Source: Rhodanobacter thiooxydans
GTDB lineage: Bacteria > Pseudomonadota > Gammaproteobacteria > Xanthomonadales > Rhodanobacteraceae
NCBI RefSeq assembly: GCF_021545845.1
Contig: NZ_CP088923.1
Span: 558,001 to 622,000, forward strand
Direction of reading: 5' to 3'
DNA: 64,000 nucleotides
Every line of letters starts with the position of its first letter. Within the stretch, counting starts at the first letter, position 1. A program made the position numbers and the translations under genes. Of the stretch, positions 1 to 64,000 are shown piece after piece. The notes beneath the pieces were generated by a model that worked only from the letters and a program-made list of their open reading frames with translations, had not been told where the DNA came from and ran no database searches.

Positions 1-49
1 GTGTCGGGTGCGGCCCCCGGTGCGATCCAGGGGCGCCGAGTGGGGTATC

Positions 50-1570
50 TCAGGCGACCATGGCCGGCGCCGTGCAGCAGCGATCGATGAAGGCCTGGTG
101 CGCCGGCATCACCTCGACGCAGCTGGCGACCACGTGGCTGACGCTGGCCATGAACCCGGCCAGCTCCGCGTCAGGCATCTGGTCGACCAGCGGGTGGTAG
201 CTCTGCGGCGCGATGCGCTGGCCCAGCATCACCTGCACCCAGCTCGGGGTCGCGAACATCTCCTCGCCGTCGCGGAAGAAGCGGCCGCTGTCGCGGAACA
301 AGCGGATGTTGTCCGCCAGCTGCGGGGGGATCGACATCGTGCGGCACTGGTTCCAGAACGGCGTGTCGTCGCGTTCGGTGGCGTGGTAGTGCAGGATCAG
401 GAAATCGCGGATGTGCTCATACTCGAAGCGCGACTGCGCGTTGTAGCGTTCGATCAGCAGCGGGCTGAAGTCGCGCCGCGGCAGCAGGTTGAGCAGGCGC
501 GCGATGCCGGACTGGATCATGTAGATGCTGGTCGATTCCAGCGGCTCCAGGAAACCGCCGGCCAGGCCCAGCGCAACCACGTTGCGGTTCCAGGCCTGCC
601 GGCGCACGCCGGTGGTGAAGCGCAGCAGCCGCGGCTCGCCCATCGGCACGCCGTCGAGGTGGCCGAGCAGGGTGGCGGCGGCCTCGTCGTCGCTGATGTG
701 GGCGCTGGAATACACGTAGCCGTTGCCGGTGCGGTGCTGCAGCGGGATGCGCCACTGCCAGCCCGCCGGTCGTGCCGACGCGCGGGTGTACGGCGTCGGC
801 GGGCCGACCTTCTCGCAGGCCACCGCCAGCGCGCGGTCGCACGGCAGCCAGTGGCTGAAATCGAGGTAGCCGGTGTGCAGCGCCTGCTCGATCAGCAGGC
901 CGCGGAAGCCGGAGCAGTCGATGAACAGCTCGCCCTCGATGCGCTCGCCGTTTTCCAGCACGATCGCCTCGACGAAGCCGTCGTCTGCCCGCAGCACGGT
1001 CTGCGCCACCTTGCCTTCGGTGCGGCGCACGCCGCGCTGCTCGGCGTAGCCGCGCAGGAAGCGCGCGTAGCGACCGGCGTCGAAGTGGTAGGCGTAGGCG
1101 ACGTTGGCCAGCGGCGAGCCCGGCGGCGCGTCGCTGGCCGACGGCATGAAGCGGCCGCGCGGCGCGGCCACCGTGTTCAGCGAATACGCGCCGATCTCGT
1201 CCGCCTTGCCCGCCTGGCGCGCCTTGATCCAGTACTGGTGGAACGGCAGCAGGCCGACGTCGTGGCCGATCGTGCCGAAGCCGTGCACGTAGCTGTCGCC
1301 GAGCCGGCCCCAGTCGTTGAACTGCACGCCGAGCTTGAACGTGCCCTGGGTGTTGCGCACGAACTCGACGTCGTCGATGCCGAGCAGGTTGTTGAACAGC
1401 TTGAGGTGCGGCACGGTGCCCTCGCCCACGCCGACCGTGCCGATCTCCTCCGACTCCACCAGGCGGATCGAGCAGCCGGTGTCGAGCACCTTGGCGAAAG
1501 CGGCGGCGGCCATCCAGCCGGCGGTGCCGCCGCCGACGATGACGATGTTCCTGATGCGCGGGTCGGTCAT
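50..1570 (-). CDS. Tryptophan halogenase family flavoprotein
   Basis: 506 aa, the usual length of FAD-dependent tryptophan halogenases. The dinucleotide-binding motif GGGTAGW lies at residues 13-19, the family signature WQWRIP at 271-276, and Lys79 and Glu345 fall where PrnA has its catalytic Lys79 and Glu346. The protein therefore keeps the residues used to make a lysine-bound halogenating species. It lies downstream of a TonB receptor and a LacI regulator on the same strand. In Xanthomonadales and Caulobacter, homologues are often found next to TonB receptors in sugar-uptake loci, where no halogenated product is known, so the substrate here is unknown. A hairpin terminator lies between it and the receptor, so its transcription may depend on readthrough. 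The start is the ATG before TDPRIRN. Confidence 0.88.
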   Translation of the reverse strand: MTDPRIRNIVIVGGGTAGWMAAAAFAKVLDTGCSIRLVESEEIGTVGVGEGTVPHLKLFNNLLGIDDVEFVRNTQGTFKLGVQFNDWGRLGDSYVHGFGTIGHDVGLLPFHQYWIKARQAGKADEIGAYSLNTVAAPRGRFMPSASDAPPGSPLANVAYAYHFDAGRYARFLRGYAEQRGVRRTEGKVAQTVLRADDGFVEAIVLENGERIEGELFIDCSGFRGLLIEQALHTGYLDFSHWLPCDRALAVACEKVGPPTPYTRASARPAGWQWRIPLQHRTGNGYVYSSAHISDDEAAATLLGHLDGVPMGEPRLLRFTTGVRRQAWNRNVVALGLAGGFLEPLESTSIYMIQSGIARLLNLLPRRDFSPLLIERYNAQSRFEYEHIRDFLILHYHATERDDTPFWNQCRTMSIPPQLADNIRLFRDSGRFFRDGEEMFATPSWVQVMLGQRIAPQSYHPLVDQMPDAELAGFMASVSHVVASCVEVMPAHQAFIDRCCTAPAMVA

Positions 1571-1595
1571 GAGAACCTGTGCCGGGGTCGGGTGG

Positions 1596-1629
1596 AAAAA
1601 GCAAAGCCCGCGAGGGGAGCGGGCTTTGC
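1596..1629 (-). terminator. Intrinsic terminator between the TonB receptor and the halogenase
   Basis: A perfect 11-bp stem (GCAAAGCCCGC, 1601-1611, paired with 1619-1629) with a 7-nt loop is followed on the minus strand by five T residues (1596-1600). It lies after the receptor stop and about 30 bp before the halogenase start, so it either ends the receptor transcript or attenuates the downstream gene. Confidence 0.8.
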
Positions 1630-1671
1630 GGTGCTGCCTCTATGGTCGCCTCGATGCCATCCGATGTGGCG

Positions 1672-4600
1672 TCAGAACTTCATGCCGACCGTGAGCTTCA
1701 GCGTGCGCGGCACGAAGGTGATGTTGCCGGTCGGGTTGTACATCGCGGGGTTCGGGTTTGCTACGCCGCCGGAGCCCCAGTTGACCAAGATGTCCGTGTA
1801 GTTCCTGAAGTTGAACACGTTCAGCACGTCGAAGCGGCCGTACAGCTTGATGCCGTGGCCGAGGTCGAAATCCTTGGTCGCCTGGAAGTCGATGTCGCGA
1901 TAGCCGAACGCCTTGCCGCCGACCAGGAACTTGCCGTTGCCCCGCGGCGTGGCCGCCATCGGCGTGCAGCCGCTGCCGTTGGGATAGGTCACGCCGTAGC
2001 AGGCGATGTCGTTGTACGGGATCGGCGTGGCCAGGGTCAGCTTGGCCGACAGGGTGATGCCCCACGGAATATCGACCACGCCGGTGGCGACGAAGCGGTG
2101 CTTGGCGGCGGCGTTGGAAACGACGAACGGGTACTGCTGGATGGTCGCCTCGTCGAACGAGTAGTGTTCGTTGATGTCGCGGTTCTGCTTCGCCCGCGTG
2201 TAGGTGTAGGCGAAGGTGGCGCCCCAGCCGGTTTCCTTCGTGTACGGCTTGTCGGCCGACAGCAGCAGCTGGGTGGTGCGCGTCGCGATGCCGTTGTTGC
2301 CGATGATCAGGCCCCCGAAACCCGGTACGCCGTTGCCCCAGGGCTGGCTGCCGTTCTTGAAGAACGCGCCGTCCGGGTAGCGGTTGCCCAGGGTGAAGGC
2401 AAAGCCGTCGTGGCTGAGGATGCGCGTGATCGCGGCGCTGGTGTTCCAGTCGCCGATCCGGTTGCGCATGCCGAGGCTGAACTGGTCGGAATACGGCGCC
2501 TTCAGGTGGTTGTTGATCGCATCCACTTCCTGCCCGGTGTTGCTGGAGGCAACCAGCGCCTGCAGCGCGGCAAGGTTGTTCTGGTACTTCGGATCCCAGG
2601 CGAAGCAGGGCGAACTGTTGTTGTGGCAGAGCCCGGTGGCCGGGTCCTGGAAGTACACGGTGAGCTGCGGTAACGCGGACTTGGTCTGCTCCAGCTGCAG
2701 GTAGTCGTACAGGTCGCGGTCGTAGGCGCGGCCGGCGCCGCCGAAGATCACGTGCTGCTGGTCGGCGTCGAGGTCGTAGGAGAAGCCCAGCCGCGGCTGG
2801 ATCTCGCCCTTGTACGCCTTGCGGTTGTGGCCGGTGCTGATGTAGTCGTTGATGTTCACGCCACCCAGCGCAAGGGCCTGGGCATAGGTCTGCCCGGCCG
2901 GTGCGCTCGGATCGGGGTTCGGGCTGTTGAAGGCGGCGATCACGTTGGCCGGCGTGACGTAGTTGAGGTAGGACGGGTTCTTCTCGTAGTCCCAGCGCAC
3001 GCCGAGGTTCAGCGTGAGCTTGTCGTTGACCGCCCAGTCGTCCTGGATATAGGTGCCGAACTGCTTGTCGCTCGATTTGGCCACCGGGCTCAGGCCGGGT
3101 ACCGGGTTCGGGAAGAACACCTTGTACGGTGTCGCCGCGGTGCCGGTCGGATCCACGTTGTAGGTGAACTGCGGGTTGCTGTTGCCGGCGTCCTGCGCGT
3201 TCAGGTCCACCTTCTTGTACTTCACGCCCAGCTTGATGACGTGGTCGCCATGCCACTGGAAGTCGTTGAAGGTCAGGTCGTCCTGGATCGCGGGACCCTT
3301 CTGGCCCTTCTTCTGCGTCGCCAGCGCGTTGGCCGAGCCGGTGATCAGGATGGTGGCGTCCTGCTGCGGCGCCCAGGTGTAGGCCGCGCCGTCGGCGAAG
3401 CGCAGCGGGGTCGGGTTGTTGTAGGCGTTCTCGTGGGTGAACAGGAGCTCGTTGAAGTACGCATCGCCGCTGTGCTGCCAGCGCGCCGCGAAGCGCGTGT
3501 CGCGGTTGATCACGTCGATGCCGGCGGATGCGGCGCTCTGGTTGCCGATGTTGTCGTACTGGCCTTCCTTGCGCAGCTGCGCGCTCAGCTCGAAGCGGTC
3601 GCGGTCGGTCGGCTCCCAGTCGATCTTGCCGAAATAAAGATCCTCGTTGAACGGCAGGTCGGCCGGGCCCAGCTGCGCGGAGGCGCCGGCCGGCAGGAAC
3701 GCGGCCGTGTTGGTGACGCCCGGGGTCACCGTGATCGGCGTGTCGAACTTCTTCGCCTCGTAGGTGAAGAAGAAATGCATCTGGTCCTGGATGATCGGGC
3801 CGCCGATGGCGAAGCCGTATTCCTTCTCGTGCGACGAGGTCTTCCTGCCCGCATCGTTCTCCGAAGGAGTGCGCGCGCGCAGCGAGTCCCTGGTGTAGGT
3901 GCCGAACACCTCGCCGTGGAACTCGTTGGTGCCGGACTTGGTGTCGGCGGTGACCGCGGCGCTGGAGATCTGGTCGTACTCGGCCTTGTAGTTCGAGGTG
4001 ATCACCTTGTACTCGCCGATCGCCAGCTGCGGGAACGGGTTGCCCTGACTGGCGAACTGGCCGCTGACGCCGCCTTCCTTGACGTAGCTCTTCTGGCCCA
4101 CGCCGTCGATGTAGACGTTGACCGAGCTGTTGTTCTGCGCGCCGCCACGCAGCGAGGTATGGCCCGCGGAGTCGAGGCTGAACACCATGCCGGGCACGGT
4201 GTCGGCGAACTCCAGGAAGTTGCGCGAGGCCTGCGGGATGGTGTTGATCTGCTGCAGCGAGATCGTCGCGCCGACTTCGGAGGTCTTCACTTCCGTCAGG
4301 GTGGCCGCGCTGACCGTGACGCCGGAAAGCGTGGTCGCATTCGCGGCCGACGCGCCCGGCGCCGCCGCGGTCAGGTCCAGCGTGGCGGTCGAGGCGACCG
4401 TGAGGGTGACCGTGCGTGCGGTGCCCGCCCCGGCGTCCACCTGGTAGGTGCCAGGCGGCAGGCCGACCAGCGTGTAGCCGCCGTCCGCGCCGGCGGTGGT
4501 GCGCCGGGTGGTGCCGGTAGCGACGTTGCGCGCGGTGATCGTGGCGCTGGCCGCGGCCTTGCCGCGCAGGTTGGCGTCGGAAGTCTGCGCCCACGAGACC

Positions 4601-4683
4601 ATCGGTGCACTGGCCACCGCGATTACCGTGGCGTTGATCAGGCTTGCGAGCAGCTTCTTTCTGAGTTGCTTTGGTGTGTTCAT
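1672..4683 (-). CDS. TonB-dependent receptor, Oar-like, with N-terminal carboxypeptidase-regulatory domain
   Basis: 1003 aa outer-membrane transporter. A signal peptide (basic MNTPKQLRKK, hydrophobic stretch, cleavage near SWA-QT, about residue 32) is followed by a Cna/carboxypeptidase-regulatory-like beta-sandwich of about 80 residues, a plug domain and a large barrel. The C-terminus ends in an aromatic residue (TVGMKF), as expected for barrel insertion. Proteins of this Oar-like group import large ligands using TonB-ExbBD energy. The gene starts 51 bp after the lacI-type gene on the same strand, and with the halogenase this suggests a carbohydrate or glycoside ligand. The ligand itself cannot be read from the sequence. 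Confidence 0.9.
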   Translation of the reverse strand: MNTPKQLRKKLLASLINATVIAVASAPMVSWAQTSDANLRGKAAASATITARNVATGTTRRTTAGADGGYTLVGLPPGTYQVDAGAGTARTVTLTVASTATLDLTAAAPGASAANATTLSGVTVSAATLTEVKTSEVGATISLQQINTIPQASRNFLEFADTVPGMVFSLDSAGHTSLRGGAQNNSSVNVYIDGVGQKSYVKEGGVSGQFASQGNPFPQLAIGEYKVITSNYKAEYDQISSAAVTADTKSGTNEFHGEVFGTYTRDSLRARTPSENDAGRKTSSHEKEYGFAIGGPIIQDQMHFFFTYEAKKFDTPITVTPGVTNTAAFLPAGASAQLGPADLPFNEDLYFGKIDWEPTDRDRFELSAQLRKEGQYDNIGNQSAASAGIDVINRDTRFAARWQHSGDAYFNELLFTHENAYNNPTPLRFADGAAYTWAPQQDATILITGSANALATQKKGQKGPAIQDDLTFNDFQWHGDHVIKLGVKYKKVDLNAQDAGNSNPQFTYNVDPTGTAATPYKVFFPNPVPGLSPVAKSSDKQFGTYIQDDWAVNDKLTLNLGVRWDYEKNPSYLNYVTPANVIAAFNSPNPDPSAPAGQTYAQALALGGVNINDYISTGHNRKAYKGEIQPRLGFSYDLDADQQHVIFGGAGRAYDRDLYDYLQLEQTKSALPQLTVYFQDPATGLCHNNSSPCFAWDPKYQNNLAALQALVASSNTGQEVDAINNHLKAPYSDQFSLGMRNRIGDWNTSAAITRILSHDGFAFTLGNRYPDGAFFKNGSQPWGNGVPGFGGLIIGNNGIATRTTQLLLSADKPYTKETGWGATFAYTYTRAKQNRDINEHYSFDEATIQQYPFVVSNAAAKHRFVATGVVDIPWGITLSAKLTLATPIPYNDIACYGVTYPNGSGCTPMAATPRGNGKFLVGGKAFGYRDIDFQATKDFDLGHGIKLYGRFDVLNVFNFRNYTDILVNWGSGGVANPNPAMYNPTGNITFVPRTLKLTVGMKF

Positions 4684-4734
4684 GCTTTCCCTCCCATACC
4701 GGATGACCGGATTCCCCGAATTGAAAACAGCGTT

Positions 4735-5763
4735 CTATGAAGCGTCTTGGGACGCCGCGGGTCGCCCGCCGCCGCAGCTGGCACGGGTGACGATCTCGCA
4801 GGCGAGCGTGTGACTGGATGGCGTGGCGTGCCTGGGGTCCTCCAGCTGCGCCGCCAGTTGTTCGAGCGCGCTGCGGCCCAGGTCGGCGATGCGTACGCGC
4901 ACCGTGCAAAGCGACGGGGTGACGTAGCGCGCAATCGGGATGTCGTCGAAGCCGGCCAGCGCGGTATCGCGCGGCACGTCCACACCGGCCTCCTTGAACG
5001 CGGACAGGCAGCCGACCGCCATCATGTCGTTGGCGGCGAACACGGCATGCGGCCGCGGCGTTCGTGCCAGCAGCTGGCGCCCGGCGCGGTAGCCGGCCTC
5101 TTCGCTGAAGTCGCCGGGCAATACGTCCGGCGCCGCGTGCGGCGCGTGTTTGGCCATCGCGGCGCGGTAGCCGAGTTCGCGCTGCTGCGCGTCGAAATTG
5201 TCGGCCGGGCCGGCGATGAAGGTGACCCCGGCGTGGCCGGCGTCGAGCAGGTGCTGCACCATCGCGTAGGCACCGCCGTAGTTGTCGATGTTGAGCACGC
5301 CGTACGACGGGCTCTTCACGGCACTGTTGAGCAGCACGGCCGGCAAGCCGGTGGGCAGGTTGCTGCGCAGGAAGGCGGCGTCGACGTGGTTGGACAGGAT
5401 CAGCAGGCCATCGACGCGGCCCTGCATGGCGCGCAACGCGGTAGCGGCGTCCTCGGCCCCATCGTGAGAGCTGGACACCAGCAGGTGCAGGCCGCGCGCC
5501 CGGGCGGCCAGGTCGATGCCGCGGATCAGCTCGGAAAAGAACTCGCCATGCAGGTCCGGCAGCAGCGCGCCGACCGTGTTGGTGCGGCGGGTGATCAGCA
5601 TGCGCGCCGCGGCATGCGGCACGTAGTGCAGACGCTCCGCGGCTTCATGGATGCGCTGGCTGGTCTCGGCAGTCACTCCGCCGCCCCCATTCAGTGCACG
5701 CGACACCGAGGCCACGGAAACCTTGGCCTCGCGCGCTACATCTTTGATAGTGGCTGCCGACAT
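4735..5763 (-). CDS. LacI/GalR family transcriptional regulator
   Basis: 342 aa. The N-terminal helix-turn-helix (TIKDVAREAKVSVASVSRAL, about residues 5-24) and hinge-helix region (YVPHAAARML) are typical LacI-family features, followed by a periplasmic-binding-protein-like sensor domain. The ATG at 5763 was chosen because the helix-turn-helix begins five residues later; longer in-frame starts lack family sequence. It precedes the TonB receptor by 51 bp and probably controls it. A LacI-type operator lies upstream of its own start (5811-5824) and a second one lies before the GH1 gene (8950-8963). Its inducer is probably a sugar or glycoside. Confidence 0.9.
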   Translation of the reverse strand: MSAATIKDVAREAKVSVASVSRALNGGGGVTAETSQRIHEAAERLHYVPHAAARMLITRRTNTVGALLPDLHGEFFSELIRGIDLAARARGLHLLVSSSHDGAEDAATALRAMQGRVDGLLILSNHVDAAFLRSNLPTGLPAVLLNSAVKSPSYGVLNIDNYGGAYAMVQHLLDAGHAGVTFIAGPADNFDAQQRELGYRAAMAKHAPHAAPDVLPGDFSEEAGYRAGRQLLARTPRPHAVFAANDMMAVGCLSAFKEAGVDVPRDTALAGFDDIPIARYVTPSLCTVRVRIADLGRSALEQLAAQLEDPRHATPSSHTLACEIVTRASCGGGRPAASQDAS

Positions 5764-6170
5764 CCTGGATGGGTCCGCTGAGAAGGACAAGAACCGCAGT
5801 GCGACGCCAACGTAAACGTTTTCATGACGCCTTGTAAAGTGCTTGTAAAGCAGAATTTTTTTGCTGCGCCGCCGCAGTTTTTGGGCGTTCGAGGTTTGCA
5901 TCGCAGATGGATCACCGGTAGCGCCGCCGGTGGCTTGTGGAACGCGTGTTGTGGCGGCGCAGCAGTCGGCTCGTTGGCACGATTTGGGCATGGCTCCGGA
6001 GGAATCTCCCGATTCTGTGAATGGCGTCGCCAAGTCATGGGTTCATGCCTGTTGTTAAAGATTTGCCTGTGTCGTTAAATGAAGGTTAATCTTCGCCGGG
6101 TCAGGCGGCTGTATCCTCAACTTGCCGAGACCATGAAGAAACTGTTGGCAAACTATTGTTTCTCCACGCC
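5764..6170. other. Intergenic region between the LacI regulator and the Band 7-like gene
   Basis: About 400 bp between divergent genes. Apart from the LacI-type operator at 5811-5824, I see no convincing gene. The DNA is more AT-rich than its neighbours, consistent with two divergent promoters, but I cannot place -10/-35 boxes with confidence. Confidence 0.5.
5811..5824. promoter_or_regulatory. LacI-family operator upstream of the regulator gene
   Basis: On the minus strand this reads TGAAAACGTTTACG, close to the TGTAAACGTTTACA palindrome with central CG that many LacI-family proteins bind. It lies about 48 bp upstream of the regulator start codon, suggesting autoregulation. Confidence 0.6.
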
Positions 6171-6620
6171 ATGATGACTTTACTGACCTTGTTGCTCGTG
6201 ATTCCCGCCGTGCTGGCTGCCAGTGCGGTCAGGCACGTGCCGGCGGATCAGGTCTACAGCCTGTATCGCCGCGGCAAGCTGGTGCGGGTGCTGGGGACCG
6301 GTACGCACCTGGTGCTGCCGCTGCTGGATCGGGTCGGGCACAAGATCAACCTTGCCGGACAGACCCTGCACTTCGAGGAGCCGGTGGCCGGCGCACGGGA
6401 CGTGCGCGGCACGGTGTACTGGCAGGTGCTGGAGCCGGAGCGCGCCGACCCGGTGTTCGAGCAGGTCGACCAGCTGATCCGCCGCGGTGCGCAGGAAGCC
6501 CTGCGCCGCGAGCCGGACGCGGACCGCCACGACCTCGGCGCAAAAGTGAAGCAGTCCTTGAACAGCGCGCTGCGCGAGCGCGGCATGATGGTGACCCGGG
6601 TCGAGCTCGACGTGGCCTGA
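6171..6620 (+). CDS. Short SPFH/Band 7-like protein
   Basis: 149 aa. An N-terminal hydrophobic segment (TLLTLLLVIPAVLAA) is followed by a beta-rich region resembling the start of a stomatin/Band 7 domain (RRGKLVRVLGTGTHLVLPLLDRV). Such proteins usually anchor in the inner membrane and scaffold proteases or other membrane proteins. It is much shorter than stomatins (about 250-300 aa) and lacks the long C-terminal coiled coil. ATG at 6171 and 6174 are both possible starts. It is followed by a strong terminator, so it is probably monocistronic. Its function is unknown. Confidence 0.65.
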   Translation: MMTLLTLLLVIPAVLAASAVRHVPADQVYSLYRRGKLVRVLGTGTHLVLPLLDRVGHKINLAGQTLHFEEPVAGARDVRGTVYWQVLEPERADPVFEQVDQLIRRGAQEALRREPDADRHDLGAKVKQSLNSALRERGMMVTRVELDVA

Positions 6621-6680
6621 GTGGTGAACCGCGCCAGGGCGACCAAGAGCGCCCGCGCCGCAGGGGATTTGCAAGCCTTC

Positions 6681-6706
6681 GACCCGCTTCGGCGGGTCTT
6701 CTTTTT
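6681..6706 (+). terminator. Intrinsic terminator after the Band 7-like gene
   Basis: A stem GACCCGC / GCGGGTC closed by a TTCG tetraloop (6681-6698) is followed by TTCTTTTT. Confidence 0.85.
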
Positions 6707-6772
6707 GGCGCCATTGGCAAGGTCGTGCGGCGCGCGGATACTTTGCGCCCCCACGTTCCCGAGCCAGCCACG

Positions 6773-7405
6773 ATGACCACCCGCGACGCCTTGCAGGCCC
6801 GACTCGAACAAGGCATCGCCGCGCTGGGCCTGTCGCTGCCGGCCGACGCGGTGTCGCGGCTGCTCGACTACCAGGCCTTGCTGGAGCGCTGGAACGCGGC
6901 CTACAACCTCACCGCGGTGCGCGACCCGGCGGAGATGGTCACCCGCCATCTGCTCGATTCGCTGGCGATCCTGCCGTACGTGCAGGGCCGGACCCTGGCC
7001 GACCTCGGCACCGGCCCCGGCCTGCCCGGCATCGTGCTGGCGATTGCCGCGCCGGGACGGAAGGTCCTGCTGGTCGATTCCAACGGCAAGAAGGTGCGCT
7101 TCCTGCGCGAGGCGATCCGCGCGCTGAAGCTGGACGGCGTGCGCGCGCTGCAATCGCGGGTGGAAGACGTGGAAGGGCAGTTCGACTGCATCACCGCGCG
7201 CGCGTTCGCCAGCCTCGCCGACATGCTTGGCTGGGGCGGCCACCTGCTGGCGCCGGACGGGGTCTGGCTGGCGATGAAGGGCAAGCGGCCGGACGAGGAA
7301 CTGCCGGGCATCCCGGCCGGCTTCGTGGTGCGCAGCACGCATGAGCTGGTGGTGCCGGGGCTGCCGGCTGAGCGCCACCTGCTGCAGCTCGGCCGCGCCG
7401 CGTGA
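6773..7405 (+). CDS. rsmG: 16S rRNA (guanine(527)-N(7))-methyltransferase RsmG
   Basis: 210 aa Rossmann-fold methyltransferase (formerly GidB) that methylates N7 of G527 in 16S rRNA; loss in other bacteria gives low-level streptomycin resistance. The SAM-binding motif LADLGTGPGLPG is at residues 75-86, preceded by the family segment WNAAYNLTAVRDP. The start at 6773 gives the normal length; the upstream in-frame sequence is not conserved-looking. In many gammaproteobacteria rsmG directly precedes parA-parB near the origin. Here two unrelated genes lie between them. Confidence 0.95.
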   Translation: MTTRDALQARLEQGIAALGLSLPADAVSRLLDYQALLERWNAAYNLTAVRDPAEMVTRHLLDSLAILPYVQGRTLADLGTGPGLPGIVLAIAAPGRKVLLVDSNGKKVRFLREAIRALKLDGVRALQSRVEDVEGQFDCITARAFASLADMLGWGGHLLAPDGVWLAMKGKRPDEELPGIPAGFVVRSTHELVVPGLPAERHLLQLGRAA

Positions 7406-7412
7406 GCGATGT

Positions 7413-7537
7413 CCCTTCCCCTGCTTGCGGGGGAAGGTGCCGAAGGCGGAAGGGGGCGCAGCCGCGCGGTTCTACAACGAAAAGCAAGAGCACCCCATCG
7501 GCCCTCCGGGCAGCTTCCCCTGCTGTGCAGGGGAAGC
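7413..7537. repeat. Two G/C-rich palindromes between convergent genes
   Basis: Palindromes at 7413-7436 (CCTTCCCC with GGGGAAGG arms) and 7513-7537 (GCTTCCCC with GGGGAAGC arms) fill the gap between rsmG and the convergent GH1 gene. The same CCCCTGC...GCAGGGG core recurs at 34.5-34.9 kb. They may serve as bidirectional terminators. Confidence 0.6.
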
Positions 7538-7567
7538 GAAAGCAGGGCGGTGGAGCTTTGCGATCGT

Positions 7568-8923
7568 TCAGTCGTCCAGCACGCTGCCGTTGCTTGCGAT
7601 CACCTGCGCATACAGCTTCGCGGTGGCCTTGGGCGTGCGCTGCTGGGTGGTGAAGTCGACGTGGTACAGGCCGAAGCGCTTGGAGAAACCCAGCGACCAC
7701 TCCAGGTTGTCCAGCAGCGACCAGGCGTAGTAGCCCTTCAGGTTCACCCCCGCCTCGATCGCCTTGTGCAGCGCCTTGAGGTGCCTGCGCAGGTAGTTGG
7801 TGCGTAGCGGGTCGTGCAGCACCTCGGCCTCGACTACCGGCGGATCGTAGAACGCAGAACCGTTTTCGGTGATGTACAGCGGGATGTCGCCGTAGCGGTC
7901 CCTGAACCAGGTCAGCGTGTCAGTGAGGCCCTGCTCGAACACTTCCCAGCCGGTCTCGGTGTAGGTCTTGTTGGGCTGGCGCACCGGCGCGGCTTGCAGC
8001 GGGTACTGGTTCGCGTCGTGCTTCACCACGGCGCGGGTGTAGTAGTTGATGCCGACGAAGTCGACCTTCTGCTTCGTCAGTTTGAAATCGTCGGCAGGGA
8101 AGTCCGGCCAGGCGTCGCCGAAGATCTCCTTCAGCTCGGGCGGGTAGCTGCCCAGCAGCGCCGGGTCGGCGAACTGCTGGTTCATGTAGGCGTGCGCGCG
8201 GCGGGTGGCGGCCAGATCCTCGGCGCGGTCCGAGTGCGGGTACTTCGGCTCGATGTTGAATACCACGCCGATCTCATTCTTTCCATGCGCGCGATACGCC
8301 TGGATGCCGGCGCCGCTGGCGCGCATCAGGTTGTGCGCGGCGATCGGCGCCTCGTACTTGCTGCGATGGCCCGGCGCCAGCGCGCCGTGCAGGTAGCCGC
8401 CGTCGGTGACCACCCAGGGTTCGTTGAGCGTGGACCAGCGCGGCACGCGGTCGTCCAGGGCCTTGAACATCACCTCGGCGTACTCGGCGAACCAGTGCGC
8501 GCTGTCGCGGTTGAGCCAGCCGCCGCGATCGTCCAGCGCCGCCGGCAGGTCCCAGTGGAACAGCGTGGCGTTCGGCGCGATGCCTTGCTCCAGCAATGCG
8601 TCGACCAGCCGCGAGTAGAAATCCAGCCCTTTCGGATTGACCCGGCCGGTGCCTTCGGGCAGCACGCGCGCCCAGTTGATGCTGAAGCGGTAGCCCTGCA
8701 GACCCAGCGCCTTCATCAGCTGCACGTCTTCACGATAGCGGCGGTAGTGGTCGCAGGCGACGTCGCCGGTGTCGCCGTTCGCCATCATCCCCGGCGTGTG
8801 CGCGAAGCGCTGCCAGATGCTGGGGCCGGCACCGTCGGCCAGCGGCGAGCCCTCGATCTGGTAGGCGGAAGTGGCGGCGCCCCAGTGGAAGCCGTCGGGG
8901 AAGCGAAAACCGGGGCGGGGCAT
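7568..8923 (-). CDS. Glycoside hydrolase family 1 beta-glucosidase
   Basis: 451 aa, standard GH1 length. The acid/base glutamate is in TLNEP (Glu168) and the nucleophile in ITENG (Glu353). The N-terminal FHWGAATSAYQIEG and the late WSLLDNLEW are further GH1 hallmarks. It hydrolyses beta-glucosides or related disaccharides in the cytoplasm, as no signal peptide is present. The start at 8923 begins directly before the conserved domain. A LacI-type operator sits 27 bp upstream, so it probably belongs to the regulon of the LacI protein encoded at 4735-5763. An orphan sugar ABC ATPase is divergently transcribed. Confidence 0.93.
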   Translation of the reverse strand: MPRPGFRFPDGFHWGAATSAYQIEGSPLADGAGPSIWQRFAHTPGMMANGDTGDVACDHYRRYREDVQLMKALGLQGYRFSINWARVLPEGTGRVNPKGLDFYSRLVDALLEQGIAPNATLFHWDLPAALDDRGGWLNRDSAHWFAEYAEVMFKALDDRVPRWSTLNEPWVVTDGGYLHGALAPGHRSKYEAPIAAHNLMRASGAGIQAYRAHGKNEIGVVFNIEPKYPHSDRAEDLAATRRAHAYMNQQFADPALLGSYPPELKEIFGDAWPDFPADDFKLTKQKVDFVGINYYTRAVVKHDANQYPLQAAPVRQPNKTYTETGWEVFEQGLTDTLTWFRDRYGDIPLYITENGSAFYDPPVVEAEVLHDPLRTNYLRRHLKALHKAIEAGVNLKGYYAWSLLDNLEWSLGFSKRFGLYHVDFTTQQRTPKATAKLYAQVIASNGSVLDD

Positions 8924-8949
8924 GGGCGATCCTTCGGGCAAGGCTTGAT

Positions 8950-8963
8950 GTAAACGATTACAC
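8950..8963. promoter_or_regulatory. LacI-family operator between GH1 and the ABC ATPase
   Basis: TGTAAACGATTACA is a near-perfect palindrome of the LacI-family type (AACG core) and closely matches the site upstream of the LacI regulator. It lies in the 128-bp divergent gap and could control either or both genes. Confidence 0.65.
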
Positions 8964-9051
8964 GGGCAGAATAGCCCAATGCCCCGCGGAAGTGCAGACC
9001 AGCGCATGCTGCGCGGGACGGCCATCGTGGCCAACCGCACCGGAGATGCCG

Positions 9052-10143
9052 ATGGCTGCCGTATGTCTGGACCAGTTGCGCAAGGTCTACCCCAATGGCC
9101 ACGTGGGCGTGGCCGACGCCAGCTTCGAGATCGCCGACGGCGAGCTGCTGGTGCTGGTGGGCCCATCCGGCTGCGGCAAGACCACCCTGCTGCGCATGAT
9201 CGCCGGGCTGGAGTCGATCAGCGGCGGCACGCTGAGCATCGACGGCCGGGTGGTCAACGCGGTGGCGCCGAAGGACCGCGACATCGCGATGGTGTTCCAG
9301 AACTACGCGCTGTATCCGCACATGACGGTGGCCGAGAACCTCGGTTTCGGTTTGAAACTGCGCGGCCACAAGCAGGTCGAGATCGACCGCCGGGTGGCGG
9401 CGGCGGCGCAGACGCTGGAGCTGGAGGCACGCCTGACCGCACGCCCGGCCGCGCTGTCCGGCGGCCAGCGCCAGCGCGTGGCGCTGGGCCGGGCGCTGGT
9501 GCGCGAGCCCAAGGTGTTCCTGCTCGACGAGCCGCTGTCCAACCTGGATGCCAAGCTGCGCCTGTCGATGCGGGTGGAGATCGCGCGGCTGCATCGCCAG
9601 CTCGGCGCCACCATGGTCTACGTCACCCACGACCAGATCGAGGCGATGACCCTGGGCCAGCGCATCGTGGTGCTGGACGGCGGGGTGATCCAGCAGATCG
9701 ACACGCCGATGGCGCTGTACGACAAGCCCGCGAACCTGTTCGTGGCCGGCTTCGTCGGCAGCCCGGCGATGAACCAGCTGCGCGGCACCCTGCACTGCGA
9801 AGGCGGCTGGACCCTGGCCACCGCCCACGGCCCCATCGCGCTGGGCGAACCGCCACAGGCGGCGGCGTGGCTGCCGTGGCGCGGGCGCGAGGTGGTGCTG
9901 GGCATCCGCCCCGAACATCTGCAGCCGCTGGAGGCCGGCGCGGCCGCCCTGCATGCCCGGCTGGAGGTGCTCGAACCGGTCGGCAACGAGGTGTTCCTGA
10001 ACCTGCGCTACGGCGAGCAGCCGCTGGTCGCGCGGGTGGCGCCGCGCGCCCTGCCCGAGCCGGGCGGCCTGCTGGCGCTGGGCCTGGCGGTCGAACGGCT
10101 GCACCTGTTCGATGCCGTCAGCGGGGCGCGGATCGGTGCCTGA
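9052..10143 (+). CDS. Sugar ABC transporter ATP-binding protein (MalK/UgpC type)
   Basis: 363 aa. Walker A GPSGCGKT at 37-44, the ABC signature LSGGQ at 135-139, Walker B ending LLDE at 157-160, then the D-loop (SNLDAK) and a C-terminal OB/TOBE regulatory region as in MalK. It energises carbohydrate import at the inner membrane. No permease or binding protein lies nearby, so it is an orphan subunit that probably serves transporters encoded elsewhere, as MsmX does in Bacillus. ATG at 9046 is an alternative start six bases earlier. Confidence 0.9.
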   Translation: MAAVCLDQLRKVYPNGHVGVADASFEIADGELLVLVGPSGCGKTTLLRMIAGLESISGGTLSIDGRVVNAVAPKDRDIAMVFQNYALYPHMTVAENLGFGLKLRGHKQVEIDRRVAAAAQTLELEARLTARPAALSGGQRQRVALGRALVREPKVFLLDEPLSNLDAKLRLSMRVEIARLHRQLGATMVYVTHDQIEAMTLGQRIVVLDGGVIQQIDTPMALYDKPANLFVAGFVGSPAMNQLRGTLHCEGGWTLATAHGPIALGEPPQAAAWLPWRGREVVLGIRPEHLQPLEAGAAALHARLEVLEPVGNEVFLNLRYGEQPLVARVAPRALPEPGGLLALGLAVERLHLFDAVSGARIGA

Positions 10144-10219
10144 GGCCGAAGTCCCCGGGAGGCAAGCTGCGACAGCAATGCTAATCTAGCCGTCCTTCGC
10201 GAACTGTAGCTATTCACCC

Positions 10220-11092
10220 ATGGCCCGCATCATCGCTGTCGCCAACCAGAAGGGCGGCGTCGGCAAGACCACCACTGCCGTCAATCTCGCTGCGGCGCTG
10301 GCTGCGGCGAAGCGCAGGGTATTGCTGGTCGACTTCGATCCGCAGGGCAATGCCACCATGGCCTCGGGCGTGAACAAGCGCGACATCAAGGCCAGCGGCT
10401 GCGAGGTGCTGCTGGAGGAAGTGGAGATCGCCGCGGCGATCGTGCCCACCGAAGCGCACTACGACCTGCTGCCGGGCAACGGCGACCTCACCGCGGCCGA
10501 GCTGAAGCTGATGGACGCGCTGGCGCGCGAGCACCGGCTGAAGGAGGTGCTGGCGAAGATTGCGGCGGAATACCACACCATCCTGATCGACTGCCCACCC
10601 TCGTTGAACCTGCTCACCCTGAACGCGCTGACCGCCGCCGACGGCGTGCTGATCCCGGTGCAGTGCGAATACTTCGCGCTGGAAGGCCTGTCCAGCCTGC
10701 TCGACACGATCAAGGCGGTGCGCCACCGGCTGAACCCTCAGCTGGAGATCGACGGCCTGCTGCGCACCATGTACGACGTGCGCAACAACCTCGGCAACGA
10801 GGTCTCTGCCCAGCTCACCCAGCACTTCGGTGACAAGGTGCTGCGCTCGATCATCCCGCGCAACGTGCGCCTGGCCGAGGCGCCCAGCCACGGCCAGCCG
10901 ATCCACCTGTACGACCGCAGCTCGCGCGGCGCGATCGCCTACATCGGCCTGGCCGGCGAGGTGATCCGGCGCGAGCGCGGGTTGCCGCGCGGTGCCGCGC
11001 ACGCAGTCGACCCGGTCGACGACATCGAACCGCCCGTGCACGGCGACAGCGGCCCGACGCTCAAGGCGCCGGCCGCCAACCACCAGGACTAA
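10220..11092 (+). CDS. parA: Chromosome-partitioning ATPase ParA
   Basis: 290 aa with the deviant Walker A box KGGVGKTT at residues 11-18 and the Walker B segment ILIDCPPS. It forms an ATP-dependent nucleoid-bound gradient that moves ParB-parS complexes during chromosome segregation (also called Soj). The last 35 residues are a Pro/Asp-rich tail beyond the conserved fold. parB starts 3 bp downstream, so the two are co-transcribed. The start follows a 76-bp gap after the ABC ATPase, which presumably holds the parAB promoter. Confidence 0.95.
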   Translation: MARIIAVANQKGGVGKTTTAVNLAAALAAAKRRVLLVDFDPQGNATMASGVNKRDIKASGCEVLLEEVEIAAAIVPTEAHYDLLPGNGDLTAAELKLMDALAREHRLKEVLAKIAAEYHTILIDCPPSLNLLTLNALTAADGVLIPVQCEYFALEGLSSLLDTIKAVRHRLNPQLEIDGLLRTMYDVRNNLGNEVSAQLTQHFGDKVLRSIIPRNVRLAEAPSHGQPIHLYDRSSRGAIAYIGLAGEVIRRERGLPRGAAHAVDPVDDIEPPVHGDSGPTLKAPAANHQD

Positions 11093-11095
11093 GGC

Positions 11096-11965
11096 ATGGC
11101 AGCTGCAAAAAAACGTGGATTGGGGCGCGGGCTGGACGCGCTGCTCGGCGGCGACGGTGACGCCGCGCCGTCGGTGTTGACGCAGGAAGGCGAATTGCGC
11201 GTGCTGCCGATCCAGCAGATCCAGCCCGGCAAGTACCAGCCGCGGCGGCACTGGAACGACGAGGCACTGGACGAGCTGGCCGCCTCGATCAAGGCGCAGG
11301 GCCTGATCCAGCCGGTGGTGGTGCGCGAGATCGGCAAGAACAGCTACGAGCTGATCGCCGGCGAACGCCGCTGGCGTGCCGCGCAGCGCGCCCAGCTGGG
11401 CGAACTGCCGGCGCTGGTGAAGGCGGTGCCGGAGGCAGCGGTGCCGGCGATGGCGCTGATCGAGAACATCCAGCGCCAGGACCTCACCCCGCTGGAGGAA
11501 GCCGACGCGCTGAAGCGGCTGATCGACGACTTCGAGCTCACCCACCAGCAGGCCGCCGACGCGGTCGGCCGTTCGCGGGCGTCAGTGTCGAACATGCTGC
11601 GGCTCACCGAGATGGCCGAGCCGATCCGGCGCCTGCTCGACGACGGCAAGCTGGAGATGGGCCACGCCCGCTGTCTGCTGACCCTGGACGAGTCCATCGC
11701 CGTGCCGTTGGCGCGCCAGGCCTCCACCCTCGGTTGGTCGGTGCGCGAACTGGAGGAGGCCGCGCGCCGCGCGCAGACCACGCCCAAGGGCAAGGCCAAG
11801 CATCCGGCCGCGCGCGACCCCAACGTCGCCGCGCTGGAACGCGAACTGGCCGAACGCCTGGCCACCCGGGTCGAGCTGGCCCAGGGCCGCGGTGGCCACG
11901 GCAAGCTGGTGATCCACTACCACAGCAACGACGAGCTGGAAGGCATCCTCGGCAAGATCCGCTGA
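11096..11965 (+). CDS. parB: Chromosome-partitioning protein ParB
   Basis: 289 aa CTPase and DNA-binding clamp that loads at parS. The N-terminal basic tag KKRGLGRGLDALLG (about residues 4-17) is the classical ParA-interacting segment. The CTP-binding motifs appear as the QIQPGKYQPRRHW region and GERRWRA, and the helix-turn-helix lies in THQQAADAVGRSRASVSNMLRL. It is translationally close-coupled to parA. I did not find a perfect parS palindrome in the window. Confidence 0.95.
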   Translation: MAAAKKRGLGRGLDALLGGDGDAAPSVLTQEGELRVLPIQQIQPGKYQPRRHWNDEALDELAASIKAQGLIQPVVVREIGKNSYELIAGERRWRAAQRAQLGELPALVKAVPEAAVPAMALIENIQRQDLTPLEEADALKRLIDDFELTHQQAADAVGRSRASVSNMLRLTEMAEPIRRLLDDGKLEMGHARCLLTLDESIAVPLARQASTLGWSVRELEEAARRAQTTPKGKAKHPAARDPNVAALERELAERLATRVELAQGRGGHGKLVIHYHSNDELEGILGKIR

Positions 11966-12000
11966 GCCTTGCCGTTTGCCGCTTCGATGCGGTCCTGCTT

Positions 12001-12125
12001 GTTCCCTTCTCCCTTTGGGAGAAGGTGGCCGAAGGCCGGATGAGGGTTCGGGCGAAGCGCAAGGTTCGCTCCGCCCGAACCCTCACCCCCAGCCCCTCTC
12101 CCGAAGGGAGAGGGGAGTCGCCCCC
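12001..12125. repeat. Dispersed G/C-rich inverted-repeat element after parB
   Basis: Contains an inverted pair in which the GGTTCGGGCG arm near 12046 pairs with CGCCCGAACC near 12072, and a terminal palindrome CTCTCCCGAAGGGAGAG. Related sequences occur near 28600. It is typical of non-coding intergenic repeats in Xanthomonadales genomes and may also terminate parB transcription. Confidence 0.6.
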
Positions 12126-12192
12126 TCGTCGCATGGACTAAAATGCGCCCCTGCCGTTGCATCGCGGCACCCGTCTACGCAAAGGCCTCGCC

Positions 12193-12909
12193 ATGCCGCA
12201 ACTCTCCGTCGTCGTCCCCGTGTTCAACGAACGCGACAACATCCCGCCGCTGCTCGCCGAGATCGCCGCCGCACTGCGCGGCCGGGTCGACTACGAAGTG
12301 GTCTATGTCGACGACGACTCCAGCGACGACAGCCGCGCCGTGCTCGTCGCACAGAAGGCGCTGCACCCGGAGCTGCGCGTGCTGCACCATGTCACCCGTA
12401 GCGGACAAAGCACGGCAGTGTGGAACGGCGTGCGTGCGGCGGCTTCGCCGTGGATCGCCACGCTGGACGGCGACGGCCAGAACGACCCGGCCGACATCCC
12501 GAAGCTGCTCGCCGCGCGCGCCGCGGCTCCGGCCGAAACGCGGCTGTTCGCCGGCTGGCGCACTACCCGCCGCGACAGTTTCAACAAGCGGATCTCCTCG
12601 AAGATCGCCAACGCGGTGCGCTCGCGCATGCTCAGGGACGCCACCCCGGATACCGGCTGCGGCCTGAAGCTGTTCGAGCGCGAGGTGTTCCTGCGCCTGC
12701 CCTACTTCGACCACATGCACCGCTACCTGCCGGCGCTGGTCAAGCGCGCCGGTTTCCAGAGCCAGAGCGTGCCGGTCGGCCACCGCCCGCGCACCGCCGG
12801 CGTGTCCAAGTACGGCATGCTGGATCGGCTGTGGGTGGGCCTGGCCGACCTGCGCGGCGTGGCGTGGCTGATGCGCCGCGGCAAGGTGACCGAGGTGCAG
12901 GAGAACTGA
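12193..12909 (+). CDS. Family 2 glycosyltransferase (DPM1/GtrB-like)
   Basis: 238 aa GT-A fold enzyme. The N-terminal LSVVVPVFNERDN and the nucleotide-sugar/metal site VDDDSSD (39-45) and LDGDGQNDP are typical of polyprenyl-phosphate mannosyl- or glucosyltransferases. No C-terminal membrane segments are present, unlike GtrB-type enzymes, so it resembles the soluble DPM1 form. It transfers a sugar from a nucleotide donor, probably to undecaprenyl phosphate. The start at 12193 begins immediately at the conserved domain. Confidence 0.85.
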   Translation: MPQLSVVVPVFNERDNIPPLLAEIAAALRGRVDYEVVYVDDDSSDDSRAVLVAQKALHPELRVLHHVTRSGQSTAVWNGVRAAASPWIATLDGDGQNDPADIPKLLAARAAAPAETRLFAGWRTTRRDSFNKRISSKIANAVRSRMLRDATPDTGCGLKLFEREVFLRLPYFDHMHRYLPALVKRAGFQSQSVPVGHRPRTAGVSKYGMLDRLWVGLADLRGVAWLMRRGKVTEVQEN

Positions 12910-12960
12910 GCCGCGCCCGCCGGGCGTGTGCCGCGTCTTGCTGCGGCATGAATGTACCGG

Positions 12961-13155
12961 TCAGCCGGCGCCGGCAAGCGCGTGGCCACAGTTGCCGCAG
13001 AAGCGGTCGGCGACGTACACCGGCGTCTGGCAGCCCGAGCCGTATGGCGGCGTGGTCATGGCAGGTGATGGTGTCGGCGACGTGGTTGCACCTTGCATCG
13101 CCTGCATCATCGCCTGTGGCAAGGCGGCATCGGCTTGCCCGCCCAGCCTGTTCAT
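12961..13155 (-). CDS. Small zinc-ribbon protein
   Basis: 64 aa ending with a half-preserved zinc ribbon (CQTPVYVADRFCGNCG). Its ATG overlaps the TGA of the broken membrane-protein gene upstream, suggesting former translational coupling. The same ribbon type recurs in the proteins encoded at 14967-16121 and 16899-17921. It may be a real small protein or the degenerated end of the pseudogene locus. Confidence 0.4.
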   Translation of the reverse strand: MNRLGGQADAALPQAMMQAMQGATTSPTPSPAMTTPPYGSGCQTPVYVADRFCGNCGHALAGAG

Positions 13156-14671
13156 CGCGCCAGCACCGCGCTTTTCTGCATGTCGGTGCGCGAAGTGGGT
13201 GCCACGATCACGCTCTGCTCCTGCGCGAAGCCTACCCGATGCAAGGCCAGCTGGCGCGCGTAGTCGGGCACGCCACGCAGGTCAACGATGAAGCGCTGCG
13301 CATTCTTGCCGAAGTTCATCTGCGCCGACTGGTAGTTGCCTTACATCTCCACCCATACCAGTCGCGAAACGAAGTCGAAGCGCCCCCACAAAACATGGCC
13401 GGCGCGCAGGCAGTAGTGGCCCACCACCAGCATGGCCAGGCCGAGGGTGAGCAGGGAGAACAGGTGGACGTCCCCGACCTCGGGGCGGAGCTTTGCGCCG
13501 AACACCAGCAGCCAGGCCACGCCCAGCGCAATCAGTGCCACGCCCACCACGTCCAGCCAGGCGATGAAGCGGTAACGCGGCATGACGAAGGCCGCGCCCG
13601 GCTCCACCCTGTTCTGGCCGGTGCCGGACATGGGCTGGCTTTCCTCTACCAGTTCGGCGGCGAAGGTATCGGCGCCGCTGTCGATCAACGGCACGGTCTT
13701 GGCGTAGCGGCGGTTGGGGCTGCGCTCCACCCAGGTGTCCTGCAGGGTGCGGTCGAGCTCGTCGAGCAGTTGCTTGGGGTGGCAGTTCATCGACAGGCTG
13801 GTCTGTTCGCGCGCCATGTTGGTGGGCGGCAGGCCGGTCATCTGGTGCATCAGCACCACGAAATACAGGTCTGCGCCAAACAGCGCGGCCAGCAGCAGGA
13901 ACAGGGTCTGCACGTTCTGCGACAGCCAGTCCAGGCTGGGCAGGCCGGAGGCGACGAAGGGCAGCGGCACCGGCACGAAGATCACCGCCAGGATCAGTCC
14001 GATCAATCCGCGCATGCCTACGTTGGCTGGCGCAGCCACGCCGCTTTCCAGTGGGCGCAGAAGCAGCAGCACGCTGAAGCCGAAATAGAACAGGCCCATT
14101 CAGTCCCGCCTTGCCGTTGCCGAAGCCCAACCAGGCCACCAGGAAGGAGAGCAGCGTCACCACGATGGCAATGGCGGTCTGAAATTGCCGCTGGGCGATG
14201 AACCGCACGGGGCGCGCTGCGAAAATCAGGTTGCGGATGCAGGCGCGCAGCAGGTTGTTCAACGGTCCCTGTGGCTCGGAAGAGGACGGTGCGTTCTGGC
14301 GCAGCGTCTCTTTCAACTCGTCCGACCCCCCTTGCGGCCGGTGGCGTCGGTGGTCAACTCGGGGACCAGCCCTGCGGGTCGGCTGCGGTCGAAGAAAAAA
14401 CACAGTTGCATCAGTACGCGTCGGCCTTGATTCAAGCCCGCCACCAACAGGCCGATACCAAGGAGCAACGGAAGCACGCTGCGCAGGCCGCGGCTGAGCA
14501 ACAACAAGTCGATTCCGCCACCCGACAGCATCACGTTGGCGGCGACCAGGAACCAGTTTTCCGCGTAGAACGGATTGGGGAAATCGAGTTGCCGACTGTC
14601 GGCGTTGTATTCGTAGGCATGAAATGTTCGGAGATGAGATGGTGCGCAGGCAGCGCAAGGCGGATAGTCAT
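13152..14671 (-). pseudogene. Broken multi-spanning membrane protein, unknown family
   Basis: Reading the minus strand from ATG 14671, one protein can be followed only by changing frame. It starts MTIRLALPAHHL, shifts near 14610 to a frame with DFPNPFYAENWFLVAAN and two hydrophobic segments, shifts near 14330 to one with an interhelical loop and a membrane segment (IVVTLLSFLVAWLGFG), and shifts near 14100 to one with several more membrane segments up to a TAA at about 13341. It then continues in the same frame after that stop (MNFGKNAQRFIVDLRG) to TGA 13152. Three frameshifts plus one nonsense codon indicate decay of a roughly 500-residue membrane protein. Its neighbours suggest a link to the zinc-ribbon cluster. 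Confidence 0.7.
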
Positions 14672-14966
14672 GCTGGATTCAGTCTTGTTTGTCGCCGCAC
14701 TTTTCTGCAAGCTAGCCGGGTAGCCAAGCCTGCACGCTGCGTGACGCGACGGGCCTGCATCACAGGGGATTCAAGGATGACGACACGATCCGCCACGCCA
14801 TACCCGCAGGGCGTGCATTCGCGGTGCGCCGCCATGCGGCGTTCGCCACGGGATCCTCGTTGCCTGACGCCACCATCTCTTGCCCCCTGTCCGCCATGGC
14901 GCCAGACCGCCGCGCGGCTCGGTCGCCCCTTGCTTTGAATTGAATCCATCTTGTGGAGAGCGCTTC

Positions 14967-16121
14967 ATGCAGTGTCCGACCTGTGGGCTAGCCAATCCCG
15001 ATGGCCGCAAATTCTGTGGCGGTTGCGGCGCCAACCTGGCCGGTGGACCCAATCCGGCAGCCGCCGGCTGGGAGTGCGCGCAGTGCCATCGAACCAATCG
15101 AAACGGCGCACGCTTCTGTTCTGGTTGCGGAGCGCCGGCAACGGCTGCTTCAGCACCCGCACCGGCACCCGCACCCGCACCCGCACCCGCACCCGCACCC
15201 GCACCCGCACCCGCACCCGCACCCGCACTCCCGCCCACGCCCACGCCCACGCCTTCCGTTGTGGCACTGAAGGGCATGGCTTGCCCGCAGTGCGGTGCCC
15301 CACATCCCGCCGGCGCGCGCTTCTGCAAAAGCTGCGGCGAGCCGCTGGCGCAGGCGGAGCCCGTTTCGCGCGAGGTCGAGCCTTTACTGGCGCCCGCAGC
15401 CGCTCCGGTATCCGCCGCGGTTCCCGCCGCGGCGCCTGCGCCGGCCGTCGTCACGTCCCGCGTAGCGCCCTCACCTGCTGCGACGTCTCCCGTGCGCTCA
15501 GCTACCCCCGGGGCTGGCAAGCCGGCGGCGAACCAGGTACGCGTCGGTGGCAGCAAGACCTACGCCGTCGCCGCGGCGGTGGTGCTGGTGGTGGGTGTCG
15601 GTGTCGTGGTGGCATGGAAACTCATGGGTTCCGGTGGCGCGGCGTCGGAGCAGGCGGCCCAGCCCGCCGCGGCCCACAGTGTCGCGGTGCCGGGAACTCC
15701 CGCTGAACCCGTCGCGACATCATCGGCGCCTGTCGTGCCGCCGGTTGCCGAGGCTCCGCCTGCGCCTGCGCCTGCGGCCGCGCCTGCGCTGCCGCCCATG
15801 GCGGCGCCAGTGGTTGCAGCGCCTGCCCCGGCCTCGACAGCCGCTGAGCCGGTTTCCGCGCCGCCGTCTGCGGCGCCGCTGCCCACGCAGAAGGTGCAGG
15901 CGCCCATGCCTGCTCCAGCGGCCGGACCGTCGATGCGCGACATCGCGGCGAAGCTGGTGCACAAGGGAGAGCAAGCCTTCGCCGAGCAGAACTACAGCGC
16001 CGCCGTTGCCAATGCCAAGGCAGCGTTGGAAGTGAAGCCGGGCGATGCCCGAGCCAACAAGTTGCTGCGTGAGGCCGAACAAGCCCAACAGAAAGCCATG
16101 AACAGCATTTCCATCCAGTGA
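14967..16121 (+). CDS. Triple zinc-ribbon membrane protein with Ala-Pro repeat linker
   Basis: 384 aa. Three four-cysteine zinc ribbons lie at Cys3/6/17/20, Cys37/40/51/54 and Cys103/106/117/120. Between the second and third is a run of alternating Ala-Pro (about residues 61-84) encoded by a 6-bp tandem repeat. A single membrane helix (AVAAAVVLVVGVGVVVAW) follows, then a long Ala/Pro-rich region and a C-terminal helical TPR-like segment (about 324-384). Zinc ribbons are predicted to be cytoplasmic and the TPR-like part periplasmic. A GGAGAG ribosome site precedes ATG 14967. It heads a three-gene cluster with a lipoprotein and a second zinc-ribbon membrane protein. Function unknown. Confidence 0.8.
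   Translation: MQCPTCGLANPDGRKFCGGCGANLAGGPNPAAAGWECAQCHRTNRNGARFCSGCGAPATAASAPAPAPAPAPAPAPAPAPAPAPAPALPPTPTPTPSVVALKGMACPQCGAPHPAGARFCKSCGEPLAQAEPVSREVEPLLAPAAAPVSAAVPAAAPAPAVVTSRVAPSPAATSPVRSATPGAGKPAANQVRVGGSKTYAVAAAVVLVVGVGVVVAWKLMGSGGAASEQAAQPAAAHSVAVPGTPAEPVATSSAPVVPPVAEAPPAPAPAAAPALPPMAAPVVAAPAPASTAAEPVSAPPSAAPLPTQKVQAPMPAPAAGPSMRDIAAKLVHKGEQAFAEQNYSAAVANAKAALEVKPGDARANKLLREAEQAQQKAMNSISIQ
15157..15230 (+). repeat. Hexanucleotide GCACCC tandem repeat within the zinc-ribbon gene
   Basis: About 12 copies of GCACCC/GCACCG encode the alternating Ala-Pro linker. Copy-number change would alter linker length by two residues per unit without shifting the frame. Confidence 0.9.
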
Positions 16122-16134
16122 AGGGAGAATCGCC

Positions 16135-16836
16135 ATGAATACGCGTATGCCTTGCGCCAAATCGTTTAGCTTGTTCGGCGCCAGCCTTGGGCTGGCGTTG
16201 GTAGCCGGTTGCGCCCAGATGCCAGTGAGCAACGGCGGCACGCAGAGTCGGGATGGCGCGAGCGCAAGCGCCGAAGGCCAGCAAGCCGGCGCGTGCAACC
16301 CGGTGCTGGCCGGCACCGTTGGTGCGCTGGCTGGCGCACTGTTCGGCAACGGCAAGGGACACCTGGTGGGGGCCGCAGTGGGTGCGGGTATCGGCGCGTT
16401 GGCCTGTATGGCTTACAACTATCACGCACGCAAGGTGCGCGATGCGCAGTCGGTGGAGGCGGATTACACCCGCCAGCATGGCAGCTTGCCGGCGACGAAT
16501 ACGGTGTCGTCCTACGCAAGCTCCATGCAACCATCCGGCACGGTGAAAACCGGCTCGCCGGTGGAGATGCAGTCCACCGTGGTGGTGCTGAACGGCACGC
16601 GCGATGTGCAACCGCAGCTGGCCGAGACGCTCACGTTGTTCTCGCCGGACGGCAAGCAGCTCTCCACCGTGACCAAGCAGGCATCCGACATCAATGGCAC
16701 GGGCGAGTACCGGACCAACTTCAGCTTCAACTTGCCCAAGGGCATCAAGGATGGGCGCTACGTGGTGCGCTCCTCGCTCTCGATGAACGGCAAACAGGTC
16801 GGTACCAATGAGATGCCCATGCTGGTCGTGGGCTGA
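16135..16836 (+). CDS. Lipoprotein with glycine-zipper segment
   Basis: 233 aa. A lipobox LVAGC places the lipidated cysteine at residue 26. A glycine-rich stretch (TVGALAGALFGNGKGH and VGAAVGAGIGAL, about residues 60-90) resembles the glycine-zipper 2TM region of SlyB/OmpA-like lipoproteins. The C-terminal half is beta-rich. It starts 13 bp after the zinc-ribbon gene with an AAGGGA ribosome site, so it is likely in the same operon. It is probably membrane-attached in the periplasm, with unknown function. Confidence 0.8.
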   Translation: MNTRMPCAKSFSLFGASLGLALVAGCAQMPVSNGGTQSRDGASASAEGQQAGACNPVLAGTVGALAGALFGNGKGHLVGAAVGAGIGALACMAYNYHARKVRDAQSVEADYTRQHGSLPATNTVSSYASSMQPSGTVKTGSPVEMQSTVVVLNGTRDVQPQLAETLTLFSPDGKQLSTVTKQASDINGTGEYRTNFSFNLPKGIKDGRYVVRSSLSMNGKQVGTNEMPMLVVG

Positions 16837-16898
16837 CCGAGCACATGCGGCGCCAGTACGCCGACGCCGCCCAATAGCCATATTCAGGGGGAACGAAG

Positions 16899-17921
16899 AT
16901 GACCGAGAAAGCGACGGGTAACATTGGCCTGTTGATGCGCTGTTACGAAGCGCTGCATAACTGGCAGGCGCTGGCGATGCTGGCTGGTGGCGTGGTGATC
17001 GGCCTGGGCCTGGCGGTTGCCGCGGGCGCGCTGGCGGCCAAGATGGGCGTCATCGTGGGCGTGTTGCTGATGCTGATCGCCTTGCTGGTCTATCTTGCCG
17101 GGATCAACGGCGCCGGCCTGCTGCTGGTGGATCAGGCCGATGGACGGCCGGGACGCGGTTTTGCCGCCGCCTTCTTCGGCGGGCTGGGGGCCACGCTGAA
17201 CGTGCTCCTGGCGCTGCTTTTGCTGGCGCTTGGTCTGCTGTTGGTGTTCGTGGCGCTGTATCTGTTGGCTCTGCTCGGCAGGATTCCTGGCATCGGGCCG
17301 CTGTTTGCCTTTCTGCTGGCCGGGCCCGGCGCCATCGTGCTGCTGTTTTGCTATGGCGTGCTGGCCATCGGTATGCCGCTTCTGCTGGTGGCGGTGTGGC
17401 GTGGCGAGGGCGTGCTGGGCTCGCTTGGGCGTGCGGTGGACATCGTACTCAAGCGCCCGCTCGACGCATTGTTGCACTTCGTGCTGCTGTGGCTGATCGT
17501 GGCGCCGGTGGCGATCTTCGTGCTTGCCCTGCTGGCGGTGTCGGCCGGCGCCAGCATGTCGATGTACAGCCACGGTTTCGGCGACTATGGATACGGCGCC
17601 GGCCTGGAATACATGTTGATGTCCAGCATGCAGGGGTTAGGTGCGGCCAGCGTGTCGGTAGGCATCGTGTTCGCCGTAGTGGTAGCGCTGTTCGCGTTGG
17701 TCTATCTGTTTGGCTACATCATGGTCTACGATTCGCTCAATGCGGGCCTGGCCTCCACGGCGGAAAGCCGGTTGCGCGGCGGCTTCAATCAGCTCAAGCA
17801 GAAGGTGGAGCAGCATCGGCCACAAGCTACCGCTGCACGCACAGCGCCGGTCTGCAAGGGTTGCGGCGCACGGCTGATTCCCGGCGACCAGTTCTGTGGT
17901 GAGTGCGGGCAGCGCACCTGA
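16899..17921 (+). CDS. Multi-spanning membrane protein with C-terminal zinc ribbon
   Basis: 340 aa with about six strongly hydrophobic segments, followed by a cytoplasmic tail ending in a zinc ribbon (CKGCGARLIPGDQFCGECG). It is the third member of the cluster with the triple zinc-ribbon protein and the lipoprotein, 62 bp after the latter. The tail ribbon matches those of the upstream gene, suggesting that the encoded proteins interact or share ancestry. I do not recognise a characterised family. Confidence 0.8.
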   Translation: MTEKATGNIGLLMRCYEALHNWQALAMLAGGVVIGLGLAVAAGALAAKMGVIVGVLLMLIALLVYLAGINGAGLLLVDQADGRPGRGFAAAFFGGLGATLNVLLALLLLALGLLLVFVALYLLALLGRIPGIGPLFAFLLAGPGAIVLLFCYGVLAIGMPLLLVAVWRGEGVLGSLGRAVDIVLKRPLDALLHFVLLWLIVAPVAIFVLALLAVSAGASMSMYSHGFGDYGYGAGLEYMLMSSMQGLGAASVSVGIVFAVVVALFALVYLFGYIMVYDSLNAGLASTAESRLRGGFNQLKQKVEQHRPQATAARTAPVCKGCGARLIPGDQFCGECGQRT

Positions 17922-17990
17922 GGATCGTGTTCACCAGCGCCGTGGTGCCCCCGGCGGCGTATGCTGAAAAGCAACCGTCGGGAGCACTCC

Positions 17991-18359
17991 ATGAACATCG
18001 CTGTGAAACGCGCCTACGAGCCGTCGGCCAAGTCCGACGGTTATCGCGTGCTGGTGGAGCGGCTGTGGCCGCGCGGCATGAAGAAGGAAGAGGTGCCGCT
18101 GAACCAGTGGGCCAAGGAGCTGGCGCCGTCCACGGCGCTGCGCAAATGGTTCGGCCACGATCCGGCGCTGTGGGACGGCTTTCGTCACCGCTATGCCGCC
18201 GAGCTGGACGACCTGGCCGAGTACTGGCAACCGCTGGCCGAGCGCTCGGCGCGGCACCAGGTCACCCTGATCTACAGCGCCCACGACGAGGAGCACAACG
18301 GCGCCCTCGTGCTGCGCGACTACCTGGAAAACTGGCTGCACACGCACGGCCCGCGCTGA
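17991..18359 (+). CDS. DUF488 family protein
   Basis: 122 aa. The sequence matches the DUF488 (YeaO-like) pattern: VKRAYEPSAKSDGYRVLVERLWPRG near the N-terminus and VTLIYSAHDEEHNGALVLRDYL near the C-terminus. Homologues are small cytoplasmic proteins of unknown function. The start at 17991 has a GGGAGC site just upstream; a longer start at 17961 is less likely. Confidence 0.85.
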   Translation: MNIAVKRAYEPSAKSDGYRVLVERLWPRGMKKEEVPLNQWAKELAPSTALRKWFGHDPALWDGFRHRYAAELDDLAEYWQPLAERSARHQVTLIYSAHDEEHNGALVLRDYLENWLHTHGPR

Positions 18360-18383
18360 GGGCCGCGCTATGGAGCGACGGGC

Positions 18384-19319
18384 TCAGGCCTGGCGTTGCG
18401 GCGTGCCGGCGCGCGGCCAGTTCGCCAGCGCCGCGCGCGCCTCGGCGCGGCCCAGTTCGATCAGTTCGCGCGCACGGTAGAACTCGTAGGCCAGTGCCAT
18501 GTTGTGCGGCAGCTGGATCAGCAGGTCGGGCGCATATGCGGCCAGGCGCAGACGCGACAGGTTGGCCTGCATCAGGTCCATCGCCTGGGTCAGCAGCTCC
18601 AGCGTGCCCGGCTCGCGCGGACGGCTTTCGCCGCGCGGGATCATCCGGCTGATGAACTCACCGATGCGCTGGCGGTAGCCTTCTTCCGCAGGGTGCGCCT
18701 GGATCGGCGGTTCCGGCGGTGTGGCGGCCACTGCCGGGCCGTCCACGCTGACCGCGATCAGGTAGTCGGCGGTTTCGCGGATCAGCGGGGTCACCGGCAC
18801 TGGGTTGAGCAGGGCGCCGTCGACCAGCCGGCGGCCGTCGATGAGATGTGGGCGGAACACGGTGGGGATCGCGAACGAGGCGCGGATCGCGTCGAACAGG
18901 CCACCGCTGGTCAGCCACACCTCGCGGCCACGCTCGATGTCGGTGGCCACCGCGGTGAACGCCAGCGGCAGTTCCTCGATCTGCGCGTCGCCGACCAGCC
19001 CGCGCATGGTCTCGATGATTTTCTCTCCCTTGATCAGGCCGCCGCCGGAGAACGTCCAGTCGACCAGCCGCAGCACGTCGAGCTTGGCCAGCGCGCAGAC
19101 CCAGTCGCGATACACGTCGAGCTTGCCCGCCGCGTGGATGCCGCCGATCAGCGCGCCCATCGAGCTGCCGGCGATCGCCACGATCGCGTAGCCCTGCGCC
19201 TCGATTTCCTCGATCACGCCGATGTGCGCCAGCCCTTTCGCGCCGCCGGCGCCGAGCGCCAGCGCCACGGTCGGCTTGCGTGCCGCCGGCGCGCTGCCGC
19301 CGGCATCGGCGGCGGTCAT
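18384..19319 (-). CDS. Patatin-like phospholipase (RssA-like)
   Basis: 311 aa lipid acyl hydrolase with a Ser-Asp catalytic dyad: oxyanion-hole glycines LGAGGAKG at about 22-29, the nucleophile elbow GSSMG (Ser53) and the DGA motif with Asp167. It lacks a signal peptide and probably acts in the cytoplasm on phospholipids or lysophospholipids. It begins 11 bp after the stop of a WYL-domain regulator, so the two form an operon. An alternative ATG lies a few codons upstream, overlapping the regulator end. Confidence 0.88.
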   Translation of the reverse strand: MTAADAGGSAPAARKPTVALALGAGGAKGLAHIGVIEEIEAQGYAIVAIAGSSMGALIGGIHAAGKLDVYRDWVCALAKLDVLRLVDWTFSGGGLIKGEKIIETMRGLVGDAQIEELPLAFTAVATDIERGREVWLTSGGLFDAIRASFAIPTVFRPHLIDGRRLVDGALLNPVPVTPLIRETADYLIAVSVDGPAVAATPPEPPIQAHPAEEGYRQRIGEFISRMIPRGESRPREPGTLELLTQAMDLMQANLSRLRLAAYAPDLLIQLPHNMALAYEFYRARELIELGRAEARAALANWPRAGTPQRQA

Positions 19320-19330
19320 CGGCTCGCCCT

Positions 19331-20326
19331 TCAACGCGGTGCCTGCTGGTAACCGCCCAGCGCCAGTTGCAGCAGGATCTTCATCTCCTCGCGCAGCGAC
19401 AGCGGCGCCACGATTTCCGCGTCCGGGCCGTACTTGAGCACGTCCATCAGCAGTTCCTTCGAGTTGGAGTACGGCAGCTTCAGCTCGTAGCGGCCATCCG
19501 GCAGCCACTCGCCCTTCTGCTGCGAATGCCAGTGCTCGTCGGCGACCCAGCGCGCGGCATGTTGCGAGAAGCGGATCGTCGCCCACGCCTTCGGCTTGCC
19601 GGCGAAGATGCCGTAGCTGGAAGCGAGCAATTCATTGAGCTCGGCGTCGGCCACGTCGGTGGCGGGCGTGTCCAGCGCCTGCGCGTCGGCGATGCGGTCG
19701 ACCGCGAAGCTGCGCAATGCCTGGCGGTCGTGGTCCCACACGTCGAGGTACCAGTTGTCGCGGTAGTGGGTCAGCCGCTGCGGCGACACCGTGCGCCGGC
19801 TGTCTGCGTTGGTGGTGCGTGCGCGGTAGCGGAAGCGCAGCTGCCGGCGCTCCAGCACCGCGCCGGCGACGATGCGGAACACTTGCTGGTCGAGCTTGCG
19901 CTCGCCCCACGGGATCACCCGGATCCGCTCGATCGGCAGCGTCTTGCCGTTGTCGTGGCTGGACAGCAGGCCCTCGATGCGCGACTTGAACGGCGCCAGC
20001 GCGCCGGCCAGCACGCCGGGGCCGGAACGGCCGATCAGCTCGTTCAGGGCCAGCAGCGCGGCCAGCTCGTCGGAGGTCAGCCACAACCCGGGCAACTCGA
20101 ACTTCTCGCCCTCGCCGGCTTCGTAGCGGAACGCGGCCTGGTCGATGCCGGCGCTTTCCACCGGCGCGCCCAGCGCGTCGCGCAGGAAGGCCACGTCGCG
20201 GTACAGCGTGGCGCGCGAGCACTCCAGCTCGCCGAGCAGGCGCGACAGCGCAATCGGGTAGTGCGCCGACTTCAGCAGCCGGTGCAGGGTCAGTATGCGT
20301 TCGTAGCGATCCATGGGCGTCGGCAT
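19331..20326 (-). CDS. WYL-domain transcriptional regulator
   Basis: 331 aa. An N-terminal winged helix (about residues 5-60, SRLLGELECSRATLYRDVAFL) is followed by a WYL ligand-sensing domain carrying HYRDNWYLDVWDHDRQALRSF and a C-terminal WCX extension. These regulators sense nucleic-acid fragments or other ligands and often control stress or defence genes. It is co-transcribed with the patatin gene. ATG at 20314 (MDRYER) is an equally plausible start. Confidence 0.88.
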   Translation of the reverse strand: MPTPMDRYERILTLHRLLKSAHYPIALSRLLGELECSRATLYRDVAFLRDALGAPVESAGIDQAAFRYEAGEGEKFELPGLWLTSDELAALLALNELIGRSGPGVLAGALAPFKSRIEGLLSSHDNGKTLPIERIRVIPWGERKLDQQVFRIVAGAVLERRQLRFRYRARTTNADSRRTVSPQRLTHYRDNWYLDVWDHDRQALRSFAVDRIADAQALDTPATDVADAELNELLASSYGIFAGKPKAWATIRFSQHAARWVADEHWHSQQKGEWLPDGRYELKLPYSNSKELLMDVLKYGPDAEIVAPLSLREEMKILLQLALGGYQQAPR

Positions 20327-20465
20327 ATCGTGGGAAAGAGGCCTTGTGTAGCATGGCGGCGGCCTGTGGCGGCCGCAAGTCGCCGCATCCGTCGCCGTCG
20401 ACGCCCCTTGGGCGCCTCATGCCGCCCATCCGCGAACTGCCCCGGACGCTCTGCCTGCCACCGGC

Positions 20466-20663
20466 ATGAACGGCGCGCAGCCGTCGGGTTACACCCGGAT
20501 CCTGCTGCGGGTACTGGCGATCGGTGGCTACGGCCTGTGGATCCGGCTCGGCATGGCGCTGGGGATGGAGCGGAGCGGGCGCATGCGACATGCGGATGCC
20601 GCTGATCCTCGGCAGCGCGTCTACGAGACGGCGCTGGCCGGCGCGTTGCCGGCCAACGGCTGA
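20466..20663 (+). CDS. Hypothetical small protein
   Basis: 65 aa open frame with one hydrophobic segment (ILLRVLAIGGYGLWIRLGMAL). It has no recognised family and no clear ribosome site. It fills the gap between the divergent WYL and DUF481 genes and could be spurious. Confidence 0.3.
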   Translation: MNGAQPSGYTRILLRVLAIGGYGLWIRLGMALGMERSGRMRHADAADPRQRVYETALAGALPANG

Positions 20664-20762
20664 GGCCGCTCGGATGACGCGGCGGCGCCGTTCATTGCAA
20701 ATTCAAGCCGTCCCGATAAGGTAGCGGTCTTACTAATGTTTAACAAAAACGGATCACCCCCG

Positions 20763-21572
20763 ATGAAAAAGACCTTGATTGCCGGCTTGCTGCTGGCTGC
20801 TTGCGCGAGCTTCACTGCCCAGGCCCAGGACGCCGACACCAACCCGGCCAACAACGGCGGCTGGAGCGGTTCGGGCGAGTTCGGCTTCGCCTCCTCCACC
20901 GGCAACTCGCGCTCGGAGAACATCAACGCCAAGCTCGGCCTCAGCCAGGAGAACGAGCAGTGGAAGAACAGTTTCTTCGTCGACGCGCTGCGCTCGAAGA
21001 GCCAGCAGACCATCGTGGACAGCAACGGCAACACTCTCAAGCAGTTCAACACCACCGCGAACCGCTATGACGGCGGCGCCTCGGTCGGTCTCAAGCTCGA
21101 CCCGCGCAGCTACATCGTCGGCGCCGCCCGCTATGAGCACGATGATTTCGGCGCGAACCTGTGGCAGGGCATCGTCTCGCTCGGTTACGGCTATATCGCG
21201 CTGAAGGACGGGCGCAACGAGCTGTCGTTCGAAATCGGCCCCGGCTACAAGCGCTACCGTCCCGCCGACCTCGAGGTGGTGACCGGCGGTGTGGTGACGA
21301 AGGAGCGCCAGCCGACCGAGAGCGAGATGGTTGCCCGCGGCCTGACCAACTACAAGTACAAGCTCACCGAGAACACGGCATTCGAGGACACCTTCCTGAT
21401 GGAAGCCGGTTCGAAGAACACCTACCTGCAGAACGACGCCGGCGTGGCGGTCAGCATGACCCGCAAGCTGGCGCTGAAGGTCGGCTTCCAGATACGCCAC
21501 AACAGCGACGTGCTGCCGGGCACCAAGAAGACCGACACGCTGACCACCAGCAACCTGGTCTACAGCTTCTAA
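20763..21572 (+). CDS. DUF481 outer-membrane beta-barrel protein
   Basis: 269 aa. A signal peptide (MKKTLIAGLLLAACASFTAQA, cleaved about residue 22) leads into a DUF481/YdiY-type barrel with alternating beta strands and a terminal aromatic (NLVYSF). The motif GFASSTGNSRSENINAKLGL near the N-terminus is typical. It is probably a small salt-responsive or uncharacterised outer-membrane barrel. ATG 20763 was chosen for the signal peptide; a longer start at 20736 would add nine residues before it. Possible promoter TTGCAA around 20695. Confidence 0.88.
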   Translation: MKKTLIAGLLLAACASFTAQAQDADTNPANNGGWSGSGEFGFASSTGNSRSENINAKLGLSQENEQWKNSFFVDALRSKSQQTIVDSNGNTLKQFNTTANRYDGGASVGLKLDPRSYIVGAARYEHDDFGANLWQGIVSLGYGYIALKDGRNELSFEIGPGYKRYRPADLEVVTGGVVTKERQPTESEMVARGLTNYKYKLTENTAFEDTFLMEAGSKNTYLQNDAGVAVSMTRKLALKVGFQIRHNSDVLPGTKKTDTLTTSNLVYSF

Positions 21573-21632
21573 GCGGCAACCGACGCCGAAGATCGGCGCC
21601 ATCGGTGCCGATTGCCTACGGAGCGCCAGCCC

Positions 21633-22304
21633 TTATGGCGTGGCCCCGCTGAACTTCTCCGCCGTGGCGCCCTTCACCGGGCCGATCTGCGCGCTGCCGC
21701 TGACCTTCAGCACCACCTCGCGGCGGAATTCCAGCGTGCCCTGCACCACCGCGTGCGGGCCGATCACGATCACCGGCTTGCGCTCGCTGCCCCAGCGGAA
21801 CCAGCCGTTGTTCGGCTTGTCGACCAGGATGCCACGCTCGACGCGCGAGTCCGCGCCCACCGTGATGTCGCCGCTGACCGTGCCGATGCCGCCGGCGACG
21901 TGGGCGCCGTCCAGCACGATGGCGCCGTTGACGTTCTCGACCCGGCCGCCGACCTCGGCGCCGCGGGCCAGCTGGATGCGGCCGTTGACCGCGTTCACCT
22001 CGCCGCTGACCCGGCTGGCGCTGCCCAGGCTGATCGCGCCGTTGACCGTGCCCAGCTTGGTGGCCTGGGCCTTGTCGCCCAGCTCGACCTTGCCGTTGAC
22101 GGTGCTGGCCTCGTGCACGCTGGCGCCGCCGGCGATATGCACCGCGCCGTTGACCGTGCTGACGTCGCCGACCTGTTGGCCGGCCTCGACCTGCACTGAA
22201 CCGTTGACCTTGTCGATGTCGTTGTCGCGTGCGCTGGCCTGCGGCGGCAGGCCGAGGCCCAGCGCGAGCGCGGCGAGGATGAGGATCGTCGGGAATCGAC
22301 GCAT
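21633..22304 (-). CDS. Secreted repeat protein with VNG beta-helix-like repeats
   Basis: 223 aa. A signal peptide (cleavage near ASA-RD) is followed by at least six repeats of about 18 residues centred on VNG (VSTVNGAVHI, ASTVNGKVEL, LGTVNGAISL, VNAVNGRIQL, VENVNGAIVL). This suggests a short right-handed beta-helix like the bactofilin/polymer-forming fold. It is exported to the periplasm or surface. The start at 22304 has an AGGAG site on the minus strand. Function unknown. Confidence 0.8.
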   Translation of the reverse strand: MRRFPTILILAALALGLGLPPQASARDNDIDKVNGSVQVEAGQQVGDVSTVNGAVHIAGGASVHEASTVNGKVELGDKAQATKLGTVNGAISLGSASRVSGEVNAVNGRIQLARGAEVGGRVENVNGAIVLDGAHVAGGIGTVSGDITVGADSRVERGILVDKPNNGWFRWGSERKPVIVIGPHAVVQGTLEFRREVVLKVSGSAQIGPVKGATAEKFSGATP

Positions 22305-22453
22305 GGCGTTACTCCTGCAGGGAAATGGCCAGGCTAGGATGCGCCGCCGGCGCGCAGGGTTGCGCATGACCTGTGGCAGGGGGCGCATTTGACGCTGCCG
22401 GGGGCGGCCGGCACCATTGCAGCCTTGCATCTCATCGTTGGACGCCTCCTTCC

Positions 22454-23197
22454 ATGCACAAGCTCGTTCTGATCCGCCACGGCCAATCGCAGTGGAACCT
22501 CGACAACCGCTTCAGCGGCTGGGCCGACGTCGACCTTACCGAGCAGGGCATGGCCGAGGCGCGCGAGGCCGGCCGCCTGCTGCGCGAGGACGGCTACCAC
22601 TTCGACGTGGCGCACACCTCGGTGCTCAAGCGCGCGGTGCGCACGCTGTGGGGCGTGCAGGACGCGATGGACCTGATGTGGATTCCGGTGCTCACCGACT
22701 GGCGCCTCAACGAGCGCCACTACGGCGGCCTCACCGGCCTCAACAAGGCCGAGACCGCGGCGAAGTACGGCGAGGACCAGGTGAAGATCTGGCGCCGCAG
22801 CTACGACATCCCGCCGCCGCCGCTGGAGCGCGCCGCGAACGAATCGGTGCATGACCCGCGCTACGCGAAGCTCGACCCGAAGGACATCCCCGACACCGAA
22901 TGCCTGAAGGACACCGTGGCCCGCGTGCTGCCGTACTGGCACGAGGTGCTGGCGCCGGCGATCAAGTCCGGCCAGCGCGTGCTGGTGGCCGCGCACGGCA
23001 ATTCGCTGCGCGCGCTGGTGAAGTACCTGGACGGCATTTCCGACCAGGCGATCGTCGAGCTGAACATCCCCAATGGCGTGCCGCTGGTGTACGAGTTCGA
23101 CGACGAACTGAAGCCGCTCAAGCGCTACTACCTCGGCGACGCCGAGGCGATCGCGGCGAAGATGGCCGCAGTGGCGAACCAGGGCAAGGCGAAGTAG
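22454..23197 (+). CDS. gpmA: 2,3-bisphosphoglycerate-dependent phosphoglycerate mutase
   Basis: 247 aa glycolytic enzyme interconverting 3- and 2-phosphoglycerate. The phosphohistidine motif [10 protein letters not shown] puts His9 in place, and [13 protein letters not shown] and [13 protein letters not shown] carry the other active-site residues. The length matches the dPGM family. The start is the ATG at 22454 just before the first strand; upstream in-frame sequence has no family similarity. Confidence 0.96.
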
Positions 23198-23207
23198 GGC
23201 CCGTTGG

Positions 23208-23301
23208 GCCGGGATTCGGGACTGGGGATTCGGGATTTGGCAGAGCAAAAGCCGCCAGTAAGCGGTGCTTTCGTGCTTTTGCGAATCCCGAATCCCGGCC
23301 C
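23208..23301. repeat. Inverted repeat of GGGATTCGGG type
   Basis: Direct copies of GGGATTCGGGA at about 23211-23245 are mirrored by GAATCCCGAATCCCGG at about 23283-23298. It forms a potential large hairpin between gpmA and the next gene, of a kind common in Xanthomonadales intergenic DNA, and may terminate gpmA transcription. Confidence 0.65.
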
Positions 23302-23365
23302 TGTCAGTCGCCCGCGCAGGGCTGCCGCACTATCCTGACCACCGACCCATCCACCGGACTGCGCC

Positions 23366-23914
23366 ATGCCCGCGCACCTGACCAACTACCTCGTGATGCT
23401 GCCGATCCTCGCCTGGATCGTATGGCGCCGCGTCAGCCGGCAGTTCGGCCGCCAGCCGATCCGGCGCAAGCGGATGATCTTGCGCGTCGCGCTGTTCGCA
23501 TTCCTCGGCGGCATGCTCGCACTCAGCGGGTTCCACCACATGGCATTGGCCGAGGGCCTCGCCGGCGGCGTGTTGCTCGGCGGGGCGCTGGGCCTGCTCG
23601 GGCTGCGCCTGACCCGCTTCGAGACCGATCCGGTCAAGGGCGACTGCTACGTGCCGAACCCGTGGATCGGCGCGCTGCTCACCGCGCTGCTGCTGGGGCG
23701 GCTGGCTTGGCGGATGCTGGTGGTGTGGCCGTCAATGCAGCAGTCGGCGGCGGTCCCGACCGGCACGATGCCGCCGATGGGTTATGCCGCCAGCCCGCTG
23801 ACCATGCTGGTGATCGGCCTGCTGGTGGGTTACTACCTCGTCTACTTCAGCGGCCTGCTGATCCACCACCGCCGCTTTCAGCGGGCACATCCGGGTCGCG
23901 ACGTCGCGCTGTAG
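23366..23914 (+). CDS. Inner-membrane protein, CcdC/DUF1453-like
   Basis: 182 aa with about five hydrophobic segments. The N-terminus (LVMLPILAWIVWRRVSRQFG) and the following basic loop RQPIRRKRM resemble the DUF1453/CcdC-like family of small membrane proteins. There is no clear operon partner. The assignment rests on overall pattern only. Confidence 0.65.
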   Translation: MPAHLTNYLVMLPILAWIVWRRVSRQFGRQPIRRKRMILRVALFAFLGGMLALSGFHHMALAEGLAGGVLLGGALGLLGLRLTRFETDPVKGDCYVPNPWIGALLTALLLGRLAWRMLVVWPSMQQSAAVPTGTMPPMGYAASPLTMLVIGLLVGYYLVYFSGLLIHHRRFQRAHPGRDVAL

Positions 23915-23953
23915 GCCGCGACGGCAGACTGGGCCGGCGCGGCGCGCCGCTCC

Positions 23954-25258
23954 TCAGGAGGCCGGCGCGTCGAGGTAATCCAGGCTGGCCTGCAGCATCG
24001 AGGCCATGCCGATCTTCAGCGCATCCTCGTCGAGGAAGAATTTCGGCGAGTGGTTGACCGGCGCCTTCGAGGCATCCTGACCGACTGGCGTGGCGCCGAC
24101 GAAGAAATACACGCTCGGCACTTTCTGTGCGAAGTAGGCGAAGTCCTCCGAGGCCATCCACGGCTTCGCCTCGATCACGTGCTCAGCGCCGATCGCCGTG
24201 GCGATGCTGGCTTTTACCCTTGCGGCCAGCGCGGGGTCGTTGACCAGCACCGGGTTGCTCTCGCCGAGCGGGATCTGCGTCTCGACGGTGGCGCCATTCG
24301 CGGCGGCGAGGTGTTCGGCGATGCCCTTGAGGTTGTCGATCGCCTGCTGGCGCATGCCGGCGTCGAACGTGCGCAGCGTGCCTTGCAGTTCCACCTTGTC
24401 CGGCACGATGTTGTAGCGCGAGCCGCCGTCGACGATGCCGAAGCTGAGCACCGCCGGCAGCGTGCCGATGTCCAGCTTGCGGCTGACGATGGTCTGCGCG
24501 GTGCTGATGATCTCGGCGGCGGTGACGATCGGATCGACCCCGTTCCACGGCATCGCGCCGTGGGTCTGGCGGCCGTGCACCACCAGGCGGAACCAGTCCG
24601 AGCCGGCCATCGTCGGCCCCGACCGCACCGCCACCGTGCCCACGTTGAGTGCGCTGACCACGTGCATGCCGAACATCGCGTCGGGTTTGAAATCGCGCAG
24701 CAAGCCCTGCTTGAGCATCAGCGCGGCGCCACCCTCCTCGCCGGCCGGTGCGCCTTCCTCGGCTGGCTGGAACACGAACAGCACCGAGCCGTGCAGCCGA
24801 TGCTTCATGCCGCTCAGTGCCTGCGCCATGCCCAGCAGCATCGCGGTATGCGCGTCGTGGCCGCAGGCGTGCATCACCCCGACGGTCTTGCCGCGGTACT
24901 CGCCCTTCGCCTTCGAGGCGAACGGCAGGTTCACTTCCTCGGTCACCGGCAGCGCGTCCATGTCGGCACGGAGCGCCAGCCGTGGCCCAGGCAGGTCGCC
25001 TTTGAGCAGGCCGACCACGCCGGTGTGCGCGATGCCGGTGTGTACCTCCAGCCCCAGCCGCTTCAGTTCCCGCGCGACCAGCGCCGAGGTGCGTACCTCG
25101 CGGTTGCTAAGTTCCGGATGCTGGTGGATGTCGTGCCGCCATGCGATGGTCTGTGGCAGTGCCTGCTGCGCCAACGCCTGTGCGGCGGAGGCGTCGGCGG
25201 CGTGCGATGGTGCCATGGCGGCAGCGGCCAGGACCAGGGCGAGGGCGGTGCGGTACAT
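23954..25258 (-). CDS. M20 family amidohydrolase (exported)
   Basis: 434 aa metallopeptidase-like hydrolase. A signal peptide (MYRTALALVLAAAAMAPSHA) precedes the catalytic domain. Metal ligands are visible in MHACGHDAHTAM and in the PAEEG motif, and the lid/dimerisation domain contains HGRQTHGAMPWNGVDP. Related enzymes cleave N-acyl amino acids (hippurate, indole-acetyl conjugates). It is probably periplasmic. A longer in-frame extension exists upstream but encodes a frameshifted EAL-domain relic, so ATG 25258 is the proper start. Confidence 0.9.
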   Translation of the reverse strand: MYRTALALVLAAAAMAPSHAADASAAQALAQQALPQTIAWRHDIHQHPELSNREVRTSALVARELKRLGLEVHTGIAHTGVVGLLKGDLPGPRLALRADMDALPVTEEVNLPFASKAKGEYRGKTVGVMHACGHDAHTAMLLGMAQALSGMKHRLHGSVLFVFQPAEEGAPAGEEGGAALMLKQGLLRDFKPDAMFGMHVVSALNVGTVAVRSGPTMAGSDWFRLVVHGRQTHGAMPWNGVDPIVTAAEIISTAQTIVSRKLDIGTLPAVLSFGIVDGGSRYNIVPDKVELQGTLRTFDAGMRQQAIDNLKGIAEHLAAANGATVETQIPLGESNPVLVNDPALAARVKASIATAIGAEHVIEAKPWMASEDFAYFAQKVPSVYFFVGATPVGQDASKAPVNHSPKFFLDEDALKIGMASMLQASLDYLDAPAS

Positions 25259-25369
25259 GGGCGTCTCCGGGGCGGGGAAAGCCGATGGTAGCGCGCCGCC
25301 ACCATGCCCGCTCGGCGCGAGCACCGCGTGGCGCTGGCCGGGGCTGCGATGCTTCAGTCGCGCAGGTGA

Positions 25370-25980
25370 TCCGCCGGCTGCGCTGGCGCAGCGGATGCAT
25401 GCCGGCCAGCCAGCCGGCCACGTCCGCCGCCGGCAGCGGACGGGCGATGCGGAAGCCCGGTACTTCGTCGCAGGCCATGTCGCGCACGGCGGCCAGCACG
25501 CGCCCGGTTCCACCCCTTCCATCACCACGCGGAAACCCAGCTCGTGGGCCAGCGCCACCATCGAGCGCACCACCGCCGCGTCGTGCCGGCTGGTGTCGAG
25601 TCCGCACACCAGCGACTTGTCGATCTTCAGGCAGCTGGCCGGCATCTGGCGCAATGCGTCGAGGTTGCTGTAGCCGATGCCGAAGTCGTCGATGGCGATG
25701 CTCACGCCGGCCTCGCGCAGCGCGGCCAGGTGGCAGCGAGTGGCGTCGCTGTGGTGCATCGCGGTGCCCTCGGTGAACGCCAGCTCCAGCAGCTCCAGCG
25801 GCACCGTATGCCACCGCGCGGTCGCGCCCAGGCGCGCCTCCAGCGCGGCATGCGCGGCGTTCATTACCCGCCGCACAGCTCGCGCGCCTCAACCCGGAGC
25901 AGGCCTACGCCGGGCTGCAGGGTGAGCGGCACGCCGAGGCAGTCGATCGGCTCGCGCAGCGGGGCCAGCCGCCGCGGGCT
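25370..25980 (-). pseudogene. Remnant of a GGDEF-EAL cyclic-di-GMP phosphodiesterase
   Basis: The frame from about 25876 to 25502 encodes the central EAL domain (VSIAIDDFGIGYSNLDALRQ, LKIDKSLV, ELGFRVVMEGVE). At 25502 the similarity jumps one frame to VLAAVRDMACDEVPGFRIARPLPAADVAGWL, the normal EAL C-terminus. The N-terminal EAL signature and any complete GGDEF domain are missing. A short third-frame segment before 25876 (GVPLTLQPGVG) may be the GGDEF end. A truncated, frameshifted gene fragment without likely function. Confidence 0.75.
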
Positions 25981-26019
25981 ACTGCGGCACTGGCGAAGGA
26001 GCGACGCGCCGATGGCCGA

Positions 26020-27138
26020 TCACTCGGGCCGGTGTTCCAGCGCCAGGTATTCCTCGCTCTGCATCTCGATCAGGCGCGACTCGGTACGGCCGAACTCGGC
26101 GCGCAGGCGTTCGCCGTCGTACAGCTCGGTGATCGGCGCGGCGGCGGACAGCACCAGCTTGACGTGGCGGTCGTAGAACTCGTCCACCAATTGCACGAAA
26201 CGCTTGGCGGCGTCCTCGCTGTAGACGGTGAACTGCGGCACGTTGGCCACGATCACCGCCGGCACTGCCCTGGCCAACGCAATGTAGTCGGCTACCGCGC
26301 GTGGCCCTTCGCACAGCGCGGCGAACTCGAACCAGGCGATGTCGTCGGCGCGCTTGACGAACGGAATCTCGCGGCCGTTGATGTGCGCGCTGCCGTGCTC
26401 CTGCACGTTGCCGCGGGCCTGGCCGGCGAAGATGCGCTCCAGCGCGCGGTGTGCCTCGGCGCCGGGCGGGGTGAGGTAGACCGGCGCGCGGGTCAGCGCA
26501 CGCAGGCGCCAGTCGTGCGAGGAGGCCATCTCGACCACATGGCAGTGCCGTTCGATCAGCGCGATCGCGGGCAGGAAGCGCGCGCGCTGCAGGCCGCCCT
26601 GGTACAGGTCGGCCGGCGCGGTGTTGGAGGTGGTGACCAGGCTCACGCCGCGCGCGAACAGCGCGTCGAGCAGGCCCGAGAGGATCATCGCATCGCCGAT
26701 GTCGTTGACCAGGAACTCGTCCAGGCACAGCACGCGGCAGCGCGCGGCGAGGCCGGCGGCCACCTCGACCAGCGGGTTCTGCTGCTCGCCCAGCATGCGC
26801 AGGTGCGCGTGCACCTCGCCCATGAAGCGGTGGAAGTGCCGGCGCAGCGCCACGCCGTGCGGCAGGCTGGCAGCGAACAGGTCCATCAGGAAGGTCTTGC
26901 CGCGGCCCACCGTGCCCCACAGGTACAAGCCCGGCACGGCCTCCGGCGGCTCGTTGCCGAGCAGCGATTTCAGCCGGCCGAGCAGGCCATTGCCGTTCGC
27001 CGGTTCGATGCACAGCGCCGCATGCATGCGGTCGAATTCCGGCAACAGCGCCAACTGGGTCGGGTCGGACTCCCAGCGGTGCGCGGCGACGCCTTCGAGA
27101 TAGCGCGCACTGGGCGCAGGCGAGGGGGTTTCACTCAT
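26020..27138 (-). CDS. zapE: Cell-division ATPase ZapE (AFG1-like)
   Basis: 372 aa AAA-type ATPase with Walker A GTVGRGKT at 75-82 and Walker B CLDEF. ZapE associates with the Z-ring and affects its stability in E. coli, particularly under stress or low oxygen. The length and the phrase GLYLWGTVGRGKTFLMDLF are diagnostic. It starts 33 bp after the alpha/beta hydrolase gene on the same strand, so co-transcription is likely. Confidence 0.92.
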   Translation of the reverse strand: MSETPSPAPSARYLEGVAAHRWESDPTQLALLPEFDRMHAALCIEPANGNGLLGRLKSLLGNEPPEAVPGLYLWGTVGRGKTFLMDLFAASLPHGVALRRHFHRFMGEVHAHLRMLGEQQNPLVEVAAGLAARCRVLCLDEFLVNDIGDAMILSGLLDALFARGVSLVTTSNTAPADLYQGGLQRARFLPAIALIERHCHVVEMASSHDWRLRALTRAPVYLTPPGAEAHRALERIFAGQARGNVQEHGSAHINGREIPFVKRADDIAWFEFAALCEGPRAVADYIALARAVPAVIVANVPQFTVYSEDAAKRFVQLVDEFYDRHVKLVLSAAAPITELYDGERLRAEFGRTESRLIEMQSEEYLALEHRPE

Positions 27139-27171
27139 CGAGCGGACGGGTCTTCGGAGGGGTGGCCGGCG

Positions 27172-27861
27172 TCAGGCATGCCGCTTCGGCGGCAGCCAGC
27201 CCTGCACCGCATGCTTGATCGCGCCGCGCAGGTCCATCAGCCGGCGGTGGAAGAAGTGGCTGGTCTCGGGCATGCGCACCAGCTCGGGCCGATGCGCCAG
27301 CGTTTCGACCCAGTCGAATACCGCCTGCGGTTCGACGATCTCGTCGGCCTCGCCCTGCACGATCAGCCACGGGCAGCTCGGCAAGGCGATCACGTCGAAT
27401 GGCCAGCGCCCGACCGGCGGCGCAACGCTGACCAGCGCGTCGGCGTGCAGGCGCACCGCGTTGGCGATGCTCACGTAGCTGCCGAACGAGAAGCCGGCCA
27501 GCCACAAGGCGTCGTGCGGGCGCATGCGGCGTACCCAGGCGACCACCGCGGCCAGGTCCTCGCCCTCGCCTTGGCCCTTGTCGTATTCGCCGTGCGAACC
27601 GCCGGCGCCGCGGAAGTTGAAGCGCACGGTGTCCAGCCCGGATTCGCGCAGCGCGCGCTCGACCATCGTCACCACCTTGTTGTGCATGCTGCCGCCCTCG
27701 ATGGTGAGCGGGTGACAGATCACCGCCACGCCGCGGCGCGCGCAGGCCGCTTCGGCGACGTCGCTGATCGCCTCCAGCTTGCCGGCCGGGCCGTCGAGCG
27801 TGAAACTGGCGGCGATATCCGGAAAGCCGGCAGGTGCGGTGGAGAGCTCGGTGGGAGTCAT
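27172..27861 (-). CDS. Alpha/beta hydrolase
   Basis: 229 aa. The nucleophile elbow GFSFGS places Ser125, with HPLTIEGGSMHNK, RFNFRGAGGSHGEYD and a late GEADEIVEP acid segment and TSHFFH histidine. This is the pattern of YcjY/dienelactone-hydrolase-like proteins of the alpha/beta hydrolase family. The substrate is unknown. It precedes zapE by 33 bp and is divergent from acpH (48 bp). Confidence 0.85.
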   Translation of the reverse strand: MTPTELSTAPAGFPDIAASFTLDGPAGKLEAISDVAEAACARRGVAVICHPLTIEGGSMHNKVVTMVERALRESGLDTVRFNFRGAGGSHGEYDKGQGEGEDLAAVVAWVRRMRPHDALWLAGFSFGSYVSIANAVRLHADALVSVAPPVGRWPFDVIALPSCPWLIVQGEADEIVEPQAVFDWVETLAHRPELVRMPETSHFFHRRLMDLRGAIKHAVQGWLPPKRHA

Positions 27862-27909
27862 GCAGGTGATGATAACCGTCGGACGCGCCGGCTGCCGCGG
27901 ACGCCGCGA

Positions 27910-28503
27910 ATGAACCACCTGGCCCACGCACTGCTGGCCGGCGATGACGAGGCCCTGCGGCTGGGCGGATTGCTGGGCGATTTCGTGCACGGCCCGGCGA
28001 ACGCGGCGCCGTTGCCGCCGCGGGTAATTGTTGGCATCCGCCTACACCGCGCGATCGACGTTTATACCGACGCCCACCCTGAAGTACTCGCCGCGCGGAC
28101 GCTGCTGCCCGCGCCGTATCGCCGCTACGCCGGCATCCTGCTGGACATGTGGTTCGACCACTGCCTGGCGCGGGATTTCCCGCAGTGGAGCGCGCAGCCG
28201 CTGGCGGAATACTCCGCCGCGCTGCGCGCGCTGCTGTGGCGGCAGGACGCGCTGCTGCCGCCGGCGCTGCGGCGCTTCCGCGGCTACATGGAGACGCATG
28301 GTCTGCCGGCAACGTACACCGACGACGCCATGCTGGGCGAAGCGCTGGGCGGCATCGGCCAGCGCCTGCGCCGCGCCAACCCGCTGGCCTCGGCGCTGCC
28401 GGTGCTGCAGCAGCGGGAGGCGCAACTGCAGCAGCGCTTCGAAGCATTCTTCCCGGAATTGCGGGAGTTCGCGCGGGAGTGGGTCGAGGCGCACCTGGAG
28501 TGA
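27910..28503 (+). CDS. acpH: Acyl carrier protein phosphodiesterase
   Basis: 197 aa member of the HD-like AcpH family, which removes 4'-phosphopantetheine from acyl carrier protein. The N-terminal MNHLAHALLAG, GGLLGDFVHG, the metal-binding GIRLHRAIDVYTDAH and the mid-protein MWFDHCLARDF follow the family pattern. Function inferred by family resemblance. Confidence 0.88.
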   Translation: MNHLAHALLAGDDEALRLGGLLGDFVHGPANAAPLPPRVIVGIRLHRAIDVYTDAHPEVLAARTLLPAPYRRYAGILLDMWFDHCLARDFPQWSAQPLAEYSAALRALLWRQDALLPPALRRFRGYMETHGLPATYTDDAMLGEALGGIGQRLRRANPLASALPVLQQREAQLQQRFEAFFPELREFAREWVEAHLE

Positions 28504-28505
28504 GC

Positions 28506-28668
28506 TTGGCCTCCCTTCCCTGCGAAGCGGGAGGAAAACGAGAATGCCGCCCGGAGGCGGCTTTGGTTTTTGCTTTGGTGGAGCGCGGGCGGAGCCACGT
28601 ACCCTCTCCCCAGCCCTCTCCCGAGGGGAGAGGGGGCCAACGAAAACGCCGCCCGAAGGCGGCGTTTG
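28506..28668. repeat. Intergenic repeat with hairpin terminator
   Basis: Contains a CTCTCCCGAGGGGAGAG palindrome near 28617 of the same dispersed type as after parB. At 28643-28666 there is a strong stem AAACGCCGCC / GGCGGCGTTT with a CGAA loop that can end the convergent acpH and cytochrome transcripts. Confidence 0.65.
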
Positions 28669-28693
28669 AAGAAAGCTTGTTGGATCAGGCCAA

Positions 28694-29215
28694 TTACTTC
28701 GCCTGATCGGCCAGCCAGTGCACGGCGTTGGTCACCTGTTCGGTGGTGAGCGCCGGGTTGCCGCCCTTGGGTGGCATGAAGTTGCCGTCCGGGCCGTGGT
28801 AGCCGTCGGTCGCGTGCTTGACCAGGGTGTCGATGCCTTGCGCCAGACGCGGACCCCACATGCCCTTGTCGCCGGTCTTCGGCGCGCCGGCGACGCCGGT
28901 GGCGTGGCAGCTGGTGCACAGGTGGTCGTAGATCGCCTTGCCGTCGGTGGTGCCGCCATAGGCAACCTGCGAAGCGGCGGCCTTGGCGGCGGCATCCGCG
29001 GCCACCTGCATGGCGGCGCGACCGGTGTTGCCGGCGTAGACGGCGCCGTCCGGCGCGAGCCGCGCGCTGACGCGGGCCGGCTGTTTCGGGTTGGTTTCCT
29101 TCGGCTCGTGGTCGTGGATCGCCAGCGCCGCGAGGATCAGCACCACGGTCAGCACGACCAGGCCGCCGATCATGATCGAAAACTGACGCAACACGCTCTG
29201 GTCGGATTTGCTCAT
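28694..29215 (-). CDS. Membrane-anchored c-type cytochrome (cytochrome c5-like)
   Basis: 173 aa. One N-terminal membrane helix (about residues 13-33) anchors the protein and a single haem site CTSCH occupies Cys100, Cys103 and His104. Met147 in NFMPPKGG is the likely axial ligand. It is a periplasm-facing electron carrier. The start at 29215 puts a short cytoplasmic head before the helix. Confidence 0.88.
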   Translation of the reverse strand: MSKSDQSVLRQFSIMIGGLVVLTVVLILAALAIHDHEPKETNPKQPARVSARLAPDGAVYAGNTGRAAMQVAADAAAKAAASQVAYGGTTDGKAIYDHLCTSCHATGVAGAPKTGDKGMWGPRLAQGIDTLVKHATDGYHGPDGNFMPPKGGNPALTTEQVTNAVHWLADQAK

Positions 29216-29683
29216 GGAACCGCTCACGCACGTACTCCTGTCAGAGGGCAGGACGGAACGCCGCGATGGCTGCCCGGCCTGCCTGAATAGGCTGTTGCTG
29301 TCGTGCCGGCCGGGAAGTGCGCCCCGGTGCGGCTCGCCGCGAGTGGGTCCGCGGCGCGAATCACGCTTGCCGCCCGACACGATAGGGGTCGGGCAGGCAA
29401 CAAGCACCGATTATAAACGAAGCGCGCGACAAGTTTCAGGTGGCCGTGGCGCCCCCGCCGGCGGCGCCCTGGGGCCTGCGGATGGCCGCGCGGCGGGCGT
29501 TGCCCCTGCCATCGGTCATGCCGCACCCCTGTCAACCGGCATTGTCCAAGGTCGTTGAACTGCCCCTATGCTTCGCTCACCCTGATGCGTGCCGGCAGGG
29601 CCCGGCGCGCATCCGTCGTTTCGCCATCGCTTGCTGCACAGCCGTGCGCCGGTGGGCCGCACCGTCCAGTCCAGGAGTTTTAC
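29216..29683. other. Intergenic region between the cytochrome and the efflux adaptor
   Basis: About 470 bp between divergent genes. I see no gene-like frame, RNA or repeat here beyond a G/C-rich palindromic stretch near 29450-29470. It presumably holds the two promoters. Confidence 0.5.
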
Positions 29684-30934
29684 ATGTCGCGTTTTTGGAA
29701 GATCGCGTTGATCGTCGTTGCGGTGGTCGTGGTGGCGGCGGTGGGCTTCCGGCTGCTGCACAAGCCCGCTCCCGCCGGCGCCGCCTCGACGCAGGCGGCA
29801 AGCAAGAACAAGGGCGGCAAGGACGGCAAGGACGAAACGCCGCCGGTGCCGGTCACCGTGGTGCCGGTGGTCAAGCAGAACGTGCCGGTCTACCTGACCG
29901 CCCTGGGCACGGTGCAGGCGCTCAACACGGTGACCGTGAACCCGCAGGTGGGCGGCCAGCTGCTCAGCCTGCATTTCAGCGAGGGCCAGCCGGTGAAGAA
30001 GGGCCAGCTGCTGGCGCAGATCGACCCGCGCATCTACCAGGCCGCCTACGACCAGGCGGTGGCGCGCCAGCGCCAGGACCAGGCCCTGGCGGCCACCGCG
30101 AAAAGCAACCTGACGCGCAGCCGGGACCTGGCCGCCAAGGGCTACATCTCCAAGCAGGACCTGGACACCCTGCGCAACACCGCCGCCCAGTACGAAGCCG
30201 CCGTCGCCGCCGATGCGGCCAACGTGCGCGACACCCAGGTACAGCTGAACTACACCCGCGTGCTGTCGCCGATCGACAGCCTCGCCGGTATCCGCGCGGT
30301 CGACCCGGGCAACGTGGTCACCACCTCCAGCGCGATCGTCACGCTGACCCAGCTGCACCCGATCAATGTGATGTTCACCCTGCCCGAGCAGAACCTCGAC
30401 ATGGTGCGCCGCGCCGCCGCGAAAGACGGCGCCGCGCTGCAGGTGACCGCGCTGGACCGCACCGACGCGCACCCGATCGCCGATGGCGGCGTGCTCAAGG
30501 TGGTCGACAACCAGATCGACACCAGCACCGGCACGTTCCGCCTGAAGTCGGAGTTCCCGAACGCGAACAACGAATTGTGGCCCGGCCAGTTCGTCAACGT
30601 GCGCCTGCTGGTGAACACCGTCGACGGCGGCCTGGTGATTCCCGCGCAGGCGGTGCAGCGTGGGCCGGACGGCGACTACGTCTACCAGGTACAGGCCGAC
30701 AGTACGGTGAAGATGCAGGCGGTGACGGTGGCCGGCGAGGTGGGCGACAGCCACGTGATGGTCGGCAGCGGCCTCAAGGCCGGCGACCGCGTGGTCACCG
30801 AGGGCCAGTTCCGGCTGAAGCCGGGCAGCAAGGTCAATGCGCTGAAACCGGGTGAAGTGCCGGCGGCACCGACCGCCGCCGAACTGGAGAAGGCCAAGCA
30901 GAACGCCAAGGGTGGCGGTCGCCGCCGCGGCTGA
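29684..30934 (+). CDS. RND efflux membrane-fusion (periplasmic adaptor) protein, MdtA-like
   Basis: 416 aa. An N-terminal membrane anchor (KIALIVVAVVVVAAVGF) is followed by a lipoyl/hairpin/beta-barrel adaptor (VPVTVVPVVKQNVPVYLTAL; VNPQVGGQLLSLHFSEGQPVKKGQ; ALNYTRVLSPID-type strands). The Lys/Gly-rich C-terminus ends GGGRRRG. It links inner-membrane RND pumps to an outer-membrane channel. The two RND permeases encoded directly downstream make this an MdtABC/MuxABC-type set. ATG 29684 follows an AGGAG site. Confidence 0.9.
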   Translation: MSRFWKIALIVVAVVVVAAVGFRLLHKPAPAGAASTQAASKNKGGKDGKDETPPVPVTVVPVVKQNVPVYLTALGTVQALNTVTVNPQVGGQLLSLHFSEGQPVKKGQLLAQIDPRIYQAAYDQAVARQRQDQALAATAKSNLTRSRDLAAKGYISKQDLDTLRNTAAQYEAAVAADAANVRDTQVQLNYTRVLSPIDSLAGIRAVDPGNVVTTSSAIVTLTQLHPINVMFTLPEQNLDMVRRAAAKDGAALQVTALDRTDAHPIADGGVLKVVDNQIDTSTGTFRLKSEFPNANNELWPGQFVNVRLLVNTVDGGLVIPAQAVQRGPDGDYVYQVQADSTVKMQAVTVAGEVGDSHVMVGSGLKAGDRVVTEGQFRLKPGSKVNALKPGEVPAAPTAAELEKAKQNAKGGGRRRG

Positions 30935-30961
30935 GCGGTTGTGATTTTTTCAACCGCTCAG
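30931..30961. repeat. Hairpin overlapping the adaptor stop codon
   Basis: Arms CTGAGCGGTTG (30931-30941) and CAACCGCTCAG (30951-30961) are perfectly complementary over 11 bp and enclose a TGATTTTTT loop. The TGA stop of the adaptor gene lies in the first arm. Possible terminator or mRNA stabiliser. Confidence 0.75.
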
Positions 30962-31038
30962 GTCGGCCAGGGCAAGGGCATGGCGAGGGCATGGATGTCC
31001 GAGTTGAGGCAACGCAGGAGCGGTTGCCCGATGGCCGA

Positions 31039-31072
31039 ACATGAAACAGTCACGCAAGTGACTGTTTCATGT
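31039..31072. repeat. 15-bp-arm inverted repeat
   Basis: ACATGAAACAGTCAC (31039-31053) and its exact complement (31058-31072) flank a GCAA loop. No T-run follows, so it is not a classical terminator. It may be a regulator operator or an RNA structure. Confidence 0.8.
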
Positions 31073-31105
31073 GAGCGAGTCTGGGCGTGTACCGGACTCG
31101 CGATC

Positions 31106-31134
31106 GAAGAAAACCACAGGATGTGGTTTTCTTC
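31106..31134. repeat. 13-bp-arm inverted repeat
   Basis: GAAGAAAACCACA (31106-31118) is mirrored exactly at 31122-31134 with a 3-nt loop. It is more AT-rich than the surroundings and lies 112 bp upstream of the RND permease start. Confidence 0.8.
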
Positions 31135-31246
31135 ACAAGCTCTGAGCGGCTGTGTGCCGGCCGGCAGCATGCACCGCGGCCGCGAACGGCTGGCGGTGCC
31201 CGGCCATGATCGCGGCTGAAACCGCACCAACACGTCACGGATAGCC

Positions 31247-34200
31247 ATGGGATTCTCGACCCTCTTCATTCGCCGCCCGATCGCCACCTCGCTGCTGATG
31301 GTGGCGGTGCTGCTGCTCGGTATCCTCGGCTACCGCCAGCTGCCGGTGTCCGCCTTGCCGGAGATCGAGGCGCCCAGCCTGGTGGTCAGCACGCAGTACC
31401 CGGGCGCCAGCGCCAGCACCATGGCGGCGCTGATCACCACGCCGCTGGAGCGCAACCTGGGGCAGATCTCCGGGCTCACCATGATGAGCTCGGACTCCTC
31501 CGCCGGGCTGTCCACGATCATCCTGCAGTTCTCGATGGACCGCGACATCGACATCGCCGCGCAGGACGTGCAGGCGGCGATCAACCAGGCCAAGGGCACG
31601 CTGCCGGGCAATCTGCCGTATCCGCCGGTGTACAACCGGGTGAACCCGGCCGACGCGCCGATCCTCACCTTGAAGCTCACCTCCGACAGCCGCCAGCTGC
31701 GCGAGGTGAACGACCTGGCCGACTCGATCATCGCGCAGAAGCTGTCGCAGGTGCAGGGCGTGGGCCTGGTCTCGATCGCCGGCAACGTGCGCCCGGCGGT
31801 GCGCGTGCAGGTGAACCCGGCGCAGCTGTCCAACCTCGGCCTGACCATGGAGGACGTGCGCAGCGCGCTGACCCAGGCCAACGTCAACGCACCCAAGGGC
31901 ACGCTGAACGGCAAGACGCAGAGCTACTCGATCGGCACCAACGACCAACTGAGCGACGCGGCCGAGTACAAGAACACCATCATCAGCTACAAGAACAACT
32001 CGCCGGTGCGGCTGTCCGACGTGGCGAACGTGGTCGATGGCGTGGAGAACGACCAGCTTGCCGCATGGGCCAACGGCCAGCCGGCGGTGCTGCTGGACGT
32101 GCGCCGCCAGCCCGGCGCCAACATCGTGCAGACGGTGGAGCAGATCCGCCGCGTGCTGCCCGAGCTGCGCAGCGCGCTGCCGGCCGACGTGCACCTGGAC
32201 GTGTTCGCCGACCGCACGGTGACCATCCGCGCCTCGGTGCGCGACGTCGAGTTCACCCTGATCCTCACCGTGTTCCTGGTGATCGGCGTGATCTTCGTGT
32301 TCCTGCGCCGGCTGTGGGCCACCATCATCCCGTCGGTGGCGGTGCCGCTGTCGCTGATGGGCACGTTCGGCGTGATGGCGTTCACCGGCATGTCGCTGGA
32401 CAACCTCTCGCTGATGGCGCTGACCGTGGCCACTGGCTTCGTGGTGGACGACGCGATCGTGATGATCGAGAACATCGTGCGCTACATCGAGCAGGGCAAG
32501 GACGGCAAGGAGGCGGCCGAGGTCGGCGCGAAGGAGATCGGCTTCACCGTGCTGTCGCTGACCGTGTCGCTGGTGGCGGTGTTCCTGCCGCTGCTGTTGA
32601 TGCCCGGCGTCACCGGTCGGCTGTTCCACGAGTTCGCCTGGGTGCTGACCATCGCGGTGACCATCTCGATGCTGGTGTCGCTGACGCTGACGCCGATGAT
32701 GTGCGCCTACCTGCTCAAGCCCGACCAGTTGCCGGAGGGCGACGACGCGCACGAACGCCACGCCGCGGCCGGCAAGCGCACGGTGTGGTCGCGCACGGTC
32801 AGCCTGTATGAGCGCTCGCTGGACTGGGTGCTCGATCACCAGCGGCTGACCATGCTGGTCGCCGGCGCGGCGGTGGTACTCACCGTGTTCCTGTACATCG
32901 TGATCCCCAAGGGCCTGCTGCCCGAGCAGGACACCGGTCTGATCACCGGCGTGGTGCAGGCCGACGACAATATCGCCTTTCCGCAGATGGAAGACCGCAC
33001 CAAGGCGGTTGCCGAGGCGCTGCGCAAGGATCCCGCGGTGGCTGGCGTGGCCGCCTTCATCGGCGCCGGCACCATCAACCCCACGCTCAACCAGGGCCAG
33101 CTCTCGATCGTGCTGAAGGACCGCGGCGACCGCGACGGCCTGGACGAACTGCTGCCGCGGCTGCAGCACGCGGTGGCCGGCATTCCCGGCGTGGCGCTGT
33201 ACCTGAAGCCGGTGCAGGACGTGACCCTGGACAGCCGCGTGGCCGCCACCGAGTACCAGTACTCGCTGTCCGCGGTGAAGTCGTCGGAGCTGGCCGGCTA
33301 CGCCAACCAGATGACCCAGGCGATGCGCCAGCGGCCGGAGCTGGCCGACGTGGACAACAACCTGGCCGACAACGGCAACGCGCTCAAGCTCACCATCGAC
33401 CGCGAGAAGGCCAGCCGCCTAGGCGTGCCGGTGCAGACCATCGACGACACCCTGTACGACGCCTTCGGCCAGCGCCAGATCTCCACCATCTTCACCCAGC
33501 TCAACCAGTACCGCGTAGTGCTGGAGGTGGCGCCGGAGTTCCGCACCAGCGACGACCTGCTGACCAAGCTCACCGTGCGCGGCAACGGCAATGGCGCGCT
33601 CACCGGCAGCACCGCGACCAGCTTCGGCCAGCTGAAGTCGAGCAACTCGGCCACGCCCTCGGGTATCGGCAACACCGGCAACATCGGCTTCGAGATCGGC
33701 GCCGGCGGCAGCATCCCGCTGTCCTCGCTGGTCAGTGCGCAGATGACCAGCGCGCCGCTGGTGGTCAGCCACCAGCAGCAGCTGCCGGCGGTGACGCTGG
33801 CGTTCAACGTGGCGCCGGGCTACTCGTTGTCCGACGCGGTGGCGGCGATCCATCAGGTCGAGGCGCAGCTGAACTTTCCGCCGCAGATCCGCGGCGAGTT
33901 CGTCGGCAAGGCCGCTGAGTTCGCCTCCTCGCTGGGCGATGAAGTGCTGCTGCTGCTGGCCGCGATCATCGTGATCTACATCGTGCTGGGCGTGCTGTAC
34001 GAGAGCTATATCCACCCGCTGACGATCATCTCCACGCTGCCGCCGGCCGGCGTCGGCGCGCTGCTCGCGCTGATCCTGTGCGGCATGAGCCTGTCGGTGG
34101 ACGGCATCGTCGGCATCGTGCTGCTGATCGGCATCGTGAAGAAGAACGCGATCATGATGATCGACTTCGCGATCGAGGCGCGCCGCACTGGGCTCGATGC

Positions 34201-34486
34201 GCGCGACGCGATCCGCCGCGCCTGCCTGCTGCGCTTCCGCCCGATCATGATGACCACCGCCGCGGCCATGCTCGGCGCGCTGCCGCTGGCGCTGGGCAAT
34301 GGCATCGGCGCCGAGCTGCGCCGGCCATTGGGCGTATCGATCGTCGGCGGCCTGCTGCTGTCGCAGCTGGTCACGCTGTACACCACGCCGGTGATCTACC
34401 TGTATATGGAGCGTTTCTCCGACTGGCTGGCCGAGCGCCGCGAGCGGCGTGCGCTGGCCCACGCCCAGGTCAGCCGCGCGGCGTGA
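31247..34486 (+). CDS. RND multidrug efflux permease, MdtB/MuxB-like
   Basis: 1079 aa inner-membrane proton antiporter with the usual 12 helices and two large periplasmic loops. The proton-relay aspartate pair is in GFVVDDAIVMIEN (fourth helix), and the N-terminal FIRRPIATSLLM and late VGIVLLIGIVKKNAIMMIDFA are family signatures. Together with the following permease it probably forms a heterotrimer as in MdtBC. No outer-membrane factor is encoded in the window. Confidence 0.93.
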   Translation: MGFSTLFIRRPIATSLLMVAVLLLGILGYRQLPVSALPEIEAPSLVVSTQYPGASASTMAALITTPLERNLGQISGLTMMSSDSSAGLSTIILQFSMDRDIDIAAQDVQAAINQAKGTLPGNLPYPPVYNRVNPADAPILTLKLTSDSRQLREVNDLADSIIAQKLSQVQGVGLVSIAGNVRPAVRVQVNPAQLSNLGLTMEDVRSALTQANVNAPKGTLNGKTQSYSIGTNDQLSDAAEYKNTIISYKNNSPVRLSDVANVVDGVENDQLAAWANGQPAVLLDVRRQPGANIVQTVEQIRRVLPELRSALPADVHLDVFADRTVTIRASVRDVEFTLILTVFLVIGVIFVFLRRLWATIIPSVAVPLSLMGTFGVMAFTGMSLDNLSLMALTVATGFVVDDAIVMIENIVRYIEQGKDGKEAAEVGAKEIGFTVLSLTVSLVAVFLPLLLMPGVTGRLFHEFAWVLTIAVTISMLVSLTLTPMMCAYLLKPDQLPEGDDAHERHAAAGKRTVWSRTVSLYERSLDWVLDHQRLTMLVAGAAVVLTVFLYIVIPKGLLPEQDTGLITGVVQADDNIAFPQMEDRTKAVAEALRKDPAVAGVAAFIGAGTINPTLNQGQLSIVLKDRGDRDGLDELLPRLQHAVAGIPGVALYLKPVQDVTLDSRVAATEYQYSLSAVKSSELAGYANQMTQAMRQRPELADVDNNLADNGNALKLTIDREKASRLGVPVQTIDDTLYDAFGQRQISTIFTQLNQYRVVLEVAPEFRTSDDLLTKLTVRGNGNGALTGSTATSFGQLKSSNSATPSGIGNTGNIGFEIGAGGSIPLSSLVSAQMTSAPLVVSHQQQLPAVTLAFNVAPGYSLSDAVAAIHQVEAQLNFPPQIRGEFVGKAAEFASSLGDEVLLLLAAIIVIYIVLGVLYESYIHPLTIISTLPPAGVGALLALILCGMSLSVDGIVGIVLLIGIVKKNAIMMIDFAIEARRTGLDARDAIRRACLLRFRPIMMTTAAAMLGALPLALGNGIGAELRRPLGVSIVGGLLLSQLVTLYTTPVIYLYMERFSDWLAERRERRALAHAQVSRAA

Positions 34487-34503
34487 TTCCGCCGCGGTGT
34501 TCT

Positions 34504-34930
34504 GCTCCCTCCCCTGCTTGCAGGGGAGGGCCGGGGTGGGGTCGCTCTTCATCGCGAGATCAAAAGCACCCCCTCCCGACCTCCCCCTGCTGCGCAGAGG
34601 GAGGAGTTGCTTTGCGCGCGGACGTCCAGCTCTCTCCCCTGCTCGCAGGGGAGGGCCGGGGTGGGGTTGCTCTTCATCGCGAGATCAAAAGCACCCCCTC
34701 CCGACCTCCCCCTGCTGCGCAGAGGGAGGAGTTGCTTTGCGCGCGGACGTCCAGCTCCCTCTCCTGCTTGCAGGGGAGGGCCGGGGTGGGGTCGCTCTTC
34801 ATCGCGAGATCAAAAGCACCCCCTCCCGACCTCCCCCTGCTGCGCAGAGGGAGGAGTTGCTTTGCGCGCGGACGTCCAGCTCCCTCCCCTGCTCGCAGGG
34901 GAGGGTTGGGGTGGGGTTGCTCTTCGCGCA
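34504..34930 (+). repeat. 125-bp tandem repeat between the two RND permeases
   Basis: The element CAGGGGAGGG recurs at 34521, 34646, 34771 and 34896, an exact 125-bp period. About 3.4 copies differ by only a few bases. Each unit holds two G/C palindromes (CTCCCCTGC..GCAGGGGAG and CCTCCCCCTGC..GAGGGAGG), related to the dispersed palindromes near 7.4 kb. The open frames across it are incidental. Confidence 0.92.
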
Positions 34931-35020
34931 GCCTCGCGATCAACCTTTCCGCGGCCCGGACGTTGAGAGTGGGATGATTTGTCCCCCGCACCCTCGTCCG
35001 TTTCCGTCCGCGTTGACTCC

Positions 35021-38000
35021 ATGAACCTCTCCGGCACCTTTATCCGTCGCCCGATCGGCACCTCGCTGCTGGCGATCGGCCTGTTCGTGGCCGGCACGAT
35101 CTGCTACTTCCTGCTCGGCGTGGCGGCGCTGCCGAACATGCAGTTCCCGGCGATCTTCGTGCAGGCCAGTCAGGCCGGCGCGGACGCCAGCACCATGGCG
35201 TCGACCGTGGCTGCGCCGCTGGAACGGCACCTGGGCCAGGTGCCCGGCATCGAGACCATGCGCTCGTCCAGCTCCGAGGGGCGCAGCTTCGTCTTCATGC
35301 TGTTCCGCACCGGCACCGACCTGGATGCCGCCGCACGCGACGTGCAGGCCGCGATCAATGCGGCCGCGCCGGACCTGCCCAGCGGCTTGAGCGCCGCGCC
35401 GAGCTACCAGAAGGCGAACCCGAACGATGACCCGATCATCGCCCTGGCGCTGACCTCGGACACGCAGTCGGCGGCCGACCTGTACAACCTGTCCGACACC
35501 CTACTGGCGCAGCGGCTGCGCCAGCTGCCCGGGGTGTCCTCGGTGGAGATCGCCGGCGCGGCCACGCCGGCGATCCGCGTCGACGTGAACCTGCGCGCAC
35601 TGAACGCGATGGGGCTGTCGCCCGACCAGCTGCGCAACGCGCTGGGCGCGGCCAACGTGACTTCGCCCGAAGGCTTCCTGTCCAACGGCGCCAGCACCAT
35701 GGCGATCAGCGCCACCGCCCAGTTGCACAGCGCGGAGGACTTCGCCCAGCTGGTCATCGCCAGCCGCAACGGCACGCCGGTGCGGCTGTCCGACGTGGCC
35801 AGGGTCTACGCCGGCCAGCAGGACGCCTACCAGGCGGCCTGGTTCCACGGCAAGCCGGCCGTGCTGATGTACGTCTACAAGAAGGCCGACGCGAACATCA
35901 TCGCCACCGTCGACCTGGTCAAGGAGCAGCTGCCGGCGCTGCGCAGCTACCTGCCGCCGGCTACCGCGCTGACCCCGTTCTTCGACGGCACGCCGACCAT
36001 CCGCGCCTCGCTGCACGAGGTGCAGGCCACGCTGCTGATCTCGCTGGCGATGGTGGTGCTGGTGATGGCGCTGTTCCTGCGCCGGCTGGCGCCCACCCTG
36101 ATCGCCGCGGTGGCCGTGCCGCTGTCGCTGGCCGGCGCATTCGTGGTGATGTATGTGCTCGGCTACACGCTGAACAACCTCACCCTGCTGGCGCTGGTGA
36201 TCGCGATCGGCTTCGTGGTGGACGACGCGATCGTGGTGATCGAGAACGTCATCCGCCACCTCGACGCGGGCATGTCGCGGCTGCAGGCCACCCTGGCCGG
36301 CGCGCGCGAGATCGGCTTCACCATCGTCTCGATCACCGCCTCGCTGATCGCGGTGTTCATTCCGCTGCTGTTCGCCGGCGGCATCACCGGCATGTTCATG
36401 CACGAGTTCTCGGTGACCCTGGTGGCGGCGATCGTGGTCTCGGCGCTGGTCTCGCTGACCCTGACGCCGGCGCTGTGCGGGCGCTTCCTCGGTGGCCATG
36501 CGGCGAAGGAGCAGGCGCCACCGTCGCGGCTCGCCCGCGCGCTGGACGGTTTCCATGCCGGCATGCTGCGCATCTACACCCGTGCGCTGGATTTTTCGCT
36601 GCGTCACGCGCTGGCGTTCTCGCTGACCCCGCTGGCGCTGATCGTGGCCACCTTCTACCTGTTCGGCGTGGTCAAGGCCGGTCTGTTTCCCGCGCAGGAC
36701 ACCGGCCTGATCTGGGGCCGCGCCAGCTCCAGCGCCACCGTCTCGTTCGCCGAAAGCCGGCAGCGGCTGGAACGGCTCACCGCGATGCTGATGGCCGACC
36801 CCGACGTCGCCACCGTGGGCTCGCGCCTGGGCAGCAGCCGGCAGGGCACCAGCGGCTCGTTCAACATCGACCTGAAGACCCGCGCCGACGGTCGCCATGA
36901 CGACACCTTCGCGGTGCTCGCGCGGCTCAGCGCCAAGGCGGCCAACTATCCGGATCTCAACCTGCGCCTGCGCCCGGTGCAGGACCTGCCCAGCGGCGGC
37001 GGTGGCGGCACCAGCCAGGGCGCGCAGTACCGGGTCTCGCTGCAGGGCAACGACCTGGCCAGCCTGCAGCAGTGGCTGCCGAAACTGCAGGCCGAGCTGA
37101 AGAAGAACCCCAAGCTGCGTGACGTCGGCACCGACGTCGACGAGGCCGGCCTGCGCCAGAACATCGTGATCGACCGCGACAAGGCCGCACGGCTCGGCGT
37201 GTCGATCGGCAGCATCGACGGCGCGCTGTACGACGCCTTCGGCCAGCGCCAGGTGTCCACCATCTACTCGGACATCAACCAGTATCAGGTGGTGGTCAAC
37301 GCGCTGCCCGCGCAGACCGCCACGCCCGAAGCACTCAACCGCATCTACGTGCGCTCCAGCAGTGGCCGCATGATCCCGATCACCGCGTTCGCCAAGCAGC
37401 AGCCGGGGCTGGCGCCCTCGCAGATCACCCACGAAAACCAGTACACCACGATGGATCTCAGCTTCAACCTCGCGCCGGACGTGAGCATGGGCGAGGCGAT
37501 GGCGGTGATCCAGGCCACCGTGCAGAACATGCGCATGCCCGGCGACATCCGGGTGCAGATGGGCAACGACTTCCGCCGCTTCCAGCAGTCGCAGAGCGGC
37601 ATGGGCTGGCTGATTCTCGCCGCCGTGATCACCGTCTACATCGTGCTCGGCATGCTGTACGAGAACCTGATCCATCCCGTCACCATCCTGTCCACCCTGC
37701 CGGCCGCCGGCGTCGGCGCGCTGCTGGCGCTGTGGCTGACCGGCACCGAGCTGTCGGTGGTGGCGCAGATCGCGCTGGTGCTGCTGATCGGCATCGTCAA
37801 GAAGAATGCGATCATGATGATCGACTTCGCCCTGGTCGCCCAGCGCGAACACGGCAAGAGTCCGCTGGAAGCAGCGCGCGAGGCGTGCACCGTGCGCTTC
37901 CGCCCGATCATGATGACCACCATGGTCGCCATCCTCGCCGCCCTGCCGATCGCCATCGGTCTCGGCGAAGGCAGCGAACTGCGCCGCCCGCTCGGCATCG

Positions 38001-38158
38001 CCCTGATCGGCGGCCTGCTGATCTCGCAGAGCCTCACCTTGCTCAGCACCCCGGCGCTGTACGTGATCTTCTCGTGCGTGGCCGAACGCAGAAGGGCGTG
38101 GTGGATGCGGCGGCAAGGGCGCAAGGCGGCACGGCGGAGGCAGTTGGCTGGGGCGTAG
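35021..38158 (+). CDS. RND multidrug efflux permease, MdtC/MuxC-like
   Basis: 1045 aa, second RND subunit. It carries GFVVDDAIVVIEN in the fourth helix, an N-terminal FIRRPIGTSLL and a late LVLLIGIVKKNAIMMIDFA. It is distinct in sequence from the preceding permease, which fits heteromeric MdtB/MdtC pairs rather than a recent duplication. ATG 35021 was chosen as it immediately precedes the conserved start; a 14-residue longer frame start exists. It is separated from the first permease by the tandem-repeat region, which may uncouple expression. Confidence 0.93.
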   Translation: MNLSGTFIRRPIGTSLLAIGLFVAGTICYFLLGVAALPNMQFPAIFVQASQAGADASTMASTVAAPLERHLGQVPGIETMRSSSSEGRSFVFMLFRTGTDLDAAARDVQAAINAAAPDLPSGLSAAPSYQKANPNDDPIIALALTSDTQSAADLYNLSDTLLAQRLRQLPGVSSVEIAGAATPAIRVDVNLRALNAMGLSPDQLRNALGAANVTSPEGFLSNGASTMAISATAQLHSAEDFAQLVIASRNGTPVRLSDVARVYAGQQDAYQAAWFHGKPAVLMYVYKKADANIIATVDLVKEQLPALRSYLPPATALTPFFDGTPTIRASLHEVQATLLISLAMVVLVMALFLRRLAPTLIAAVAVPLSLAGAFVVMYVLGYTLNNLTLLALVIAIGFVVDDAIVVIENVIRHLDAGMSRLQATLAGAREIGFTIVSITASLIAVFIPLLFAGGITGMFMHEFSVTLVAAIVVSALVSLTLTPALCGRFLGGHAAKEQAPPSRLARALDGFHAGMLRIYTRALDFSLRHALAFSLTPLALIVATFYLFGVVKAGLFPAQDTGLIWGRASSSATVSFAESRQRLERLTAMLMADPDVATVGSRLGSSRQGTSGSFNIDLKTRADGRHDDTFAVLARLSAKAANYPDLNLRLRPVQDLPSGGGGGTSQGAQYRVSLQGNDLASLQQWLPKLQAELKKNPKLRDVGTDVDEAGLRQNIVIDRDKAARLGVSIGSIDGALYDAFGQRQVSTIYSDINQYQVVVNALPAQTATPEALNRIYVRSSSGRMIPITAFAKQQPGLAPSQITHENQYTTMDLSFNLAPDVSMGEAMAVIQATVQNMRMPGDIRVQMGNDFRRFQQSQSGMGWLILAAVITVYIVLGMLYENLIHPVTILSTLPAAGVGALLALWLTGTELSVVAQIALVLLIGIVKKNAIMMIDFALVAQREHGKSPLEAAREACTVRFRPIMMTTMVAILAALPIAIGLGEGSELRRPLGIALIGGLLISQSLTLLSTPALYVIFSCVAERRRAWWMRRQGRKAARRRQLAGA

Positions 38159-38351
38159 TTCCACTTGTCGCGAATGCAGCAAACGGATGCGACACCCATT
38201 TCATCAATCGTTTGCTGCTGAAACCCGTAAAAATTCCGCCCCCTCGGGTACCCCTAAGAGGATCGCTCTCCGGGGTCAACCATACACAATGACCACGTTT
38301 TCCGTCCGTGCGGTAGCGAGCATGGGCGGTTGCTTGTCTCACGTTCACGCT

Positions 38352-41300
38352 TTTCTGAGCTGCCTGCGCGGCAGCGAACTTGCGGCATGGCGATTATGTG
38401 CGGCATGTCGATTTCTGAGCTGCCTGCGCGGCAGCGAACTGTTTCAGCCGGCGATCCCTTCGTTTCGGCTTTTTCTGAGCTGCCTGCGCGGCAGCGAACC
38501 AGCGCAGGGTTTCGAGCTTTCGCGGGTGACGTTTCTGAGCTGCCTGCGCGGCAGCGAACCCGACCCAGCTTGACGTGGACGTGGGCTACTCTTTCTGAGC
38601 TGCCTGCGCGGCAGCGAACGATGACTGGCGCCAGCGCGCCGGCCTGAACTGTTTCTGAGCTGCCTGCGCGGCAGCGAACATGTAGGCGAGCACGTCGGCG
38701 CGCAGCAGTACTTTCTGAGCTGCCTGCGCGGCAGCGAACGAAGGTTTGGGCTCTCGTCTCGTTCCTGATCTTTTCTGAGCTGCCTGCGCGGCAGCGAACC
38801 TGCACCACGCGCTGGCTGGGCACGTCGGCCTTTTCTGAGCTGCCTGCGCGGCAGCGAACATGCCAATCCCCACCTCCACCGCGCCGGACAATTTCTGAGC
38901 TGCCTGCGCGGCAGCGAACGCGATGCTCGAAGCGCACAACCCGTTCCCCGAATTTCTGAGCTGCCTGCGCGGCAGCGAACGCCGATGGAAGCGGGTGCTG
39001 GGTAGGCAGAGATTTCTGAGCTGCCTGCGCGGCAGCGAACAACCAGAGCGTCGAATACCCCGGCTTCTACAATTTCTGAGCTGCCTGCGCGGCAGCGAAC
39101 GGAAGGGTTCTTGCCGATGACAACTTTCACCTTTTCTGAGCTGCCTGCGCGGCAGCGAACAAGAATTGGCACCGCGAGGGCGCCGCCTACATTTTCTGAG
39201 CTGCCTGCGCGGCAGCGAACCAGCTCGTCGAGCAGCTCCGGGTGGCCGGTCATTTCTGAGCTGCCTGCGCGGCAGCGAACGAGCCCCAGCGCGGCCTTGG
39301 CCAACGCCCATCTTTCTGAGCTGCCTGCGCGGCAGCGAACTGCCCCTGCTGCAACCGAACCTTCTCCCAGCTTTTCTGAGCTGCCTGCGCGGCAGCGAAC
39401 AAACCCGCCGTCGGCGGTCCCGCGCGCGTGCTTTTCTGAGCTGCCTGCGCGGCAGCGAACAAGGCGCAGCGCCTGGCTGGTCAGCTCGACATTTTCTGAG
39501 CTGCCTGCGCGGCAGCGAACGGTCGTACATCGCCATCAGTTTGGCGTTCTGCTTTCTGAGCTGCCTGCGCGGCAGCGAACATTCCGTTGTCGTCCGGCAG
39601 CAATGTGCCGGTTTTCTGAGCTGCCTGCGCGGCAGCGAACCGCATCAAGGCCGGCGTGGCGGATCTGCGCATTTTCTGAGCTGCCTGCGCGGCAGCGAAC
39701 GCGGTCGGTGCCGCGCAGGGTGGCCTCCATCATTTCTGAGCTGCCTGCGCGGCAGCGAACGTCTGCATCGGTTCGCGCGGGTCGGTGCCCTTTTTCTGAG
39801 CTGCCTGCGCGGCAGCGAACATCACGCCGCTGCGCCGAGTGGCAACGATGAGATTTCTGAGCTGCCTGCGCGGCAGCGAACTTCGCTTGCCGGATGTTGA
39901 CGCCGCTCACCATTTTCTGAGCTGCCTGCGCGGCAGCGAACCGATGCGCACGACGCCGCTGCCGGGGTCGACCTTTCTGAGCTGCCTGCGCGGCAGCGAA
40001 CTCGGCCAAGGTCATCGCCCACGTCGACGGCATTTTCTGAGCTGCCTGCGCGGCAGCGAACGACAAGCCTGGCGCCCGCGAGCTGGCCCAGGTTTTCTGA
40101 GCTGCCTGCGCGGCAGCGAACCTGGGCGCTACGAGGTGTTGCAGGAGGTCGGTTTTCTGAGCTGCCTGCGCGGCAGCGAACATTCGCCTGATCGCCGCGC
40201 TCAAGGCGGGCCATTTCTGAGCTGCCTGCGCGGCAGCGAACGCCGTTACCCACCACGCACGCCTCGAACGTCATTTCTGAGCTGCCTGCGCGGCAGCGAA
40301 CCGTAGGTTGCCCACGGGTATCCGCATGGGTGCTTTCTGAGCTGCCTGCGCGGCAGCGAACGTCGAGGATGGATGCGCCCTCGACTGCTTCCTTTTCTGA
40401 GCTGCCTGCGCGGCAGCGAACATCCACATCCACCGCCTGCGCTGGTTGGGCGATTTCTGAGCTGCCTGCGCGGCAGCGAACTGTACGCCAGCGCGGAGAC
40501 GGCGAAGTCTGCGTTTCTGAGCTGCCTGCGCGGCAGCGAACTCGGCATCGCACAGGTCGGCATCGCACAGGTTTTTCTGAGCTGCCTGCGCGGCAGCGAA
40601 CGTACTGGTGACCGCAGCCGGCACGCTGGTCACTTTCTGAGCTGCCTGCGCGGCAGCGAACGAGCTGGCAGCTGGACGGCGACACGGCGGTGCTTTCTGA
40701 GCTGCCTGCGCGGCAGCGAACAAGGTGCGCGTACCGCTGTGGATGCGTTGTATTTTCTGAGCTGCCTGCGCGGCAGCGAACGGGAAGCGGTCGTCGGCCA
40801 GGTGCTGCTGCGTTTTCTGAGCTGCCTGCGCGGCAGCGAACCGCCACCTGCTGATCGTGCTGGCGTGCGTGCTTTTCTGAGCTGCCTGCGCGGCAGCGAA
40901 CGTGAAACACGCGCTCTAGGGAGCGCTTGAACTTTTCTGAGCTGCCTGCGCGGCAGCGAACGATGCGCCGGATCATCGTGTCGGACAGTGCTCTTTCTGA
41001 GCTGCCTGCGCGGCAGCGAACTCGCGCCAGCTCGTCGTCACCTCCGACACCGATTTCTGAGCTGCCTGCGCGGCAGCGAACCGCGTCACCATCCGCTGGC
41101 GTGCCGGCATCAATTTCTGAGCTGCCTGCGCGGCAGCGAACTTCTCGCGCATGTGAGTACGAATCCCCGCGAATTTCTGAGCTGCCTGCGCGGCAGCGAA
41201 CGCTCGACGCGACGTTCTCCATTCGGCAGCAATTTTCTGAGCTGCCTGCGCGGCAGCGAACTAGTCGGTATTCAGCACCAGCGTCTTGGGCGTTTTCTGA

Positions 41301-42701
41301 GCTGCCTGCGCGGCAGCGAACCTCGACCTTGCGGCCGCGGCTGGCGGCGACGTTTTCTGAGCTGCCTGCGCGGCAGCGAACGCGACCATCGGCCTATGCA
41401 AGTGGCACCACCATTTCTGAGCTGCCTGCGCGGCAGCGAACTCGATCTGCTGGATTACGCCGATTTTTGGGACTTTCTGAGCTGCCTGCGCGGCAGCGAA
41501 CGTCCACCTTAGCGCCGTTGTGCCGCACCTTCGTTTCTGAGCTGCCTGCGCGGCAGCGAACGCCTCACTCATGATCGCCGCCACGTTGATGATTTTCTGA
41601 GCTGCCTGCGCGGCAGCGAACACGGCGTTCAACAGCCCCCAGACCGTGCCCTTTTTCTGAGCTGCCTGCGCGGCAGCGAACTCGCAGTCGGCGATCATCT
41701 GGGCGATCAGCTTTTTCTGAGCTGCCTGCGCGGCAGCGAACCCGCCGATGACGCCGTGCAGATAGATGGTGGCTTTCTGAGCTGCCTGCGCGGCAGCGAA
41801 CATCCAGCGCGAGGAGCCACGGCCCTTGTGCGTTTTCTGAGCTGCCTGCGCGGCAGCGAACAACGACCCATGCGGCCCGCTGGGTACCATCGTTTTCTGA
41901 GCTGCCTGCGCGGCAGCGAACAACCAGAGCGTCGAATACCCCGGTTTCTACAATTTCTGAGCTGCCTGCGCGGCAGCGAACGCGTTCGACTGGGAATCGT
42001 ACCGGGGCAAGGCTTTCTGAGCTGCCTGCGCGGCAGCGAACTACCAGCAGACCGTCAGCAGCGCCAAGCAACTTTTCTGAGCTGCCTGCGCGGCAGCGAA
42101 CGCCATGGACCGCTTCCGCGAGTGCGGCACGGTTTTCTGAGCTGCCTGCGCGGCAGCGAACGCGTGGTCGCAGGCGGGCGTGGCGACGGTACCTTTCTGA
42201 GCTGCCTGCGCGGCAGCGAACCTGCATCGCACGATTGAATGCGGTTCGATCGATTTCTGAGCTGCCTGCGCGGCAGCGAACGCCGCAAGCACCTGCGCAT
42301 CGAGCTGGTCGACTTTCTGAGCTGCCTGCGCGGCAGCGAACGCACCATGGGCCTACCTTCCGGCGCACGGGTTTTTCTGAGCTGCCTGCGCGGCAGCGAA
42401 CGCCTTGTCGAAACCGATGTTCTGCAGCCCCTCTTTCTGAGCTGCCTGCGCGGCAGCGAACGGCTGCATTGGTGAATATCTGGACACCAATCATTTCTGA
42501 GCTGCCTGCGCGGCAGCGAACCCCAGGCACAGGCCTAGGTCTTCGTTTTTGCATTTCTGAGCTGCCTGCGCGGCAGCGAACGGTGCGAAGTCGCCGCTGG
42601 CGACCTCGACGAATTTCTGAGCTGCCTGCGCGGCAGCGAACGTGATCATGAAGATGATCAGCAGAACCAGCATTTTCTGAGCTGCCTGCGCGGCAGCGAA
42701 C
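38352..42701 (-). CRISPR. Type I-F CRISPR array: 73 repeats, 72 spacers
   Basis: The 28-bp repeat, read on the minus strand, begins GTTCGCTGCC and ends GCAGGCAGCTCAGAAA, matching the type I-F consensus with its internal stem CTGCC/GGCAG. All 73 copies read appear identical. Spacers are 32 bp except two of 33 bp (38920-38952 and 39821-39853). Orientation follows the I-F repeat and the cas operon: transcription is leftward, so spacers near 42.7 kb are the youngest. Uniform repeats at both ends suggest an active array with little decay. Open frames in this stretch are artefacts of the 60-bp period. Confidence 0.98.
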
Positions 42702-42746
42702 GAGGCACTTATGTAGCTAAGTATTTAGCTAACCGCCGGTAAGTGC
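42702..42746 (-). promoter_or_regulatory. CRISPR leader with nested dyads
   Basis: The leader lies between the cas-operon terminator and the first repeat. It holds an outer inverted pair GCACTTA (42705-42711) / TAAGTGC (42740-42746) around an inner pair TAGCTAA (42714-42720) / TTAGCTA (42725-42731). It is markedly AT-rich. These may be sites for integration factors or the array promoter, but I cannot assign them more closely. Confidence 0.65.
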
Positions 42747-42780
42747 AAAAAAGAGGCCAGCTCCCCAATTGGAAAGCTGG
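42747..42780 (-). terminator. Intrinsic terminator of the cas operon
   Basis: On the minus strand CCAGCT...AGCTGG arms (42757-42780, with an inner CCAATTGG core) are followed by CCTCTTTTTT (six T at 42747-42752). It separates cas6f transcription from the leader. Confidence 0.8.
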
Positions 42781-42830
42781 CTTGTAAGTGTTTGAGTTTT
42801 AACGGGCGACTGATGCTGGTCAGAAAAGGG

Positions 42831-43397
42831 TCAAAACCACGGGATGGTGGTGGCTCCGCCAAAGCCGTAGCTGTTGAAGTTGCCGGGAGTGACTTGTGGC
42901 TGCAGTGGACCCATGGCGACGAAGAGGCAGAAGGGTTGCCCCGTACTGCGGCTGTGCAGGTGTACGTAGGGCAGCTTGGGGCGGCGTTCCATGCTGGCTG
43001 GAATGGCGGCCTGGGCCTGTTCTGCGGTCTCGCTCTTGCGATGCATGCGCCGGCGCCGCAGGCGCTCGGCACTAGTCTTGAACTGCTTGCGCTGCACGGT
43101 GCGGTGCGGTGCACCAGCAGGCGCGGCGGCGAGACTGTCGGTGCGGACGTGGTCGCGCATGCCTTTCAGCCAATCCGTGGCCAGCAGCTGTTGCAGGTCG
43201 GTTTCGCTGCCGTGCAGGCGTAACGTGGTGCCCAGTGTACGCGGGTTCAGACCGTAGCCGGGGAAGCTGATGCCGATGCCGTCGCGATGCTGGTGCACCA
43301 GGGCGATATGCAGGTGGTCGTACAACGCCCCGAGCAGTTGCGCGGGTCCGGATTCGGGGTCGGGGATGACCCGGATATCGATGTAGTGCGTGGTCAT
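42831..43397 (-). CDS. cas6f: CRISPR endoribonuclease Cas6f (Csy4)
   Basis: 188 aa. It cuts pre-crRNA at the base of the repeat stem and stays on the 3' handle in the I-F Cascade complex. LHIALVHQHRDGIGISFP aligns with the Csy4 region containing the catalytic histidine (His29 in Pseudomonas), and the C-terminus NSYGFGGATTIPWF matches the conserved Csy4 ending. The Arg-rich helix (ERLRRRRMHRK) is the RNA-binding helix. It begins 4 bp after csy3 and is the last gene before the array. Confidence 0.95.
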   Translation of the reverse strand: MTTHYIDIRVIPDPESGPAQLLGALYDHLHIALVHQHRDGIGISFPGYGLNPRTLGTTLRLHGSETDLQQLLATDWLKGMRDHVRTDSLAAAPAGAPHRTVQRKQFKTSAERLRRRRMHRKSETAEQAQAAIPASMERRPKLPYVHLHSRSTGQPFCLFVAMGPLQPQVTPGNFNSYGFGGATTIPWF

Positions 43398-43401
43398 GGC
43401 G

Positions 43402-44427
43402 TCAGTTCGCTTCGCCGAACACGCCGCCACGGATGAGGGTGGCGATTACGAAATGCTGCTGGTCGGGCTCGGGTGCCTTGTCCTTGATGATCCAGTTGTC
43501 GAGAAGGTTGTAGAAGTCAGTCTTTTCCCTGGGCTGACGATATGCCTTGCCCTGGGTGGTGACCGAGCCGTAGGGCTCGATGGCGATGGGGCCGTTCGCG
43601 GCCGCTTCGGGATACCAGGTGTCGATGGTGCGCAGGGCGTTGCCGATCTTCTGCGAGTGGATGGCGGCTACGTCATCGACGTCGTACAGCGTTTTGCTCT
43701 TGTCGCCACGACCGCGGTCCAGGATCAGTTCCTGCGAGGGGAACACCTCCTGTCCGGCGCCGATGCGCACGAAGGCGGTGACCTGCAACAGCACATGGCT
43801 ATTGCCGGCAAGGCCGTCGGCGATGAGCGCCGCCAGCTCGGACAGCGACTTGGCCTCTGCGGAAGGTGCCTTGAGGTCGAGCAGCGAATGGGCAAGTGCA
43901 TCGAAGGTCCAACGGGTCTTTGCCTGTCCATTCTCGACATGGGCCACGGTTACCTCCACCTGTTCGGCGCCGATACGGTTGCGCCACAGGAAGCGGCCGT
44001 TGGCGAGGTTGGCGGCATAGCGATTGGCCAATTCGGCAAAGCCGTTCTGTTGGACGTAGCCGGCCACGGTGGCCAGCAGCTTCTGCCGGTAGGCGGCGTC
44101 GTTGCAGGCGGAGGGCTGGCCGGTGCCGGCCAGCACGCGCAGGGTGAACTGCACCTTCAGCGTGTCCGCATCGGCGGGCAGGGTGGCTACGTCCACGGTT
44201 TGCAGGTTGGGGTTCTGGATGTCGGCGTCCAGTTTGGCCGGGTCCGTTGCACCACCTTTCAGGCGGTTGGAGATGGTGCCGCGCACGGATTTTTCGCGCA
44301 GCGTGATCGGAGCCCAATTTTGCGACTCGCCGCGCGCGGCCCAGGTGCCGCCGGACAACAGGGCATCGGAAGGGTCGAGCTTGCGCTCGAAGGCGAGGAC
44401 GGAAGCGGTCTTGATTTCATTGGCCAT
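43402..44427 (-). CDS. cas7f: Type I-F Cascade backbone Cas7f (Csy3)
   Basis: 341 aa. Six copies normally coat the crRNA spacer. The N-terminal [20 protein letters not shown] and the mid-region [15 protein letters not shown] are typical of Csy3. The start is ATG 44427, preceded by AAGGAA; an in-frame longer open frame has no family sequence. It lies 19 bp after csy2 and 4 bp before cas6f. Confidence 0.95.
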
Positions 44428-44446
44428 GATGGAATTCCTTGTCGTG

Positions 44447-45421
44447 TCAGAGTGTGGTGTCGGCGGAGCGATAGTCGTTGCGGCAGCGATACAGGCCCTC
44501 GTCGGGGCGGTTGTCGGCGTACCAGAGCAGGTCTTGCGGTGCGCGCAGGCGGTGCGGGCCGATCCATTCGCCCATGGAGTACAGGCTTTCGACGAAGCGG
44601 AAGGGCGTGGTGGCGTCGCGCGCATGGTCCACGCTGCCCGCAGCGTGCAGCTCGCCCAGGGCACCGTAGCCAACCGGGATGGGTATCACCCAACCGAAGC
44701 CTTTCTTGCGGTCGTGTTGCCAGGCGCCTTTGCCGTCATCCGCCTTGCTGTCGTAATGCCAATTGATGCGCGAGAGCGAAAGCCACGCATCGAGGCGGGT
44801 GGCTTGAGGCGAATGCTTGCGCAACTCGTCCAGGCGGCTATCGACCAGGTCGTCGCGGGCCACCAATGCCGAGCCCGGCAGCAGGCGGGCGCGCAGCTTG
44901 CGGAACTCCCTGGCCTGGTCGTCGCTGTCGCCGGTGAAGTCGGCCAGCCATGGGCGACGACTCGAAGCCTGCGCCTGCGGGGCTGGTAGCAGCGTGCCAC
45001 CGGCGATACGCATGCCCTGCAGCAGGTCGAGGATGGCGTCCAGCTCGCGCCGCTGCTCGTCCTGGCCCCATGCCCCGGCATTTACCGCCAGCACCAGACT
45101 GAGGTCGAGATGGATGCGTCCTTCCTCGACGATGGCGGCGGTGCCACCGTCCTTGCCCACCGGATTGCGGGTGAGACGGAAGCTTTTGACGAAGCCGCCC
45201 TCGGTGGTCTGCTCCCGGCGGTCGTGGCAGACCACGCCCACGGCACCGAACTCCAGATCCAGCCCGGCCGCACGGGTCTTGCGTTCCAGCGCCCACATCA
45301 GCCCGAGAAAGGCGGTGATGGACGGGAAGCCGTGGGTCAGTGGGCTGGAGACGGCGTTGGCGTTGTGCACCTTGAGGTGCGGCAACACCAGCAGATGGGT
45401 GAAATGCGGGAGAGTATTCAT
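44447..45421 (-). CDS. cas5f: Type I-F Cascade subunit Cas5f (Csy2)
   Basis: 324 aa. It binds the 5' handle of the crRNA together with Cas8f. The N-terminal [20 protein letters not shown] and [19 protein letters not shown] are characteristic of Csy2, where the fold begins with a Cas5-type strand and the HGFP turn. Its ATG overlaps the csy1 stop by 4 bp, indicating translational coupling. Confidence 0.94.
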
Positions 45422-46785
45422 GCGGCACCCGCCTTGGCGCGGCGTTGCAGCGGGATGGGCCAGGCCACGTCGAGGATAGCGTGGCGGGCGAAGTGACGCA
45501 TTTCCGCCTCGCCGAGCATGGCCAGTTTGTCGCTGCGCTTGCGCAACTGGCCGTTGAGCCAGAGGCCGAAGCGCATGGCCACCTCATCGGCCCAGTCGCC
45601 GCGTTGATAGGCCTGGTTGAAGGCGACATCGTCCTCGCGCCAATGCGGATGTTCGGGGTCGTCGCGCAGCGGAAGCTCGGTGCGCTCGGGGTCGAGCCAA
45701 AGTTGTTCGCATGGAGGCAATTGGAAGTCGGCGTTCCTGGTCCAGCCTGCGCCTCCGCGCGCGCGCGCATCTGCACCGAATAGAGACAGAGCCTCGGCGA
45801 TGTCCTGCAGGAAGCCAGTTACCCGCTCGCGGGTTTCCTTGTTCTGATCCGGGTTGGCCTTGAGGAAGTCCGCAAGCCCGCGAACGAGTTGGCGAACCTC
45901 CTCGAAGAGGATGAAGGCGCCGCGCTTATCGTCGAATACGGATTCAAGCTTGAACAGGTTGACGCCATCGCGTGGCTTCCATGCCGGTGGCGGCAACGAA
46001 GCCAGCAGGTAGTTCACGCCGCCGCGCGCCTTGTTCTGCGGGCTCACGTTCTGGGCATTGGAACCACCGATCGTCCGCGCCACGAGATCGAGGTATGTCG
46101 AGTGATCGGCGAAAGTTGGCTTCTGTTTGCGCGTGCCGCGTGCTGCAAAGGCACCTTCTCTGACGCTTCGAATATCCTCATGCACAACCTGTTCTAGGCT
46201 GCTGGAGAACATCGGTTGTAGGAGGTGGTACTGCCCATCGTCTGTGGGGTCTTCACCTTTCAGCCAGTAGATCTGTTTTGCCAGTGTGCTGGATACGAGC
46301 TTGTCGTCTGGTTGCAGTACTTGTCTGAAGGACTTCATCAACGCCGCGGCTGCAGCAGGATTGTCGTCCAACGCATTTGTAAGGTCGGCATCGTCTTCAT
46401 GCAGCCACTCAAGCAGGCGCTTTCCATCGACTACTTCTTTGAGAAATGAATACACGTCAAGGTGCTTCGCGTCGCTGATGGCGAAATCAAACTGTTGTAC
46501 AGCAAGGCTGTGTGTTCCGATTTCGTCGCGTGCGGTGAGCTCTGCGGTGCCCATGTGGACGCTGCTAGCGCCCTTAATGCCGCTGTGTGTGAATTTGATT
46601 GGGTGTGTTACCACCCGCAGGTTGTGCGCGCGAGATGCCGCATCAGCCAACCAAGTGGCGTAGTCGTATTTCGATGCCGTGTCGGCATCGTCGTCCTTGC
46701 CTTTCAGCTTGGCCTCGCGCCGGGCTTCGATGAAGCCGGTGATGGCGGTACGGAAGGCTTTTCCCCGGTCAGTCAGTTCGCTCAT
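45418..46785 (-). CDS. cas8f: Type I-F Cascade large subunit Cas8f (Csy1)
   Basis: 455 aa, the usual Csy1 length. It recognises the PAM and recruits Cas2-3. The pattern NVSPQNKARGGVNYLLASLPPPAW and the C-terminal RRAKAGAA tail fit the family. The 5' half (46.2-46.7 kb) is visibly less GC-rich than the neighbouring chromosome, as expected for transferred defence genes. It starts 142 bp from the divergent toxin-antitoxin operon, so it probably has its own promoter there rather than being read from cas2-3. Confidence 0.93.
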   Translation of the reverse strand: MSELTDRGKAFRTAITGFIEARREAKLKGKDDDADTASKYDYATWLADAASRAHNLRVVTHPIKFTHSGIKGASSVHMGTAELTARDEIGTHSLAVQQFDFAISDAKHLDVYSFLKEVVDGKRLLEWLHEDDADLTNALDDNPAAAAALMKSFRQVLQPDDKLVSSTLAKQIYWLKGEDPTDDGQYHLLQPMFSSSLEQVVHEDIRSVREGAFAARGTRKQKPTFADHSTYLDLVARTIGGSNAQNVSPQNKARGGVNYLLASLPPPAWKPRDGVNLFKLESVFDDKRGAFILFEEVRQLVRGLADFLKANPDQNKETRERVTGFLQDIAEALSLFGADARARGGAGWTRNADFQLPPCEQLWLDPERTELPLRDDPEHPHWREDDVAFNQAYQRGDWADEVAMRFGLWLNGQLRKRSDKLAMLGEAEMRHFARHAILDVAWPIPLQRRAKAGAA

Positions 46786-46883
46786 GTCCCCTCACCTTTG
46801 CGGTTTTCCATCGGTACGAAGTTCTAGCCCCGGGTGATCGCAGTACTTGCGACATTTATCGAGCGTGGCAGCCCCGGGGCCGA

Positions 46884-46911
46884 GTGATTACAATGCAGTC
46901 ATTGCAATCAC
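46884..46911. promoter_or_regulatory. Palindromic operator of the FitAB-type module
   Basis: Arms GTGATTACAATG and CATTGCAATCAC match at 11 of 12 positions around a 4-nt centre. It sits 17 bp before the antitoxin ATG and about 100 bp upstream of cas8f. Ribbon-helix-helix antitoxins usually bind such dyads to repress their own promoter. Confidence 0.7.
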
Positions 46912-46927
46912 TTCTGGAGGCCTGCCC

Positions 46928-47182
46928 ATGGCCACCATGACTATTCGAAATCTGGATGACGATCTGAAAGCGCGGCTGCGGGTGCGGGCAGCGCGGCACG
47001 GACGTTCGATGGAGGAGGAGGCGCGCAGCATCCTGCGTGCCGCCCTGGCCAATTGTGTCGAAGACGATTCGGGTGCGTCGTTGTATGCCGCCATCCGCGC
47101 CCACGTGGAACCTTTCGGAGGCATCGACCTGGATTTGCCGCCGCGTGAGCCGCAGCGCGATCCGCCGGACTTCGGCGAGTGA
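46928..47182 (+). CDS. FitA/VapB-type ribbon-helix-helix antitoxin
   Basis: 84 aa. The N-terminal strand-helix-helix (MTIRNLDDDLKARLRVRAARHGRSMEEEARSIL is the domain, about residues 4-36) is a FitA-like DNA-binding dimer; the C-terminal tail would block the toxin active site. It has a TGGAGG ribosome site. The stop overlaps the GTG start of the toxin gene (GTGA). It lies antisense between cas8f and cas2-3. Confidence 0.9.
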   Translation: MATMTIRNLDDDLKARLRVRAARHGRSMEEEARSILRAALANCVEDDSGASLYAAIRAHVEPFGGIDLDLPPREPQRDPPDFGE

Positions 47183-47595
47183 TCGTGCTGGATACCAATG
47201 TGCTGTCGGAGTTCATGCGGCCGCAGCCGGACGAGCGCGTGGTGGCATGGCTGAAGCGGCAGACACGCTCGAACCTGTTCACGACGGCGGTGACGCGCGG
47301 CGAGATGCTGTATGGGGTACTGATCCTGTCCGACGGTCAACGCAAGACGCACCTGCGGCAGGAGGTTGCGGCGATCTTTGCCGTCGACATGGCGGGGCGG
47401 GTGCTGCCTTACGACGAAGCGGCCGCCGATGCGCACGCTGCCATCGCCGCGGCACGGCGCACGCAGGGGCGCCCGGTTGGCCAATCCGATGTGATGATTG
47501 CTGGCATCGCGCGATCGCACGGTGCCACCCTTGCCACGCGCAATGTGCGCGATTTCGAAGGTTGCGGCATCCCCCTGATTGATCCCTGGCATTGA
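47179..47595 (+). CDS. FitB/VapC-type PIN-domain toxin
   Basis: 138 aa ribonuclease. The metal-binding acids of the PIN domain are visible: Asp5 (VLDTNVLSE), Glu42 (TRGEMLYG), Asp104 (GQSDVMIAG) and Asp125. Such toxins cleave tRNA or rRNA when the antitoxin is lost. Translation starts at GTG 47179, coupled to the antitoxin. Its stop is only 6 bp from the end of convergent cas2-3. The position suggests it protects the cas locus from loss by addiction, which is inference. Confidence 0.92.
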   Translation: MIVLDTNVLSEFMRPQPDERVVAWLKRQTRSNLFTTAVTRGEMLYGVLILSDGQRKTHLRQEVAAIFAVDMAGRVLPYDEAAADAHAAIAAARRTQGRPVGQSDVMIAGIARSHGATLATRNVRDFEGCGIPLIDPWH

Positions 47596-47601
47596 TCTGC
47601 C

Positions 47602-50600
47602 TCAGCGTTGTCTGGTGAAGCCGAGCCATGGGTGCCAGCGCCAACCTTGATGGTTCTCTTTGAGAAAAGGCACTTCCACGGTGGTGAATCTGCGGGCGGC
47701 AAGATCGAGCGGCAGGTCCTGCGCTTCGGCCTGCTCGCCCACCAGCGACGACAGGTCGAACTCGCCCCAGCAGCTGATGCCGGGAGCAACATTCAGCGCG
47801 ACTTCGTGAAGCAGTTCCTTGGCGGAGATATAGAGCTTCTCGCCACGTTTGCCACCCGGCGCGTCTTCCACACGGTGCGGCTGCAAAGCGTCCCCATCCT
47901 CTTCCGGCAGCCAAGCCAGCGTGGTGCCGGGTTGCTCGTCGTGGCGAAACGGTTGCTGCTGCGCCAGCACACCGGTAAGCGCGGCCCGGGGAGATTCCCA
48001 GGCCGCGGGCGCGTAATCGCGTTCCAGCCGTGGGGATGGTGCAGCGCTGCGGCGTGTGGAGCGAGTGGCTGGCGCAGGTGGCATCGGCAGCATGGCGGCG
48101 CGGATACGCGCCTGTTCCAGATCCACCCAGCGCTCGCATGGCTGCAGCTGGAGCGTGCGCGGTCGGATGCGCGGCTGGGCGTCGATATGGCGGTATTCGT
48201 TCTCGGCAAGGAGCATGTGCAGGCTGTGGCTGACCAGCAGGAAACGGCCGTTGTCGCGTTCGGTCTCGAAGCCGGGGCGGGTGAATACCGGCTGGCGGCC
48301 GTCACGCCGTTCGATGCCTTTGAGGTTGGTATCGAACACCAGCACGTTGGGTGCGTGCGGTGGCTTGCGTCGATGGCGCTGCACGCGGCCGGCGAGCTGG
48401 ATCAGCGAGCGCATTGAGGACGGTTCGGCTACCGCCCAGTCGGCATCCCAGTCGCGGCCCACTTCGCACACCGGCGAGGCCAGTACCATGAACAGCTGGT
48501 CGGGTTCGGGGTGCATATCGAGTGCGCACCGTATCTGCGGCAGTTGCCATACCGCGTCTTCATTGCGTCGATTGAACGCGGCATCCAGCATGGCTTCGAT
48601 GGCCGAGCGCTGCACCAGCGGAAAACGGGCGTGATACACGCACAGGTGGATGCGTGTACCCTCCGGCGCGGTCTGCGTGTAGAGCCTGCTGGCCACCTCG
48701 AAGATCGGGTCGATGTTGGCCATGCGCACCAGGCCGAAGCTGACGCGCTTGCCGGTGACGGGATCCGGTTGGGCGTGATCGCGGTGCAGGCGCAGGCACG
48801 AGTCGCGCACATGACTGGCAAACTCGGCATGGATGCGCTCGTGTTGTCTGGCGGCGATGTCGATCGGCAGCAGCTCGGCGAGGCGCAGGGGTTCGGCGCC
48901 TTGCAGCTTGGCCACGCGACGTTCGACGAAACGCGCGTGGGCGGTGGCGAAGCCGTCAACGTCGGAAAGGGTGTCGGCTTGCGCACTGAATTCGTCTGTC
49001 CACAGGCAAGGCACTTCGACAGGCCGCTCGGCACTACCGTCGCGCCCACGGTTGCGCTGGTAGTGGCGGCGACCGGCGCGATAGGCCATGAACATGCCCT
49101 CCACCAGGGCCGGCGGCAGGGTGGCCGAGGACAGCACCACGCGGCTGCCGAGCAGGCCAGCCCAGTGCATCAGCCGGGTCAGCGCGGGCAGGTCATCGAG
49201 CTCGTAGTCGTCCAGTTCGTCGAGCACCAGGTCGCTGCTCATCAGCCGCAGCATCGGCGCGATCTGGCGGCCGGCACGCAGCGATTCGGTGGCGGGCGCG
49301 AGGTGATCGACGGTGCATACCAGCATCGGCGCGGAGATCAGCTTGCGGATCTCGGGGTCGGCCAGCGCACGCGACAGCAACGGGTGGTCGGTCACGTTGC
49401 CCTCGTAGAGCACGTGGCTGTCTTCCTCGATCAGCGCCTGCACGGACGCTGAGCCGCTGGCTTCGGCTTTCGCTTCGTAATGTTCGAACAGGGCGTGATT
49501 GGCCGATCCGCCCACCATCACCGCCAGCTCGTCATCGTTCAAGTGCAGGTCGTGGCGATAGCTGCGTCCCGTCTGCAAGGTGAGCGTGCGCAACCCCAGC
49601 GCATAACTCATCCGCAGGCCCAGTTGCGGGTCGGCCAGGGCATACAGGACGCGGGCGTTGGCCAGCGTCTTGCCGCAGCCGGTGGAGGCCATGTTGACGA
49701 TGAAAGCGCCATGTTCGCGCGCTGCCTCGCGCAGGCCGGCGGCGGCATCGAAGGCCTTGTCCTGCCAGGCGAAGCGTGCGTCGCCGCTGCGCTTGCGCAG
49801 GCCGCGGTGGTTGGCGAGGCGAGGCAAGTGGCGCTCGAAATTGGGCAGCGCATGGGCGATCAGGCTGGCGGTATGGCCGACGCCGAGGAGGTGTTCCAGC
49901 AGCGACTGGTTGAGCCGGGTTTTCCCCTGCCTGTCCTTGCGGGTGTTGGCAAACACGCGCTGACCCGCCTGCACGAAACGCGTTCGCTCGGCCACCGGAT
50001 TGCCGGCGTCGTCCGCGCCCAGGCTGGAATAGTGATGGTCGGCCAGCATCAGCGCGAGCCGGGCCAGATGCATCGCGTAGGGATTGCCCAGCCAATCCGC
50101 ATCGCGCCGTGCACGAAGCTGCAGCAAGGCCTTGGCGCCGCGCCGGGCCTGCGTGCGCCATGCGGGTGCCATGGCGGGAAGCTCGCCCGCCAACTGCCAG
50201 TACGGCAAGGCTTGCCCCGCCGTGGAGTGCTGGTCGATCTCGTTCCAGTCATGGGCGACTTGCGCCAGCGGAGTTTCCAGCCAGGTCTGCTCGAAGCGAC
50301 CCGCGCGCTTGCCCAGCCAGTCCTGGCCGCTGTCGTCCGGTCTGGGCACGGGGACGAGCGGCAGGCGGTGATGCGTGACGATCAACCAGCCGATCGCGGC
50401 GGCGAGAGGTGCCTGCGCGGCGAGAGCGCGAAATGGCGTGCGCTCGATACCTGCATCCACCCCATCGCGCAGGTAACGGTCCGGTGCGGTCCAGTCGGCG
50501 TCGTTGCCTTCCTCCTCGCTGGCGAGCCGGCTCAGCCAGCCGGCATCGTCGTCCTTGCCCACGAAGGCCAGGAACAGCCGCAGCGATACCCATTCGTGAC

Positions 50601-51039
50601 GGTAGCGGTTGCGCTCGTCGAGCTTGCCAACGAGGCGTAGCTGGAACGCCACGCTGGCCTTGCCAAGGTCGTGCAGCAGTGCGGCGAGCTGGGCCAGCAG
50701 ACGAATGTCCTGCGCGCTGTGCCAATCGTTCTCGTCGCCCTTGCGCAATACGTCGCTGGACGTGGTGTTGGTCGGCACCGTGCCCTCGGCGTTGAAGCGT
50801 CGCGCGTCACCGACGACCCACAAGAGCTCGCTGTGGTCGGCGCCGCGTATCCAGTGGCAGGCCACCGCGGTGTTCTTGCGTGCGGTCTTGCGCAAGAGTC
50901 TCCGCAAGGTATCCAGCCCGGCCTGGGTAATCGGTGTCTGCCAGGTACGGTCGCCACGCCGTTCGGCGAACTGGTCGAGGATGCGCCGGGTTTCGGTGAG
51001 TGCGCGCTTGTCGCACTGGCTGACCAGCAGCACATTCAT
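47602..51039 (-). CDS. cas3: CRISPR Cas2-3 fusion helicase-nuclease, type I-F
   Basis: 1145 aa. An N-terminal Cas2-like domain (MNVLLVSQCDKRALTETRRI, about 1-95) is fused to Cas3, the hallmark of type I-F. The HD nuclease is marked by HDLGK at 123-127. The helicase has Walker A STGCGKT at 452-458 and a DELD Walker B at 607-610. It forms the adaptation complex with Cas1 and degrades target DNA recruited by Cascade. The ATG overlaps the cas1 stop by 4 bp. The normal neighbour cas8f is separated by the inserted toxin-antitoxin genes. Confidence 0.96.
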   Translation of the reverse strand: MNVLLVSQCDKRALTETRRILDQFAERRGDRTWQTPITQAGLDTLRRLLRKTARKNTAVACHWIRGADHSELLWVVGDARRFNAEGTVPTNTTSSDVLRKGDENDWHSAQDIRLLAQLAALLHDLGKASVAFQLRLVGKLDERNRYRHEWVSLRLFLAFVGKDDDAGWLSRLASEEEGNDADWTAPDRYLRDGVDAGIERTPFRALAAQAPLAAAIGWLIVTHHRLPLVPVPRPDDSGQDWLGKRAGRFEQTWLETPLAQVAHDWNEIDQHSTAGQALPYWQLAGELPAMAPAWRTQARRGAKALLQLRARRDADWLGNPYAMHLARLALMLADHHYSSLGADDAGNPVAERTRFVQAGQRVFANTRKDRQGKTRLNQSLLEHLLGVGHTASLIAHALPNFERHLPRLANHRGLRKRSGDARFAWQDKAFDAAAGLREAAREHGAFIVNMASTGCGKTLANARVLYALADPQLGLRMSYALGLRTLTLQTGRSYRHDLHLNDDELAVMVGGSANHALFEHYEAKAEASGSASVQALIEEDSHVLYEGNVTDHPLLSRALADPEIRKLISAPMLVCTVDHLAPATESLRAGRQIAPMLRLMSSDLVLDELDDYELDDLPALTRLMHWAGLLGSRVVLSSATLPPALVEGMFMAYRAGRRHYQRNRGRDGSAERPVEVPCLWTDEFSAQADTLSDVDGFATAHARFVERRVAKLQGAEPLRLAELLPIDIAARQHERIHAEFASHVRDSCLRLHRDHAQPDPVTGKRVSFGLVRMANIDPIFEVASRLYTQTAPEGTRIHLCVYHARFPLVQRSAIEAMLDAAFNRRNEDAVWQLPQIRCALDMHPEPDQLFMVLASPVCEVGRDWDADWAVAEPSSMRSLIQLAGRVQRHRRKPPHAPNVLVFDTNLKGIERRDGRQPVFTRPGFETERDNGRFLLVSHSLHMLLAENEYRHIDAQPRIRPRTLQLQPCERWVDLEQARIRAAMLPMPPAPATRSTRRSAAPSPRLERDYAPAAWESPRAALTGVLAQQQPFRHDEQPGTTLAWLPEEDGDALQPHRVEDAPGGKRGEKLYISAKELLHEVALNVAPGISCWGEFDLSSLVGEQAEAQDLPLDLAARRFTTVEVPFLKENHQGWRWHPWLGFTRQR

Positions 51040-52022
51040 GCGGGTTTTCCGTTCGCTAGCGCGGCCGTGTCCAGTGCCACCGCCTTCAGGGTATCGAACA
51101 TGAAGTCCAGTGCTTCGCTGCGGGTAAGCGCCTCGATGCAGTTCTGGCGAAAACCCTGCTCCTCGTCGCCGCGCATGGCCGAGAGAAAAGCCTGAGGCAG
51201 GATATAGGCGTCCTTCACCAGATCAGCCACGTCGAACACCAGGCCGCCGCGCCGCGTCTTGCCATGCAGGATGGCGAGGCCATGCGGCAGGCCCAGTACC
51301 CAGGTCGCCGTGGCGCCCAGGCCGTAGGCGAGGTAGTTGCCGTGGTCGAGGAAGCGGTTGGCCGGATCGCTGCCGGTGCCGCGTTTGGCGCGGGTAAAGT
51401 CGCCGTAGCCGACGGTGTCCACCGCCAGCTTGAACAGGGCCTTGGTGAGGCGGGCTTCCTCGGTCAGCAGGCTGATATTGTCCGGTGCCAGATCAATGGC
51501 GCTCTGCGTGCGTTCCAACAGTTCGACAAGCCGGGTGCCATCCACGGCGAAACCGGCGTGGCGCAGCGCATGCTGTTGCCAGGCTTCGGCGATGCGCCGT
51601 GCGCGGGCGTGCTGGAAGGCCTTGGCGGCGGCGAGGCGAAGGCTATCGTCGAACCAGAACCGCACCCAAGCCTGCAGGTATTCGGTGGGTCGGTATTCGG
51701 ATTGCGGCGAGAACCAGGCCACCTCGATGTCGACCTCGTTCGCGGAAAACAGCGGCGTTCCGCCGCCGCCGCAGAATCCGACCAGCACCCCAGCCTTGGC
51801 CAGTTCGCGCATTGCCGCCTGGGTAATCGAAGTGCCGGTACCCAGCAGCATCGTGGTGGTATTGGCGATCGGGATGTTCCAGTACAGCGACTGTTTGCCC
51901 TGATCCGTTACGTATTCGACCCGGCCACCATTCACCAGCACCCGGCAGTGCTGCAGGTAATAGATGTTTGCGCGCTTGGAATGCAGTATCGACTTGAGGT
52001 CGGTAGGGCCAATCTCGTCCAT
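51036..52022 (-). CDS. cas1: CRISPR integrase Cas1, type I-F
   Basis: 328 aa, normal for I-F Cas1. DLKSILHSKRANIYYLQHCRV at the N-terminus and the catalytic region with FLDHGNYLAYGLGATATWVLG, GLPHGLAILHGKTRRGGLVFDVADLVKDA are diagnostic; metal ligands include the histidine in LPHGLAILHG and Asp in FDVADLVKD. It inserts new spacers with Cas2-3. The start was set at ATG 52022 (MDEIGPTDLKS), as the longer open frame upstream has no Cas1 sequence. It is the first gene of the minus-strand cas operon. Confidence 0.96.
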   Translation of the reverse strand: MDEIGPTDLKSILHSKRANIYYLQHCRVLVNGGRVEYVTDQGKQSLYWNIPIANTTTMLLGTGTSITQAAMRELAKAGVLVGFCGGGGTPLFSANEVDIEVAWFSPQSEYRPTEYLQAWVRFWFDDSLRLAAAKAFQHARARRIAEAWQQHALRHAGFAVDGTRLVELLERTQSAIDLAPDNISLLTEEARLTKALFKLAVDTVGYGDFTRAKRGTGSDPANRFLDHGNYLAYGLGATATWVLGLPHGLAILHGKTRRGGLVFDVADLVKDAYILPQAFLSAMRGDEEQGFRQNCIEALTRSEALDFMFDTLKAVALDTAALANGKPA

Positions 52023-52306
52023 ATGGATTTTCCCCTGAATGCCGAGAGCGGGCGCGTCTTTTACTGCGCGCGATACGCGAAGATTGCGCATCCCGCATCT
52101 CATATACCGAGAATATAGTGGCAGGGCGGTCGACTGGGTCCCGCGAGGTATCCTCGACGGCCTCGCCGTCGGCCAGCCAATACACCCAATGACGCTGTTG
52201 CGGAATGTATGAGCAGCCCAGCTGAACGCTGCGCCAGAATGCTCACAGGCCGTTAACCGCAAGGCAGTTATCACGGACTTCACCGTTCCGGACGAAGTTG
52301 CGTGCG

Positions 52307-52602
52307 ATGGGCAACGAGACCAGCAAGGCAGATTTTTCCAATGTGCAGGGCGCGGTGAAATCCACCGCGCCGGATGCGCCGGCCAAGGCGAATTTCAGCA
52401 ACGTGCAGTCGCAGGTCGGCTCCGCCGTTGACCGGGCCACCATCTTACCGTGGCCGCTGGCGACAACCTGACGAAGATCGCCAAACATTTCTACGGCGAC
52501 GCAAATGCGTGGAAGCAGGTCTTCGACGCCAACCGCGACCAGCTTTCCGATCCGGACCGGATCAGGGTCGGCCAGGTCCTGAAGATTCCCGCCAAATCCT
52601 GA
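52307..52602 (+). pseudogene. Frameshifted LysM-domain protein (Kbp/YgaU-like)
   Basis: ATG 52307 opens a frame (MGNETSKADFSNVQGA..) that ends early in TGA. Around 52450 the sense continues in another frame as TVAAGDNLTKIAKHFYGDA and ends VGQVLKIPAKS, a clear LysM domain. The total length of 296 bp is one base short of a whole number of codons, so a single-base loss (or two-base gain) explains it. Intact homologues are small peptidoglycan- or potassium-binding proteins. It precedes a lipoprotein gene by 16 bp. Confidence 0.75.
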
Positions 52603-52618
52603 AGCAGGAGGTACCTCC

Positions 52619-53143
52619 ATGAAGATGACTCGCCAACCCTTGATCCTTGCCGCGCTGCTGGCCGCGGCGCTGGCGCTGGGCGCCTGCGGCAAGAAGAACG
52701 GCGAAGCGGCGCCGGCGCCGTCCGAAGCACCGCCGGCGGCGGCCACCGCGCCTGCCTCCGCCCCTGTGCCCGCACCGGCCACCACCGCTCCGACCGCCAT
52801 GAACAACGGCGCGCCCGCCGCAGTCACGGTCGGTTCGATGGAGCTGGGCTCCACCGTCGATGCCAACCACAAGATCCTCGCCAGCGGCACCAGCTTCGCG
52901 CCGAAGGACACCATCTATGCCTCGGTCGACACCACCGGCAGCGGCAATGCGACGCTGGCGGCGAAATGGACCACCCAGGACGGCCAGGTGGTGCACGAGG
53001 ACAGCAAGTCGCTCAATGCGATGGGCCCGGAGACCACCGCCTTCATGATCAGCAAGCCGGATGGTTTCCCGGCCGGCAACTACAAGGTGGACATCTCGCT
53101 GGACGGCAAGCAGGTCGCCAGCAAGGATTTCTCGGTCAGGTAA
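52619..53143 (+). CDS. Lipoprotein of unknown function
   Basis: 174 aa. The lipobox LALGAC puts the lipidated cysteine at residue 23. An Ala/Pro-rich linker (about 29-65) leads to a beta-sandwich-like C-terminal domain (YASVDTTGSGNATLAAKW, YKVDISLDGKQVASKDFSV). An AGGAGG ribosome site precedes the ATG. It probably formed an operon with the LysM gene that is now frameshifted. Confidence 0.82.
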   Translation: MKMTRQPLILAALLAAALALGACGKKNGEAAPAPSEAPPAAATAPASAPVPAPATTAPTAMNNGAPAAVTVGSMELGSTVDANHKILASGTSFAPKDTIYASVDTTGSGNATLAAKWTTQDGQVVHEDSKSLNAMGPETTAFMISKPDGFPAGNYKVDISLDGKQVASKDFSVR

Positions 53144-53167
53144 GTTACGATGAAGGCAAAGAGGCAT

Positions 53168-53196
53168 GAGAAAGCGTGGCTATGCCGCGCTTTCTC
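53168..53196 (+). terminator. Hairpin after the lipoprotein gene
   Basis: A stem of 13 pairs (one G-T) with a TAT loop joins GAGAAAGCGTGGC and GCCGCGCTTTCTC. No T-run follows, so it may be a weak or Rho-assisted terminator. Confidence 0.5.
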
Positions 53197-53340
53197 GTGG
53201 GCTGGCGCATATGCGCCGCTTTCGCTTGGAACAGTGGCTCGTCCGTGTGCGGGGGAGTTCTCGACCATAACCGCACAGCTGGCACAGAATAGAACCCTTC
53301 AACTGGTGAAAATCTCGGGGGTCCGCTGCGTGTCGTCGGT

Positions 53341-53522
53341 GATTCGATGAGGCCGCAGCTCTTAGCTGCGGATCACCTCCATCGCGCTCTTCAAGGCGCA
53401 AGAGGGCGGGTCGCTTCGATGAGGCCACAGCTCTTCGCTGCGGATCACCGCCGCAGCAAGCCAAACCCACTCCCAAGCCTGTCTCGCTTCAATGAGGCCG
53501 CAGCTCTTCGCTGCGGATCACC
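53341..53522. CRISPR. Three-repeat relic CRISPR array, probably type I-G
   Basis: Three 37-bp repeats lie at 53341-53377, 53413-53449 and 53486-53522, with spacers of 35 and 36 bp. Each contains ATGAGGCC, a stem CAGCTCTTCGCTG and ends GGATCACC. Repeats one and two carry two or three substitutions relative to the third, as expected for an ageing array. Repeat length and sequence are unrelated to the I-F repeat. The third repeat overlaps the end of the truncated cas4-cas1 gene. Confidence 0.85.
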
Positions 53523-54346
53523 ACCTGCGAAACTTCGCGTAGACGCGCGCTGGCGAGCATGTGGCCGTCCTTGTCGGTCACCTCCAGCAGCTCGCCCTTC
53601 TTCGCCAGCTTGGCGCTGTAATGCTGGATGTACAGCGGCAACGCCTCGTGGTGCGGCACGGCCAGCGGGCGTGGCGCCAGCTCGAGCTGATGCAGGAACT
53701 GCACCTCGTCCGGCAGGCAGATGGTCACCAGCGAACAGCGCGGGCACTTGGGGCTGTCCACCAGCGGCGCGGGGATGCGTCCGCCGGCAGCCATGGCGCG
53801 CAGTTCGGCGATGGCGTTGCGGGTGAGCGTGAGCAACTCGTCGTCGAAGGCGACGGCGACGCGCTCCTTGCTGGCGACGTAGTAGATGGCGCCTTCCTCG
53901 CAGGTGTAGCCATGCTCGCGCAGCAGCAGGCCCTGGGCGCACAGCTGCACGCGCTCCGGGTCGTAGACGCCGCGCACCGTGTGCGGACGCCTGCCGCGCT
54001 TGTAGTCGACGGGAGTGACCGTACTGCCTTCGCCTTCGATCAGGTCGAGCTTGGCGACAAGCCCGAGCTTGTTGGAGGAGAGGGTGATGGAGCGCGCATG
54101 GATTTCGGCGTGTTCTTCCTCGGCGGTTTCGGCATCGGGCAGGTCGCCGGAAGGTTTGTCCACGCGCTGGTGCTTGTGGCGGCCTTCCACGGTGTCCGTC
54201 GAATCGGCCCACTCGCCTTGCACCCATTCCAGGTAGGCCAGGCGCGGACAGTACACGTGCTCGTTGAGCATGCGCACCGGAATCGGCGGTTGATCGCCGC
54301 CCAGTTCCGGAAACGGAAGTTCGAGATCCCCCTGCTTCGGTTCCAT
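53489..54346 (-). pseudogene. Truncated cas4-cas1 fusion (type I-G)
   Basis: 285 aa remain. Residues 1-215 are a Cas4 nuclease with an N-terminal CPRLAYLEW cysteine, VDYKRGRRP catalytic lysine motif and CPRCSLVTICLPDE cysteine cluster for an iron-sulphur site. About 45 residues of the N-terminal Cas1 domain follow (LYIQHYSAKLAKKGELLEV, LREVSQVV). At that point, where Cas1 should continue for about 300 residues, the frame runs into a CRISPR repeat and stops. The fused Cas4-Cas1 architecture is the hallmark of type I-G (I-U). The integrase is therefore dead, though the Cas4 part could still fold. Start ATG 54346. Confidence 0.85.
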
Positions 54347-54439
54347 CGAAAGCCGCTCCCCATGGCGTTCGCCGATCCGTATCCGGGTTTTACTACCGAG
54401 CGGCTGGGACGGCAACTTCTTGCGCCATGCGTGGCAGCT

Positions 54440-55696
54440 TCAATCGCCGATCAGGGCAGCCAATTGATCGCGCGCCGTGCGCGGCAGCTTGAGTTCGGTG
54501 GCGATGGCCGGCCAATGAGCCACGGCGTCGCGCACTTCGGCCTCGATGGCTTTCGCCTGCGTTCCGTCGAGCCGGTAGAAGGTGTGGGTGGCTCGCAGGT
54601 TGGCCAGCCGCGGGCTGGGATCGTGCGCATCGATCGCCAGTGCATGTTCGCGCTTGTCCGGGTTCGGATTGATGTCGAAAGCGGGTGCCAGCCGCCATCC
54701 GTCGGGTGTGCGCAGGAAACCGTGGTTGCGCAGGTGATCGTCGCGGTTGCCGATCAGGATGGAGAACGCGATGCGCCGGTAGAGCTGGGCAAGGTCGTCG
54801 CCAATGCCGCCCGGGTCGCCGTGGCGCTGGATGGCCTGTGCGATATCCAGATAGCTGCCGCCCTCGCCGTCATTGCGGCCGGTGAGGGTCATGGTCGAGG
54901 CATACAGGCGACGCGAATCGCCCTGACGGTCGAAGCGCCGCACGGTAAAACTTCGATAGCCACGGCCAAAGCGCAACAGCCGGGCGTCAGGGACGATCAG
55001 GCCGGCAGCCCTGGCGAGCCGCCAGGCCAGGTATTCCCAGGCGCCGACGTCCCGACGATCGTCATGGGCAGGAAACTTGGCCAACCACAGCGCTCCGTGC
55101 TCGTCGGCAAACGTAGCCTTCGGACGCGCCCCGCCCATGCTGGTGCCGGGGGCCATCAGTTGCGCCAGCCAGCGCGCGTACTCGGGGCGCTCCTCGGCAT
55201 CCTCGTGGCCCAGTTCGCGGGCAATCGCTTCCAGCTCACGCAAACGCGTCGCCGGCGGAGCGCTGCGCTCGCGCTCATCGACCCAGGCGTGTGGCGGCTC
55301 GGTTCGGCGAAGACGCAAGGCGCCCATGCGCGTGCAGTCGTCCACCCCGGTCAGGAAATCCCATTCGGAGAGACGCCGCAGGCGCCGCTTCGCTTCGCGC
55401 GCTTCCAGCGCCTCGCGCCGCTCCATCAGCATGCGGCCCCAGCGATCCGGCGAAATGTCGCGGAAGATGCCGAACAAGGCCTGCTCGCGCGCAGGCCACG
55501 ACGGCCCTGCGACCAGAGGCAGGTCGGGCGCGATGGCCACGCTCCGGCGTTGTTCGAGGTAGTCGCGGTGATAAGCGAAGCCGATCGCCTCGCCGGCACC
55601 GTGCCGCTCGCAGCGCAAGCTGCCGATGGCCATGGTTGGTCCGAGCGTGGCGTCGTCCAGCACCACGTCCAGCACGGTTTCGGAACGCGCGCTCAC
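54440..55696 (-). CDS. hipA: HipA-type serine/threonine kinase toxin
   Basis: 418 aa. The glycine-rich loop TSMGGARPK (185-193), the catalytic segment NRDDHLRNHGF (317-327) and the metal-binding DIN (341-343) are the HipA kinase motifs. E. coli HipA phosphorylates glutamyl-tRNA synthetase and triggers dormancy; the target here is unknown. Its start overlaps the antitoxin stop by 4 bp. The operon lies between the truncated cas4-cas1 gene and a Csb2-like fragment. It looks intact. Confidence 0.9.
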   Translation of the reverse strand: MSARSETVLDVVLDDATLGPTMAIGSLRCERHGAGEAIGFAYHRDYLEQRRSVAIAPDLPLVAGPSWPAREQALFGIFRDISPDRWGRMLMERREALEAREAKRRLRRLSEWDFLTGVDDCTRMGALRLRRTEPPHAWVDERERSAPPATRLRELEAIARELGHEDAEERPEYARWLAQLMAPGTSMGGARPKATFADEHGALWLAKFPAHDDRRDVGAWEYLAWRLARAAGLIVPDARLLRFGRGYRSFTVRRFDRQGDSRRLYASTMTLTGRNDGEGGSYLDIAQAIQRHGDPGGIGDDLAQLYRRIAFSILIGNRDDHLRNHGFLRTPDGWRLAPAFDINPNPDKREHALAIDAHDPSPRLANLRATHTFYRLDGTQAKAIEAEVRDAVAHWPAIATELKLPRTARDQLAALIGD

Positions 55697-56007
55697 GGCT
55701 TGCGCCTGCCGCGCGGCGCGCCCACCTGGCGAATGTCCTGCAGGCGGCGGCCGAGTTCGTCCTCCTTGGCCAGGAGGTCGATGTCGTGATCCAGCCCCAG
55801 CACCTCCATCGTGCGCAGCAAGGTGGCCAGACTGCTCGAACCTTCGCCTTGCTCCAGTTTGCGCAAGGTGGGCAACGACACATCGGCCCGCGCCGCCAGC
55901 GCCGCCTGCGTCATGCGCCGCCGCAGGCGTGCTGCACGCAAGCGGGCGCCGAGTGCTGCGAGGCGCTCGGTGGCGGCGGGGAAGATGGGCGGGGCACGCT
56001 TTGGCAT
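55693..56007 (-). CDS. hipB: HipB-type HTH antitoxin
   Basis: 104 aa XRE-family helix-turn-helix protein (MTQAALAARADVSLPTLRKLE, about residues 32-52). It binds HipA and represses the operon. ATG 56007 was chosen; a 12-residue longer start overlaps the operator dyad. It is followed without a gap by hipA. Two nested palindromes directly upstream are its likely binding site. Confidence 0.88.
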   Translation of the reverse strand: MPKRAPPIFPAATERLAALGARLRAARLRRRMTQAALAARADVSLPTLRKLEQGEGSSSLATLLRTMEVLGLDHDIDLLAKEDELGRRLQDIRQVGAPRGRRKP

Positions 56008-56008
56008 G

Positions 56009-56053
56009 GAAAATAAAATATGCTTTTCATAAGCATAAAGCAATTTTATTTTC
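56009..56053. promoter_or_regulatory. Nested palindromic operator/promoter of hipBA
   Basis: An outer pair of 11-bp arms GAAAATAAAAT (56009-56019) / ATTTTATTTTC (56043-56053) encloses a 7-bp pair TATGCTT (56019-56025) / AAGCATA (56031-56037). The AT-richness is striking in this GC-rich window and fits a promoter overlapped by HipB sites. Confidence 0.7.
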
Positions 56054-56270
56054 TATATTGAGGCACAGATTTGAACATCCCCAAGCCGTAATGGCAGGCG
56101 AAGCCCAGTGCCAGCGGGCCGGTCAGTGGTTCGGCAAAAGTCAGTCTCCAGAAACTGCCCAGGCGATCCGGTTGGCTTAGTCCGCGTCGATTGCGGAAAC
56201 GCCGGAAGTGGATCGGCCAGCGCATGCGGCCCTTGCCGACGTCCACTTCGGCGCGGCTAGGCTAGTCTCA
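56046..56270 (-). pseudogene. C-terminal fragment of Csb2 (Cas5/Cas6 of type I-G)
   Basis: About 70 residues follow in one minus-strand frame, ending VPQYRK. The segment IHFRRFRNRRGLSQPDR, then FWRLTFAEPLTGPLALGFA and CHYGLGMF resembles the C-terminus of the GSU0054/Csb2 family: a basic strand, the phrase GPxALGxxxHxGLGxF and the glycine loop that binds crRNA. A stop precedes it in frame at about 56270. In intact I-G operons csb2 often precedes cas4-cas1, which is the relation seen here apart from the intervening hipBA. The assignment rests on remembered family pattern. Confidence 0.55.
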
Positions 56271-56358
56271 AATGTCGAGACTCACGCGCTGCACCCATTG
56301 GGCATGTGCTCCCCCTTGGCTGCCCACCGTTGGCAAGAAAGCATCAAGACGCGCTTTG
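56271..56358. other. Short gap at the end of the relic I-G region
   Basis: No gene or repeat recognised. It marks the junction between the relic cas DNA and the conserved chromosomal helicase gene. Confidence 0.4.
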
Positions 56359-59300
56359 CTACATCCCCCCGAACAACGCCTCCAGATCCTTCTCGTCAAA
56401 CCGCAGCCGCGTCGTGGCGCCGCCGCCTTCGAGCACGGCACGGGCCAGTTCGGCTTTGCGGCCTTGCATGGCCTGGATCTTTTCTTCCACCGTGCCTTTG
56501 CAGATCAGGCGGTAGACGAAGACCGGTTTCTCCTGGCCGATGCGGTGGGCGCGGTCGGTGGCTTGCGCTTCCACGGCGGGGTTCCACCAGGGGTCGTAGT
56601 GGATCACGGTGTCGGCGGCGGTGAGGTTGAGGCCGACGCCGCCGGCTTTCAGGCTGATCAGGAACAGCGGCACGCCGCCTTGCTGGAAGCGCTTGACCAT
56701 GGCGGTGCGTTCGCGCGCCGGGGTCTGGCCGGTGAGGGTGTGGTGGGCGATGCCGCGCTGGTGCAGTGCTGTTTCGATCAGGCCCAGCATTTCGGTGAAC
56801 TGCGAGAACAGCAGCACGCGGCGGCCGTCGGCGAGCAGGCCGTCGAGCAGTTCCAGCAGGGCGTCGAGCTTGGCGCTGGCCTTCACCTTCTTCGCGCTGG
56901 CGAGCTTGACCAGGCGCGGGTCGCAGCAAGCCTGGCGCAGCTTGAGCAGGGCGTCGAGCACGATGATGCCGCTCTGCGCGAGGCCGCGTTCGGCCACTGC
57001 CTGGCGCACGCGTTCGTGCTGGGCCAGGCGCAGGGTTTCGTACAGGGCACGCTGGTCGTCTTCCAGTTCCAGCGTGCGCACGATCTCGGTCTTGGGCGGC
57101 AGGTCGGTGAGCACGTCGTCCTTGCGCCGGCGCAGCAGCAGCGGGCCGATGCGCCGGTTGAGCCGCTGCTGGCGCTCGCGGTCGCCGTGCTTCTCGATCG
57201 GCGTGCGGTAGTGGCGCGCGAACTGGCGCTGGCTGCCGAGCAGGCCCGGTTCCACCGCGTCGAACTGCGCCCACAGTTCGCCGAGGTGGTTTTCCAGCGG
57301 CGTGCCGGTCATGGCGAGGCGGCGCGTGGCGGGGATCTCGCGCACGACCTGTGCGGCCTGGCTGGCGGCGTTCTTGATCGCCTGCGCCTCGTCCAGTACC
57401 AGCAGGGAGAATTTCGCCTCGATGAGCTTGTCGCGGTCGCGCGGCAGCAGCGGGTAGGTGGTGATGACCAGGTCGTGCGCGGCGATCTCGTCGTAGCGGT
57501 CGGCGCGGTCGGCGCCGTGGATCACCAGCACCTTCAGCGCCGGGGCGAAGCGCGCCGCCTCGGCCTGCCAGTTGCCGACCAGGCTGGTCGGTGCCACCAC
57601 CAGTGCCGGCGCATCCAGCCGGCCGCGCTGCTTTTCGCCGAGGAGGTGCGCCAGTACCTGCACCGTCTTGCCCAGCCCCATGTCGTCGGCGAGGATGCCG
57701 CCCAGGCCCGCCGCGCCGAGAAAGTCCAGCCAGGCCAGGCCTTCGCGCTGGTACGGGCGCAGGGTGGCCTTGAAGCCCTTCGGCGCCCTGGCGCTGCGCG
57801 TGGCAAGGTCGAGCAGGGCGAGCTGCGCGCGCAACGCGTCGCCGCCGCGCCAATGCAGCTGGGTATCGTCGGCCAGTGCCTGCAGCGCACGGGCCTGGCT
57901 GCGGTGCAGGCGCAGTGCCTCGCCGCCTTCGAGCCATTCCAGTAGCGGTTCGATCAGCGCGCGCAGGCGCGCCAGCGGAATCTCGACGCTGCGATTCTCA
58001 TCCACCATCACGCGCCAGGCGGCGCGCTTGTTTTCGCGCGCAGGGGCGATGCGCGGAAAGGCCGGGTCGGCCAGCACGCGGCGCAGGATCGGCAGCAGGT
58101 CGACGCGCTGGCCCCCGACGTCGATGCCGAGCGAGACGTCGAACCAGGCATTGCCGCTGGGCTGGATGTCGGCGTGCCAGGCATCGATGTCGACCAGCTC
58201 GTCGTGCGGGAAGCCGGGTTCGTACTCGATGCGGAAGCCGGCGGCAGCGAGCTGGTCGATGGCGTCGCGCCAATCGCGCGGCGCCAGCGGCGGCTTGCGC
58301 GGATGCGGGTGCAGCAGCACGTCGTTGGCGGCGAAGTCGTGGCCGTGGGTGATGTACTCGTACAGGGCCGGACCGCAGCGCATCGCGCCGAGCTGTTCCA
58401 GCCGCTGGGCTGCCTGCTGCTCGGCCGGCAGGTCGCGGTGGATCTCGCGCAGGCGGCCGTCGTGCAGGCTTCGTTCGACCGCATGCTTGCGGGTGGCTGG
58501 CGGCAGGCGTACGCCGGCATAGTCGAATTCGACATGCGCGACGCCGATGTCGTGGGATTTTCCTGCCCATTGGCGCAGGGTGACGGTGCGTAGGCGCAGC
58601 ACCGGCTGCGGGCGCTCACGCACCACTTCGGCCGGGCCGCGGTCGATCGGCTCGGGCAGCGCCGGGCCGCCGCGCTGCAGGCGCTGGCGCAGCGCAGCGA
58701 CTTGCGGAGGTTGCAGCACGGGTGCGTGCGGCAGGCGATCGAGCAGGTGCGGGTCACCGTCGACGCGGCCGTAGCGCCCCTGCGCGGGCTGCACGTACCA
58801 CAGGCCGGCACCGCGCAGCAGCACGGCATCCTCGGCGTCCACCCGGGCGCGCAGCCGCTGGCTGCCGTCGACGGCCTCCTGCCAGTACAGCTGCAGGGGC
58901 CGCGCCTCGGCGCGTTGCAGCGGTGTCGAGCCGCGCTCGAACCAGACCGGGAAGTGCGCCAGCAGGCATTCCAGCGCCTGTTCTTCATGGACGGCACGGA
59001 TCGGCGCCCAGCGCTGGCTGCCGACGATCACGTACTGGTGCGGTACCAGGGTGGCCAGGGCGGTGGCGGCTTCGATCGACCAGCCGCCGGCTGGCGTGGG
59101 CACCGCCCCTTGGCGCGGATCCAATTGCAGCGGCCGCGGATCGACCAGTTCGCTGCGGTTGCGTTGCTTCGATGGGCGCAGCCACGCCGGCCAGGCCAGC
59201 AGGTCCGCGACCGGCGATCCACCGCCGGCGCGCAGCAGCACGCCGAAGCGGCGGTCCGGCTCGGCCTCGTGGCTGGGTGCGGGTGGCTGCAGCGTGCGCA

Positions 59301-59712
59301 ACCAGTCCTCCCACGAGGCCAGCCCCGATGTGCTGCTGTCGGCGGTATCCGCTTTGGCGCGCTGCGGCTGCAGCCGGGCCGGTGCGGTCGGCGCTGCTGT
59401 CCGCACGACGTCGCCGGTTGCCACCAGCAGCATGGCGGCGGCGTGCTTGCAATCCACGCCGACCGGGCAGCTGCAGTCGCAGTCCAGGGTCAGCCATTCG
59501 CCGTGGTCGTGCACGTCCACCTGGCAGTCGTATTGCTCGCCGTGGCTGCCCTCGACCTGCGCGCTGAGCATGTGCACGCCATTCTCGATGCGGCTGCGCA
59601 GTGTCGACACGCTGCCGTCGGCGGCATAGACACGGGCGCGTGCCAGCGTGCGGTCGTCGAAGTTCGAGCGCCATTCGGCGTCTTGCAGCAGGCGGGTGAG
59701 TTCGTTGCGCAT
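56359..59712 (-). CDS. SWIM zinc-finger SNF2-family helicase
   Basis: 1117 aa. A SWIM finger [13 protein letters not shown] (Cys78, Cys80, Cys88, His90) precedes a long middle region and a C-terminal Swi2/Snf2 ATPase: [11 protein letters not shown] (motif I), [11 protein letters not shown] (motif II), [13 protein letters not shown] (motif III) and the second RecA lobe with [25 protein letters not shown]. It is a DNA translocase remodelling protein-DNA complexes, as HepA-like proteins do. The start at ATG 59712 is supported by the first conserved helix; a longer open frame is probably artefact. Confidence 0.9.
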
Positions 59713-59725
59713 GGATCGGAGGTGA

Positions 59726-62080
<2,355 letters not shown>

Positions 62081-62103
62081 GGCGCTGAGCGTTGACTGTG
62101 TGA

Positions 62104-62133
62104 CGGGGCGCCGTGCGGCGCCCCGTTTTTTTT
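62104..62133 (+). terminator. Intrinsic terminator after icd
   Basis: Nine-bp stem CGGGGCGCC / GGCGCCCCG with a GTGC loop, followed by eight T residues (62126-62133). Confidence 0.92.
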
Positions 62134-62204
62134 CCGCCGCCAGCCACCTGCCGCTCAGCCTCACCTTGCGACAATGGCCGCCTTCAAAACCGGAGTCTGC
62201 CGTG

Positions 62205-63242
62205 ATGCGCCTGCTGCCCCTGGCTTTCCTGCTCGTGTCGGGCGTGCTGGCGCCGGCGTGCGTGCCCGCGGCACCTGCGCAGGTGCCGGCGACGGCCGGC
62301 ACCGCCGCGCGGCCGTCGCCGCAGGACGTGGCCGATCTGCCGGTAGTGGTGGTCAGCGGCGTGGTGCCCGGGCCGGGCTTGTGGAAGGTGAGCAAGGGCG
62401 GCCACGTGATGTGGGTGCTCGGCACGCTGTCGCCGCTGCCGCGCGCGATGCAGTGGCAGTCGCGCGAGGTGGAAGAGGCGGTCGCCGCCTCGCAGCAGGT
62501 GCTGCTGGAGCCCTCGGTACAGTTGAAGGCCGACGTCGGTTTCGTCGGCAAGCTGTTCCTGTTGCCCTCGGCCTACGGTGCGCGCAAGAACGACGATGGC
62601 GCCACCCTGCAGCAGGTGCTGCCGCCGCCGGTATACGCGCGCTGGCAGGTGCTGAAGCAGAAGTACCTGGGCGACGATCGTGGCGTCGAGCGCTGGCGGC
62701 CCTTGTTCGCGTCGCAGGAGCTGTACAGGAAGGCGCTGAAGGCGAACGGACTGAGCCGCTCCGGCGGCGTGCGGGCGAACATCGACGCCCTGGCCAAGCG
62801 CCATGGCGTGCCGGAACTGGCGACCGACTACCACGTGCTGATCGAGCATCCGCGCGCGGCGATCAAGGCGTTCAGGCAGGCGGCGCCGCGCGACGTGACC
62901 TGCTTCATCCGTACCCTGGACAGCATCGAGCACGACCTGCCGGCGATGACCGCGCGCGCGAACGCCTGGGCCACCGGCGACCTGCAGGCGCTGCGGGAAC
63001 TGCCCGACAGCGATCGCCGCGATGCCTGCGTGGCGGCGATCGCCGGCGCCGGCTTTGCGCAGGCGCTGGGCCTGGCCGACGTGCCGGCGCAGCAGCGCGC
63101 CACCTGGCAGGCCGCCGCGCGCAAGGCGCTGCACGACAACGCGCAGAGCTTCGCGCTGCTGCCGATGGACGAGCTGCTGAAGCCGGACGGCTATCTCGCT
63201 GCCTTGCAGGCCGAGGGCTACCAGGTCGACGCGCCGGAGTGA
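62205..63242 (+). CDS. TraB/GumN family protein (exported)
   Basis: 345 aa. A signal peptide or lipoprotein-like leader (LLPLAFLLVSGVLAPAC) precedes a TraB/GumN-type domain with HVMWVLGTLSPLP at its N-terminus, the family position of the GxxH/GT motif. Homologues are putative metalloprotease-like proteins, some linked to pheromone shut-down or gum operons. ATG 62205 was chosen. The gene is followed by an inverted repeat that can act as a terminator. Confidence 0.85.
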   Translation: MRLLPLAFLLVSGVLAPACVPAAPAQVPATAGTAARPSPQDVADLPVVVVSGVVPGPGLWKVSKGGHVMWVLGTLSPLPRAMQWQSREVEEAVAASQQVLLEPSVQLKADVGFVGKLFLLPSAYGARKNDDGATLQQVLPPPVYARWQVLKQKYLGDDRGVERWRPLFASQELYRKALKANGLSRSGGVRANIDALAKRHGVPELATDYHVLIEHPRAAIKAFRQAAPRDVTCFIRTLDSIEHDLPAMTARANAWATGDLQALRELPDSDRRDACVAAIAGAGFAQALGLADVPAQQRATWQAAARKALHDNAQSFALLPMDELLKPDGYLAALQAEGYQVDAPE

Positions 63243-63248
63243 GACCGT

Positions 63249-63316
63249 GTAGGAGCGCACCCTGTGCGCGATGCTTTCCGTCACGTGACGAAGAGCATCG
63301 CGCACAGGGTGCGCTC
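63249..63316. repeat. GTAG-headed REP-like inverted pair
   Basis: GTAG (63249-63252) heads an arm GAGCGCACCCTGTGCGCGAT (63253-63275) that is mirrored exactly at 63294-63316. The centre contains a perfect CGTCACGTGACG palindrome (63279-63290). The GTAG head and pairing resemble REP/BIME elements mobilised by RAYT transposases in Stenotrophomonas and relatives. It lies between the convergent traB and aldo/keto reductase genes. Confidence 0.8.
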
Positions 63317-63322
63317 AAACGC

Positions 63323-64000
63323 TCAGGCGCTGGCCAGATCCAGTTGTGCGATCTCGCTGTCGCTCAGCTGCAGGGAGGTGGCGCCGAGCAGTTCGTGCAG
63401 CTGCTCCACGCTGGTGGCGCTGACGATCGGCGCGGTGAGGCCGGGGCGCGCGATCAGCCAGGCCAGTGCGACCTGCACCGGGGTGGCGCCATGTGCGGTG
63501 GCCACCGCGTCCAGCGCGGCCAGTACCTGCAGGCCGTGCGGGTTCAGGAACCGCTTCACCGCGCCGCCGCGTGCGCTACTCTTGGCCAAGTCGGCGCTGC
63601 TGCGGTACTTGCCGCTGAGGAAGCCGCTGGCCAGCGCGTAGTAGCTGATCACGCCGATATTCTCGCGGCGCACCAGCGGTTCCAGTTCCTGCTCGTAGCC
63701 GGTGCGGCTGACCAGGTTGTACTCCGGCTGCAGACTTTCGTAGCGCGGCAGGCCGTGCCGTTTCGACATGGCCAGCGCGTCGGCGAAGCGCGCCGCGCCG
63801 AAGTTGGAGGCGCCGATCACGCGCACCTTGCCGGCCTCGATCAGCCGGGCGAACGCGCCCAGGGTTTCTTCCATCGGCACGCTGGCGTCATCTTCATGCG
63901 CCTGGTACAGGTCGATGCAGTCGACCTGCAGACGCTTGAGCGAGCCGTCCACCGCCTGCTGGATGTTGACCGGCGACAGGCCCGGCTGCTCGGCCCACTT
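63323..64000 (-). CDS. Aldo/keto reductase (partial, 5' end outside the window)
   Basis: About 225 codons are seen and the frame remains open to the window edge. The phrase LQVDCIDLYQAHEDD followed by FARLIEAGKVRVIGASNF and YESLQPEYNLVSR is the C-terminal half of the AKR TIM barrel, close to the YajO/Tas-like group of NADPH-dependent reductases. The N-terminal Asp/Tyr catalytic residues lie beyond the window. The substrate is unknown. Confidence 0.88.
   Translation of the reverse strand, partial: KWAEQPGLSPVNIQQAVDGSLKRLQVDCIDLYQAHEDDASVPMEETLGAFARLIEAGKVRVIGASNFGAARFADALAMSKRHGLPRYESLQPEYNLVSRTGYEQELEPLVRRENIGVISYYALASGFLSGKYRSSADLAKSSARGGAVKRFLNPHGLQVLAALDAVATAHGATPVQVALAWLIARPGLTAPIVSATSVEQLHELLGATSLQLSDSEIAQLDLASA

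Follow-up and report, generated by a model that had tools for sequence, protein, structure and literature searches.

A type I-G CRISPR-Cas relic in Rhodanobacter thiooxydans, very probably the scar of at least two deletions

The window analysed here, that is, the whole stretch of 64,000 nucleotides taken from contig NZ_CP088923.1 of Rhodanobacter thiooxydans (genome G000 in our comparisons), holds the remains of a type I-G CRISPR-Cas locus that was very probably broken up by two or more deletions, one of them at the microhomology GTGATCC. CRISPR systems are often gained and lost, and their relics as such are of a known kind. The present relic is real and well resolved: the loss of CRISPR systems is seldom seen at base resolution, and here a related locus, L003, supplies the joint of one deletion.

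The Truncated cas4-cas1 Gene and Its Array

The remains of the adaptation genes and of the array comprise the following features.

53489..54346, minus strand: cas4-cas1 stub of 285 aa, with a complete Cas4 domain, about 40 residues of Cas1 and nine residues encoded by a repeat
53515..53521, minus strand: deletion junction GTGATCC, common to cas1 (L003 position 10826) and to the 5' end of the repeat
53486..53521, minus strand: I-G repeat R1, with no mismatch to the consensus, containing the stop codon of the stub
53413..53448, minus strand: I-G repeat R2, with two mismatches to the consensus
53341..53376, minus strand: I-G terminal repeat R3, with three mismatches to the consensus
53377..53485, minus strand: span of the two relic spacers flanking R2 (53449-53485, 37 nt; 53377-53412, 36 nt)

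An earlier note on this DNA had described a type I-G cas4-cas1 gene that breaks off shortly into Cas1 and stops inside a CRISPR repeat, and both the open reading frame and the profile matches agree with this description. The Cas4 domain occupies about residues 22-212, and the TGA stop codon (53489-53491) lies within R1. Searched against family profiles, as the note had proposed, the product matches the Cas4 model TIGR00372 end to end (positions 2-180 of 180) and over its cut-off, which indicates a complete Cas4 nuclease domain, whereas its match to the NCBIfam model NF049935, Cas4g/Cas1g, is partial: residues 22-277 align with model positions 2-255 of 546 (E 1.1e-102). The score of 344 bits falls under the whole-protein cut-off of 560 because the stub is truncated, the relative in L003 reaching 829. 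The relic is assigned to type I-G, and its repeat is identical to that of L003. The segment 53300-54400 is single-copy in the 4.2-Mb genome, and a genome-wide search with the Pfam Cas1 model found one Cas1, belonging to the neighbouring I-F system, and no second I-G Cas1.

The repeat length needs to be corrected from the 37 bp given previously to 36 bp, since all four bases precede the 36-mer among its 89 copies in L003 (46 G, 20 C, 15 T and 8 A). The orientation of the array is given by this shared 36-bp repeat and by a terminal variant common to both loci, R3 and the last L003 repeat both ending in GAATC, which marks the leader-distal end. At up to three mismatches, the genome contains no I-G repeat beyond the three listed, and the repeat occurs in nine of the 233 genomes of the family: three copies in the window genome, one in genome G149 and 39-134 in the other seven. 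Neither relic spacer has a counterpart among the 88 spacers of L003 or a full match in the fetched loci, save for copies of its own genome, and the 28-nt cores of both are without exact match in the viral contig collection.

An Undeleted Counterpart

The closest locus, L003, comes from Rhodanobacter thiooxydans LCS2 (NZ_AJXW01000061.1), appears to correspond to genome G191 of our survey, and is 98% identical to the stub over residues 1-280. Its genes run cas3-csx17-csb1-csb2-hipBA-cas4/cas1-cas2-leader-89 repeats, the cas3 being cas3g and the cas4-cas1 coding for 573 aa, and it offers the intact I-G relative with which the earlier note had wished to see the relic compared, for it keeps cas1, cas2, leader and array. 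L003, of type I-G (formerly I-U), has the same fused Cas4-Cas1, the same repeat, the same gene neighbours and the same genomic site as the relic, whereas the latter retains only about 40 residues of Cas1 and very little of the array, and has lost cas2, the leader and the interference genes. The L003 fusion aligns over residues 14-573 with the solved Cas4/Cas1 fusion 7mi4 of Geobacter sulfurreducens. At the DNA level, the window and L003 are 96.4% identical over 2,698 bp up to the junction, where the alignment stops; it resumes at the terminal repeats and runs through the flanking lipoprotein gene with 85.7% identity over 1,337 bp.

Among the 233 family genomes, which represent one genome per species, 26 have some match to the stub and 16 a long I-G match. 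Apart from the window genome, all 15 genomes with a long match possess an open frame of 578-627 codons; the remaining ten comprise one at a contig edge (G230), a 48-residue fragment (G015) and eight Cas4-like matches of 34-39% identity. A CRISPR array was detected in 65 of the 80 loci compared. Either a full Cas1 elsewhere in the genome or the same short protein without repeats in relatives had been named beforehand as speaking against the relic, and neither was found in the window genome or in this set of one genome per species. Other truncated or contig-edge Cas4-Cas1 proteins are present among the 120 of 1,615 protein matches listed, none of these 120 exceeding 94% identity under a 90% clustering and a length filter through which the same allele could escape.

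The Joint Between cas1 and the Repeat

In L003, cas1 reads CAGGTGGTGATCCAGGGC and the repeat starts with GTGATCCGCAGC, while the joint in the window reads CAGGTGGTGATCCGCAGC. In abbreviated form, CAGGTG-GTGATCC-AGGGC of cas1 and GTGATCC-GCAGC of the repeat have become CAGGTG-GTGATCC-GCAGC. Aligning the junction to the intact cas1 hence reveals the microhomology that the earlier note had thought possible; it measures 7 nt, or more if the lost spacer ended in G. Stretches of at least 7 nt are shared by 0.09% of 400,000 random breakpoint pairs drawn from the same L003 regions, though the word is not rare in itself, since it appears in 170 of 1,000 codon shuffles of cas1 (17%). In the window cas1 joins the repeat directly, with neither cas2 nor leader between cas1 and array, and what is missing (the remainder of cas1, cas2, the leader and the youngest repeats) is what had been predicted from a deletion joining the 5' part of cas1 to a repeat. 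In the geometry of L003, whose array may differ in length from the ancestral one, the loss would amount to about 7.6 kb, from position 10826 to the third-last repeat at 18472.

These sequences point to one clean deletion as the origin of the joint. The GTGATCC within cas1 would have been joined to the GTGATCC opening one of the repeats that lay close to the far end of the former array; replication slippage or alternative end joining is the probable mechanism. Cas1 would thereby have lost most of its coding sequence, cas2 and the leader would have gone completely, and only the last three repeats would have stayed. The reading draws on one strain and one assembly with this joint and on L003 as a stand-in for the ancestral allele.

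Could the joint have arisen in another way? The 5' edge of the repeat is the leader-side integration edge of Cas1-Cas2, and the window junction coincides with the first 7 nt of a repeat, while that of a second relic, in G149, falls at nt 6-8; hence the integrase itself might have produced the deletion, attacking the repeat edge and a repeat-like site in cas1 by aberrant integration or its reversal. Yet simple microhomology suffices for the window junction, the G149 junction shares CCG only and lies off the edge (at least 3 nt are shared by 6.7% of random cas-array pairs in L003), and neither joint displays duplicated or inserted bases; we consider such an enzymatic origin very unlikely. It is extremely unlikely, too, that a self-targeting spacer of the complete I-F system adjoining the relic cut the I-G locus and thereby selected for its loss. 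None of the 72 I-F spacers has a full-length match in the fetched loci (1.87 Mb), the I-G locus included, and for I-G genes the closest hit, to csx17 of G191 with 19 of 20 nt, is ordinary among short matches in these 1.87 Mb; this candidate was set aside as unsupported, even if an old spacer that has since been lost is still conceivable. Finally, arrays are repetitive and the junction is present in one assembly, which might raise the suspicion of an assembly artefact, but this is hardly credible for a genome in two contigs with 100% completeness: the shared word has only 7 nt, assembly overlaps are far longer, and no further I-G repeats, Cas1, Cas3g or Cas8g are found elsewhere in the genome. 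The preferred reading is a deletion at GTGATCC, and the joint suggests that CRISPR repeats are ready partners for microhomology deletions, G149 presenting a different joint into a repeat.

Loss of the Interference Genes

Upstream of the stub, the window contains the following.

54440..55696, minus strand: complete hipA gene (418 aa) within what was the I-G operon
55693..56043, minus strand: hipB antitoxin gene, complete, 116 aa
56055..56261, minus strand: 3' remnant of csb2 (cas5/6), about 69 codons, the one piece of the interference module that was found
56262..56358, minus strand: 97 bp that match none of the loci fetched from other genomes
56359..59877, minus strand: SNF2-type helicase gene, likewise adjacent to the I-G locus in G191, G158 and G149

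The single deletion envisaged in the earlier note explains the cas1-array joint but not the whole relic, the interference genes having been lost in a separate deletion. In the interval between helicase and hipB, the csb2 remnant, which covers 43 positions at the tail of the csb2 profile, is all that is left of them. Genome-wide searches covered Cas3g, Cas8g1, Cas8g2 and csb2. Among six genomes searched, Cas3g exceeds its cut-off in G158, G168 and G191 and not in the window genome, which stays below it together with G149 and G184; weak helicase matches occur in all six, as they do in all 14 control genomes. Cas8g2 is absent from the window genome and present in one of six genomes searched (G158), and Cas8g1/Csx17 is absent from the window genome and present in one of nine (G191). 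Csx17 alone is a poor test for an I-G effector, matching G191 and not G158, G184 or G168; Cas8g2 and Cas3g were searched as well because Csx17 misses G158, which has Cas8g2.

This other deletion, whichever of the two came first, would have taken out the interference genes from the helicase up to the last part of csb2, with a breakpoint presumably within or at the edge of the 97 bp at 56262-56358, and would have left hipBA and the stub with its Cas4 domain between the two cuts. The effector modules of the relatives differ, G158 having cas3g, cas8g2, csb1 and csb2 (the Cas8g2 variant) and G191 having Csx17 together with a csb2 only 32% identical to the window remnant; modules seem to have been exchanged upstream of a conserved hipBA-cas4-cas1 part. 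Behind its complete csb2, L003 carries a second csb2 tail of 50 aa (8138-8290), and G158 has two short pieces of a second csb2 behind its own. The window remnant is longer than the L003 tail (69 codons vs. 50 aa) and therefore does not derive from the G191 arrangement.

Is the Stub Still Functional?

Over 276 codons, the branch leading to the window carries eight synonymous and three nonsynonymous changes and the G191 branch 14 and none, with one change ambiguous, when polarity is taken from three outgroup loci out of five aligned. Neutrality over the entire window branch is unlikely (P about 0.003, or 0.001-0.005 depending on transition bias), while up to about half of it may have been neutral (P 0.05). 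The difference between the two branches is not significant (Fisher P 0.07). The open frame with its few amino-acid changes counts against our main reading: either the deletion took place fairly recently or some selection still acts on Cas4. As the searches found neither an I-G effector nor a complete integrase, spacer acquisition and interference by the relic are not to be expected, although the cell may still produce the stub as an orphan nuclease of the Cas4 kind.

Another possibility is that the stub has been retained as an independent Cas4 with a role in prespacer trimming, perhaps serving the I-F Cas1-Cas2/3 in trans, which would amount to domestication and not decay. I-F systems are not known to use Cas4, and the five other I-F genomes of the genus lack a match to the stub. 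The end-to-end match of the Cas4 domain to its family model and a nonsynonymous share under the neutral level would suit domestication, but three nonsynonymous changes against none on the G191 branch are what some relaxation would give, and a neutral period of up to half the branch fits also. In PMC10504553, the Cas4 domain of a Methanosarcina Cas4/1 is described as having its own Mn-dependent, PAM-specific nuclease activity, which would also suit domestication. On balance we regard domestication as quite unlikely and favour the decay of a deleted I-G locus.

The I-F Neighbour and the Two Slots

38352..52022, no single strand assigned: I-F system, consisting of the array (38352-42701), csy4, csy3, csy2, csy1, a FitAB pair, cas2-3 and cas1

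The complete I-F system reported beside the relic is confirmed by six proteins over their cut-offs (cas1f, cas2-3f and csy1-csy4), which place it in type I-F, and by an array of 73 identical 28-nt repeats. Two of its spacers, 39041-39072 and 41922-41953, differ by one base. The accompanying idea that I-F had replaced I-G did not find the same support: each system has a slot of its own, with a lipoprotein gene between them, and some genomes carry I-F without I-G. The I-F slot corresponds to window positions 38126-52217, the same flanks lying 53-100 bp apart in G191, G149, G176, G155 and G152, and I-F genes adjoin the same lipoprotein gene in G157, G159 and G167. The I-G remains and the helicase fill 53146-59852, where the flanks are 218-361 bp apart in G176, G155, G180, G152, G157 and G159. 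In the 45 genomes of the genus, I-F cas3 is found in six and full-length cas4-cas1 in four (G158, G168, G184 and G191); none has both, which is no evidence of exclusion because about 0.5 genomes would be expected by chance. In several Rhodanobacter genomes, the LysM/lipoprotein region between the slots (52218-53145) is flanked by CRISPR-Cas systems at one end or at both, and it is likely to be a defence hotspot. In G167, helicase fragments lie beside the I-F system with no I-G repeat (L181 13839-14445), perhaps the trace of another lost I-G island.

Embedded Toxin-Antitoxin Pairs and Other Relics

Both systems of the window enclose a toxin-antitoxin pair. The hipBA genes lie inside the I-G operon in G191, in G158 and in both relics, that of the window and that of G149 with a cut hipA; across 80 loci, three of which hold less than 2 kb upstream of cas4, hipBA stands beside cas4 in L003 and L009 only (tblastn, E up to 1e-20), L034 having a relative of hipA 8 kb away. 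The FitAB pair, a FitA-like RHH antitoxin and a PIN-domain toxin, lies at 46916-47595 between csy1 and cas2-3 on the opposite strand, and occupies that position in five of the six I-F genomes known from the genus, the window genome among them; the 6.4 kb covered in G183, where the gene order differs, did not show it.

The relic of G149 (presumably R. denitrificans 2APBS1) runs from the helicase through hipB to a hipA that breaks off after 132 residues at its joint with a repeat (L178 6580-6710), and continues with a second repeat and the lipoprotein gene. With a different shared word and a spacer unlike those of the window, it most simply represents a separate deletion, a nested later deletion being the less simple alternative. 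In G184 the cas4-cas1 is still full-length and 81 or more repeats are present, while its cas3g is reduced to the first 170 profile positions with a csb2 tail within about 100 bp (L187 9766-10632); its interference genes were apparently deleted and its adaptation part kept. The G015 fragment, from a sister genus, is a 48-residue cas4 start broken off beside unrelated DNA (L108); its placement beside a methionine sulfoxide reductase gene was dropped, the reading frame there having no NCBIfam match.

In evolutionary terms, these arrangements raise the question of why parts of a dead locus persist, for which the embedded pairs offer a testable idea. Judging from gene positions, protein toxin-antitoxin pairs such as hipBA in I-G and FitAB in I-F might decide how CRISPR loci can decay, a proposal that we rate as rather improbable. 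If it were true, a cell losing hipB, whether or not hipA went with it, would be poisoned, and surviving deletions would either flank hipBA or cut the toxin gene. Two cases, a small number, fit: the window, with cuts on both sides and hipBA intact, and G149, with hipB intact and hipA cut at the joint. G184, in which no hipBA was seen beside cas4, speaks neither for nor against such a rule.

Comparison with Known Systems

Among the literature matches listed, titles and the beginnings of abstracts contain no description of this relic or of hipBA within an I-G operon. The evolution of CRISPR systems is the subject of PMC6452270 and PMC3150331. PMC5294841 surveys CRISPR arrays that are orphans and cas loci that stand isolated, which resemble the relic in being leftover repeats or cas genes without a working partner; unlike them, the relic has a close undeleted relative that gives the exact joint and the shared word. 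For the embedded pairs, the nearest precedent among the papers listed is CreTA, an RNA toxin-antitoxin that guards CRISPR-Cas (PMC9458426, PMC10097628 and PMC12737573). In contrast to CreTA, hipBA and FitAB are protein pairs, known here from position and conservation and showing no sign of control by a CRISPR effector; what they have in common with it is the nesting of a toxin-antitoxin pair within a CRISPR-Cas locus.
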